The notes below the pieces were generated by a model, which saw only the letters and a list, made by a program, of their open reading frames with translations, ran no database searches and was not told the origin of the DNA. A stretch of 64,000 nt of DNA from Panagrolaimus kolymaensis. Taxonomy: Eukaryota; Nematoda; Chromadorea; Rhabditida; Panagrolaimidae. The stretch spans positions 9,238,001 through 9,302,000 of the forward strand of contig JAJQJQ010000004.1 in NCBI GenBank assembly GCA_028622995.1, written 5' to 3'. Position 1 is the first letter of the stretch, and each line of letters starts with the position of its first letter. Shown here one piece after another: positions 1-64,000 of this stretch. The position numbers were made by a program, and so were the translations under genes.

Positions 1-934
1 TGCTGCTGCGTGAATGAATGATGCGTTTGTCTTTCATTCCTCTATTTTTTCCCTTCAAAAAAATTTATTTTGTTGAAACCCAAACGAAAAGGTTAGTTGT
101 TTGTTGCGAGAAGAAGAAAAAAAAAATGGCCAAGAGAGGCCACTCTTTTTTTTAGTCAGTCAGTCAATGGCCGGCCGTCGTCGCTTGTTATTTGCCAACC
201 AGCATTCATTCAAGCAACAACAAATAAATTTTTTTCCACTTTTTTTCCTTCAATTTGTTGCTTCTTCAAAATTTTTGTGTTTTGTTCTTTTTTTTGACGA
301 TGAAGTTTTGCACGTTTATATAAAGAAAAACAATTTCATATTTTTTTGGAAGGAAAATTTTTGCTATTCTATCAATTTTCGTGGTATTATTGAGCTTAAA
401 AAACGAAGAAAAATATATAAGATTTATAAGTTTTAAATTTTCGATCATCTTTGATTTTCGTTTTTTGGATGGGTCTATCTTTCTTTATCAAACAAAATCA
501 GAAATAAAAAATTCATTGACCTTTGATTTTTTTTACTTTTTTCCTTCCCATATTTTTTTCCTTTCTAACTTTCATGTTCTTTGTAGTTTTTATTTGATCA
601 CTAAAAAAAATACATTTAATCGTTGCCTTTTTTTTCGTCTTTAAAACAACTATCATTTTCTCATGGTTTATATTATTCTTTGTTTTTTTTGTGTTTTCTT
701 CCACGTTTTTATTATCGATCATTAAAACTACTTTTTTGTCCCATTTTTTGTGTCTCAAAATTACAGGTTTCGATTTGTTGAAAATATATTCGTTTCGATT
801 CCGAGTTCACTGATACTCTAAATTTAAAGCGACTAAAAGCTTTGAATAAAAAAGATTTTTGTTACAAATTATAATTTATAATTTTTTTAGTAAAACTTTG
901 TTCTTCAGCCTCTCTCATTTTTTTCATAAAAATT
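1..934. other. 5' flank of the malate dehydrogenase gene, no supported gene
   Basis: AT-rich sequence with long T and A runs. The open frames here are homopolymer-driven and mostly lack an ATG, so I call no gene. A T-rich tract ending in an acceptor-like CAG at about 906-908 lies 26 nt before the MDH start codon at 935; this could be a spliced-leader acceptor or the end of a 5' UTR intron. The TTACAG near 761-766 is a second possible acceptor. A promoter cannot be pinpointed. Confidence 0.5.
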
Positions 935-2637
935 ATGTCAACACCTCTTCGAGTTCTTGTCACTGGTGCAGCCGGACAAATTGGTTATGCCGTTGTTCTT
1001 CAAATTGCTAAAGGCGATGTATTTGGCACCGATCAACCCATCGTTTTAGTGCTTTTGGATATTCCTCCACTTGCCACTGCTTTGGATGGAGTTAAATTGG
1101 AACTTATCGATTGTGCACTTCCAACTCTTCATGGTAACCAAAATTTATTTTATATATTCTTTGATCACAAAAAAAACCCAGAAAATTTTTATATTCTTTT
1201 GCCCCAAAATAATTTGCTTTTTTCATATTCTTAAAAAAAGTTATTTACCTAACTAAAAATTCCAAATATTTTTTAGGAGTTGAAGCTGTTACAAATGAAG
1301 CTGATGCATTTAAAGATATTGATTATGCTTTCCTTATTGGAGCTATGCCACGAAAGGAAGGCATGGAACGCAAGGATCTTCTCGCGGCCAATGTTCGAAT
1401 CTTTAAAAGCCAGGGTCAAGCTCTTGCAAATTATTCAAAACCCTCCGTTAAAGTTCTTGTGGTTGGAAATCCCGCTAATACAAATGCTTTAATTGCTGCT
1501 AAATATGCTGCAGGAAAAATTCCTGAACAAAATTTCAGTGCTATGACTCGATTGGATCATAATCGAGCTGCAGCTCAAGTAAGTCTTTTAATCAAAAAAA
1601 TTTGGAATATAAGAAACTAACAAATTTTGTTTTTTAGATCGCATTAAAAGCAGGCGTTCCAGTAGGAAATGTAAAAAATGTTACAATTTGGGGAAATCAT
1701 TCAGGCACTCAATTCCCAGATGCTACCTATGCTAAAGTTACTAAAGATGGACATGAACTTGATGCATATTCAGCTGTAAATGATAAAGCTTGGATTCAAG
1801 GAGATTTCATTTCAGTAAGCTTTTTTTTTTTGCCCTTTCAGACTAAGGAAGCAAGGTGGTTGTTGGTTTTCAAGCTTTCTTGAAACAAAACTTTTCGAAT
1901 TTCTTTGCACTGAAAATGGATTTTAGAAACACATATCTTCGAATTGAGTTTCAGAAAAGCAAAACTCCATTCTAAAAAATTCCAAATTGGTTTTTATTTT
2001 TTGACAATTTTTGGATTTTAGAAGCATTTTAGTAATCTAACATTAGCTAAATTTTCCATGAAAAATAATTTTTTTGGTAACCCACGTTTAAGTTTTGCTA
2101 AAAAAAATTTAAGGATAGAAAATTTGACTAAAAACTATCAAGATTCAATCCAAATTTTTTGTGCATCGGTTGGTTCGATGATTTGAAACTCATAAAAATC
2201 TTCCTATCTTTTCGAATCAATTTTAAATAATTAACTTCTCTGACAAATCAGACCCCGAAATCTTTAATCAAACTTTATTTACCTCTAAATTCTTTTAGAC
2301 TGTTCAAAAACGTGGTGCAGTAATTATTGAAAAACGTAAACTTTCTTCTGCTATGTCTGCCGCCAAAGCTGCATGTGATCATATGCGAGATTGGCATTTC
2401 GGCACTCCTTCAGGCCAACACGTTTCCATGGCTATCGTTTCTGATGGATCTTATGGAGTTCCTAAAGGCTTAGTATATTCTTATCCCGTCACCGTTGATG
2501 GTTCATCAAAACAATGGAAAATTGTTCAAGGTTTAAAAATTGATGAATTTGCTCAAAGTAAACTTGATGCAACCACAAAAGAACTTGAAGAAGAACGGGA
2601 TGATGCTCTTGCAGCTTGTGAAGAATCAAAACAATAA
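935..2637 (+). CDS. mdh-1: Malate dehydrogenase, cytosolic type
   Basis: Interconverts malate and oxaloacetate with NAD(H) in the cytosol, as part of the malate-aspartate shuttle. Four exons: 935-1133, 1277-1578, 1638-1814 and 2299-2637, giving 338 residues, the normal length for the cytosolic family. The N-terminus starts directly at the Rossmann fold with the dinucleotide loop TGAAGQIGY (about residues 10-18) and has no mitochondrial presequence. The cytosolic-type signature [13 protein letters not shown] follows in exon 2, and the proton-acceptor histidine lies in [11 protein letters not shown] (His about 188). Introns 1 and 2 are short; intron 3 is 484 bp and shows nothing recognisable. 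An AATAAA overlaps the stop codon (2633-2638) and another lies near 2744. Family assignment is very secure; the symbol follows the C. elegans orthologue. Confidence 0.96.
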
Positions 2638-3249
2638 ATAAAAATATTAGTTTTGTTTTGAGGAGAGAAAATTTTTTTTCTTGAGAAGTTGAAAAAAAAA
2701 ATAGTAGTTATTATTTTATATATTTTTTATGAAAATTTTTTAGAATAAATATGTATTTAAAAAAATAAAAATGTTTGCTAAATTAATTACAAAAAAAAAA
2801 TGTTACAGTTACTGGAAATTTTCTAAGATCGAAACTTTGTCGACAGAGAATATTTCGTTTTAATAATTTTTTAATTCTCCAACCATTTTTCGAGAAACAA
2901 AATTCCGCTTTTCTTTTGTTTCTTTTGATTTTATTGTATCAGATTATTAGAACAAAACTTTTTTGTAGTCAAAAGTTATTTTTTGTTGGAATTTTTATAA
3001 TCAAGAAATTCCAGAAATCAGCATACAAAAAATAAATCTTTTTGGAAAATAAAACTTTCACAAGTTTTTTACATTCGAGAAAATTTGCATAAAAGAATAA
3101 GCTTTTTTTGACGATTGAGTTTTTTCACTTTCATTTTGTGATTTTTATTCATTCATTCATTTTTTCGTGCTGCTGAAACATCGACAACATTTTTTTGTGA
3201 ACAAAAAAAAATCTATCTATCTTTGAAGAAAAAGAAAAAAGAAAAAAAT
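2638..3249. other. 3' UTR of MDH and intergenic spacer
   Basis: AT-rich spacer with the likely MDH polyadenylation signals at its left end. I see no coding signal, RNA gene or repeat. The right end holds ATTCATTCATTC and CTATCTATCT short runs upstream of the next start codon. Confidence 0.5.
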
Positions 3250-3624
3250 ATGGATGATTCAAATTCAATTTCAAAAGAAAATATGAATATTTATGAACCA
3301 TTTACAGTAAGCTTTTTTTTAAACTTTTATTTTTTAACTCATATTTTTCTATATATTTTTCAGGAATGTCGCCATCTTCCTTCAAGTTTAACTCATTTTG
3401 AAACGCTGTTCATTATTTTGGTTCAAATTATGCTATTCATCACTTATCTTCTCATTATCACATATATATGGATGTTAAAGGTTCGAGAAAAGGCTCAAAA
3501 TTATCTTCATGCTTTACCAAATCGCAAGATGATTCAATATATGAAAAAACAACGAAAAAGTCCATTCAAACTTTCAACAAATTCTGAAATCAAAAACAAT
3601 AACGACGACAACAATGAAGACTGA
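3250..3624 (+). CDS. Small single-pass membrane protein, unknown function
   Basis: Two exons, 3250-3306 and 3364-3624, give 105 residues. The start MDDSNSISK is preferred over an in-frame upstream ATG (3223) that would prefix only lysines and glutamates. The chain has a short acidic N-terminus, one hydrophobic helix of about 25 residues (FETLFIILVQIMLFITYLLI onward, about residues 31-55), then a basic juxtamembrane tail (KVREKAQNYLHALPNRK) and an Asn/Asp-rich end. This topology resembles small ion-channel accessory subunits such as KCNE/MPS proteins, but I see no sequence signature that proves it. The 57-nt intron has good GTAAGC and TTTTCAG sites and happens to be in frame without a stop, so an intron-retained form of 124 residues is also possible. 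Confidence 0.6.
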   Translation: MDDSNSISKENMNIYEPFTVSFFLNFYFLTHIFLYIFQECRHLPSSLTHFETLFIILVQIMLFITYLLIITYIWMLKVREKAQNYLHALPNRKMIQYMKKQRKSPFKLSTNSEIKNNNDDNNED

Positions 3625-4121
3625 TGCTTGGGAAAAAAGATGGAAAATGGAAAACCTCAAACTTTTTGTAAATGTGTATGTTTTTGAATTTTGTAATAAT
3701 AATTTTGTGTTTTTTTGGATAAATAAATAATTGGATTCTTTTTTTTTCATATTTTTTTTCTTTGTGCAAATTTTTAAGGGCCGCCCGATGCTTTTTGAAA
3801 CCGTTGTTAGTCAGCAGTAATCAAAGAAAAATATATGTATGAGCCGGAATAAAATAAAAAAGAAACTTTTTAACAAAACAAAAAACTTGCTTGTTAAATT
3901 TTTTCGTTTTTTCTTTCTTTTATGGAAGCACTTTTATTTATCAAAAATAGGAGTTCCATGCTTACGGAAACTAGCTGAAATAAACTTTATTGGTGGCTTT
4001 TTCGCTAAAACTAAAAATTTTAGTTAAATGAAAATAGATTCATTAAAGCCAAGCTTGACTAACAATTTTTTTTAGTTTTCAAATCCATTTATTTTTCCGG
4101 AAAGTTTTAATTTTTCAAATT
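3625..4121. other. Intergenic spacer
   Basis: Begins with the 3' UTR of the small membrane-protein gene (AATAAATAAATAA near 3720). An open frame at 3839-4027 starts with a non-ATG codon and is low-complexity, so it is not called. Nothing else is visible. Confidence 0.45.
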
Positions 4122-4615
4122 ATGGGAAATTTCGCTTTTTGTGTTGCATTTTGCTGTTGCATCCTTTGTTTTATATTATTTCCCGCTGCTTTAATTGTAA
4201 GTTATTGGTATTGCCTCTACGAAGTTGCTGGAGCTCATATAATTTCCATTATTTCAATCGCATATTTTTCCATTGCAATTTTATCTAATTTTATTGTGGA
4301 TATTTTTGGTTTTATTGTTTTATGTGGTCTAAGTCGCACGAATTGTTTATATTTTTTATTGTAATGTTAGTCTTTTCTTTTCTCGAACATCGCGATAAAT
4401 TATAATTTGGGCTTTTTTTTCAGGCAATTCCAATAGGTCTCAATATATGGGGTTTAATTCTTTCGATTCATCTTTTTAATTCCGGTGCACATCAATGTCC
4501 AGTTGCTGCTACTGATGGTCCCGTCAATTGTGTTCATTTAATCGTAATTTTCGGAATTACACTTTATTTAAATATTTTTCAAGGCGGTTATGTAGTTAAA
4601 CAACGAGAATCATAA
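4122..4615 (+). CDS. Four-helix membrane protein family, copy 1 (exon junction unresolved; possible pseudogene)
   Basis: First of three tandem paralogues. Exon 1 (from 4122) encodes MGNFAFCVAFCCC, two hydrophobic helices and the family core FPAALIVSYWYCLYEVAGAH. Exon 2 (4424-4615) encodes AIPIGLNIWGLILSIHLFNS, a cysteine pair (HQCP and VNCV) and a last helix ending NIFQGGYVVKQRES. Exon 2 must be entered in phase 0, but the obvious donors GTAATG (4362) and GTTAGT (4368) are out of phase or lie behind an in-frame TAA at 4362-4364. Either a weak phase-0 donor upstream is used (for example GTTTTA near 4315), or the copy carries a 1-nt frameshift in a T run, real or from sequencing. I do not recognise the family; four membrane passes with a cysteine loop suggest a tetraspan-like surface protein. 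Confidence 0.5.
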
Positions 4616-5151
4616 ATAATAATAAAAATATTATGAGATCGTTTGCTTTTTTAATTTGGTAAAACATATTTTGATATTGAAATAATAAAAGAAAATTGTT
4701 TTTCCGAAGCTCAAATAAAATTATTTATTGGCAATTAAATGTTAAAAAAAATTTGTATGTTAGTTTTTATCATTAAGATTTTCGTTTATCTCCTTTCCTT
4801 TTTTTGTTTTCTTTGACAACAGCTACGTGTCAGCCAAAAAGGTAAAAAAAATGAGTCAACATAAAAAAACTTTTACATAAAATAATTTTTTTTTCTTCTT
4901 CTGCTGGTTTCTTCTACTTATCAAATGAGAAAATTCTTATCAAAATAAAAAGTGATACCAGCATCCAAAAAAGCAAACGAGCAGTAATAAAATATTTTTT
5001 AGTGAATTTTCTTTTAAAATTGAAAAAAAAAACAGTTTCCATCTTTTTCCATTTTTCGCTTTGATGCAAACTTTTTATTTTAGACTTTTTTTTAAATAAT
5101 TAAATTTAAAAAAATTTCAGACTACAAATTAACAAAATAAATTTTGCGATT
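4616..5151. other. Spacer between membrane-protein copies 1 and 2
   Basis: AT-rich spacer with likely polyadenylation signals for copy 1 (AATAAAA near 4620 and 4715). A TTTCAG near 5120 precedes the copy 2 start by about 30 nt, a possible spliced-leader acceptor. No gene or repeat seen. Confidence 0.4.
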
Positions 5152-5674
5152 ATGGGAAAAAATTGTTTTGTTTTTTGTGTTGCATTTTGCTGTTGCCTGC
5201 TTTTTTGTATTTTACTTCCAGCCGCTTTAATTTTTACTTGGTGGTATTGTTTGTATGAAGTAGCTGGAGTCCATGTAATTTCAATTATATCAATCGTATA
5301 TTTTTCCATAGCACTTTTATCACATTTTATTATCGATTGTTTGGGTTTAATTGCTTTGTGTTTGAGTTGCGCAAATTTGTTATTCTTTTTATGCTTTTTT
5401 ATTTGTGAAGTAAGTTCTCTTTTTATTTATTTTTCAATACGAAAATTCTCTTTTTTTTAACGCCAACTTTTTTTAGGCCATTCCAATAGGTTTCAATATT
5501 TGGGGCTTGGTTCTTTCCGTGCATCTTTTGGATTCGGGCGCCCATCAATGCCCAATATCTGGTGGCTCTGCTAATTGTGTCCTTTTAATTGTGGTTTTTG
5601 GTATTTCACTTTTTTTAAATATTTTTCAAGGCGGATATCAATATAAACGAAGAGAAGCTTTAGATAATGCATAA
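5152..5674 (+). CDS. Four-helix membrane protein family, copy 2 (intact)
   Basis: The cleanest copy of the tandem family. Exons 5152-5409 and 5477-5674 join in phase 0 (donor GTAAGT, acceptor TTTTTAG) to give 151 residues. It has four hydrophobic segments, roughly residues 5-30, 40-60, 64-86 and 120-142, with the conserved block FPAA/LPAA-x-I-x-x-W/Y-W-YCLYEVAG between helices 1 and 2 and a short loop holding HQCP and NCV before the last helix. It ends in a basic, presumably cytoplasmic tail (YKRREALDNA). Function is unknown. The equal exon structure and high similarity to the flanking copies show recent tandem duplication. Confidence 0.72.
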
Positions 5675-6113
5675 AAAAATTCTTAGAATTTTCTTTAAAA
5701 TTTTTTTATCAATCCATTTTAAATATAATATGTATGGTTTTTGAATTTGTCTTTCTTATTGTTAATCAAAAAAATAAATAATTTTTATTCTTTTTTACAG
5801 AAAATAAATATTAAAGCTTTATCACTTAACTGCTTAAGTCAATTAAAAAAAATAAATAATAAAAAATAAAAACATAACTATAAAAATTAGTCACGATTAC
5901 AAAAAAAACTAATAAAAAAATTTTTAGTGGGTGTTTTAGCTCCTACTTTTTTTCCTTATCAGCAGCCAACACATATGCAAGTATTATAAGCTTCCTCAAA
6001 AAAAAAAACATTAACAAAAAAAATAATATATAAATAAAATTAAAATCACAAAAATATTAACTTTTATTTATTTTTCAAGTTTCTAAATTTTTTTATTTAA
6101 AAAAAGCTTAAAA
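5675..6113. other. Spacer between membrane-protein copies 2 and 3
   Basis: Very AT-rich, with several AATAAA hexamers near 5772-5810 and 5850-5870 that could serve copy 2. No gene seen. Confidence 0.4.
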
Positions 6114-6906
6114 ATGTTTAAAATTTTTTGCTTGATTGGAATTGTTTTTGCTTGTTGCTTTTTATGCTTATTTATATTTCCAGCAGCTGTAATTTTCACT
6201 TATTGGTATTGTTTGTATAAAATTGCTGGAGCCCATGTGATTTCAATTGTTTCAATCGTTTATTACTCTTTTGCATTATTTTTTCATTGCAGCATTCAAA
6301 TTTTGGGTTTTATTGCTTTATGCTGTACCACTTGTGGACAAGGCCAATTTTCAACGGGCTTTATATATTTGTCTTTAGCTTTCCTCTGTGCTGTAAGTTT
6401 ACTATATTTTATCGACCATTAAAAATCTCGACAAGCCAAATAAAAAAATTGTTGAATTTGTGTCTCGCCAAGAAAATAATATGCATATTTATTCTTTGAA
6501 GAGTTTTTTGGAGTTCATAGATATTAAAAAATTTTTATTCTATTCCGTTAGGTTTTAATATTTGGGGTTTAATCCTTTCCATTCACCTCCTGAATTCCAA
6601 AGCTCTTCAATGCCCTACGGATGGAGCAGATTGTGTAATTATAATTGTTGTATTTGCAATTTCAATTTTTTTAAATTCCTCTCAAATATTTTCTTGCAAG
6701 AAAAATGATAGTCTCCAAACATCATCATATCGTGTGCCACAAATTAATGCTCAAAATCTCTTTAGTAGTGGTGAGTCACAATAATTTTAATATTTTAAAT
6801 TTTGATAATAAAAAAAAAAATTACTTTTTTAGTTTTAAAAAATTTCGGTACAGCCGACGATGCTACCTTTAATGGATTTCCTGAACGTCCAGAAAATAAT
6901 GTTTAG
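6114..6906 (+). CDS. Four-helix membrane protein family, copy 3 (altered splice site, extra C-terminal exon)
   Basis: Third paralogue. Exon 1 is 6114-6392 (donor GTAAGT). By alignment with copy 2, the ancestral acceptor TTTTTAG before the AIPIG block has become TTTTTAT (about 6535-6541) and cannot work. The next upstream AG, in TTCATAG (6515-6521 region, exon start 6521), is in frame and would add six residues (ILKNFY) before SIPLGFNIWG. Exon 2 then runs 6521-6770 and a third exon 6833-6906 (phase 1, TTTTTTAG acceptor) adds a soluble tail ending PERPENNV that the other copies lack. The total is about 200 residues. The splice shift is inferred from sequence only; function is unknown. Confidence 0.6.
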
Positions 6907-7279
6907 CAACAAAAAGAAAAAAAAATGTTTGGATCGAGAATTTTTTTTCTTGAACAAACATTTTTAGTTTTTATCTAAAAATATTTTTTTGCCCAGCTAT
7001 TTCTCTTGCTCCAGTTTGTTTTACTTTTTGTTTTAAAGATTATTTAAGAATCGACGTAATCTTTAACAGTTATATAAAAGTTTTTTTTATTCGCAAGAGT
7101 TAAATATCAAATTATTTACAAAAAAAAAACAAAGTTATCCCAATTGCAGTTTTTTACTCTATCAAATAAAAAAGCAGGAAAGATGTCTCAGTTTAAAATT
7201 AAATTTTTCTTTTGAAAGACTAGAAAAAAAATTTACAAAAAGAAAACAAGGACAGTTTAAAAAAAAATGTTGAGATCAA
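6907..7279. other. Convergent spacer between membrane-protein copy 3 and GGT
   Basis: The two genes end tail to tail here. From about 7012 the CAGTTT-type motif of the neighbouring GGT introns already appears (7012, 7067, 7147, 7188, 7253), so the motif array reaches past the GGT stop codon into its 3' UTR or flank. Confidence 0.5.
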
Positions 7280-10200
7280 TTAATAACCTTCAGGATGCTG
7301 ATTGGATTTTCGACGATAATCGCCATTAGCATAAATATATCCATCGTTTTCATCCACAACTATCGCTTGAACAATCCCTTCAAAGCCAGTTGTGGGTTTG
7401 AATTTTTGGCCGAATTTGATTTCAAGATCTTTTAAAAGTTGCTGAAAAAAAAATGTTGAAGGATTTATTTTTCACTTATAAACATGAAAACACAGTTTAA
7501 ATAAAAATATATGATTTTTTATATATAAAAAAGATTATTGAATTTTAATGAAAAAACAATTACAAGTTAGAACTCAGTTTTTATGTTGAAAAAAAAATAG
7601 CAAAGGTAAGCGTATTTTATTAATTCGCCATAATCCAATATTTAACAGTTTTTAAGTCCACATAAAAAGAATGATCACAGTTTTCAAAGCTACAAAAAGT
7701 TTACAAATATTTTGTTTGCTAATTTTTTTTCTGAGAAAATTTTATATAATCAGCAAAATCAAGTAACGTTTTTATAAAAACTTTATTTTTCAAAAGTAAA
7801 TTAAATTTTTTTATTATATTTAGTTTAAAATTACACCAAAAAAACGTGTAATCCAGTTTTTTTGATTTCAGTAAAAAAATGCAAATTTGGGATTGTTTGA
7901 AGGAATAATACAGTGTTTTGCAGTTTTAAAAGACCAATTAAGGTTCATCAATAAGAAAAAAGACAATATTTTTTTTATTGTTTTGTTAATAACAGTTAAA
8001 TTAAAAATTATAAGAAGAAATAATTTTAAGGATTGCTTAATTTTTCAAAATATTTTTTTGATAACTGAATCACAACCTTCGCAGTTTTAAACAAACCATT
8101 TAGGTTTAATAAAAGCAAGCGAATTCGGTTTTATTTTTACAGTTATAAAAAATTATCATAAAAAAAGAAAAAATAATCTTGAAAATTATAAGATTCATCG
8201 ATTCCTTGTTTTTTAAAGGAAAGAAAATTTTTGTATGTGAAAATAATAAGGAGATCAACAGTTTTATAAGAAAAAAGTTCGATGAAAATTGGAACAGTTT
8301 AATTTTATTTTAAAAATATTTCTTCCTTACTTTTCAATAATCCAATTTATTTCAAAAAAAAATAAGGACGTTCAATGTCGATTATTTTTCTCAGCTTCAA
8401 TTAAAATTAAAACTTTCAATAGAAAAAATGACAAAAACAATTTTTTTAAATATTTTAAAAATTAATTTGGTTTTTAGGTTGATTATTAAAAATAGCAAAA
8501 AAATCTTAGTGCATTAATCTTTCCATCACCCTTAGGATTAAACAGTTTAATTTTTATACAAAACTTTTTATTTTTTTATTTTTTTCCCAAATGTTTCTAT
8601 CGCTCGCAGTTAAACCTTTTCTTCTTTTTAGTTTATTACAAAATAAAACTTACTGGAGGAGTATTATCTTCAAATTGAGTGATATCGGGTGTAAATTGAT
8701 TATGCAAAGATGGGGCATCGATTGCTTCTTTAATAGTTTCATTAAAGCATAAAACTCGAATAATTGGTCGAGAAACAGCTGAAATAATTTTAGATCCACC
8801 TGAAGCTCCAATAACCATTTTAACTTTTCCAGAATTTTGGTGGTAAATAATCATGGGAGCCATGGAACTCATGGGTCTTTTTCCAGGTTCAATAAAATTT
8901 GATTCTGATGGAGCAAAACCAAATCCATTGGCCATTCCGGGAGTTGAGAAATCATCCATTTCATCATTCCATATTATTCCAAGCGATGAAGCCACGGAAG
9001 CTCCAAACCATCTATTTATTGTGGTCGTGGCAGACACAGCATTTCCAAATTCATCCAATGCCGAAACATGAGAAGTTCCATGATCTTCTGGATGCACTTG
9101 ATTATTTCCACCATAATAATTTGTGGGTTGAGCATAATTTCTTAATCGGGAATATACTTCAGAAATATATTGTCTGGTCGTCATATTTTTAGCTAATTCA
9201 TAGGCTTCTGGAACAAAATCAGCATCCCCAAGTAAAGTTCTTTGGGCATATGCAAATTTTTGGAATTCTATGATGTCATGATAATATTCGGGGTTGTTGT
9301 AAAGCTAAAAATAACTCTGCTTAAAGGATCGCAGTTTAATTGAAATTTTTAGAAAATAAAATATTCTTTAAATTCAGTTTTTTTAAATTTAACTAAAAAA
9401 GTATCTGATCGCAACGAAATAGTTTTACTTTATTTTTACAAAAATTGAGTAAAGATTCTTCACCTTTTTCGATCCAGTTTTTTTTATTGTTTATGATACA
9501 CATTAAATGGAAAATGTTCTTTAGAAATTGGAGATGCTTGCCCAGTTAAAAAAATAGAAACAAAAAAATTTAATATGAGCTTGAAATTTATGCGCAAAAA
9601 AAATTTTTTACTCATAAAAATATTAAAGATTATTTTTTTATGGGTCGCAGTTTATAATTAAATTTTAAAGGAATAAAGTTTTCTAAATGTTTATTGCAAT
9701 TTCCAGTTTTTTAACGTCTATAAGATTTAAATGATATGGTAATCAATTTCGAGAACAACTCTCGCTGTTACAGTTTAAAAAAAAAAAGTTTTATTATTTG
9801 AAAAAATAAAATACAATAATTTGTTCCGAAATTAGTAAGCAAAAAACTTTAAATAAAGATTTATAGGCGTGTTCTTGCTCTACAGTTTCAAAAAAAATTA
9901 ATATTTTCTCGGTTTTAATAAAATCACCGAATTATCTTTGACAGTTTTCGTAAAATATTTCTAAATATGAAAAATTGCTATTTCATTTCTTTTGAAAATT
10001 TTTAAAATCTTATGGACAACTCCGTAGTGTTCAGTTTCTGAATTAATATATTAAACTATTGATTACGAAGAAGAATAACTTTTTACGCCCTCTTTTTTTA
10101 TGCTATCAGTTTTTTTTCAACTTAAATAAAAATAATTTTGCTTACCGCATTTATTGGGTTCCAAAGGTGTTTGTGATCACAATATCGAGCTAAAAGCGTG

Positions 10201-13200
10201 CGCATTGTAAGGCAGTTAAAAAATAATTTAAAATATACCTGTTCCCAAAGCCACGATGGATGAAGCCACAGCAAAACTTGCAGGTGGTGGAGGGCCACAC
10301 ATAACCAAATCTTCATGAAATGGATCCGTGACTAATGGGGTTTCATATATTTTTGGTTTATATGCTTCCAAATCTTCTTTGGATATTATTCCACCTGAAA
10401 ACTTTAGATGAAAAAAATTGTCGACAGTTTAATTTTCAAAAAAATAAAAAATCCGAGAGATGTCTCAAAAAATAAATATATTTCATAAATGTTTTAATTC
10501 AAAACAATTTTTGGAAGCATATCCAAAAAATGCAACAATCCAGTTTAAAAAAATGAAAAAAAAATATTTTAAAATTTGTGACAATTACAAACAGATATTA
10601 ATAAATTAAAAATGTAATATAAGGGTATCACCGAAATGAACGTAAGTAAACTAACGCAGTTTGACACAAAAAAAAAACAAAAAATAGAGAACCTCAAAAT
10701 TAAGTTCATGAAAAAATAAATATTAAGTTTTGTTCTGCTTTGGTTCATTACAGTTTTAGTTTATTATTTATTCGAAAATTTCGAAAATTAGTTTGATATA
10801 AAGTAAAAAAGTGCCTTGTAAGAATCAGTTTTTATTAATGTTTTCCAAAAATAAATATGATAAGTGGGCGTCAAGATGGCAGTTTGATAAAATTTTAATA
10901 AAATTATTTAAAAAAAAGACATTCTTTCATTATTTTTGAGATTTGTTCAATTTTTTCTTATTACCTCATCAAAAAATAAATTTTGGTTAAAAAAATATCT
11001 TCCAAATAAAGGTAAGCAAACTCAGTTTTTCAATATCTCATTCCAACTGAATTTCAGTTGCTCCAACAGCCATAAAAAACTGCAGTTTAATATTGTATAT
11101 TTTTATATATAAAAAAATTAGATAAAGGAAAAATTAATTGACTACAGTTTGATAATGTATTAAAATAAAATTATTATTTATAATTTTGGAGATGCATACC
11201 GAGCTCAGTTTTTTTATTTTTTATGAAAATTATCCTTTTTTTTATCCTTTTCATGCCAAAAATGGTTTCGAAAAAAAAACACCAGCAATTGGACAACCAG
11301 TTTACTTTTTTTAAAAGACGCTAAAATTTAGAAAAAGGCATATAAAAAACAAAACAGTTTAATAAACTTTAATCCATGGCTCTCTTACCATTTTCTTCAA
11401 ATTCTTTTCCCATAATTTCAGCAAATTTTCCATGATAAAATAATTCCACTGGGTCTTCACTATTTGCAATTTCCTCCAACGTATTTGCGAGTTGTGTTCG
11501 CTTTATAATATCTCCATACTCATAAACCATTCCGGTTTTGGGATTTATCCATTCTCTGAAATAAATATTATTATTTCCCTTATTTATATTAGATTGCAAT
11601 TTTTTTGGCTTTTAAAAATTGTAAAATATTTTTTTTATAAGTAATAATATTTAAAAATGATTTTATTCATCCAATCAAAATATTATACAGTTTTTTTAAT
11701 TCTTTTTTGTTTTCGTTCGTTTAAAACTCGTTAAGACAAAAAAAGGTTTATAAGTTGATTAGTTTTTAATAACCAAATTTAATTTTTACAAATCATGATT
11801 CTCTGCTGCAAACAGTTTTTTTATTTTAAAATAATAAAATTTTAAACAAGTTCGGAATACCTTTCAAGAAGAGAAGACAGTTTTTTCTTTATTAACAAAA
11901 TAAAATTCACTGCAAAGCTCGAAAAGAAAAAAGCTTTACAATTTCCAGTAGCTCTTTTTTTTGTCAAAATCTTAGCACAAAAATTAACGAAGAAAGTTTC
12001 TTCAGTTTTTATTTAAAAAATCACTTCAAACTTTTGATAATAAACCAACAACAAGATTTTGGTCCAGTTTAAAAACAAAAAAATATAAAAATAGCTGTTT
12101 TCGTAATTTCATTAATTTTATAAATTTTCATTTTTAAAAACCAAAAAATTATTTAAATTCTTTGTAACCCCACCCAAAGCATCTTCACAGTTTTTTAAAT
12201 TTTAAAATAAATATACTAAATACAAAACTCACTGCATGGAAGGAGTAACCAAAAATTGATGTTCTTTAACTTTTAAAGTTTTTCCTAAATATTCTGAAAT
12301 GGGTAGTCCATTTCTTGCCAAATCCACTGAAGGCATAACTAAATCTTTCCATGAAATCTTTCCACTTCCATGATTTTTAAATGCCACCCAATATCCAGCG
12401 ATTTCACCGGGCGTGGCTATGGCTCGCCAACCATATTTCGATGCAGCCGAATCATTGTGAAACATATCTTTTGTGGATTTTTTGGGCGCAGTTTCTCTTG
12501 CATCAATAACCAAACATTTTTCTGTGGTTCGATTATATAAAGTCATAATAAATCCTCCACCAATTCCAGAGCTTTGAGGATTGGTAACTCCAAGGCAAAA
12601 TAATGAAGCAATGGATGAATCAATGGCATTTCCACCTTTAATAAGAATATCCCGCCCTATTTCAGAACATAATCCATGATCACATGTAACGGCAGCTTTT
12701 TTAAATTTTCCAAGTAATGAATATGATGGTGGCGCCCATTCATATCGCCCCGTTTGATTATGTGGCCACTAAAAAACGGGAAATAAATATTTTTTAATTA
12801 ATTTTTATTGAATAAGAGTCAGTCATTAATTTCGCTTTCTTTATTTTATCGAAATAAAAAAATCAGCTCATCAATTATTATTACAGTTTTAATTAATTAT
12901 TTTTAAAAATTCAAAAAGAAAAAAAAGAAATTTAATAGGAAATTTTTGTTTCGATGCCAGTTTAATAGAAAAAAAGATAAGAAATAAATATCAACGGAAA
13001 ATATCATTCCAGACAGTTAAATATCTAAATTCTGGATTTAATCTCTTAAATAAGCTTGTAAAATATGAAAGATATAGTGTGAGAATGTTTGCAGTTTTAT
13101 TCCATTAAAAAATTTAATTTTCTACAGTTTTTTAAACTATTTATTAATCCTCCCAATAAAATGGCTTGACAGTTTATTAACTAGAAATGAAAAATTTAAG

Positions 13201-16200
13201 TCAATCAGTTTTTAATTCTCGTATATTTTTCCGTCATAAAAATGATATAATACATGATCCACAGTTTTTTTTAATTTAATTATTTTTAAAAATAAAAATT
13301 TAATTTTATAACCTTGTTTAATTTAGATAGTTATTTAAAAAAAAAATTTCCTAAATAATTGCAAAAAAGTCACAGTTTAAAAAATTATTTTTGTGTTTTA
13401 TTTAATCCAAAAAGGTATAGTGAAGTGCTCTAGCAAGTAGTTAAAAAAAATTATTTTTAACGCAACAAAAACTTTTCTATGCAGTTTAATTTTTTCAGAA
13501 AAAACTAATAACTTCAAGCTTCGCAGTTTTTCATTTAAAAAAAAAGGCATAAATCAGAATTTAACTTTTGACGATGAAAGCAAAATCAATGTTGCTTACA
13601 CTGTTTTCGACTATCCTCCCCAGCTAATTCTTTAAACCATTACAGTTTTTTCAATAAATTAATTTAAAAAAAAGAAATATTTTAATTATCGAATAAAACT
13701 GCCACAAGGATTATTAATTTCAAAAGTTGGCGAAAACAACTCCTGACAGTTAATGATAATAAAAAATTATGTCAAAATAAAAAACAGTTTTTACCTATCA
13801 CTGACAATAACTAATTAAAGCAAGAAATAAAAAAGCAAATATTTGCACAGCTTTAGTAAAACAATAAACAAAAAAACCAACGTTGCCAGTTTTATTTAAT
13901 AAAAAAAAAGAAGAATTTATTGTTAGAATGACAATAATAGGGATATATCCGTGTCGTCTTAATTATATCAGTTAAAAAAATTAAAACACCTTTTGGTGAT
14001 TCAGTTTAAACTATGAAAACTTTAAAAGCAAGCTGCTTCTCATTATTATAGCTAACTCATCTCAGATGAAGGGTAGGTAAAAGAAGGCAGTTTTAATATA
14101 TAAAAATGGAAAGAAATTTTGGTTAAAAATAAGAGGAAAAAATTAATAAATTTAAATGCAATTTTTTTAATACATTTTCCTTCTCCATTCTGCTCAGTTT
14201 TTTTTATATTTCAAGTAAATTCTATGGTAAGAATTAAAATGAAATATGAACCAAATTTAATTCGTTTACAGTTTTAAGAAAAAAGAGTAAGTTTCGGTAT
14301 TTCAAGGATCATTAGTTTAATATATAATTTTTGGCTTTTAAAAAAACTATAACGATCTCAAGCAGTTAAAAAACCCAAATATTTTGATTGTCTTAAAAAT
14401 TATTATAAGTTATAATATTTTTATAAGCTCGTAAAAGCTCTCAACAGTTAATAATAAAAAAAATTCAAGAAATAAAAACAGTTTTTACCAATCCCGATAA
14501 TAACTAATGCAAAAAATAAAAACGCAAATGTTTACATAGCTTTAAAACAAGAACAACGATGAACAGTTTTATGTATAAAAAAAGAAGATGCTTTAGTTTA
14601 ATTGACCATAAATGAAATGGGTTATATCGCTATCTTATTTATAACAGTTAAAAAAATTCCAAACCTTTTCTTAGTTTTCATTTTAGACAATATACAAATT
14701 TAAAAACACTCTTCTTTATTTTTTTAACCAACCCTTCCCTCTCAGTAAGAAGAAAACAGTTTTAACCATAAATAAAAAAAATTATATTAGCAGTTTGATA
14801 ATGACAGAAAAAAAAGGAAGAAGAAATTTAACTAATCTTGTTTCCTCAAAACATCAATTGGCACAGTTTTTTTTATATTTCAAGTAAATTTTAAGATTTA
14901 ACTTACATTTGTTTGATGAATGGGTGAACCATTAATTTGTGGAGCAATAATAAATATTATCATAGCCGAAATTGTGAATAACATGATTATAACCCCAATA
15001 ATTATGTTTATCACCAATCTAAAATAAACGCTTAAAAGGTTTAAACAAATATTTCTATTTAAAACAAAAAATCAAAAAAAATTTTCCCCGAAAAAAAAAC
15101 CCGTCAAACACATTTTTTTTTGAATAACCAAAAAAGACCCACGAAAAATGAAATCGAAAAAAAGAGGGGTCTTTTGTTTGATAGAAAACTAAAAAACGAA
15201 GAATTGTTTAAATAAGAAAAAGAAAAAGCACGGAAATGAAAGCAAATTCATTTTTTTGGTTGTGGAGGAAACCGGTCAGTCATCAGTCAGCAGCAGCAAC
15301 AATATAGCTTCCTTTATTCAATTTTTTGTTTTGTTTGTTATTTATCCATCCATCCCCGTAGGCGATTCCATTCAATCAATGTTACGTAATTTTTTTTAGC
15401 AAAGAAAGAAAAAAGTTAGAGATCATGATGATGGGATTTTTGGAAGATAAAGATTATTATCCAAAAAATTGATAATGATTTGAAATGACATTGAAAAAAA
15501 TGACCGATCTAATTTTTAAAGAAAAAACAAGAAAGAAATATTTTTTCATCCAACAAAATGGAGATGCAGTTTTACAAAAAAAAACGTTAGAAAAAATTTG
15601 TCCTTTTTTTCTGAATTAAAAAACACCCATTTTTATTTTTCTGGGTCAGGTCAAATATTTCTTGTACCTTTTTTTTCAACCAAATTGCATATGGTTCAGA
15701 AAAAATAATAGAAACGCCTATTCACAGTTAATGTTTTAATTTACCTCAATTTTATTATTCAACCGTTTTACAGGTTTATAGTTTTAGTAATCCAACCTTT
15801 TATTAAAAGCATAATTTCAGTTTATTAAAAGATAAAAGTATGGCAGTTTTTTATATAAACGAAATTTCTTTTCCTTTTTTTTCGCAGTGAACAAGAAGAT
15901 GCAGTTTTATATTTCAAAAAATGCTTGCACCAACTTACTCTAAACCCACCAATAAAAATGTTACTCAGTTTAAATTATAAATTTAATGATAATAAAAACG
16001 AAAGACAGTTTTTTAAACAAATTATAAAAGAATAAAAAATATTATCATGCTTTTTTCTGAAATGGAGATTTTTTTTCGCCGTTTTTTTCCAGATCTTAGA
16101 ACTGCGCGCAGTGTTTTTTTAATGTAAATTTAATTCCAAAATTACATTCAATAGACAGTTTATAATCTAAATTTCTCAAGAATTTCGTTCGACAGTTAAA

Positions 16201-17380
16201 AATAAATTTAAAAATAAAGTTGTGACCAAAAAAAAGAGAAAAGAAAGAGTATGTTTTTAGAAGTTAATAAAGTTGGGAAAAAAACAAAAAAACGTTATCA
16301 TAGCAAGTCCTCTTAAAGGGACACTTTCACCTGACTCAAATTTTTGCTTACGACATGTTTTACCTCTTAGCGCGAAAGTTCTTTGTCAAGTCCATTTCGA
16401 AAAGGTTTGTAAGCGTTGGTCAAACTTTGTGAAATTTTTGAAATTTTTTTCAAAGCTTGGCAAAGACTTTTTTGATCTCGAATGTATTTCTAAGTGACAT
16501 TGGAATCAATCATACAAACAAGGCAAAGAAAATTAATTTCAAACTTTTTTTATTCCAAGTTTTGTATTTTTTTAAAAGGAGTTTATAAAAAAAACAATTC
16601 TATGATGCAGTTTATCTAATTTGTATTATATTAAAAAACAACAACGCGCAGCCTATGTTGTCAAATTGCTGTATTTTTGGTAATAAAACCATGTTCTCCA
16701 GAAACATGTCTGTCGTCAGTTAAAAAAGAATGAAAAAGAATATTTTTTTCTTCACAGTTTTATTAGAGCCTTTTTAAGTTTGAAAATATACACTGATGAT
16801 TTTCATAGTTTTCATAAAAGCAGTGACAAGAAAAAAAATTATAGTTCACGAAGAAATTAACTTAAACAGTTTTAATCCATGTAACAGCCATGAAATAAAA
16901 AATCCAGTTTAACTTATTAATAAAATTTAAATACAGAAAAGGTCAAAGGCAGTTTAATTATTTCCAAAAAATAACAAAAAGTGGTGATACTTAAAATTTT
17001 GAGGCATGAAAAAAGATAAAATTAATTATTAATAATTTTGAATAAGAAAAATTCGAATACAGTTTTTATGTTTTTTTATCAGTAAAAATTTTGTATAGTA
17101 TATGACCGGCGTTTGTCAATAAACAGTTTATTAAAAATTAAACCTCATCGCTCTCAAGATAAATCAGTTTAAAAATAATTACAAAAAAGACTACTTACCT
17201 ATATTTATAACCATTTATTATTTCCATTGACCTTGTCGTCGTCGTCAATGAGGCCGTTGTGGTCGTTGATGGCCTATTATTATTATTTCCATAATCTTGT
17301 AGCTGGCGTTCCAAATCATATGGATTAATTTTATCACCGCGATTTCTTGAAGAAATAATATCCATTCGACTGTAAAACAT
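7280..17380 (-). CDS. Gamma-glutamyltransferase (glutathione hydrolase), type II membrane protein
   Basis: Cleaves and transfers the gamma-glutamyl group of glutathione at the outer cell surface; a self-processing Ntn hydrolase. Eight exons, in coding order: 17380-17199, 15018-14907, 12768-12233, 11555-11389, 10394-10239, 10189-10146, 9304-8654 and 7441-7280. All phases agree and give about 669 residues (human GGT1 is about 570; the excess is N-terminal). Order: a cytosolic Asn/Thr-rich N-terminus, one signal-anchor helix (about 62-86, LVINIIIGVIIMLFTISAMI), the large chain with GGNAIDSSIA and SSGIGGGFIM, then the autoprocessing site DHGTSHVS with nucleophile Thr about 476, FNDEMDDFS, and a C-terminus ending QHPEGY. 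The start could also be the Met 15 nt downstream (17365), directly after an acceptor-like TTTTACAG. Introns are long and full of the CAGTTT motif described separately. Confidence 0.9.
13747..14905. repeat. Diverged tandem duplication of about 670-700 bp inside GGT intron 2
   Basis: Six consecutive motif copies and their flanks recur in the same order at offsets of 698, 694, 677, 676, 669 and 668 bp (13747/14445, 13785/14479, 13887/14564, 13969/14645, 14088/14757, 14195/14863). Shared flanks include CAGTTTTTACC followed by GATAATAACTAAT-like text, and an identical 27-nt stretch (14195 and 14863) of CAG, eight T, then ATATTTCAAGTAAATT. The second copy ends at the splice donor of exon 2. The CAGTT cores are better kept than the DNA between them. 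Confidence 0.65.
16270..16500 (+). other. Less AT-rich insert in GGT intron 1, possible gene or transposon relic
   Basis: This block lacks the CAGTTT motif and has a more balanced base composition than its surroundings. The + frame opened at 16273 (TTG, no ATG) contains LPLSAKVLCQVHFEKVCKRW, which faintly resembles an F-box (LP...VCKRW). No terminal inverted repeats or target duplication are visible. It may be a fragment of an F-box gene or of a transposon; neither can be shown. Confidence 0.25.
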
Positions 17381-18930
17381 TTTTTGTTTTGTCTCCCACA
17401 AACAATTATTTCTACGAATTCCAATTTTTTTTTGTTGGAATAAAAAAATAAATAATTGGTAGTGACACTTTTTTTCTTTCTTTTTTTTGAGTAACAAACA
17501 GTTTCCGACTTTTTTCGACGAAAGGAACCCAAAAAAATTAGATTAATCCCATCCAACAAAGTGAAAGTGTCTGATTCATTTTTTTTTTGCGCATCCTCAT
17601 CCCAAAAACTCTTCGTTTTTTATTGTGTTAAAAAACCATTCAGTTTTTGCGTTTTTTTTTTGTCGAACAAATTAAAATTGAATAAAATCTTAGAAAAAAA
17701 ACTCTCAAGGAATAAACTCTTCTTTTTTTTGTTATCTTCGAAGAAAATGAAAGTGAAAAAAATGTTTTAAAAAAAGTATGTATACTAATTCGATGAAAGT
17801 TATTGCTGAGAATTGGAGGGATATTCCCAGACGTAAAAAATATTCGTCTGGAAGAAAGATACACGCAAACTCAGTTTTGATTGCTGCTAAATTCTCAAAA
17901 AACATGTCTGCTTATTTATCGAATTGGCTCAAATGATTTGTAAGAAAATTAGTTAATTAATAAAGCTTTGCATAAAAATGAAGAAGCAAGTATCTAAGCC
18001 AAATCTCGCATTACTAAATGTTTCAATGCTACACAGTTTATTAAAAAAAGTAAATCATAACTTCACTTAAAAAATTAGCTATCTAAAATCAATTAAAAAT
18101 TTTTTGCATTAACCAATAAAACAATCGATGCTTCTTGGAAGCCACAATTTTTTCAATAAAAAAAGGATGCGCTTGAAAAAAAAAATATCGAAGCTTTCAA
18201 ACTATAACTTCAAGAAAATGTGATTAAAAAAATACCAAACGCTTTTAGAAAAATTGTGTTCAGATACAGACGTTTTTAAAACTCGTAAAAAATTTAATTT
18301 AAAAAAATCATAACCAAACGAGGTCAAAAAAACGTTTTATGAAAGAAAACCATTTCAGAAAAATGAGAAGAAAAAAAATGTGATCAAACTCCCATAAAAA
18401 AAATCAAAAACGCCTTCCTCAATTTTTCCTTTAAAATTTAAACCGTTTTTAACCATATTATTAAATAAAATCTAGTTTTCGAAGAATAGAATGGTAATAA
18501 AAAAAACCATGAACGAATGTGTAATTTTCTATCAAAAAAAAATATTTTATAATACTTGGACGCTATCAAACATAAACAAAGATTATTATTTATTTTTCTA
18601 TCTTGAAAAAATGGCAAAGTTCAGTAAAGTAATCCCCAAATTATGTAGCTAAAAACAAAGTTCATTCAACTAAAAAAAGCTTTCAAAAACTTTTCAAAGT
18701 CATAAAAAAAAGCCCTTTGAATGTTGCGCCAATTACAGTAAAAATGCGCAGAAACACCGCAAAAACCGGAAGCAATGTTGCTCGCAACTTTGTCTTCCAT
18801 CAATCAAACTTTGTTTCATTCCTTCATTTTTTTCTTCTTCAACTTCGTGGAGCTTTGATTTTTTGATCATTGATTTCAGAAATTTGCTTAATTTTGATAT
18901 TGCTGCTGCTTTCAACAAACAACAACAACA
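17381..18930. other. Divergent intergenic region between GGT and the otubain gene
   Basis: Both genes are transcribed away from this 1.55-kb region, so it should hold both promoters. It is AT-rich with many poly-A and poly-T runs. Only scattered CAGTTT copies remain (17.64, 17.87, 18.03 kb). A short hairpin (CCAGACG and CGTCTGG, 17827-17851) is visible. A TGATTTCAG at about 18872-18880 followed by about 50 nt to the start codon may be a spliced-leader acceptor for the otubain gene. No coding exon supported. Confidence 0.45.
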
Positions 18931-20522
18931 ATGGCGCCTGAACCTAATGAAGAAGTCGTCATCATTAACAACATGGCAGCTGAACGTGAAGAATCAATCA
19001 AAAGACTCCTTTCTGATGCTTCAAAAGAAAACTTTCTTCATGTTGCTCCACTTTCGTCTTGTCCTCATATGGATGCTATCAAGGATTTTGCTATGTTTAG
19101 CATTGATCTCAATCAAGAATGTCCTGAATGTACATCGGAAGAAGATAAGAAGAGAAAAGAAAATTGGATCTGCTTGACCTGTCATGCTGTAAGTTGTTAC
19201 TTTATTTTTGTTTACTCTTTTGTATACTCATTTTCTCTTTTTCAGGTTAATTGTAGCCGTTATGTTCATAATCATGCCGTTCGTCATTTCAACCTTCATC
19301 CTGATCATCCTATGGTCCTTTCAACTGTTGATCGATCTGCCTGGTGTTATGGTTGTGAACAATACGTCGACAATGAAAAGATGACTAGAATCAAGGCCAC
19401 CATGTTCGCTAGTAAAGATGATCAAAGTCTTGCTCAACAATTAGCTGATTCAGGAAACGTTATGTTCGAACAATCTCAAGCACGTCTTAAAGAAATTGAA
19501 GATGAAGTAAGCTTTCCTTTGTCTTTTTTTGATTACTAACTTATTGTTATGTTTCAGGTCAAACGAACACAAACTCTAGTTAGCAAGAAAGAAACAATCG
19601 AAGTTGGTCTCATCGCAGATTACGATGAATCAACCAGTCTTGTCTATTTCCAAAAAGCTTTGGTAAGCTTTCTTGTATGTAAATATGTGATTAATCATGG
19701 TCATTTTCAGGAACTTTCAACCAAGTATTCTCATATCAGAAAAATTCGTGGTGATGGTAGCTGCTTTTATCGAGCTGTCTTTGCAGCCCTCATCGAACGT
19801 GTTGTCGAACACCGAGATGAGCTTGAAACGTGAGTTAACTCCATTCTATTGAACCTTTGATAATCACTTTTACCTTTTAGACTTACTACCATTTGCAAAA
19901 GCTGGCGGCAACGATTGCTCAATTTGAAGTTTCCTGATACATTTTTTGAATTCTGTAATGCTGTAAGTTTATTTCACCATCCTTTTTTCATAACTTATTC
20001 TTTTGTTTTTAGACTGAAGCTTTTCTTGATTCCATCAAGAATACTGTCGAAGGCTCTCCAATGGATGATCTCAACCACGATGAAAAAGCAAATTATTATG
20101 TTGCTTTCTTACGGCATGTTTTTTTGCTCCTTTTTGTCCTTCTAATTGTTTATTTTTTTAGCCTCATCACTTCTGGCTTTCTTCGTGAAAATGCAGCTGA
20201 TTATGCTTTCTTTATTGAAGATGGTAAAACTTTGGAGCAATATTGTTTTGCAGAAATTGAACCAATGTGGAAAGAATGTGATCATCTTTCAATTATAGGA
20301 TTTATCAATGCTTTGAGTAAGTTTCATTTGCCTTGTTTTGATTCAACTTTTATCTTCTTTGTTTTAGAAACAAGTCTTCGAATTGAATACATGGATCGAT
20401 CTCAAGCTCCTGCAGGTGGTTGGTATCATGATGTTACTGGTGATGATTCAGCTGAACCCAAGTTATGTATCCTCTATCGTCCTGGTCATTATGATGTACT
20501 CTACAAGAAGGCTGCAGAATAA
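18931..20522 (+). CDS. otub-1: Otubain deubiquitinase fused to an N-terminal ZnF-UBP domain
   Basis: Eight exons (18931-19188, 19246-19506, 19558-19662, 19711-19829, 19881-19962, 20013-20113, 20162-20316, 20368-20522) give 411 residues; phases all agree. Residues about 44-127 form a ubiquitin-binding UBP zinc finger of HDAC6/USP type: CPHM, CPEC, NWICLTCHAVNCSRYVHNH, then HPMVLSTVDRSAWCYGC. A helical linker leads to an OTUB1-type OTU domain (about 160-411) with catalytic GDGSCFYRA (Cys about 226, Asp about 223) and the closing RPGHYDVLY (His about 401, Asp about 403), plus the otubain core LITSGFLRENA and EVEP-like IEPMWKECDHL. The active site looks intact. Otubains normally lack this finger, so the enzyme may read a free ubiquitin C-terminus while cleaving Lys48 chains; that role is inference. 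Intron 6 starts with GC (20114), a GC-AG intron. Confidence 0.9.
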
Positions 20523-20837
20523 TCAGAAAACTCAAGAATGCTTCCTGGTTGATGGTTTCAAATGCTTCAACTTTAATATGGCTCTTAATTATATTTTCTT
20601 GTTTTTTCTTTGTTTCTTGTGATATTTATGTCTTTGTTTAAATAATATATTATATGTTTATGTTCTTTGAAAATAAATTTTGTCATGTTTTGTTTGTGTT
20701 TGGAGATTTTTTGTATGTATTGCTAGATAGGGATGAATTGCAAGGACAAAGATAAGATTCAAAAAAAGATGTTTATTTCGTAATTACAGTCATTTATTTG
20801 TTTACATCGAACATTGGAACTTTAGTTTTTACAAGTT
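20523..20837. other. Convergent 3' spacer
   Basis: Tail-to-tail spacer between the otubain gene and the small secreted-peptide gene. AATAAA near 20671 is the likely otubain polyadenylation signal. Nothing else seen. Confidence 0.5.
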
Positions 20838-21158
20838 TTAATTTCTTTGTCCCATATTTGTGAATGATGGAGGACCATTAGGACCTGGACCGCCAGCTGA
20901 TGGAGGAGGAGGCATTGGACCATCACTGCCACCATTTTTATTTCCACTTCCCCAAACCCATGAATAATATGGAACATATGGGGAATAAACATATGGAGTA
21001 TAAACAAATTGAGAATTCACTGTTACAATAGCAAAAAGAGCAACAAACATGCAAATGATGATGCTGAAAAAAAGACAGTAAATTATCTCAATTTTGTTAT
21101 CGAAGAACGATAGCTGACATTTGGAAGGAATTAGTAAAACTTACATTTTGGAAGACAT
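20838..21158 (-). CDS. Small secreted Tyr/Pro/Gly-rich peptide
   Basis: Two exons (coding order 21158-21145, then 21063-20838) join in phase 2 and give 79 residues. The tiny first exon encodes MSSKI; together with the second it forms a clear signal peptide, MSSKIIIICMFVALFAIVTV followed by NSQ, with likely cleavage after Ser or Gln about 22-23. The mature part starts with tyrosine-rich repeats (YTPYVYSPYVPYYSWVWG) and continues GSGNKNGGSDGPMPPPPSAG to a Pro/Gly-rich tail. No cysteines remain in the mature chain. The composition suits a cuticle or matrix peptide, or a YG-rich antimicrobial-like peptide of the nematode NLP type; I cannot decide. Missed by single-exon searches because the first exon is 14 nt. 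Confidence 0.7.
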
Positions 21159-21817
21159 TATTGGAAATTGAGAAAGATTGGAAGAAGCTTCAGTTGAACC
21201 TGAATGATGCTTTTCGATCATCCATTCCTTGGCTTTTATAGTCTTTATCCACAACCAGTTACCTAAGGCTATGTTTATTTATTGCACAACAATGTTTCAC
21301 CTTTTTTTTCTGTATCCATTGTTTGTGACTTAACACAAACAATAGCTTACTTCCTTATTTTAAAAGAACAAAAACCTTTATTTACACGTGTAACAACAAA
21401 AAAAGGTAACAGCGATCAAAGACAAGAAAAAACCGTGAAAAGTTGCAATAGCTTTTTTTCTTTCAAGTATCATCCGGTTTTGCTTCATTTAAAGATTTTG
21501 AAAGGAAAGTACATACTTGACACTTACATCTCTTTTTACTTGCATATCTCAAACATACAAACATCCAACTAACATAATGTTTGACTAATAATGTCAATAC
21601 CCGCAAGCAATGGAAGAAGAAGCAAAGAAATCATAAATGTAAACATGAACAAGAGAACAATTTTGCAGCCACTAACGCAGACATGGTTGTCACCTTTTGA
21701 TTGAACTCAAAATTTTCACAAACTACCAATATCCAAATCCACATCCATTTATTATCTAATCAACACACATAATTCATACAAATAACAAAAAAAGATATAA
21801 AAGTTACAATAATGGCT
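21159..21817. other. Intergenic region between secreted-peptide and pseudokinase genes
   Basis: Promoter side of the secreted-peptide gene on the left (a TTTATAG-like AT box near 21235-21242 on the + strand, CTATAAA on the minus strand, about 80 bp before the start codon, is a plausible TATA element) and the 3' flank of the pseudokinase gene on the right. The rest is unremarkable. Confidence 0.45.
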
Positions 21818-23551
21818 TTATTTAATGGGGTTGTTGTTATTCTTTGAATCTTTCTTTGGTAATGCAGAAGCAGGAGATTTAGGAGCAGCAGTAGGAATAA
21901 GTTTGGTGTTGTTGTTGTTGTTAGTATCTTTTGATTTTGTAGTTGTTCCATTTGAAATTATTGGTTTAGCTGGATTTGGAAGATTTTTATTTGCATGTTT
22001 TGATTTAGCATCCTTTGGTTTACCTTTGAATGGAAAAATATCTTGCGATGGTGGAATACCTAAAAACATCACATGACTATCTTAATCAACAACAAAAAAA
22101 GCAGTTAAAAATGCTTTACCATAGAGACTATTTGAATCACGAATTGACAATGGAGCTGGAGATGTTGGAAGACGTATGGTTGGAAGTATTAATGATCGAG
22201 TTGTATCCATAGCAGCAGGTGAAGTAGCAGCCGTCGATGTTGTTGCTGTTGGATGCTGTTGTTGTTTACGCTTGTGTAAAGTTGGAAAATGTTTACAAAT
22301 TTTATCATTTATTTCTGATATCTTTGAATAATCTGGTGTTGATCCATATTGAGATGAGTTTATAATATCAATAATTCTTTGATAATCCTTGGAAATTCTT
22401 TCATGAAATAGTTCGAATGTATCTGAAAAACAAACAAAAACTAACATTAGCAAATTAACCGTACAAAACAACTAACATTGATGATAAAAGAAATTCCATT
22501 TCATTTCCAATGATTCTGATGGAATTTGATAACTTCGTTTCCATGGAATTGAATCAATCACACATATTTCCAAGCAACAATATAGCCAGGATTCAATGTC
22601 ATCCATCCTTGTTAAATTCATCGTTGAATGGTTTCTTCGTGACATATAAATTGAATTCAACGTATTCATTCTTCTTGGTGGTTGTTGAACTTTTGGTATT
22701 TCACATTCAAATCCATTAGAAGCATTCATTTCATATCGCGTTGATAAACTAAATCCAATAAGAAATATTACAGCTGATTGAGTTTGTGATCCTATTGCGA
22801 AGTTTGAAGGTTGGATGTTTCGATGGATGAAGCCAAGAACATGAAGATTTTTGATTGCATTAAACATTCGTTTATTGATTCGAACTGCAGTTGGCATCCT
22901 GAAAACGTTAAAGGTTAGTGAATGGAAAATTAACCGGTGCAGTAACAGCCCCAACAACTTGGGTATTCGTTACCCATCCAAAAAATCAAGAAATATAAAC
23001 TCACGGAAAACCATTATAAGTTTTTTGTAAATCAGCCAAATTTAAACCAAGAGCAGTAACAATAATAAAACGAAAGTGATCAGTTAAACCACGATCAAAT
23101 AATTCCACAAAGTTATCAACCATTGCAGGACGAAGTCGACGAGCTTCAGCAACTTTAGAAAGGATATTGAGTTCAGATTTAAGTCCAATTTCTTCATCCA
23201 TCGATGGACCACATTCAGCTTTGAGAATATAAACTTTATTTCTTCGAAATAATGGCACATTTCTTTCTTGCAATTTGACTATAACACAAAGAGTTCCACG
23301 TTTGAGACATTCAATCACTTCAAAACGTCGTAGAGAATTTGGTGATTCAATGATTGTTCCTTTTTTGAGATATTTTGTTGCAACTTCCTAAAAAACAAAT
23401 AAAGCTTCAAAAAAAAATGAAAAATGAAACAAACTTCAACAGCAGAACCAAGTTGTAAAGGTATTGGTGTAATTGAAAGTTGAGGAGTTTCAATATTGGA
23501 TGATGATGATTCGTTATTTGAGCTACTGGAACTATTGCTATTTGATGACAT
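21818..23551 (-). CDS. CK1/TTBK-type pseudokinase
   Basis: Five exons in coding order: 23551-23435, 23387-23005, 22898-22477, 22422-22120 and 22059-21818; phases agree, 488 residues. After a Ser/Asn-rich N-terminus the fold matches the nematode-expanded casein kinase 1/tau-tubulin kinase group: VYILKAECG carries the ATP lysine (about 95), followed by ITALGLNLADL-type hinge text (VTALGLNLADLQ). The catalytic loop is HRNIQPSNFAIGS, so the HRD aspartate is Asn (about 194), and the metal-binding DFG is GFS in FLIGFSLSTRY (about 215-217). Both aspartates essential for phosphotransfer are gone. It probably acts as a scaffold or regulator; many such worm paralogues are sperm-linked, which is only a family hint. 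The C-terminal 120 residues are low-complexity, Lys/Asn/Pro-rich. Donors GTTTGT and GTTAGT are less canonical than in neighbours. Confidence 0.82.
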
Positions 23552-23950
23552 CCTCTTCTTCTTTTTACAAGCAGGAACAAGAAACAAACAACGTTGATTT
23601 CACAAACTTTGATTTTGATAAAACTTGAAAATGCATTGCATTTTTTGTTGTTGAAATTTATCAATGAAAAAATTTGCATAAACCAAAAAATGATTGATAT
23701 TTTTGTTTCAAGCAATCATTTGCTTCAGAAATCATTTACTGCTTATTGACGTCGTCGTTCATTCATTCTTCAAAGTTTTTTTTCTAAATGCAAGTTTCAA
23801 AAAAAAGTCCGCGTAAATTACTGTATTTCGTTCCGGGATGAACCTATTTATGGGATTTTTTGATGCGTGTCTTTTTTTACGCGCTTGTTCGGCCTTCTCT
23901 GTTTCGTCAATCCTTCCACCAATTATTTTTAGAGTTGAGCTTTTGTTGTT
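23552..23950. promoter_or_regulatory. Divergent promoter region of pseudokinase and DLD genes
   Basis: A 399-bp region between two start codons pointing away from each other. It is less A/T-homopolymeric than the long spacers, with GACGTCGTCG near 23748-23757 and TTACGCGC near 23876. These could be regulatory sites but I cannot assign factors. Confidence 0.45.
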
Positions 23951-25663
<1,713 letters not shown>

Positions 25664-26664
25664 TTTACATGTTTTGTTAGGATTATTATGTGGATTAATG
25701 AATGAAAATTGTAATGAGCTTAAGATTTTACTTCTCTTATTTTGTATTGTAATAATATTGTATGTATCTGATTATGTGTTTAGGATTACATAATTTATTT
25801 TTTGTAAAATTTATGTATGTAAATAAAGCAATTATTTTATCAATCATCATACACCGAAAACGATTGATACAAGAGATAAACAAACTGCATTTTTACATTT
25901 TTTTTAATTTTAAAGAAGATGAAAAAACCGGAACACATTGAATGAGATTTTCTTTTTAAACATAACATATAAGCGTATTAGCCAGTGCATTGCACGTACA
26001 AACATATGTCACAACCTTAGAATATGGTAGTAACTAAATAGAATAATAAAAATACATAGTAAAAAAAGAAGGCTGACTAAAAAAAGAGGAGATGCAAGAT
26101 ACATAAAAAAAAGTTTAGGAAAGGAATGATTAGAAAAAAGTTGACAAATAAATTTATGAGAATGAATGGAAAATAAAAACAAGAAACGGGATCACCCAAA
26201 TCACGAAATCATAAAATTCGAAATTGGAATTTAAAAAAACTCGAGATTATTGCTTGCTAGATTTGAGTTTTATATTTATCAATCATGTATGCTTCTTTTT
26301 TTCGATCAAGAAATATCATAAAATCATTAAACAATTTTTAAAGAAAGAAAGGACAAAATTGGAAAGATGGAAAAAAAGTTTCTTTTACAAACAATAAAAA
26401 AATTCGTACATAATTTCAAGGAAAATAATAATAATGAGATTAAAGTTGTATTTTGTTCTTTCTAATTTTTGTTTTGTTGAAGACTAGTAAAAATTTTACA
26501 AAATAAGAAATCAAGGAAAAAACTGTTAAACATAAATTCTTTATGATTGGATTGGCTTTTTTAGAAATTTTAATCCCGAAGAAAAGATAGATACCAAAAA
26601 GTGGAATTAATAAATGTCAAAAACTAGGTTTATAAAACTGAAAAATGAAACGTTGGTTTGGAAA
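25664..26664. other. Convergent 3' spacer between DLD and RasGRP
   Basis: AT-rich; AATAAA near 25820 likely ends the DLD mRNA. The first AAACTG of the RasGRP array lies at 26635, 25 bp outside the RasGRP stop. No gene, RNA or element recognised in the rest. Confidence 0.45.
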
Positions 26665-29600
26665 TTATCGAACTTCAGCCACTTCATGATGAGTTTCCAT
26701 GGTTGGTGATAATCGTGTGCCACCATTGCTTGCAGTGGAAATTTTATGATGATGGGTATTATTGGTAAAATTTCGATGATGAGGAAATCGAGATGTTGAT
26801 GTTGCTGTTGTGGAATTATTTCCTGTGCCTCCTGTTGTTGGTGGTATTCCAAAATGATGACGATTATTAGAATTTGAATTTGGATTATTTGGGGATGAAC
26901 GATGATGATTGTTTTTTGATAAAATTTTTGATGGACCATTATTTTTCTCCGATGAAGTTGTCAATGGTTCACTCATTGAAGAATCATCTTCAAATACTTC
27001 TTCACATGCAAGTGATACTACATTATCGGTATCCGCTTCAGTTTCATCCGGCGAGGCATTATTGTTTTCACTGAAAAAATTTAGTTTATTTTTATAAAAA
27101 ACTGAGAAGAGCTTTGGTTTTTGGATTGACATTTAAGGATTTTAAGGAAAGAAAAAATACACAAATAAATGGATTCATGGACTTTTAACAATTTTTTTGG
27201 AGCACATATAAGACGATTACGGTAAGGAAAATTTGGACATGGCACATTTCTTTATTTAAAAAAAACATTTAAACTGCGGTTTCTCGTCTGAGCTTTATAA
27301 GAGAATTTTAAATTTTAGAGGGATAAAAAACTGTGGAAATTTGCAAACTTTGCAAGAAATTGGCCGCTTGTTTTTTTAAAAAAATGAAATTATTTTTTTC
27401 ATTTTTGCTCAAAAAACTGTAACAAATGGTTAATTTTGGCTTGAATAAAATCATTTTAAAATGTTTGTTTTTAACATTTTTGGAAAAAAACTGCAGAATT
27501 TGGAAGGGAGTGATAAAATTATTTTTTAAGGAAAATATAAAACTGTGAAGTTGCAGTTCTATTCAACTCAAAAAAATAAATTTATATGCATTTATTCTTA
27601 CCGATAATAATCAACGGATTCAGATTTAGCTCGATTTTTTCTTGAACGTATTAATCGATGAAATGAAGATCTCAAAGAATTTCCAAAGATAATAGGAACC
27701 GCGACGGACGAGGGTTCAGACGTGGCCGTTAATGGAGGTTCAGGTGAAGGACTTTCAGATACAGTACTAACAGTACGATTTTTAGGACGAAAACTGGAAA
27801 AAGGAAAGCTCGGTAAAAAGTTATAAGAAAAAGTTTTTCAAATAAATTAATTTTTGAAACTTAAAAAAAGCAAATAAAAAAAACTAAAGAAAAAAAAAAC
27901 TAAAAAAATGTTTATTGAAAAAGTTTACGAACCCTCGTGGAAGTGTATTTCTACGACGACGCTTTTGGGTGCTACCACCACAAGGAAGTGGAGGAAGGCT
28001 ACTAGCAATATTAAATTGATAAATTTGTAGAAAAAGTTGCAGAAAGCAAATACTGAAAAATAAAAAAAAACTAACAAAAATGTGCAAAAAAATAAAAATT
28101 AAAAAAGGGGAAAGAAGGGTATTAATAAAAAAGGAAATGAAACTGAATAGATAATACAAGGTTAGTAAATAAAGCAGTAGTAACTGTTAAAAGCATCACC
28201 AAATGATTTTTGAGAATAAATTAATTTTTTATTTATTAAAACTGTGAGGAAGGAATTTTTTAAATTTTTTTTTGGGTTTTTAAACTGTGTTGACGTTTTG
28301 TGGATGTTTTTTTATAACATAAAATTCAAACTGAACGGTAAACAAAAAAATTTAGTAAAAAAAATTAAAATTCTTTTTTACAATTTTTATATAATTAACT
28401 GTTGAAGGAGTTCCGTCTATTATCGGAAATTATTTTCTTTTTTAAATTAAAAAAAAACTGGACTTACAGTAAAATTTCACTGTAAAAAATTCTAATTTAT
28501 AATATTCCATTTTTTTAGAATTAAAACTGTTTTAAACATAAGTTTTACAAATTTTCGAGAGACTAATATGCATTCTCAAAAATCACATGAATTTTTATAA
28601 ATATAAAATAAACTGAAATTCAACATAAATTCCAACACACATAAAAAGAATAGGGAAAAGCAACATTAATATAAAACTGTCTTTTCAAAGAAAGTTGGAA
28701 GCTTACCTATAATTAAGGAATATTCCTTTTCTTGGAGTTGTAACGGATCCATTCGAGGAAGTATTCGAAGAGGCACTAACGGTCCTTGGACTGCTCAACC
28801 ACGAGGAAATGCTTCCGCCTGTTTGTCTTTTTCTTCGACATTCAGCCACTGCGGAATCTTTGCAGCATTCATGAACCACCAATCCACAATCCTTGCATTT
28901 ATATCCTTGACGAATTAAACCCCAAAGCTATAAATAAAAATTTTTTTTATTAAACTGTCTTTTTCAGAAGCATTTTGGCAAACCATTTTAGTGCAATGAG
29001 CGCAAAGAGTTGGAGTTAAAAAAGTTGTTTCATGAAAATTATGTTTGAATCCACGTCGAAAATCGGTGGATTGTTTATTCAAATTTATAAAATATGCTTT
29101 CATCTCCGATTTACTTATTTGACCGTCCCTGAAAATGATTAATATTAAAAATTATAACTGTAAAAGAATCCCATTTTTGTTTAATTTGGATTATTTTAAA
29201 TATAATGTTAAAAATTTATAATCATAAACTGCTTTATGTCCATCGACATTGGCGGGATAAAATTAATGAAAAAGTTTTATCATTCATTTATTGAAAAAAA
29301 ATGAGAAAAATGAGGAAATTATGGAATTATTATTTTATTGAAAACTGTTTCACTTATCAACTTTAAAAAAAACTTTATAGAATTATAAATTTTTTTAGCT
29401 AATTTAAAAAAAAACTGTGGCCTTTTTTTGAGGTGGTTTAATTTTATGGGGAAAAAACTGTTGCATCATTTGACATGCCACCACAAGGATTAAATAAAAT
29501 TAAATCGAGAAAATTTCACTGTATTCAAGAAGATCTCGTAAAAGCATGACAAATAATTTAAAACTTTTAGCAACAAAAGCTGTGGGATCTTTTACATTTT

Positions 29601-32600
29601 TGTGTAATCGATTTTATTTTTGAAAAAAAGCAAGCTTTGATTTAAATATCAAAAACATGAAAAAGGAAAATAAAAAAAACTTTTTTAATTTACCTTTTAA
29701 AGAAAGATTAAATAAATTTAAAAAAATGAATGTTTAACTGCAAAATCAAATAATTCAGTAAAAATCGTGAAAAAGATATTTAAATTTTTTAGAAAGAAAA
29801 AACTGAGTTATGGCTTCTTGGTATTAACAAAGAATGGTTTTCAAAATTTGGAAGAAATAAACTGTTTTACTAAAAATTTTGGTGAGAAAAAAAACTGTTT
29901 GAAAATAATATAAAAATCTTTTCTTTTTTTTTATAACTGGCAAAACCTTTAAATATTGGAATAATTTTAAAAATAAACATTTTTTGTAAAAAAATATTTA
30001 ATGGATGGCATTGACACGATTATAGGGTCTAAGAAAAAAGACAAACACATAGAATTATTAAAAACTGAATCTGTTTGTTTTTTGATATTAAAATACCGCA
30101 AAATTTATTTTTTTTTCAACTTATAAAACTGTCATTTTAGAATTCCTTCTATTTGGTTATTTACTTTTTAATAAAAAAAACTGAATAAAATTTAAAAAAT
30201 GCAAATTAAATTTTTAACTGTCTACCATTGATAAAAGACACAAAAAAGATTGAAATATTTTTTTCAAAATTTATGCGGGAAAAAACTGTCTTTTATGAAA
30301 AGTTTGAGCAAAATAAAAACTGGATCATTCATAATCAATTCGATTTTTTTATCAATGTTTTAAAAAAATATTGAATCTATGAAAAAAAACTGGGATTACT
30401 GATGATGAATGGCTAAAATTATATATTTGTAAAAAAGAAAAACTAACCGATCTGCATCAATTGCAACAAAAGGATCGATGAAAGGAAAATTTCCAACAAT
30501 TTGTTCAAATTCTGCTTTAGAAATATATGAATCTCGATCATGATCATAATGCTTAAATACTGCATCCACCATGGCGGACACATGTTTGTTAACTGTGTCG
30601 GAATCGGGTTGTTGACAAACTCCACTGGCCCAATCCGCAAAAACGATGGATTTCGAAGAACTTGATTGAAAATTTAGCAAAGTTTTTGGTTCTCTTTTTA
30701 GTGATAAATCATAAATATCATTTTCATTATATGTAATATCAAAAGAAACTTTAAGGGTATTAATTAAATCCATATTAGGTTCCATAAAATTATGAGCTGC
30801 TCGATTTACACCCAAAAAATAGGTTAGCAAATTTGCAAGTTGAAAGAATCGTTTAAGACTAATGGTTCCAGTTTTATCAAAACTTGGCCCATTTCCATTC
30901 CAAGCAATTATATCTTTAAGATGGATACCCATAATAGGAATTTTAAATTTATTTTTAGTTGTGGATTCCAAAATATATTTCCGATATAAACCAAAATTTG
31001 AATGATTTGATAAAAGTTGAGTCAATGAATTTAAGTCCTTTCGAGTTTCATGAGATAAACACGAATGAGTTTTAGTTAATCGTGATATATTTGAATGTGT
31101 AACCCCACCAATCACCGCCATTAAAGTATTAAAATTATTTAATTTCCTTAAATGTTTTCCAACATTCACAAACTTTGTGATTATTTCTGCTCGCTGCTTT
31201 GGAAGAGATTTAGAGAGAATCATGCATTGAACCCATGATGAAATGCTCTATAAAAAAAATATTAAATTAAAACTGTCTTGAAGAACTTCCTCGAAGAAAG
31301 AAAACTGGAAAGAAAGATATCCGCGTAAATGTATATACAAAAATCTTTTAATATGAAAATTTTCTTAAATAAGCTAGAATAATTTTTTTAAACTGTCATT
31401 ATCAATTACAGATGTTTTTGATAAGTATGTCCATAAAAATTTTTAAAACTGAATATTAAACATTCTTTGTTTAATTAAATGTAGAAATATTTAATTTCAG
31501 AAACATTTTTTCGATATTTATTATTTAACTGTCTTTTTGGTATTTTGGGCAGTTTTATTTTAAAGCTATCTTAATAATGGAAAGGTTTATTTTATAAAAA
31601 TAACTGGAAACTTTTCATTTTTTTATAGATTAAACTGCGTAAAGATTTTTTAAATGGTTTTTGAATTAAGAAAAAAGTCTTATATAAAATTTCTATTAAA
31701 AGTGTGGCAAGAGAGTGAACAAAAATATTTATTAACTAACTGTGATGTAGTTGGGTAATGGCATATTTTATTTTTTTAAAGAACATATTTTTAGTTAAAA
31801 CTGTCTTAGTATTAAGAAGGGTGCTATAATTTTTTTTACATAAAACTGTATCGACTATTGTTTGTTTAGTATCGCAAAATTTTTAAGCGCTTTAAAAAGA
31901 AATAAATTGTCTTTTGCAGTAGGGTTCCGACGATTCCCCGAAATCGGGGATTTTCCCCGATTCCCCGGCCCGGGGAAACTCCCCGATTCCCCGTCCCCGG
32001 CCGATTCGGTTCCCCGGACGGGGATTCCCCGACTCCACTTCCCAAGTCGGGGAATCCCCGACTCCCCGTCCCCGGCCCATTTTTTATTTCGGGGATAAAT
32101 ATTTAATTTTTAAACATGAGATTTGCTTTAAATAACCTCTCACCAATACTAATTAAGGATAAATATGCTATAATTAACACACAAAAAAAATTTTTTTCCT
32201 TCAAAAATTAACATTAAAAATTTTTCGGGGAATTCCCCGGTGAATTTTTGAATTTCGGGGATTCCCCGATTCCCCGTCCCCGACGAATGCACTCCCCGGC
32301 CGGGGAATTCCCCGACTCAAAATCCATTTTCGGGGATTCCCCGTTCCCCGACTTTTTTCCATTTCGGGGAATCGTCGGAACCCTATTTTGCAGACATTGG
32401 GTAGGGAAGGAAAACTTTAGATTTGTTTATATTTTGATATTTTTTTATTAACTGCTTAACGTTTTTTTTGAACCAGCATAAATCATGGTTTTTATATTTT
32501 ATAAACTGCCATTGGTGTTTTTCAACAATATTTGCATCATGGTAATAAATTTTGATTTTTATTCAAACTGATTCTTCATCCACAAAGCTACTTGCTTTTA

Positions 32601-35600
32601 GAAAAATAAAAATTTTCCCCCAAAAGAAGATATCACAATAAAAATAACTGTGCCACATAGCTTTATTTTGGATAGTATGTTTTTTTAGTTTTAGGTAGCT
32701 TTTTTAACTTTGAAAAACTGTCTGCCATAAAAATTTTTAGGAATATTTGTAAAATAGCAATATTTTTTCGATTTTTTAAAACTGGATTCATGATGTTTTT
32801 TGGAAAAAATAAAATAATAAACTTTTTTTGATCGCAAAAAAATCAATAATATGAAAATAAATAACTGTGCTTCCGGTAGTAAAGGCTTTATTTTTAATTT
32901 CAAGAAACTGCAACAAGGGTTTTTGCAACTATTAAATTATTTGCCTCTCCAATAAAAAAAGAAAATAAAACTGTTTGGATCAAACATTTGGTGAAGTTAA
33001 AACTTACATTAAAAACTGTAATAGACTTCTCCAAAATTGGAGTGGAATTTAATTTTCCAGCTTTAATATATTTTTTTATTTCTGGAATCGTTACTCGACT
33101 TAAAGCTTTATAATCGATGTGGCTCATGGAATTTGAAATATCTTCGGGACTCCATTGTTCAAAGCATAATGAAACATGGCGGGAAACTGGGTTTCTAACT
33201 GATACATTTCGAAGCCAAGCATATGAGGGACTAAAAAAATCAGGGGATTATTTTTTTTCTGTCAAAAAAAATTAAAACTGCGTTTTGTGTTTTTTCGTTT
33301 TGGGTGTTTAAAACTGCGTAAAGACAATTTTAAGGATGGAAAACTTACACGGAGCTAACATCTAATTCATTGATTGCAGCTTCATCAATTTCATCATCAA
33401 TGGTCATTTTTTTAAGTCTCTCCACTAATTTACATAATTGTGCATGAGCATCAAAATGAACAGGGAAATCACGAATCCAAAATCCTATGGCATAACATAT
33501 TTTTGTTCCAAGTTCATCGCATTCTTCCTGGAAAAAAGAGTAAAGTTAATATTATCTTTTTTTATTAAACTGGGAGAGACCGAGTAGAAGGGAAAAAATT
33601 AAAATATATTTTGTCATTTTTTAATTTTTAACTGTTTCGAAATGTTCACCTTTGATATATTTTTCGACGATGATTTCAAAAATAGGCTTTTGTGGTTTTA
33701 TTTTTTATCTCTTAAATTTTTTTTAAACTGTGCTCTAAATTGCAATGATTCCAAAAAGGTTAACACTTTTTTCATTATTTTTATTTTAACTGTATCAATG
33801 GATTTCTATTCAATTTTTTATTATTATTATTTTTCTTGAGGAAAAACTTTTCTTTAAACAGCAAATTTTAAAACTGGAGAAAATGAAAAAAAGGATATTA
33901 AGAATTATTTTAATTTTTAACTGAGATGGGATAACTAAATCGAAGGTTTTTTGCATTTTTTTCTTTTGCAAAATTTCTCATTTTTTCCTGCAAACCCAAA
34001 TCTTTCACACAAAAAAAAAATAGCGATAAATCATCTTAAAATTAAACACCATTTATAAAGACAACAAAAGCTCAGCTGGATGTCTGTCTTCTAACTAACT
34101 AGGCTACATTTATGCAAAAAATGCAAAATGAAAGATGATCAAAGATTCATCTTTTCTATTCTTTTTTTATATTTTAAACTGCTCGGATGTGTGTTTGGTG
34201 TTGTTGCAGAACACATTGCTATTTGGTTTATTTTAAGAAATCCAAAAAAAAATATTAAAACTGTTGCTTGGCTACGAATTTTTCTTTTCTTATAGAGAAT
34301 TTTTTGTTTTTGTTTAACTGCACAGATTTTTGATAATTTGGGATAACTGCATATCGTTAAAAATATTGTTCCCATTTTTTGAGCGATCAAAATCAACTTT
34401 TCAAGAAATAAAAAAAAGATGTTGGAGATCCTTTTTTAGAAAACTGGATTCCTTAAAATAAAAGTCAAATGGTGAAAGTCATTAATTATTTTAAAGAAAA
34501 CTGAGAAAGAAGAGAAGCGAGAGAAAGATAAACTTGAACTTCTTTCGATTAATGGCTATTAATTACTTTTTTTTATTATCACTTTTTAAAACAAACTTTC
34601 GCGGATTTTTTTTTTCATTATATTTTTACTGCGCGGAAGGAACAAAAGTTAAAAAGCTTTTGAATTTTATTTAATTTTATTTTATTATAAAACTGCGATG
34701 TTGATTAAATACATTTTTATAAATTTAAAACTGCCAACAGGTGGTGCCGATACGTGTATGCACGCTTTATTTTGAAAACTGTTTTCCGTTATTTTCGGAG
34801 TTTATTAAAAGAAAATATTTTTACACAAAAACTACGACGTTTTTCCTTTTTTTTATCCCCGAATATAAACTGACCACGATCGTTTTTTGCAAGAACTGTT
34901 TGGAAATTTTCCTTACATTCTGAATTAATAAATTTTTTATAAAAAATATATTTAACACGTTTAAATAGATTATACCGATTTTTGTCGCTTTCTTGAAACT
35001 GCCTTATCATTTGAATATTTTTTTAATTCAAAATTTTCAGAATCAAAAAATGCGACTCTTCATTTTAATTTTCTTATTTTCATCTTTTTCAACCCTTTTA
35101 TTAGCACAACAATTGGCACATAACAGCCTCTTCCCCATGGCTCCCTTGCCACATCTTCCAATGGCTCCCTTGCCCCATTTACCCCTGGCTACGTTCCCGC
35201 CTTTTCCTATGCCCACTGCGCTTCACACACTGCCTCAATTCCCAATGATGCCAGGAGCAGCTGGATTTCCAACTGTAGCACCATTACCAATGCCAACATT
35301 CCATACTCTTCCACCATTTACTCCTCCACCGCCCATTCCATTCACCCCGGTTCCACCGGGGAGAGCCATGGCTCCAGTTCAAGTTAGATATGACCCTTCA
35401 CCTCCAAGAAGACAAATAAATTATCAAAATCCTAATTTTGCTTGGAGAGAAATCCCCAAAACTCGGCCATATCAATCGCCAGATCGTTATCAACCCATAA
35501 ACTTTTTCCATCCATCCGCAATCGATCAAAATGTTGGATATGAAAATGATATCGGTCATATTTGGTATCTATGTACCACGGGAAATTGTGGGGGAAGGGG

Positions 35601-37428
35601 AAAAAAATAAAAATAAAACTGTATTTTAACAAATAAAAGAAATTTTTTCAATTATTAAAACTGAGTCGTGGCGTGATATTTTCATTTTTTATATTTACAA
35701 AACTGAAGGAACGGCTATGTCCATTTTTTAAATTATCAAAGAAAATTTTTTTTATATTTAAAGAAACTGCATTTTCGCTATTATTAAACTTGGCCTTCGC
35801 TGTGTATTTTAAAGTTTAATTTTTTTTAGATTGTATCACAATTTTAGAAAAAAAACTTTGGAAGACGAAAATAATCTAAATTATAACAGTAAAAAAAAAA
35901 GAAATATTATGTAACACAAAACTGTCAGGAGTGCCATTTGAATTAAAAATTAAACAAAAACTTATTAGCACAAAAATTTTAAATTCTTTTAATTTTTTAA
36001 ACATAAAGTAACTGAATTGACGGTCTTCATAATAATTATGACTTAAAACCAATATTTTATAAAACGAGAAAATTAAATATAACTGGAAATAACTTTGATT
36101 ATTTTAAATTATAAAATAAGCATAAAACTGGTTTTAATCAATATTAATGATTGATAAACTGTATTGTTTGGTGGTTTGGGTATTTAGTTTTAAAAATTAC
36201 GAGCTTCGCGTTTAATGCTTTATGATAAAACTGTAAGGCTTTTTGAAGCCCAAAAATATTCTCTTTTAAAATGAGTTATTCAATTTTTTTTTTATTTAAC
36301 TGGCTATCGATATCTTTCGGGGTTTAATTTTTTTAAATTTTAATAAATTTTTGTTTGTATTTTTTTAAACCAAAAAATCAATAAAAAGGTCAAAGGCCAA
36401 CAAACCTGATAAAGGGCAATAAATTGGGCCATTAATTCGGTGGTTTCCATAAGCCATTCACCAATCATAAATAAACAATGAGGGAAATCATTTAGAGGTT
36501 CACCATGGTCATCTAAAACAAAAAATCAATATTTAACTGAGTACTTTTTTTAAAGGGGGTAAAAAACTGACACAAATATTAATAAAATAAGAAAAAAAAA
36601 TTTTGTAATTAAACAAAGTTAATTTTTTCTTATAAAAAAAGGGAAAGAATGAAATTTTTTTTAGAAAACTGTTTAACATATTGCTTTTTTAATTTTTTGA
36701 AAAACTTTTCTATAAATATTCTTATTTATCTAATCAATAAAAAAAACTGTAGAAGTTTGATAACAGTTTATAAAACGAAAATATACGAAACAAATCAAAA
36801 TATCGATTTATAAAACTGACAAGGGAACGGTCAGACATGTAAGTGAGATTTCGATATTTTGTTTAGCCCAAAATATTATTTAGCATATTTTATAACATAT
36901 CCCAAAATCTTAGCGGCGAATGGAAAGATGGTCTAAAGTTACAAGTCCTCAAAGTTTCAAATCATCAACTGGAAAACTCAATGAGTCAAAAAGGTCCTAC
37001 GGGGAAACCCTGTGAGTCAAAAAGGCCCAATAGGGTTTTCCAGTTGATGATTTGAAACTTTGAGGACTTGTAACTTTAGACCATCTTTCCATTCGCCGCT
37101 AAGATTTTGGGATATGTTATAAAATATGCTAAATAATATTTTGGGCTAAACAAAATATCGAAATCTCACTTACATGTCTGACCGTTCCCTTGTGAGTTGA
37201 AATTCTTTCAGTCCCATTTTTTGGGTTCAAAAAGGGCTTTATTTTTATGTTCATCAAATAAAAGTTATTAAAAAAACTGGCACTACCTTTATCTGGTTGG
37301 AAATAAAAATAAATATAAAAAATCTTACCAAAACTTTCGGCACATAATCGCACAAGTTTCCTTGCATCTAATAATTCTTCAGCTGAATCCTTGGAACAAC
37401 TTGGCATAGAAAATTTATCACAATGCAT
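26665..37428 (-). CDS. rgef-1: RasGRP-type guanine nucleotide exchange factor
   Basis: Diacylglycerol/calcium-regulated exchange factor for Ras/Rap GTPases, mostly neuronal in worms. Ten exons in coding order: 37428-37329, 36512-36406, 33527-33349, 33230-33008, 31247-30448, 29128-28984, 28927-28707, 28001-27933, 27793-27602, 27070-26665; phases agree, 813 residues. Domains: RasGEF N/REM about 10-130, CDC25 about 165-400 (QRAEIITKF, LNNFNTLMAVIGGVTHSNIS, PIMGIHLKDI), two EF-hands about 430-485 (first DHDRDSYISKAEF, second DADRDGQISKSEM), then a C1 domain (about 499-548) with all His/Cys ligands in H-X12-C-X2-C-X13-C-X2-C-X4-H-X2-C-X7-C spacing. The last 260 residues are Ser/Asn/His-rich and basic. 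Start ATG 37428 matches the beginning of the REM homology. Introns are long, motif-rich, and contain a nested gene and two mobile elements. Donors GTTTGT, GTTTGC and GTTCGT are used beside GTAAG. Confidence 0.92.
31920..32385. mobile_element. hAT-like non-autonomous element (MITE), GC-rich
   Basis: A 466-bp insert in a RasGRP intron, flanked by the 8-bp direct repeat TTTTGCAG (31912-31919 and 32386-32393). The ends are inverted: TAGGGTTCCGACGATTCC on the left and its complement on the right. The arms are packed with CCCCGATTCCCCG-type short repeats that make it by far the most GC-rich DNA in the window, around an AT-rich core (about 32095-32225). An 8-bp duplication with TAGGG-type ends fits the hAT superfamily. 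No transposase is encoded. Confidence 0.85.
35050..35610 (+). CDS. Secreted proline-rich protein nested in a RasGRP intron
   Basis: Single exon, 186 residues, on the strand opposite to RasGRP inside its 33528-36405 intron. A signal peptide (MRLFILIFLFSSFSTLLLAQ) is followed by tandem MAPLPHLP repeats, a long Pro/Met/Phe/Leu-rich stretch with PPFTPPPPIPFTPVPP, a basic segment (YDPSPPRRQINYQNPNFAWR), and a C-terminus with two cysteines (LCTTGNC) ending GGRGKK. TTTTCAG ends 10 nt before the ATG, a likely spliced-leader or UTR-intron acceptor. The base composition is much less AT-rich than the flanks, which supports real coding. Matrix, cuticle or eggshell role is possible from composition; no family recognised. 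Confidence 0.72.
   Translation: MRLFILIFLFSSFSTLLLAQQLAHNSLFPMAPLPHLPMAPLPHLPLATFPPFPMPTALHTLPQFPMMPGAAGFPTVAPLPMPTFHTLPPFTPPPPIPFTPVPPGRAMAPVQVRYDPSPPRRQINYQNPNFAWREIPKTRPYQSPDRYQPINFFHPSAIDQNVGYENDIGHIWYLCTTGNCGGRGKK
36820..37192. mobile_element. Foldback element with 158-bp perfect inverted arms
   Basis: Left arm 36820-36977 and right arm 37035-37192 appear identical as inverted copies over 158 bp; ends read CAAGGGAACGGTCAGACATG inward. The 57-bp spacer holds two direct copies of GAGTCAAAAAGG. A 3-bp direct repeat TGA flanks it (36817-36819 and 37193-37195), which would be a short target duplication. No coding capacity. It sits in the first RasGRP coding intron, between 36513 and 37328. 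The superfamily is unclear: a 3-bp duplication occurs in PIF/Harbinger and CACTA elements, but the TWA preference of the former is not met. Confidence 0.82.
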
Positions 37429-40400
37429 GTTTTTTCTTGTTGTTGGCTTTTTTGTTAGGTAAATATGTATTTTTTTTATTTTAATTTAATAACTGCTAAC
37501 TTAAATTTCAAAATTTTTTTCATGACGAATATCAAAAAATAAACTGCTGGACCAGGTTGTATAGGGAATAATATCTTCGATGTATAAAATCTTAAATTAA
37601 TTAAATTGTTATAAGTAAGGAACGGAACGTAAATTTTTTTTAAATAACATTACATTCAACATAATTATTTTCACGAATAAACTGGACCTCCAAGTCATAT
37701 GGTATTTTAACCAAGAAAAATAAAATTTTAATAATTAACTGATCTTTCAAGAAAAAATTTTGAATCAAGCAAGAAAATTTAAAAAGGTCATAGAATTAAT
37801 ATGAAAAAATATGGGGTAAAAGGATATTTTGGATATTGATAATTTAGAAAACTGCCGCAATAATAAAAACAAGATTTAAATGGCGTTGAAAAAAAAAACA
37901 AAGAAATAAAACTGGTAAATTTTTCGAAAAATAAACTTTAACAAAAATAAAAATAACTGAGCCACATTTAGTTGAGTTTGATTTTTTTCAACACATAACC
38001 TGGTTCAAGGAAAAGAAAATTATAACTTCAAAAAACTGAGATGCCAATTTTAATAGGCAATAATTAACATATTTTTAAAAACTGACGAAAGACAAATAAT
38101 TCCCGTTAGTTTTACTATAAACTATTGACGCGGCGGCGAAAAATTTATAACATATAATAATAAAAACTGGATGGAAAATCTTAAGTGATTTTAGTGAATT
38201 CTTACTTTAAAAAAAAGAAAAGAAGTTTAAACGCGAAATTTTTTGATAGGGGAAAAAGGATTTTAAAAAAATCTAATAAATATAATTTTTATTTCACACT
38301 GTTTTTTAATTTTTGCTCTCTCTAAGTCATTGTTCATAAAATAAAGAAGGAAGAGGAAAAAAGTTTTTTTGAGGTACCTGTAAAAAATTTCACACAACAA
38401 CAATATATAAATAAAAAAACAAGTAATCTCGTCTCTGTGTTGTGCGAATTGCATGCATGCTCATGGACTCTTTTGTTGTTGTCTCTTTGCTTTGCCTCCT
38501 TGTTCACACTTTTGGTCTCTTTTTTTCGCGTGCATCCAAATTGAGTAAAAAAAAATCGAGGAAGAGAAGAAAGACAACGACACAAAAAAAAAAAATCCTT
38601 TTTAAATAAAATAAAAAAGTGAGTTAAATACAATGCGATAAATAAAAAAACTCAAAAGAGAAAAAACTAATGTGAAGGTAGAGAACAAAAAAGGAGATTG
38701 ATGGAAAAAAGTGAGGTTCACGTGCGTGCACGTTTGCATGTCTATGTATGTATGCGTTGCTGCATAAAAAGAAGCAAAGACCAAATATTATAACAAAAAA
38801 AGAATGAGGCAAAAAATGGATTGAAAAAAAATTATATATTTATTCTTGGGGTAAACGGAAACATTAGAGTAAAAAATAAAAAAGATCAAAATATTTTTTT
38901 TCTTAAGAAATCATTAAAACTGACATAATGAAACCATAAACGTTAAAAAGCAAGCACCTTTAACAATTTGATTTGGATTTAAAAAATTAATAACTGACAA
39001 AAATATCCAATATTAAAAATATGAAATAAATGGCCTTTTTAAAAATATTATAAAATCGAATAATAAGATTTGTAAGAATATTAAAACTGTAATCGGTCAA
39101 GCAGTATAAAAAATACAAAAAAGATTTGTTTCAAAAGGTATAAACCTTTAATAAACTGAATAGGCTTTAAATTATATGAAACTGAATTTTCAAGACGAAC
39201 ATTAGACATTGGAATTCCTACAAATTTAAAATAATTATATAAAACTGACAGCAACATAAATTTGAGGCTTGTAATAAACAAAACATGGAATAGAAGAATT
39301 TTTAAATAAGAGTAAAATTTATTTACAAAGGTTAATTAATTTTAAACTAATTTAAATTCTGAAACGATGAAGAAAAAAATAAATAAAGGAAATGTGGAAC
39401 TATTGTTATTAAGTGCTAAATTTAGGGTGGTTTTAAAAACTGGGATAAGATTTCTTTGAGCTTTTCAACGTCTCTTCAAAAATAAAAATTCACGTTGATT
39501 TTTGAAATAAACTAAAAGCATTGAACAAAATAAGAAAATATTTAAAAAACTGAAGCCGATGATAATTCTGGTAATTTTTCTCCAATATTTTTCTATTCAC
39601 AAAACATTGGTTTACCAAAAACTGAGATGTCGAAATAAAATTATTACAAATTAATTGTTTAGTTCGCCTTATTTAATATTTTAATGCATTAATAAAAAAT
39701 AAAAACGCCATTTTTTTAAATCAAAGAATAAAAAAACTGTTGAAGATCGTAGGGAGGTTAAATAAAGGCCAATTTAAAAGAAATCAATTTATTTGATTTA
39801 AAAAAGTATGGCTATCATGAAATTTAACAAAACTGGAAATAATTAGAAAAAAAACTGCACAATATTATTTAATAACGACAAACTAAGGTTTTGCAGAAAA
39901 TTTCTCTCAAAGTTAAAAAATTTATATAAACTTGGACCAATTTAATGGCGACGAAAAAAACTTTTAATTTTTGAATTTCGAAAAGATGAAACAAATTTAT
40001 TATTTAACGTAACTGAAATATTAAACAATAACAAACAATATTAGACATTTTTTGAGATCAAACTGGAGAATCAAACGCATTTAAAAAACTGATTTGCACT
40101 TCAGCTCATTATTTATCTATTGAAATTAGATATTTTTAAACTGGTATGAATTGATTTGGTCAGAAAAAATAGATCCATTCAAGTGAGAATCTTTTTTAAA
40201 TGTTCGGGAGAGAGATATTTGTTAATTATAAAAATTTAAATAAAACTGATACGAAAAAAAAAAGAAATAGACGGTTAAAATTAACTGTCGTGCAGCAGAA
40301 TTTTATGGAAATTTTTATTATTCAAAACTGGTCGAAATTGTTGATTTTCGTTTGATCGTTATTTAACTGAAGAATATCAATAATATCAAAAAAATTTTAA

Positions 40401-43400
40401 GAATAAAATATAAAAACTGAGAACTATATTTAACAAAATTATTATACCTATTTTCACAAATTACTTCCTTATTTTTAGGGGGCATCCATATTATTTTTTA
40501 ATACATCACAAACCCCAAAAAAACTCTTCTCATTTGCCTCTAATATTTTGGTTTTGTAGCCCAAAAAAAACATGCATACATGTTTATGCAATATATTTTT
40601 TTTGTCAAACCCATTCTTTTTTTTCTTTCTTCCTCGTCTCTTTTCCCATGTCTCGGTTTTTCATTTTTTTGTCTAATTTTTTTTATTTATGACAAGCTAT
40701 AAAAAAAATGAATGTTAGCAGCTTTTCCATATAACATTTCTTTTTCTACAAATCAAATTTCTTACCCAAAAAAAAAATAGCAGAGGAGGAAAGATATAAA
40801 AAAATGTTTAAAAAAAGAACAGCAACATAACGAAAAAAGAAGAAATAAATAAAATGACGTTATTTATTTTTTTGTTAGGTTTTTTTTTGTGGGTTTTTTG
40901 GGAGATAAAAAAGAGGCTAATAAGGAATATAAAAAGCAGACGATGATAAGAGGGAAATGTAGCAGACGATACTCATGCTTGAGAAGAAAAAAATTTCACG
41001 ATTTTAAAAAAAATATTAAAACAATAAAACATACACTCTCATGAAGAAAAAAAAAGAAAAAAACAAATAAGCAAAAACAAGAAACACGAATGACGCTTTG
41101 CTATCAATGACTTTATTTTTTCCTTCCTTCATTTGGCTTTGCTATTTTTTTATTTTATTTTGCTGACAACAAAAAAAAATTTAAACAAGGAAAAAAATTG
41201 AAAAAAAAATGAAGCACTTTTATGTTTTTGTTTGAAAATAAAATAAAATACATTAAAAAAAGGAAAATGTTTTTCTCGTTAGCTTTCTTTTTTTTTCTTG
41301 CTCCTGCTGTTGCTACTTTTTTTTATTCTTCTTCTTGAAGCTAGTAGCAGTGTATCCATCCTCTTCATCAAAAGAAAAAACACATACGTTTTAAATTAAG
41401 AAAAAAAAAGTATTGATGAAAAAGTAAACTGATTTGTAGAAAAGGAAAATAAAACAAAAAGAAATGGGTTTTAATGTTTTTGTTTTTTGGAAGAAGAAAC
41501 TGAAAATGAATAAATTTGAGTTGAACGATTTCCTCAAATTTTTGGGGCAAAAAATATCTTTCTTTAAAAAATTAAGGTAATATAATATAACTGCATAATC
41601 AAATTTTACCGGTAAAAAAAGAGTGAATAAAATTTGTAAAAAAAAATGTAATTCAAACTGTTTAATTGATTAAAAAGAGGGTTGTTTCTTTCTGAAGAAA
41701 AAAAAGCACTGAAGACTTAAATTTAAGAATATAATTAATATAATAAACTGCAAGGATATGATGGTGGGATTTTTTAATAAAAATATTTGTGTTAGCAATC
41801 AATAAATATTTTCCTTAGAATTTTATAAAACTGAGGTTCGAGTTAACGTGCGTTGAAAAAAAGTTTTTTCAAAAATAAAACTGCATTATGTGAATTTAGT
41901 ATGAAATAAAACCAACAACAAAACTGTAAAAAATTTGTTTAAAAGGAAAATTAACTGGATGAAATTTCGTTAAGTTTTTAAAAATGTAATGTTCTTGAGA
42001 AAAAAAGTAAAAAAACTGTACGAGCATGAATATGTAAATCACCAAATAGAAGAAAAAAGGAGTTTAAAAAAATAATATAAACTGCCAGCCCCATCAAGCT
42101 TTTTTTTTTGTAAAAGGTATTAAATAAAAACTGCATTAAAGGTATCTGTTATTATATAAAATTTAGTTAATTTTTTTTCAAAATATATCCATTCAATAAG
42201 AGGGCAGGCAACAAAAATTATGATCTCAATCTAGAGGACCTCAGTTTAAATGAACAGCGAGAAAAAAAAATTTCCATGAAACACGATGACAACAAAAAAA
42301 CGTGATAGGCAAGAACAACAACAAAAGAGAAGATAAAACTGTCGCCGCTGCCCCTATCCTCGTTTTGGCTTCATTCTCGTTGTCGTTGTCGCCGCTGTCG
42401 TTGTTGGTTGTTATGTTATTCTCAAATTTTTTTTTCTCGTCCATAAACTCACAACACAACAAAAAAAATTTATTTCATTTTGTCGCCATTTATTTTTCAT
42501 CATTTTTCTCGGAGCTTCCCTGAAGCCATTGAGAAGGGATGAGGGAGGAGAAGGCCTCAAAGAATAGAGGCAAAGGCAATGCAGACTTTGTATGGACACG
42601 CGAGAGCAGTGGCAACAACACGCAAAAAAGTGTTGAAGCGAATGCACACCCGACACACGTCTTTTTTAAATACACGTACGTGTGTGAAAGAAAGAAAGAA
42701 AAAGAGAATACAAAAAAGGAAAAACGGAAGAATGACAAAAAAAAAATTTTTTGTTTGAAACTAACAATTTCATTTTATTTTATTTTTGCGTGTGTGAGAA
42801 AAAAAGGCTCTCAATTCTCAAAAAAAATTTGTATGTGTCCTTCTATGTTATGTTAGCAGAAAAGCAAGCAAGCAAGAAGCACATGGAGTGAGCAGAAAAG
42901 TAGCTCTTGGCGATGAGAATGAGAATAGGAATACGAGGCTGATGATGACAACAACGAAAAAAAGCAGCCACGAGAATTGAAAAAAAAATATATAGATGGA
43001 AAGAAAAAATAAAGAAAGGAAGAAGAGACTCTTTTTTGTTTCATGAAAAAAAAGAAAAAGGAAAAAAATTGCTGGCATGGCTTTCTTCATTTTTGTTTCT
43101 TCTGTGCCATGGAGAAAAGAGGAATCGATATGGAAAAAAAACTGGTCATAGCATTATGGCTAGAAAAGGGTAAAAAAATAACTGAATAGTAGTTTGTAAA
43201 GTTTTCGAAAAAAAAGTGATAAAAACTGTTCAAAAAAGTATTTTACAAAACTAAAAAAAAAACTGCGTTATTCTTTATTTCATGGAAAAACACGCTTTTC
43301 TAAACCAAAAATACTGATTTCTTAATTAAAACCATTCAGAGCATAAATGAAAAAACTGTAATATTTGTTAAATTCTTAAACAAAAAATTTTTAAAAATAT

Positions 43401-46400
43401 ATTTGTGAGACAAAGGAAAATTAAAAAAAGTTAAACTGGAATTTTTGCAGAAAGAATATATTAAAAAGATTTATGTAATTATTAGAGTAAAAATAAAAGT
43501 TATGGAGATGAGTATTATTTAAATGGAAAAAACTGCAATAAATATTTTTCTATCGTTTTAAAAACTTATTTATTTTTTATTTAATGAAAAATTTGATTTT
43601 GTAAACCATTTCATAAATCATAAAAACTGTAGTTCATTTTATCCTTTTTACTCAAAAATTTTTCTAAAGAAACTGAAAAGCTTAAAAACAAAAATGTAAG
43701 ACAGAAACAAAATAAATAAAATTATAAACTGTACAAACATTTGAAATTATGGGGAAGGTAGATTCAAAAAAATTTTATCACAAAAACATAAAAAATTCTT
43801 TTAATCATCGAAGCTAAAAAAAACTGGGCGCATTTTTTTTTATCAAAGCATTTCTCTTTGATTATACAAAAAATTATTTTTTAAGATATTAAAATTTCAG
43901 AAAAATTCTGGACGACAATAATTTTAAATTCATAAACGTTTTTCTTTAAGTATCAAAGAAAAGAAAACAAAATAAAAAAGAATAAAAACTGTTGTAAAAA
44001 AATATTTATTTGCTAAAGAGAGCAATTTGAATCATCAAAGCATTCCTTCCTTCCATCTTTTTTTATTCTTATCAATCATCGATCTTTCAGTAAACTTATT
44101 TTTTTGTATATTAAAACAAGCAAGCTATTTATCTAAAAATAAATAAATAACAGGCGGCAAAAACTAATGTTAGATTTTAATAACAAAAATAGTAACAACA
44201 AGATTGAATGGTCAAAAACTGTGCATTTTAAAAGAAATCTGATAAGAAAAAAAATATATATGAAAAAACTGTCGAATCGAAATTGGCGGCAACAATTTTT
44301 TTTTTAAAATTCATTTTGTATTGGCAAAAATAAATTTTTTTTTGATTGTCAAAATTTGGTGTTGCTAAATTTTTAAGAAACTTAAATTTTGTTTTTGTTT
44401 TTTTAACGAATGGGAAAATTAGGAAAATTGTCGAAAAAATTACAGTAAATTTGCAAATGTTTTATATTCGTTGAATTTTTGGATTTTAAAACATCAAACT
44501 TTTATTTTTATATTTTAGCTTTCCAAAAGTTTTTATGCAAAAATACATACTTTCAAAAAACCAAAGGGCAAAGTTCATTTTTATGTATGCAAAAAAAAGC
44601 CAAAAATAGTCGTGTCTTGGTTGTTGCTTGCTTTGATTGCTGCCTTGTTAAAGCAAAAAAGAGGCTTACTTTCTTGAAAAAAAAAAAGATTTTTTGTTAA
44701 AAAAGAAGCCAAACAAAAAACACAAAACACAACAGTAAAAAAAATTAATTTTTCTCGAGTTTTTTTTTCTTCAACAAAAGCAATTTTCTGCCATTTTTCT
44801 CACCAAAAAAAGAAGCAAAGTATGTAGCAACAAAAAAAGTAATTTTGCCATTCTTTAAAAAAAGTTAAAAAGCAAAAATAATATTTATTTTGAACATTTG
44901 AATTTTACGTTTATTTTCATTTTTAAAGAAAAAATACATATATAAAAATTAAAAGCAGTATAAAATATAAGTTTTTATATTTTTCATATAATAATTTTTT
45001 TCTTTTAATGACGCAAATAAAAAAAGAAAAAAATTGAGAGCGAAAATACATATTTATGCAAAAATAAAAAGTACATATAAACGTGTGTGTGTGAAGAGAT
45101 TCAATTCCGGCTTTACTTTTTCTCAGTTTTTTGCTTCTCACAAACAAAAAAACACGAAAAAAGAAAGACAAAGTTCACGTCAAATACGGATTATAAAAAG
45201 AGTATAAAAAATAATTTTTTAGGAATGTGTTATAATCTGGGGAGTTAAATCGAGTTATAACATACATACAAAAGAAGAATAAGAAAGTAAAAAAGGTGAT
45301 AAGCAAAATGTCTGAACAAAGGAACAAAGAAAAAATGATGAAGAAAGGCGGAAAACGATGTTTGATGCTAAGATCCATACTAAGAAAGGTCCCACTCAAA
45401 GTTAGAGGCCAATGTGGTCTTTGAAAAATACATTTGCCAACTTTGCTTGTTCCATTTGGAAAAAAACGCATCAGATAGGAGAATTTTAGAAAGAAAAAAA
45501 TACAGCTTTTTTTCCTCGTCAAACCTTAGGAACAATAGTCAATTTGAATTTTGAAACATTAACCTCACAAAATCCGACATTTTGCTTTGTCTGGTAAGTT
45601 TAAAGAAAGGTAAATCTTCAGAGAAGTTCCGTTGAAAAAAAATTCAAGAAAATCACTTTTAGTTGTTGGATCATCACAAATCCCCCCAAAAAAAATCAAA
45701 CATGGCAAACAAAATTTTTTATTAATTTATTTGATTTAATAAAAAAAAATTGATGAACTTTTGTATTTCTCTCCTACGCATTGCATTATAAAACTACCAA
45801 AAATCATCTTCCTTTTATACAAGCAACTTCCATAAAATTTGTAAATTTATTATTCATACAAAAAGTTCAACGAATTTTTTAAATCACAACAAAACATTGT
45901 TTGAAGATTATAAAAATATTTTATAAACCACCTCTTTTTTTTTGACAACGTGGAGAAAAGGATAGCATAATCTTTGAAAAAAATATGTAAAATATTTCAC
46001 TGTAAATTTTTTTTCTCGATCAGGAGTAGTAGTGTTAATTCATAAACATAACCATCAACAACGTGGGCAGAGATAAATTCATTCATGGAGAAAATGTGAT
46101 ATTGAACAACTACAAACAATCACATGAAAAAGACGGAAATGGGCCAACGAAAAAGAAAGAGAAAAGGTATCCATAATTATTTATATCTTTCTAAAAGCGC
46201 TACATCAAAAAAGGAGTTGTGGAAAAGTTGAAAAAGAAACAAAATAAAAACATTGATTAAATTTTAAAAATAAGAAAATCCTAAAGAATGCAATAGAAAA
46301 AAAGTTTTCAAGTGATAGCAAATTCCAATCCACAATGCTATGTGTGTGGATAACATTACTTCATTATTATTAGAAGCTTCTTGAATCCTTCATTGCTATA

Positions 46401-46732
46401 AACCTTTTTACAGGATTGATAAACAACGGAAATCAATTTTGAAGGAGAAAAAATTCAGCAAAAAAAACTTGTAATTTGCAAATTTTTGAAAACTTCAATT
46501 TTTCGTGGGATTTTTATTTCGCGTTAGAACTTTTATTTTTCTCGAAAACGCTTCAATTCAGTTTTGCATCAAAAAAGTTTTCATTCATTCATTTCTTTGA
46601 CTTTTACAGCTTTTTGTAAAACAAAAGTATTGTTTGTTTGCTTCATTGTAAACACATAATTAACAAGGTATGATTTTATTTACTGTGACTTTTACATATA
46701 ACCCTAAATACTCTTCCATTTTTCAGAACAAG
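37429..46732. other. Long AT-rich region upstream of RasGRP
   Basis: No coding exon can be supported in 9.3 kb; open frames are short and low-complexity. The AAACTG array persists to 44,271, which suggests that RasGRP 5' UTR intron(s) reach that far and that its promoter is near 44.3-46 kb. Blocks without the motif (38.2-38.9, 40.5-41.4, 42.2-43.1 kb) are rich in GA/CT and CA runs and may hold non-coding exons or alternative promoters. Around 45,300-45,540 the composition is more balanced. TTTTTCAG at about 46719-46726 precedes the next gene's start. Confidence 0.4.
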
Positions 46733-48420
46733 ATGAATTGGATTACACGAAGCAGATGTCAACCATCAAAATTTAATTTCAATTTATCATTAAAAGAACT
46801 CATGATTATTACTGGAAGAAAGATTGAACAAATTCAAATATCTGCTATTCATCGGTATGTTTCATTCTTTCATTCTTGTATTGCTATGTTTATACATGCT
46901 TTTTCAATTTTTAGACGTCGTCGATATTCCTGTAATCCTAAACCACTTGAAAGAAGTACATTCTATGAAAACAAATTCAACATCAATTGGACTACTGATC
47001 ATGGTACTACTGGTACAATATCGTTTGATGCAACTTTATTCAAAAAAAATCCAAAGAAAGAACAATTTCATACCAAGGTTTGTTACAACAGTATCTGATG
47101 CTATGTATTCACACTCAATAACTTTTAGGAATGGACACTAGTTGCTGAAGAAGTAACAAAGAATGGAAAAATCATACCGTTAGCTGAAATCAATCTGAAT
47201 TTGCGGTGCTTTGTTGACGGTGATACAGGACTTACAATGAAGATGAACTGCTTGCAAAAAGAAATCAAAAGTTGCAGACTTTCACTGACTATAAAAACGA
47301 CGCTTCTCAATAACCAACATTTCATGTGTGTTTTTCTCATAACAAATTGCTATTATATTGTGAACTTTTTAGGGATAGTACATTTCATAATGATACATCT
47401 GTTTTATCTTCAAATGCTCCTCCTGATATTTCTTTACCTGATCATAGTGACTGGATTCCTGATGGAGATCAAACATCAACAAGAAAAGGGTGTGAAACTG
47501 AAAGTGTTCATCGAGAAGAACATAACGAAGTTGATTCACTTTCCGAAGCTAAGAAACCTCCTGCTACATCAAGAGTTCGATATGTACCTTCAGAAATTAT
47601 CAAACCTTCTCCATCTTTACAAGTTCAACAAACTTTGGGTATGTTAATGGTGGATTTGGCTTTCATATTCTTTGCTCTTTTGATATGTTTTGTTACTCAT
47701 TTACTTATCCTTACTGTTTCAGATATGATTGTAGCAGAAATTGAAAAGTCAAACGTTGATGAATTTGTTGCTGAATATAAAGCTATGTTAAATCTTTATG
47801 AAAAACTCGAAGAAGTTGTTCAAAGTGCTGGTATGTTTATATTTTGGCAATGTTGTATAACTTTATTGATGGGGCTTGCACTTGCTGGTTTGCTCCCTTT
47901 GTATTATTGCTTGCTACACGTGTGCTCATTATGCTTGGATGTGTTACATTCATAGATTAATTTTTCAGAAGACGCATGTGAAGATGCTAAAATACGATTG
48001 AAATATGCTGAACAACATCTCATGGAAGCTAAAGAAGCATTGAATCAAGTCTTTCCACCTCCTCAAATGGTTTGTTACTGTCATCATTACTCAAGTAATC
48101 CATGCATGTATTGTTTTTAGGATACTGAAACAGATGATTGCGATGAATGTGAACTTGTGAAAATCAATGAAGAATCAAGAATGATTGCCGAAAGATTAAT
48201 GGAATTGGAAAATCTTCAGCAATATGTGGAAGAAAAGATTCGAAATGTTGGTAAGTTTCAAATGTGAATTTGTCGCTACAGTTTCTTATGCTTTTTTCAT
48301 TTTTCAGAACCTGGAAGTGAAGATGAACAAAAATATATTTCTCAACATTTAAAGCTCATCAACGAAAAGGATTCGCTTATTCAACGACAACATATTCTTC
48401 AAACTCAAGATGATAAATGA
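46733..48420 (+). CDS. Short EHBP1 paralogue: NT-C2 plus coiled-coil/partial bMERB, no CH domain
   Basis: Eight exons: 46733-46854, 46915-47077, 47129-47325, 47373-47638, 47723-47830, 47969-48069, 48121-48250, 48308-48420; 399 residues. The N-terminal 165 residues are an NT-C2 domain (FNFNLSLKELMI, RRRYSCNPKPLE, EWTLVAEEVTKNGKIIPLA) closely matching the full-length EHBP1 on the other strand at 49.9-56.2 kb, with introns at the same three codons. The C-terminal part has a coiled coil and a bMERB-like block (AERLMELENLQQYVEEKIRN, then HLKLINEKDSLIQRQ) that stops before the last bMERB helices. The calponin-homology domain is missing. EHBP1 links membranes, EHD/Rab proteins and actin in endocytic recycling; this form could bind membrane and Rab but not actin (inference). 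A TTTTTCAG seven nt before ATG suggests trans-splicing. Confidence 0.85.
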
Positions 48421-49851
48421 ATGGAGCAGCTGTAACGACGACGATGATCATTTTATCCTTATTTTTCTTTTGTAGTATGTGTGTATATTGTAATTATTGT
48501 ATTGCATCATTTTCTGAATTGTGGTTAAATAAATCTAAAACTTTGTGTAAACTTTTTTTTGTAATTTTTTGAATTTTATGGATTGTTTTAGTTTGAATAT
48601 TCTGTTGCTGTAATTCGTGCTGCGTAAATTGAACAAACATAGCATGTTTATTATTTATTAGTTATAAAAAATGGGTTACAGAATTAATTTGATCAATGAA
48701 TGACGAAAACAATAAAAAGCAAGGAGACTAGGAAACAGGGCTTCAAAAAAGTTCAGCACAACAAAATAAAAAATATATGTAATTTGAAAATAAAAAAGCA
48801 AAATGAAAGCACAAACAACAAAACTTTAAATTCCGGATGCATATGCTTTAATAAAATAAAATTAGACCTCTAATAATAAAAACAGCGACTTTTAACTAGG
48901 TACCGGCATGTACATTTCGCCAACCCAATGCCAAGCAAAAAGGATGGCAACGATGACACTTTTTTTTCAAAATTTTTAAATGCATTGATTCATTTATGTT
49001 TTATCCATCTTATTTTTTGTTGTTTTTCCAATCTGATAGCCCGTAAAAAACTGTAATTGACATGTGCAATCCTTTTAGAGTGAAATATGGGGAAAATGGG
49101 GAGGAAAACAGTTTTTTATTTTTCCTGAGCCAGAGTAAAGGTCGACAAATTTTTATTTTTTGATAGTAATATTCCTCATAAAAATTTGCATATAATATCA
49201 AAAATCCTGGGGTGCACCAACCAGAAAAGTCACTTTCCCAAGTTATAACGTGTATCTGGTGCATGTATCGCAACACCTTTTCTTATCCAATGAGCTTTTT
49301 CCAAGTCATTATTTATTCTACGCCTTTTAATTAGCATATTTTATCCTAAAATATAATTTAAAAAAACCAAAATATCAGCCATCTGCATGCACCATAATGT
49401 CCTTATCGCCTGCTTCTTCAGTTGCAACATGCGAAAAAACAAAGGGAAAAGGAAAGGACATCATTGCCATTTTTTACTTCAAATGCGCATATTGAAACCC
49501 AAATATCTTAATACTGAGTAAAGAAAAAATTATTATCTCCTCTATCATTAAATTCCCCGTATTCGAAAGTACCTATCCCTCTAGACAAAATATCAAAACA
49601 AAGAAACTTCATTTTTCACTTGCCGGTACCTACTTTTAACAAAGATAAAGTTTCAAAGAAAAAAAAGCTTGCATAAAACTAACAACAAAAAAACTTTTTG
49701 AGAATGGGAAACTAAAAAAATCCAAAACACCGGTGTTTTAGTTTATTTATTTGATTGATTGAATGGCCTCGAATTATTTTTCTATTTTTCATCTCTCATT
49801 GAAGAAAAAAGGATAAAATTTAGGAAACTTTAATAATTTTAAAAATGATTC
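48421..49851. other. Convergent spacer between the two EHBP1 paralogues
   Basis: Tail-to-tail spacer with AATAAA near 48528 for the short paralogue. Half of it is the hAT-like element listed next. No other gene seen. Confidence 0.5.
48897..49632. mobile_element. Second hAT-like non-autonomous element
   Basis: Ends TAGGTACCGGCA at left and its exact complement TGCCGGTACCTA at right, flanked by the 8-bp direct repeat CTTTTAAC (48889-48896 and 49633-49640). The 736-bp interior has no supported ORF; the longest frame (minus strand, about 49010-49276) shows no transposase motif. End bases (TAGG) and the 8-bp duplication match the first hAT-like element, but the rest of the termini differ, so it belongs to another family. 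Confidence 0.75.
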
Positions 49852-52800
49852 TCAGCTAATAGTTTTCGTTTTAAAAAAATTTATAATTTTTTGTGATGCA
49901 TTTAGAGGTTCTTGTGAGCCTCGAAAGAAATTTTGGGATCTTTCAAGGGTTCTTCGACCTCGTTCATCTTGTTCTTCCTCACTGAAAAATTATTGATCGT
50001 TAGTAATTTTTTGGACTGGGTTAAAACTTACTCGGCTTCTTTTTCAATTAATCTTTCTGCGAGTTCATTCTTTTTATCAATCAACGATTTGTATTCTTGG
50101 ACCAGATCATCGATTCGCTGCTTTTCTTCCTCGGTTTTATCGATGTCTAAAAAATTTATTTTTTTCTTAGAAATTTGTGAAATCTTTGCAATGATATAAA
50201 ATTTTTTTTCAAACTTATTGTTTTAATTTTTCCGAGCTTTGTGATATTTATTTTTTTTGTTTTTTTTTCTACCACGGCTTCACATCGCGTTTTATTTTAT
50301 TTTTATGGAAAAAAAACATTCGAAGAAAAGAAAGAAATCAAAACATTTTTTGAAAAAAGCACGGTGAGAAAAAATAAATATCGTCTCATATTTTATTTTA
50401 CAATCAAATTTGAAGCATACACAATTCATTTTTTTCTTTTATTTTTTGAATATTTTTTAGTAAAAATTTTTATTTGTTTTTGCAATTCTTATTATTAATG
50501 ATTTTAGCAGAGTCGAAAAAACTCAAAAAATAAAAATTAACTAAATTTTATTAAATGAAAGATATGTTTGTTAGTTAAGCAGAAAACTTAAAAATAAAAT
50601 TTGCAAAAAAAATATCTGCATGAATGATCATGAAATAGCCAAAAAAAATTCACATGTTCCCTCCCAACAAAGAAGACACTTCAACGATTTAAAGAAAATG
50701 TTTTCGTTAGAATTTTTTTTCTATCTATTTTTTACGAATAAAACAAGCAATAATTAAACTAACCATTATTTCTTGTTACTTCATTAACTTGTTGTTGAAC
50801 AATTCCAAGTTTTTCTTCAACTTCACTCATTTCTGCTGCAACATTAAAATAATCTTGTTTTCTAATTAATGCATCTTTTTCATTAATTAATTTTATATGT
50901 TCTTTAAAATATTTTTCTTCTTCTTCACTTCCAGCTTCTGCAACAACAAAAAAAATTAGAAATCAAAAATAAATATTTATGCAAATTTTTTTGCCGCTAA
51001 AACTATTATTAAAAACAAACCAATATTTTGAAGTTTTTCTTCCACATATCTTTGAAGATTTTGAACTTCGGCAATTCTTTCACCAATTTTTTGGAGTTCT
51101 TCATTTATATCTTCAACGTTTATAACATTTCTCTCAAACGATGTAACAATTTTACGAGTGGGTGTTGCATTTAAACTATTATCATATGGTTGACTTCGAG
51201 GGGTAGTGTCCTATAAAAAAAATCAGACATGGTAATAGCAGAAAGAATTTTTTTTGAGGTTTTTGGTTAAAAATTTGTTAAAGCTTTTTGCCTATAAAAT
51301 TAACTATGAAGCATGGGAATAATATTTTGGTCAAAAAAAATATTATGTATTTTGTTAAATTAAAAAAAGGTCTAAAATTTCAGGGCTTTTTTGCTTAAAA
51401 AATCCAAAATAAATATTTTAATAATGGTGCAGAAATTAAAATATTTTTGATATGCAAAAAAGTTAGTCTCAAAGGAAAAAAGCATTAAATCTAAAATTTT
51501 AACAAAGAAAACTTTAGTAAATTAGCAATTAATCTTTAATAAATTTTTATTTGGGGAATTATGCTTCTTTTTTTTGGGTTTCAAAAAATCTCCAAAGCTT
51601 AAGTGTTCGCAATATAGCTGAGTCAAAAGTCAAAAATACAACATCGAAAATAATTTTAAAAAACACCAAAATGCTACTAATCACGAGAAACAACACTAAC
51701 CATAATTGTTGTTGTTGCTGTTGTTGGGTTTGGTTGATAATTTATAGGATTATAAGACATATATTGAGATAAAGTATCAGCAAGCTCTGCGCCTCTCATA
51801 CTTCCATATCTTTTAACTCTATCAAATGCTGATGAAGGAGGTTGCATGCCAGGAGCGGCATTATGGGGATTTGAAGATAAATATCCATTATTTGGTGACG
51901 ATGTTGAAGGCTACAAAAAAAAATAACAAAAAACTATTTTTTTCTAGCAAAAATAATAAATAAAAAAGCGTTAAAAACCATTCAGGAAATTTTTTTAACA
52001 ATATTTATAAATAAAAAGTTACGATACGCGAATAACAAAAAATAAAAATAGCGGTGGAAATGTTTAAAGCAACTTACAAATAATGCATTAGCAGAAATAT
52101 CAGAACCATGTCTTTGGTGGCCATCTGAAAAAATGTAATTAAATTATTTTGGCAATCATCAAAGGTTAAGCGATGACATTTGGAAAGAAAAAAAACAAGC
52201 ACAAAAATAGATGGTTGGTGAATAAAAAAAGATTTGTTAATGGATGGTACTAACTAACTAAAAGCTGGATTTGTCCGAAAACTTAAATTTAAGAAAATTA
52301 AAATGCATTGGTTTTTATTTTTATAGCCATTTTATTTCTTCTCGAACCTAACCTTTTTTGAGATTTTTTCATTTTTAATAAAAAAAAATTTAAGATTTCG
52401 ATAAGAAATTTTAATTTAATTATAGTGTTTTGTTATTGACCGATTGATTTTTTTTCGGTGCCGTAATCATCTTGGCACAAATACTAAAAATTGAATGGAA
52501 AAAAGTGTATGAATATCGAAAATTATGGGTCGTCCTAGTTACCAGAATCCAAAATATAAGAATATAAAGAGGAGATCAATGATATTCACTAATAATGCCA
52601 GCTTAAAGTTAGTAGTACCATAAAAACGACTGGGGAAAAAAAGTATGTAAAATCAAAAAAAACAGACAATGTTGTTTACGTTCAAATGCTGGAGAAGCAT
52701 TTGCACTTCGAATGGAATAAAAATTATATTGTTGCTGTTGCTGTTGTTGCTGTCGATCTAAAAATTGCTGTGAAACAACGAACAAAAAAAAAACCACAAA

Positions 52801-55800
52801 AAAATTTTTTTAGTGGAGAAAAAAGAAAAAAGTTTCACAAAAAACAACATCGATCGTTTGTTATTACAGTAAATAATTTTACAGAAATTATTTTCACTCA
52901 TATAAAAAAACTTGGCACTTTTTCTCGATGGAAAAAACTTACTTCGATTATTCATGGATTTTGACATGAGTGAAGATGAAGCAGATGGGTCACTGCTATT
53001 ATGTAATTCCTCAATTAATCTTCTGGCTTCTTCTTTTCGACGACGATTTTCTTCTTCCTCTGAAAGATTATTGGAAGGGTATCTGTCGTGTCCATTAAAT
53101 CTTTGGGGCTCCATTGGAGCTGGAGGAGGTGGTGAACGAGGTAAGGATGCTGCTGAAGCTTCTTTAGCCACACTATCGGCAAGGAATTTCATTTCACTAA
53201 AAAATTAATTATTTTTAAATGAGAAATTTTGCTAAAAAAATAAAGTTTTGCAATATTGGAATTTTTATGAATCTTTGAAACTTGCTAATTTTAATAACTT
53301 CAGAGTATTTTATGTAAAAAATATGCTAATTTTTGCCGCAGAAAAAATTTTCAATGACGGATCAAAAGTTTGGTTATTTTTTTAGTAAATTCAATAAGAT
53401 GAAATTCCCTGTTTTAAATTAGATATGTATGCAAATTTGGTTGAATTTTTAATTACTTTTTTCTTAAATTCTTTTGGCGGTAAAATGAATTCTCAAATTT
53501 CAAAGTTTTAACTTTAATCTTTTAAATTTTCCAAATTTAATTTTAACTAAAAAAAATCCTTACTCTGCCATTCTTTTCAATTCCTCTTCATGCTCATCTA
53601 ATTCTTTGATGGAATCTCTTCGGGATCTTGTGTGGGGTCGCAGAGGTTCATCATTTTTTTCATTCACCATCAACAATGGCGAAGAAGGATTTTCATTTTC
53701 TGTGGAAGTTGAAATACGAAATTTTGATGTTAATTTTCCTTCCTTTATTTTTATTGGCGCCGTCGAAGATGATGAAGAAGAAGCCATGGCTGCTGCTGCG
53801 GTGGAATTATCAATTTCATCTTCACGTTTTTCTCTTAACATTTGCATTCTTTTCACATCATGAATAACATATTTTTCTGTTTCAGATGGTTCAAAAAATT
53901 GCGATCTTCGATAACCACCTGTTTGATCATTATCAGCAGCGGCATCGGTGGTATCACCAAAATTTAAATCATTGTGTAAAGCTTGACGCAAATTTTTTAA
54001 ATATGCTGTAATTAATTTTTCATTTGGATATGTTGTAATTTCAGATTCATCCAAATCTCTAAAAAATAGTTGGGGAATTATTTAAATAAAATAAATTTAA
54101 AAAAAATTCTTGGATTGAAAAAGCTTTAAAAAGTATTTTTTTTTGGGGTCAAAATCAAAAAAAAACTTTTACCTTTTAACTCCCATAGTTTTAGCTGAAT
54201 CAAAAGCAATTTTGCAATTTTCTTTTTGGCCAGTTTTAGTTCCAGAAAAATCTAAATTTTCATATTTTCCTATCAAAGCTGGATCGTATCGATGTAAAAT
54301 AGCACAAAATCCAAGGCCCGATCTCCAACTTTTAGAAAAATCTGTTATTTTTACGCCTTTATATCCCCGCGTTACTCGTTGACACCATTCAAGCAAAGGT
54401 TCATCCGCTCTGGGTGTTGGAGGTGGAGGGGCGAGATTTCGAACAACTGTGTGAATGCTTTGTCTCCTTTCTTCTGAAAAATCAAGGGATGGAGGTTGTT
54501 GGTGTCTTTGATTGGAAGATGAAGGCTGCTGCGACTGTTGGGATGGAAAAGAAGGAGAATCTTCAGTGGAAGAATCCGTTCGACGTCGAGATGAAATTGA
54601 TATTCGATGTCTGAAAAAAAAATATATATGGATTTTATTTAATTATTTATAAAACAAACTTTTTCGATATAAAAAGTTTTAGTTTACAAAATAAGAGACA
54701 AATTCAAATACATTTTATTTTTTAAATTTGCATTTATCAAAAAACTTTAAAAGCAACGAAAAAAGTTTTGAATTTTTTTCTTTTTTCTTTTGTTTTCTTC
54801 AGAAATTTAAAGTTCGATAAATTTATTTTAAAATTGCTTTTATTTTATAATAAATAGTTTTTGTTTGTTGAAAATCAAAAATTGTCTGACTCTTTGAAAA
54901 CAGCTTTGGAAAACTAACGAAATTATTAGAAGAAAGAATCTAAGGCAATTAAGAAAATTTAGCGGTTTTGTCGATAAAAAATTTTACCCTTTAAAAATAA
55001 TATAAAATTACTTACGGTGGCAAAGGTGGCGGAGGCTCAACATGCCTCCTTCTATTATTTTCATTCTCCTCGAGCTCAACAGGTTCAGGTTGTTCCCATG
55101 CTCGTTTAGGTTGGGTTGGAGGCGTGGGTTTAACAACGACGGCGGCAACAACTTCCGAAGATTTTTCTTCTTCATCATTCCAATTTTCAAAATCTTTCGT
55201 AATTTTTTTTACCCCTTCCACAATTCTTTGATTATTATTACTATTTTCATTTTCGATTGGTAATGGAATATCCACTGGAATTTTTATGGATGAAATGGAG
55301 GCATTACTTTGGAGGTCGTCATCCCTAAAAAATTGTTTGGAATATATAAAAAAATTTTAAAGAAAAAATGACGACTAACATGGCATTTCCTTCTTTGAGA
55401 AGAGTGGAAGATAATATCAGTGAAAGCGTGCAATTATTGACATCTTTTTGTAAACATCTCAATTTTAGTTTTAATTCTGTTTTAACATCAGGATTTTGAT
55501 TGACAAAAAAGCATAAATTTAAAGACACTGCTGCAAGAGGTCGAGGTTTGCCTTTTTTTGTTATTTCTTCTGCAACCAATGTCCATTCCTAAAATAAAAT
55601 TAAAAAAATTTATTGTTTTATATTGAAAAAAAAATTGTTTCTGGAATATATATTTTTTTAGAGGAAAGTTTTCATAGTTTTGGGAATATTTAAATTTGTT
55701 TCATTGTTTCGCGAACAAATATTTTTATTTTGATAAAAATTTTCAGGAAAATATAAGTTTTTCGAGGGCGCAGAGAAGAGATTTTTTCGGAGCTAACCTT

Positions 55801-56190
55801 ATTATCAAATTGATCTTTATTTGGATCTTTAAATAAAGTTGTATCTAAACTTATTGTATCTGCATCAAGATCAGGCCAAACAATCATAAATTTATTTTCA
55901 TTTGAAAAACTTTTTTCCAGCGGTCTTGGATCACATGAATATTGGCGACGACTAAAAAAAAATAATTTATATATGTATTTTGTTTTTGGAGAATAAAAAA
56001 TAAATAAAAATTCGAGAATGAATTTTTTCTAAATCTCTAAAATCCAAAAAGTTTACCGATGCATGCATGAAATTTGAATTTTTTCAGGTTTTCTTCCAGA
56101 ATCAATAATTAATTCTTTAAATGTTAAAGTAAAATTATATTTTGATGCTTGATGCCCAGTTCGTTTAATCTTTTTCCAAACCATTGTCAT
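49852..56190 (-). CDS. ehbp-1: EHBP1 (EH domain-binding protein 1): NT-C2, CH and bMERB domains
   Basis: Endocytic-recycling adaptor linking Rab8/10-type GTPases and EHD proteins to actin and membrane. Fourteen exons in coding order: 56190-56057, 55951-55798, 55588-55380, 55324-55016, 54610-54173, 54058-53564, 53196-52943, 52757-52680, 52124-52078, 51910-51701, 51210-51021, 50937-50764, 50146-50032, 49981-49852; phases agree, 978 residues. NT-C2 about 1-165; a Pro/Ser/Gln-rich linker; a single calponin-homology domain about 338-442 (LLEWCQRVTRGYKGVKITDF, SGLGFCAILHRYDPALI); a charged coiled coil (HEEELKRMADEMKFLAD); a polyglutamine-rich exon; then bMERB about 800-940 (QRYVEEKLQNIG, KYFKEHIKLINEKDALI, KQRIDDLVQEYKSLIDKKNE). 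The C-terminus ends FFKTKTIS, not an obvious prenylation box. Exon 1 begins 7 nt after an acceptor (TATAG), consistent with trans-splicing. Introns lack the AAACTG motif. Confidence 0.92.
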
Positions 56191-59100
56191 TATTTCTCTA
56201 TAATAAAAAAAAATCAGCATAAATCCAATTCAATTATTGCCGAAAAACAAATTTTTTTTAAATAAACGCAACAAGTCTCAAATTTTTATATTTAAAAAAA
56301 TATTCACGAAAATCCTTTATTTGAAAAATACTTAGAACCCAAATTTAAGGAAGTTAGGTAATTCTTTTTTTTCTATGGAATATATAAATATAAATCGCGT
56401 AATTATTTCCTTCCAAAAAAAAAGTTTCATTTTTTTTAGTTCGAAAAAAATATATAAAAATAAATCAATAAGCAGCAGCAAAAATGAGAAAAAGAAGAGA
56501 GAGAAGAGAACGAAAAGAAAAAAATTGCAGCAGCAACAGCAACGAACGAACGACGACACAAAAAGAGCCAACACTTCGTTTATTTTTATTTTTTTTTGGT
56601 TGAAAAACACCACAAAAAAAGGAAAATATTGCAGCAACTATTGTCGTCGTCAGAAAGAAAAAGAGTGAGCGTTTTTGTTTTGGTTCATCATTCTTTCTCA
56701 AAAAAAGTTTTTTAAGTGTCGTGAAAATGGAAGATAATTTTTTAAAGTGTTTCTTATTTTAAAGAAAAATAAAATCAACAACAAATTAAATTTCAATTTG
56801 TAATTTTTAATTAACTTTTAATTATCGAATGGTTTTTATTTGTTTGATTTTTTGGAGGTGAAAATTTGCGGTAATTTTTATTTTTCTGGGAATTATTAAA
56901 TTTCTGGAATTTATGAATTTTTTAGAGATTTTTTTGAAATTATGAAAAAAACCCAAAATTCCTAAAAGTTAAATGTTTTTCTGAAAATATGTATTCAATG
57001 TTTTTTTAATCCAAAATTGAATTTACTAAAATTCTGGTTCCTATCTAGAAAAACCCTTAAATTTTAATTTGTATCTAACAAAAAAAATATTTTTCAAAAC
57101 CCTTGGTTTTTGCGTTCCAAAACTGCAGGTTTCCTTAGAAATTTTATTACAGTATTTTTATTTTTTATCCCAACCAAAATTGCTATCAGATTTCTTAAAG
57201 CTTTTTTATTATTTTATTTTATTTTTGCATCCAAAATCAAAGAAGCAGCGTCGTCAGTTATCTCAAAATTCAACAACACTTAATTTGTGCTTGGTTTTAC
57301 GTATTTTTCTTCAAATTACACCCTTGACTCTCTTCTTTTTTTGCTTTGTGTTGCTTTACTAATTACTTACTTCACAACTTTTTCTTTCTTCCCACTTTTT
57401 TTCCTTCTAAACTTCATCCAGTTGAAATCTAAACCATGTCATCGCCGCTGCCGCCGTCAAGCCGATTTTTTTTTATATTTTTTTTAGTCTTTCAAAAAAA
57501 TTGGAGAAATTGAAAAATGAGCATCAAATATTTATTGATAAATATTGAGAAAGAAAACTCTTTTTTATTTTATTGTGAACGTTCATGCATGCAAATGCAT
57601 GGGTGTATTATTGTGTGTTGGTGGAGGAGTTATAAAACAAAAAACAAAAAAAATAAGGAACGTGGTGATGTTGTTTGATGGTGGCGTGTCACACCCATCG
57701 TCGACCAAACCTTTTTTTTATTTTTTTACACCACTTTTTTTAAATGAAAATTGCGTTCTGATGTGACAGTTATGGATTAATTTTGTTTTTAGTTATTTTT
57801 GAGTTAAAGAAAAATTTATTTCAGTTTCTTTTTATTATTTTTTAGAATTTGGAAGGTCGAGGTTCTTGGAATGAAAATAACATGGTATTATAATTGCTTT
57901 TAAGCGATTACTACCCAACATTTGAAAAGTGCAAGTTTGATGATGATAGTGAATCATAAATTTTGTAGTTTGACCTTTTTTTAATTTTATCCACCACTAA
58001 AAATAATTATTTTTTTGCTTATTCATTATTTCTCATATCATCTCCCTTATGCCTTGCTTCATTGTTCTCTTGGGATTATTGTGATAAATATTTTGGCTTT
58101 GAAATTACATACATAGAATTACAAAAAAATTTAATTTTAGAGATGATTTGGAAGTCAAAGAATTGTTTGTTTTCGCCATGTTTTTATTTTTTTAAATACA
58201 TACTTTGATTTTAATCTCCAATGTTTTTATTGCCAACTATTTTTGATTCATGATTTCTTCCTTAATAATCCATTAGTCTAAATTTAACATAAAAAATAAC
58301 AACCCAAAATTGATGGATGATAATAAAAACTTTTGCTTTTTTTTATATCTAAAAAAAGATACCATTATTAAATCTGTTGTTGGTGTATTCCAATTTTCAT
58401 TGAATGCACTTTTTATTATTGTTAGGTTTTAATAAATAAATTAAAAGCTTTTAATATTTTTTAAAGTTTAATTTATTCGATAAAATTTAAATATTTATCC
58501 TTTAAAAAGGTCGATTTGGTAGTTGAAAATATTGGAGAAAATTTTATTAAAAAAAGTTTAGCTCTTCCCGTAAATGACGACCAATTTGGAGATAGGTATC
58601 GGTATGTTGAAGAGACATCTATGGAAGTTATATTCCACCCAAAATGCTATGAACTATCCATAAAACGAGGTTATCAAAATTTTCACTTCCATTTAGCTTT
58701 TTTCGCTTGAAACTTTTAAGATAAATGGCAATTCTCTGATCTAAGGGAATTTAGAATCGGGTGAACACTTTTTTTTGTTATTGCTTGCAAACTCTGTCTT
58801 TTCGTTACTACCGTAATTTCTTCTTCTTCCGTTTTGCATTTTTTTCATTTTTTAAACAATATTTCATATTTCTTTTTCTTCTTCCATTTTAAAACATTTG
58901 AAACTTGCAACCACCAAGTAAGTAACAACACAAAAACAAAAAAAATTATTCCAAAAAAGAAAAAAAACATGCCCTTTCTTTTTTTTATATTTCATTTTAA
59001 GCTTTTAAGTTAACTTATTGTTTTTTTGTTTGCTCCTGCTACTAGAGCTAGCTAGCTGCTTCTGTTGCGTTCCCTCCATATATTTTTTTTTTACTTCCGC

Positions 59101-62100
59101 TCTTCCCCATTTTTTCTATATATTTTTTAAGTTACTCCAACAACAACTACTACTCCCCGCTTGCTTGCTTGCTATTTGAGCTTTTTAAAACTAAAAAATA
59201 AAAATAAAATAAAAAAAGCTAACCAAAAAAGGAAAGAAGAAAAAAACGTGGAAATGCCACCCAAAAAAAAAACTCAGGCCACAAAGCACAAATTCAAATT
59301 TATGGGTATGTATGTGTTTGTGCATGCATATGCATCTGTGTGCGCCATTTGCTGAAGCAGTAAGTGCCATTTTTGCCTTTGCCTTTTTTAGTTAGTTGTT
59401 AGTTAGTTGCTGTTGTTATTGGGACGCGCCATTGACGCACGAAGAAATAAAAAAACCTCCTTTTTTCTTTTCCCAAAAAAATAAAAATAAAAAAAGGATG
59501 AAAGAAGCGTGTCTTTTTTTTACAATTTGAAGCAAAAAAATAAAATATATTGGCAACCATTTTTTCTTCTTCTTGTTTCCACTTTCTCATATTTTTCCAG
59601 AAAAAAAAATTGATTTTATGCTTTCATTTTCCCAATATTTTTTATAGAAAAGGTTACAAACTCCCGAAGTGGAAGCAATATGAGTCGGCGAGCGAGTCTC
59701 ATAAAGGAAAAAAACTATAGGTTACTAACTTTTCATAAGCAAAATCTTGGCAGTTTATGCTTCAAATTTTACTTTTCAATTAAAATTCATTAAAAATTAA
59801 TCCCAAAAATAAAGTTTACTAAGCAACAGCGCAACTTTCACGAAAGCTAATTTTTCTTGTTGTTGCTTGATTACCTAATTGGCACTTTGATTATTTTTTT
59901 GGCATCCTTCCTTCATCATTAAGTTTTTTTACTTTTCCCATTTTCTTTTTCTAAAGCTTTTCAAAATTAGAAGAAAAAGAAGAAATGATTTTATGCTGCT
60001 TCCCTCTATTTTTTCTTCAAATACATATATATTTTTAAGAAAAGAAGTCCAGAACCATCCATGAGGCCATTGATGAGAATATTTTTGCCTTAAAGAAAAA
60101 AAAGCAATAATAGAAAAAAATAAAAATATATGACTCTTTTTCCTTTCTTTTTTTTGGCTTTAACCCCTTTCTTTCTTTCATGCTTATTATTTTCTTCTTT
60201 CTTTTGATGGTTAAAGAATGGTGGTTTCTTTCCTGTCAATCACATATTAAAATTTTTTCCTTTAAAATAAATAAAAAGCTTTGTATTTTATTGGAAAAAA
60301 ATTTGAGGTTTGCTTTTTTTAATGCTGCTGATTTTATTCCTTTTTTTGTTGTTGTGTCAGAGTAGTGTTAAAAAAAATTAAGGATGAATCATGCTGGCGA
60401 TGATTTTTTTCTGTGCTTTGATTTCGAAACGTTTTTGCTGTATTTGAAAAAATGGTCGTTTCTCTCCTTTTTTTTGTTTTCTTCTTTAAATTTAGTCTTG
60501 TGATTTTTTACTTTTCACTGATCTTGAGAGAGAAAAACTTTTGGTAAATTTTTATAGAATAATAAACAACCAAAATTATTGTTGATCGTTATTTTACATT
60601 TAAAAAATATTTATTAAAAATGTTACAAATCCACGTCTTTTCATCCCACAAAAAAATAGTTTTGAATCCTTGACTTCCTCATCCAAAAAATAAATCCGTG
60701 TAGGTTTTCTTCTTCGCCTTTATCTTCTTCTCAAACTTTTTTTTAAATATTTACATCCAAAATCCGAAACCAAATATTAAAAAAATTGCTAAGCTTTTTT
60801 GCCTTTTGTCCTCCTTTTTTGAACAACTCAAGCAAGAGAGAGAGATCAATAATATTCTTCTTCTCCACTCTCCTTCTCTCTATCTCTCTCCCTTTTTTAG
60901 TTGCTTGTTTCCACAACAAAAAGAAAAAAAGATGGACGACAAAAACGAAACAAAAAAGGAGCGAGGCCACATTGCATCCTTTCTTCCATCGTTTGCTTGC
61001 TTTCTCTCTCTCACATTTATTCTATGTATGTGTTTTTTATTTTATTACTATTTTTTAACCAAAAAAAGGCTTCGCTATTATTTACTATAGCAATTTGCAA
61101 TTGCTTTACAACTACCAAAAAAACAACGACGAAAAAATAAATAAATGATTTGCCCACAAAAAAAAACCAGTTGGTTCTTCTTGGCATTTTGCGTCTCTGC
61201 GTCCAAACTGCGCCCAATAAAAAAACTTCCAACAAAAATTTTTTCTTTCTTCCGCGCTCTTCCTTTTCTCTTCTTCTCTCTAACTTTTTTTGTTGCTAAA
61301 AAAAAAACAAAGTTTTGAACTAATATTTTTTTCTCCTTCCTCGTTATTATTAATAATTCCAATGATGTTTGATGTTTTGGATGAAACAAATAAAAAATAT
61401 TGCGAGAAAGAATTCATGTTTTTGTTTTTCTTCCCTGTTCGCGTCCTCCATTTTTTGTTTTGTTTGGGTTTTGAGCAATTTTTATTGATTTCACATTTTT
61501 TCGTTGTTGAAGAAACAAACATAGACAACAGCGCTTTTTTTCCATGCTTATGAGTTTTGTTTGCCTTTTTAAAAGATCCATAAAAAGTTATTTTTTCTTG
61601 CTTCATTGCTTTATTGTTTGATGTTAATCGTCGCTGCATTGAGTTTAGTTGCTTACTTGTGATTATGTGTGCTTTCTTAGAAAATGGTTTCGTTTTTTTC
61701 ATCCTCCGCGGCTTTTAGTAGCTTTACTTCTTCGAATTCAATAGGAATAGCCGAAACATGGATTTTTGGGGTTAAAAATAGAGGGAGATAATCAATAGTT
61801 AGTTACTGAAGGTTATTTGTATGACCTTATTGCGCAGCTTTAACTCATCCATTTCCTTTGATTCTCGAGTTTATGCTTGCTTTTTGAAAACTCCTATAGC
61901 TACTCATGAGGCTTAACTACCTTTTTAAAAGTTAAAACTGAACACAATTTACCCTTTTTGTATCTCATATTTCCGGTTAATTGCTGACGCGTGTGTGTTT
62001 CTTTCCTTTTACGTTGCTTCTTTGTTCGCGAAAAATAAAATGAACTTTGCATTATTCCCTTTTCTCATTCACGTCATTCATTTTCTTCTTCTCTTTCCCT

Positions 62101-62391
62101 TGCGTTTTACTAAAAGCTTTATTATGCCACATTGACAACATTGCTATTCTACTGACTAAAAACCCACCATAAAACTTACTCCATCCATCTGTGTATGTTT
62201 TTTATATATTCCATTCGTGTTGCGTGTGTTTCGTGTTGTTATTCAACCTAATTGCATTAACTTGTTTTCATTTTATTCATTGTTTAATCAAAAATTCCAT
62301 TTTTAGGTGTCAAACATACATCATCGATTAATATATTCTCTTGGAATATTTTCAACTCAACTTGATTCAATTTTGAAAACCAATATTAACA
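56191..62391. other. Intergenic region upstream of EHBP1 and synaptobrevin
   Basis: Six kilobases of AT-rich DNA lying between two divergent genes, so it should hold both promoters. It has CT/GA-rich tracts (about 60,830-60,890), TG-rich runs, and many T runs. One odd open frame at 58.5 kb is listed separately. A TTTTTAG at about 62301-62307 upstream of synaptobrevin may be a 5' UTR or spliced-leader acceptor. No RNA gene recognised. Confidence 0.4.
58501..58710 (+). pseudogene. Possible exon relic of an unknown protein
   Basis: A + frame open from about 58492 to the TGA at 58708-58710 reads KKVDLVVENIGENFIKKSLA, then VNDDQFGDRYRYVEETSMEV and HPKCYELSIKRGYQ. Codon use and amino-acid mix look protein-like rather than homopolymer-driven, unlike other frames in this spacer. 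It has no ATG and no clear upstream acceptor (an AG in AAAAGG at 58508-58510 is weak). It could be the last exon of an undetected gene or a decayed copy. I do not recognise the family. Confidence 0.3.
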
Positions 62392-62863
62392 ATGGAAGGT
62401 GGACCTGATGGACAACAAGGTGGTGGAGCACCTGGACAAAGTGGACCTCGACCATCCAATAAACGATTACAACAAACTCAAGCGCAAGTGGATGAAGTCG
62501 TTGGAATTATGAAGGTCAATGTTGAAAAGGTTCTCGAACGTGATTCAAAGCTCTCACAACTCGATGATCGTGCTGATGCTCTTCAGGTATGTTACTTTTT
62601 TCATGAATAATTTGGAGGAAATGGCAGTTATGTTCATTAGCTTGACACTATTTTGGAACTTTTCTGCCGCTTCTCTTACATACATTTTTACTTTCTTTGA
62701 TCTAATTTCTTTCTTTTTTTAGGAAGGTGCTTCTCAATTTGAAAAATCTGCTGCAACATTGAAACGAAAGTACTGGTGGAAGAACATCAAAATGATTATT
62801 ATTATGTGCGCCATCGTTGTCCTTCTCGTCATTATCATCGTAATCTGGGCTGGTGGAAAGTAA
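62392..62863 (+). CDS. snb-1: Synaptobrevin / VAMP (R-SNARE)
   Basis: Vesicle SNARE for synaptic and other exocytosis, pairing with syntaxin and SNAP-25. Two exons, 62392-62586 and 62723-62863, give 111 residues, the size of nematode synaptobrevin. Gly/Pro-rich N-terminus, then the SNARE helix (about 25-85) with the zero-layer arginine in [20 protein letters not shown] (Arg about 50), the juxtamembrane [10 protein letters not shown], and a C-terminal anchor ([20 protein letters not shown]) with two or three lumenal residues. The intron lies right after ADALQ, as in animal VAMPs. Followed at 381 bp by a second SNARE gene on the same strand. Confidence 0.96.
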
Positions 62864-63244
62864 GAAGATTCAAGCAACAACCATCAACAAAAGTCAACAT
62901 CGTCATGAAATATTTCCTCTGTTTATTTTATAAAAAGCCTGTTGTATTTCTTACTCTGTACCTTTTTCCCATTTTTCTTTTTGTCACTTGGCTTTTTGCT
63001 TAATATTATATATTTATTCCTTCTTCCTTTTTTGTCTCTGTGTATTATCTTCGTATTTTGTAAAATTATATATATTCTTATGAAAAGAATGTCAGTTTGA
63101 TGTTAAGAGTAAAGTTGTGATTTCTATGAGTTTATACAGTTGTTTGTAACACTCAGTTGAAATATCTTTGATAGTTTTATTTTTGAAAAGTAATAATAAA
63201 ATTGATGATAATCTCTCTGTAGGAAAGCAAGCAATTGAATCAAA
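62864..63244 (+). promoter_or_regulatory. Intercistronic region of a candidate SNARE operon
   Basis: An AATAAA (about 63195-63200) is followed closely by CTCTCTGTAG (AG at 63221-63222), an acceptor-like site 22 nt before the syntaxin 18 ATG. A polyadenylation signal for the upstream gene just ahead of a trans-splice acceptor for the downstream gene is what nematode operons look like. Spliced-leader use itself cannot be seen in DNA. Confidence 0.5.
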
Positions 63245-64000
63245 ATGGCAATCACGGATAATACAGCTCTCTTAAGAGCTCGGTGCAAAATGATTAAAAC
63301 TCGTCAAAATGCTTTAAAATCAAAAGAACGAAAGGGTAAGCAACATTTGTTCGTGGGTTTTATGGTTATGGGAAGCTGGTTTTGTTTCATTTGAGAAAGG
63401 AGATTTTGCTTTATCTTGAGAATTGAAAGTTAATAATGGCTGCTAAACCACTTCTTTTTTGCTTTCAAATATTAGTAAAATGACGAATCTTTGTTTATGT
63501 AAACGTTGTCAATGATAATGAATGCGATAAGCGAAGCATAAAAGCGTTGTGCCATTTTCTTTTATTATTTGTTAGCCACCTAAAGCTTCCCAACATCTTC
63601 TTACTCTTGCTTTTATTTACTATGATTCTAATCGTTCAATTTTTAGATGTACCTGAACCAATTCCACCAAGTCCATCTGAAGCTCCAACGCCATTCAAGC
63701 TGATGGAGAATTCAAGAAACTTTCGATTATATGCTTTAGAAGCTCGCGATATCCTTCGAAACATAACTGAACTTCGAAACTTGGTGTTATCAAAACGACG
63801 TGATTATCTTCTTTGCAGTGGTGGAAAAAGCTTTTCAGCTTATGGACATTCAAATTTTATATCTGATTATGATCGACGACAATTTGATGCTGATTCTGGT
63901 AAGCATGTTTATAATGATATCCTTTTGCTCATGCATCGCTAATTCTCTCATCAGAAGTGTGAATGATGTTTGATTGTGTTGCAGTAGCTTATGAAGTTAA
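63245..64000 (+). CDS. syx-18: Syntaxin 18 (ER Q-SNARE), N-terminal part, cut by window end
   Basis: SNARE of the endoplasmic reticulum that receives Golgi-to-ER transport vesicles. Exons seen: 63245-63335, 63647-63898 and 63985 to beyond the window. The N-terminus MAITDNTALLRARCKMIKTR matches the Sly1/tether-binding peptide of syntaxin 18 (MAVDITLLFRASVKTVKTR in human, from memory), and the second exon has ALEARDILRNITELRNLVLS and KRRDYLL matching the start of the Habc-type region. The SNARE helix and membrane anchor lie outside the window. The 312-nt intron 1 has standard sites. Confidence 0.82.

Follow-up and report, generated by a model that had tools for sequence, protein, structure and literature searches.

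In C. elegans, piRNA genes lie in two megabase clusters, and in Pristionchus they lie in introns, about equally in sense and antisense orientation, according to passages of PMC6436959 and PMC9683057. The same passages describe the promoter features of type I piRNA genes as conserved and their guide sequences as fast-changing, and for C. briggsae and C. elegans it is proposed there that positive selection may not act on individual piRNA sequences (PMC9683057, in part). The Ruby motif of these genes is thought to be derived from SNAPc-dependent snRNA promoters, as stated in a section of PMC6436959. Clade IV is reported, in the pertinent parts of PMC4323106 and PMC6436959, to be without PRG-1/PIWI and piRNAs. 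From one clade IV species, Strongyloides ratti, portions of PMC9203780 describe 21-22 nt RNAs with a 5'-U that arise from same-strand overlapping loci, with AT-rich DNA upstream, in clusters of 1 and 2.7 Mb. These 21-22U RNAs comprise 1,887 sequences, overlap heavily, come from both strands of a cluster, and show no upstream motif in the account given there (PMC9203780).

The window analysed here is a stretch of 64 kb of genomic DNA. It comes from Panagrolaimus kolymaensis, a triploid permafrost roundworm of clade IV. It carries two arrays of a short motif, located as follows.

7012..17170, minus strand: array 1, 95 units, reading on the minus strand as AT-rich DNA, WAACTG and a 20-nt word, N20 (CAGTT[T/A] on the plus strand)
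8636..9301, minus strand: GGT exon-bearing open frame, matching Pfam PF01019 positions 253-466
11369..11608, minus strand: GGT exon-bearing open frame, exon about 11,376-11,553, splice sites by eye
12229..12765, minus strand: GGT exon-bearing open frame, matching PF01019 positions 1-140
17195..17365, minus strand: probable first GGT coding exon, by eye
27099..44271, plus strand: array 2, 152 plus-strand units of AT-rich DNA, WAACTG and N20 (CAGTT[T/A] on the minus strand), over a RasGEF/EF-hand gene
30396..31244, minus strand: open frame with exon(s) of the array 2 host gene, RasGEF and EF-hand matches

Strand-pure arrays in the window and the genome

The initial annotation, made from the sequence of array 1, had counted 28 copies of CAGTT[T/A] on the plus strand of 12,880-14,870 and one on the minus strand. 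A recount gives identical figures, with the lone reverse match at 13,696 rather than at 13,699 as given. Over the whole of array 1 the count is 95 to 3. A third-order Markov model trained on DNA outside the arrays expects 0.96 copies on each strand of the 2 kb and 5.6 in array 1, with maxima in 200 simulations of 5 and 12. When the model is trained on the array itself, both strands, the expectations rise to 11 and 33 (maxima 21 and 52), and the observed 28 and 95 far exceed even these. The excess over chance that had been claimed is thus borne out, and neither of the two explanations that the annotation had set against itself, other hexamers of similar density and bias or counts predicted by a Markov model, applies: the most strand-biased k-mers include CAGTT or overlap it, and the biases of poly-A runs and of a few A/T-rich words are weaker and separate. 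Nor is the array a satellite, as had also been argued, for 1,658 distinct 20-mers occur among 1,750 array sites, a set drawn from the arrays of the window and of one other stretch, which contains segmental duplications.

Array 1 coincides with a GGT gene, recognised by Pfam matches in three minus-strand frames; the frames overlapping the probable first exon (17,195-17,539 and 17,245-17,616) have no Pfam match, and the last exon lies, by eye, near 7.28-7.44 kb. The sites fill the introns and avoid exons, with one site in 1,858 bp of exonic GGT sequence, its limits drawn partly by eye. As the annotation had it, the neighbours are spared: the adjacent genes at 17.5-26.5 kb have no array, and the otubain gene among them has, by eye, short introns. 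Two points were absent from that account. The GGT gene runs along the minus strand, which makes CAGTT antisense to it, and a second array, opposite in orientation, occupies 27,099-44,271 (152 to 4). In the window as a whole, Rfam at gathering score finds no family, a tRNA scan (bacterial settings) finds none, and 12 short rows of tandem repeats do not account for the arrays.

What stands of the initial description is a strand-pure, non-random array in GGT that is not a satellite. What does not stand is its standing as an intron element of that gene, since blocks of this kind recur elsewhere in the genome. We estimate about 80,500 sites genome-wide, an extrapolation in which the genome count of motif triples was scaled by the triple rate in sampled arrays, or about 27,000 units per pseudohaplotype. 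The blocks are strand-pure, 10-45 kb each where sampled, and are concentrated in large, megabase-sized zones on six contigs, apparently two regions each present in three homeologous copies. CAGTTA triples gave 83 matches against 76 for the control, so their number is uninformative and their locations alone were used; by eye, 68 of the 83 fall within the zones of the six contigs, and several of the remaining 15 resemble copies of simple or dispersed repeats. A stretch at 6.78 Mb of contig C3 is an array too, and the zone there therefore reaches below 7.06 Mb.

The orientation of a block is independent of that of its host gene: with six genes assigned, one of them by a metallophosphatase match barely above cut-off (22.1 against 21.5), four arrays are sense and two antisense. 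DUF6773 and WLS matches, below cut-off, were left out of this count, and 10 of the 20 frames examined in the sampled stretches gave no match. Both megabase clustering and intronic placement in either orientation, as found in nematode type I piRNA genes, are thus seen here.

A conserved motif beside a fast-changing word

CAGTT[T/A] forms just the constant part at one end of a longer unit. On the opposite strand this unit runs as AT-rich DNA, WAACTG, 20 nt that vary between units, and AT-rich DNA again. The GC fraction is 0.177 in the 25 bp upstream, on the motif side, 0.302 in N20, and 0.218 in the 20 bp downstream, the same order (AT-rich, GC-richer, AT-rich) as in type I piRNA genes. The far edge of N20 is a sharp border in composition: across the 1,750 aligned sites, GC steps at -20 from about 0.30 inside to about 0.22 beyond. 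Within N20 base preferences are weak. After CAGTT there is a bias to T (0.80 and 0.59 at +5 and +6).

Units are irregularly spaced but rarely closer than 26 nt, the length of WAACTG plus N20 (25 of 1,745 gaps). This minimum spacing accounts for the pattern CAGTTTN8CAGTTT being at control level (97 matches against 100). Close pairs of N20 number 129, compared with 177 for 20-mers from the flanks and 5 in a column shuffle, and we put them down to segmental duplications. The base profile shows no second positional motif within 60 nt of the units. Nor do the units form hairpins: over 50 nt, in the first 600 of the 1,750 units, the mean MFE is -2.9 (-3.2 on the other strand) against -2.8 for controls. 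Folding energy equal to that of control stretches in these 600 units speaks against microRNA-like hairpin genes.

The homeologous copies of one stretch, with 72 intronic sites of which 13 and 28 were excluded (local identity below 0.70 or near an end), permit 103 unit comparisons. N20 diverges by 21-24%, the flanks by 9-13%, and CAGTT by 4% (21/510); the sixth base changed in 0 of 100. The ratio of N20 to flank divergence is 2.2 (bootstrap 1.86-2.58), and among paralog pairs it is 1.86 (1.36-2.49; 37 units). N20 also diverges more than adjoining non-coding DNA outside the arrays (mean 9.5-11.8%, 1.4-15.5% by segment). The whole motif is kept in 88 of 103 comparisons; permuted hexamers are kept in 113 of 239, and the complements of these in 141 of 277. 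Figures of 2.6-2.8% for four-fold sites were set aside, the otubain gene model being partly out of frame.

Between homeologs, N20 or its vicinity often shows a net change in length, the far flank remaining in register in only 18 of 53 anchored units in one copy and 15 of 46 in the other. In the 18 in-register units of the C18 copy, N20 is not faster (7.5% against 13.9% for the downstream flank), and in the 15 of the C42 copy the values are 22% and 16%. Length changes contribute to the apparent difference in N20, but in gap-free units alone the ratio is still near 2 (1.87 in 27 units and 2.11 in 25).

A conserved motif with a fast-changing word is the combination found in type I piRNA genes, and it is seen here too, except in a very recent duplication. 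In that duplication, 98.8% identical, N20 differs at 31 of 3,558 positions, other positions at 100 of 10,937 and flanks at 45 of 4,625 (145 of 15,562 together), counts that take each pair from both sides, so that independent changes are about half as many, and that gene conversion could blur. A gap-free, one-sided count gives 9/1,760 against 20/3,517. Since N20 is not faster here, where a constant two-fold rate predicts about 65 changes rather than 31, local hypermutation is disfavoured as the source of the fast change. N20 may also be neutral between constrained flanks, given how widely divergence varies by segment in the non-coding DNA outside the arrays.

The units as candidate small-RNA genes

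We consider it probable that the arrays are minimal small-RNA genes that function in the manner of nematode piRNA genes, in a lineage from which PIWI and piRNAs are reported to be absent. Each CAGTT[T/A] would mark a single tiny gene for a non-coding RNA, lying on the opposite strand, in which some 25 bp of AT-rich DNA would act as promoter, WAACTG as initiator, the 20 unit-specific nucleotides as guide, and the AT-rich DNA beyond as a site of pausing or termination. The product would be a short transcript starting in AACTG and trimmed to about 22 nt, possibly 5'-UG-N20, which is 22 nt with a 5'-U, and loaded onto a non-PIWI Argonaute. Together the units would provide the germline with about 27,000 guides per pseudohaplotype directed at foreign transcripts, comparable to the 21U piRNAs of clade V. 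Transcription, its direction, the length of the RNA, Argonaute loading and a role in silencing we infer from the DNA. If they hold, the arrays are a sizeable collection of small-RNA genes that seems to have gone unreported.

One point in favour of this reading is the step from a GC-richer body to AT-rich DNA, which PMC6436959 describes as the pausing signature of nematode piRNA loci. Further points are the fast change of N20 beside a well-kept motif, the minimum spacing, the clustering on few contigs irrespective of host orientation, the estimated number of sites, and the 21-22U RNAs of S. ratti in the same clade. Weighing against it are the frequent length shifts around N20, the recent duplication in which N20 is not faster, the lack of a motif in S. 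ratti, and the view on selection put forward for C. briggsae and C. elegans. Apart from the fixed motif there is no 5'-U signature. Near-matches to N20 (at most two mismatches, in 312 kb, own site included) show no excess, with 2,001 against 2,442 and 2,249 for flank controls; there is thus no target to be seen within 312 kb, and targets may lie elsewhere. The two Piwi-domain pieces compared, of 143, both match AGO best. It is conceivable, although we would not favor it, that the system is convergent, a PIWI-less clade having rebuilt an intronic library of about 27,000 guides per genome copy with a promoter independent of Ruby and SNAPc and with diversifying selection on the guides.

The same genes might be transcribed in the opposite direction, N20 forming the 5' part of the RNA and CAGTTT its 3' end or terminator, an option that lies within the small-RNA reading and takes perhaps a minor share of it. 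The T bias after CAGTT speaks for this direction. However, the most AT-rich and promoter-like stretch is on the CAGTTT side (GC 0.18 in 25 bp there, 0.22 in 20 bp beyond N20), and the border on the motif side is the sharper one in homeologs, though not in paralogs. Apart from RNA genes altogether, the arrays might bind a protein that recognises a specific DNA sequence, for instance one that organises or pairs chromosomes, as at the C. elegans pairing centres, where motif arrays are bound by protein. The 20 nt would then be part of a long footprint, and the conserved motif, the minimum spacing, the large zones on few contigs, and the weak base preferences inside N20 would follow. We think this unlikely, because a contacted footprint should not change at twice the rate of its flanks, and binding sites do not need an orientation that is constant over tens of kilobases.

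Segmental duplications in one sampled stretch are what might be expected of decayed tandem-repeat or transposon-derived arrays in which the motif alone is still recognisable. Yet N20s resemble one another no more than flank 20-mers do, spacing is irregular, and decay would not leave the motif more conserved and N20 less conserved than the flanks, so this origin seems very improbable. Hardly any weight falls on intronic signals for splicing or processing of the host transcripts: the sites do keep to introns and avoid exons, but such signals must be sense, whereas the arrays are of mixed orientation to their hosts; such sites are missing from a neighbouring gene that has several introns; and the N20 block is left unexplained.

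How transposons are controlled without piRNAs in nematode clades III and IV is an open question, which small-RNA genes of this kind could answer for one lineage, through an independent origin, or the hidden survival, of motif-driven guide-RNA genes. The signal of evolution is itself unusual, a 20-nt payload, flanked by a conserved motif and by ordinary DNA, that changes at about twice the rate of the sequence around it, many thousand times over. Since the motif makes the set of guides predictable from sequence, the idea is directly testable by existing small-RNA methods.

Comparison with known systems

PATC and C. elegans pairing-centre arrays are also non-coding motif arrays in nematode chromosomes. 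The pairing-centre motifs are, to our knowledge, longer than the array motif and lack a variable 20-mer. The annotation knew of no described intron element of this form, but a related one exists in the piRNA genes of Pristionchus, which are intronic and split about evenly between the sense and antisense orientations, as a passage of PMC6436959 reports.

SNAPc-dependent snRNA promoters (PMC6436959, in part) resemble the proposed unit in serving short RNAs. Among 15 U2 matches, the 10 upstream regions read all share GTTYATGGTGTGT at -60; AACTG occurs in 0 of these U2 regions and CAGTT in 1. The arrays show no promoter element of the U2 type, and U2 lends no support to a link with SNAPc. The occurrence of AACTG in PMC6436959 is a coincidental match within a construct.

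The type I piRNA (21U-RNA) genes of clade V and Plectus are, like the arrays, thousands of tiny units with a common motif and a unique guide. In these genes the Ruby motif stands some 40 nt upstream of the RNA. It is CTGTTTCA, with a GTTTC core, whereas WAACTG touches the 20-mer; in the 54 nt upstream of the 1,750 units CTGTTTCA has 4 matches, and GTTTC is not enriched (68 upstream, 96 downstream). Unlike type I genes, the array blocks are strand-pure over tens of kilobases. The two are alike, so far as the cited portions describe type I loci, in the GC-richer body followed by AT-rich DNA. With the S. ratti 21-22U loci, in the parts of PMC9203780 cited above, the arrays, known here from DNA, share the clade, AT-rich upstream DNA and clustering. 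As those parts present them, the S. ratti loci are overlapping and without a motif, and their RNAs number 1,887, whereas the arrays consist of separate units, about 27,000 per pseudohaplotype by our estimate, whose motif hardly varies.

Arrays of the window and anatomy of their unit

In the 2 kb of 12,880-14,870, the initial annotation had counted 28 copies of CAGTT[T/A] against one on the opposite strand, a count that stands, and over the whole of 7,012-17,170 the figures are 95 and 3. Under a third-order Markov model, trained on sequence outside the arrays, about 1 and about 6 copies would be expected, respectively. The strongest strand bias is found in k-mers that contain or overlap CAGTT; poly-A and a few A/T-rich words are also biased, more weakly. 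A second array, with 152 copies against 4, has the opposite orientation.

Arrays of the window and their host genes
Array 1: 7,012-17,170, occupying the introns of a gamma-glutamyltransferase (GGT) gene, minus strand
Array 2: 27,099-44,271, over a RasGEF/EF-hand gene, likewise minus strand

Since the arrays are opposed and both host genes lie on the minus strand, CAGTT is antisense in the GGT gene and sense in the RasGEF/EF-hand gene. At 18.9-20.5 kb of the window lies a gene for an otubain-family peptidase, whose N-terminal part, judging by adjacent open frames on the same strand, seems to bear a zf-UBP zinc finger.

The alignment of 1,750 sites on CAGTT[T/A] shows the hexamer to be one end of a longer unit. 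Mean GC is 0.30 from -20 to -1 and 0.23 at -21, while on the opposite side of the motif positions +6 to +20 are G-poor and very AT-rich. Read on the other strand, the unit runs from AT-rich DNA through WAACTG to 20 nucleotides that differ from unit to unit (N20), with GG favored at their far end, and then to AT-rich DNA again. Gaps between neighbors shorter than 26 nt (hexamer plus 20) are rare (25 of 1,745; median 73). No second positional motif appears within 60 nt in the base profile of these sites, the Ruby motif found upstream of type I piRNA genes is absent (4 matches upstream of 1,750 units), and folding of the first 600 units formed no hairpin. Of the 1,750 20-mers, 1,658 are distinct; close N20 pairs number 129, against 177 in a flank control and 5 in a column shuffle, and the stretch sampled besides the window contains duplications. 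There is no excess of near matches to N20 in the 312 kb examined.

Divergence of the 20-nucleotide word

When 7.9 kb of array 1 was aligned with its two homeologs, on contigs C18 and C42, 59 and 44 of the 72 intronic sites passed the filter. Divergence is 22-24% in N20, 9-13% in the flanks and 4% in CAGTT, while the sixth base never differs (0/100); the borders fall at -21/-20 and -1/0. The contrast holds for A/T bases alone (17% in N20 vs 7-9% elsewhere in the introns) and for G/C bases alone (31-38% vs 16-25%); adjacent non-coding DNA outside the array diverges by 8-10% (A/T) and 13-16% (G/C). Over 103 comparisons, the ratio of N20 to flank divergence is 2.2 (bootstrap 1.86-2.58). Each of the 24 substitution classes of the two homeologs is raised in N20, by 1.2 to 3.6. 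Indels too are more common there, and the majority of anchored units are out of register across N20, so the ratio was determined again on gap-free units, giving 1.87 (27 units) and 2.11 (25 units). The excess is absent among the 18 C18 units still in register, in a region where the two copies share many identical stretches. Identical or near-identical stretches between the window and one of the homeologs (L034) lie at about 13,960-14,030, 14,640-14,890 and 16,470-17,050, within introns otherwise 12-16% diverged; one has 97.4% identity over 584 bp, and they look as if they came from recent gene conversion between homeologs.

Paralogous pairs at 7.05-7.23 Mb repeat the pattern: N20 19.2%, near flank 10.0%, other 13.1%, motif 4.5% (pairs counted from both sides), with a gap-free ratio of 1.86 (1.36-2.49, 37 units). 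In a 9.6 kb duplication of 98.8% identity, by contrast, N20 is no faster (31/3,558 vs 145/15,562). This favors selection acting over longer times rather than a local mutation hotspot, though conversion could blur the comparison.

Extent across a triploid genome

The genome comprises 265.8 Mb in 807 contigs, and the window is C3:9,238,001-9,302,000. Scoring 150 of 229 candidates gave at least 150 nematode cuticle-collagen domains; many of them come in sets of three contigs, which indicates a triploid nematode. Panagrolaimus kolymaensis belongs to clade IV. COX1 sits on the mitochondrial contig C807, of 17,467 bp; other COX1-like pieces are a short one within C13:1,850,368-1,853,589 and two on the 28.5 kb contig C328. 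The published P. kolymaensis assembly is described as triploid and 266 Mb in size, its mitochondrial genome in final form measuring 17,467 bp (in the part consulted of PMC10374039).

Motif triples at gaps of 20-50 nt number 6,945 genome-wide, against 642 for the reversed pattern. The sampled arrays have 1,750 sites for 137 triples, a rate that by extrapolation puts the genome total at about 80,500 sites and each pseudohaplotype at 27,000. Of 83 matches to a sparser pattern, a total not above the control's and so without weight as a count, 68 (by eye) fall in zones of six contigs.

Array zones
C3: from 7.06 Mb to near the contig end
C5: 0.25-3.4 Mb
C18, C20, C23, C42: further zones

C3 carries an array at 6.78 Mb as well. 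One GGT exon has homeologs on C18 (97% identity) and C42 (95%); from look-alike matches of the sparser pattern, we infer that C5, C20 and C23 are three copies of a second array region. The contiguous 180 kb at 7.05-7.23 Mb holds nearly strand-pure blocks of 12-45 kb (the last cut by the border of the stretch), orientation flipping between blocks. Among six host genes with a domain match over the cut-off, WAACTG is sense in four (GGT, PLC-beta, MFS transporter, metallophosphatase) and antisense in two (RasGEF, BAH-domain gene). A BAH-domain gene and its array form a tandem duplication of about 15 kb at C3:7,143,228-7,173,293 (stretch L018, position 3228, to stretch L021, about 3293); the copies are 98.8% identical over 9.6 kb and elsewhere 83-90%.

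Putative guide-RNA genes and known systems

Tens of thousands of copies in oriented blocks, each a constant element joined to a word that is unique, of fixed extent and fast-changing, have the appearance expected of a guide-RNA gene library, perhaps one of minimal genes working like those of nematode piRNAs. The promoter would be the very AT-rich side (GC 0.18 over 25 bp), transcription would start in AACTG, the mature RNA would be 5'-UG-N20, 22 nt, and the moderately AT-rich DNA past N20 (GC 0.22) would act as a pausing or termination region, such as is described at nematode piRNA loci in the portion consulted of PMC6436959. The direction, length, processing and function of the putative RNAs are what we infer. 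Among the open-licence PMC papers listed in our searches, we found none on arrays of this kind, on an AACTG motif of small RNAs or on small-RNA sequencing in Panagrolaimus.

Piwi-domain pieces number at least 143 in the genome, with 130 of 249 candidates scored; for both of the two compared with solved structures (five read), AGO is a better match than PIWI. The AGO-like sequences could be an Argonaute expansion particular to this lineage, and are a candidate partner of the putative RNAs. Four of them (L038 to L041, L038 and L041 resembling alleles) are closely similar, together with matches around C7:2.367-2.379 Mb and C1:9.571-9.579 Mb, and several Piwi-domain matches sit near one another on a single contig. 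Clade IV is reported to lack PRG-1/PIWI, and piRNAs were not found there, Panagrellus redivivus being among the species cited (sections of PMC4323106 and PMC6436959).

Membership in the type I piRNA gene family is not supported here, as the defining upstream motif was sought and not found. The units differ as well from U2 snRNA promoters: all 10 upstream regions read (of 15 U2 matches) carry GTTYATGGTGTGT starting at -60, a conserved snRNA promoter element, and none of the 10 has AACTG. The proposed 22-nt 5'-UG-N20 would fit the 21-22U RNAs of Strongyloides ratti, also of clade IV, for which the part consulted of PMC9203780 describes AT-rich upstream DNA and same-strand clusters and reports no motif.
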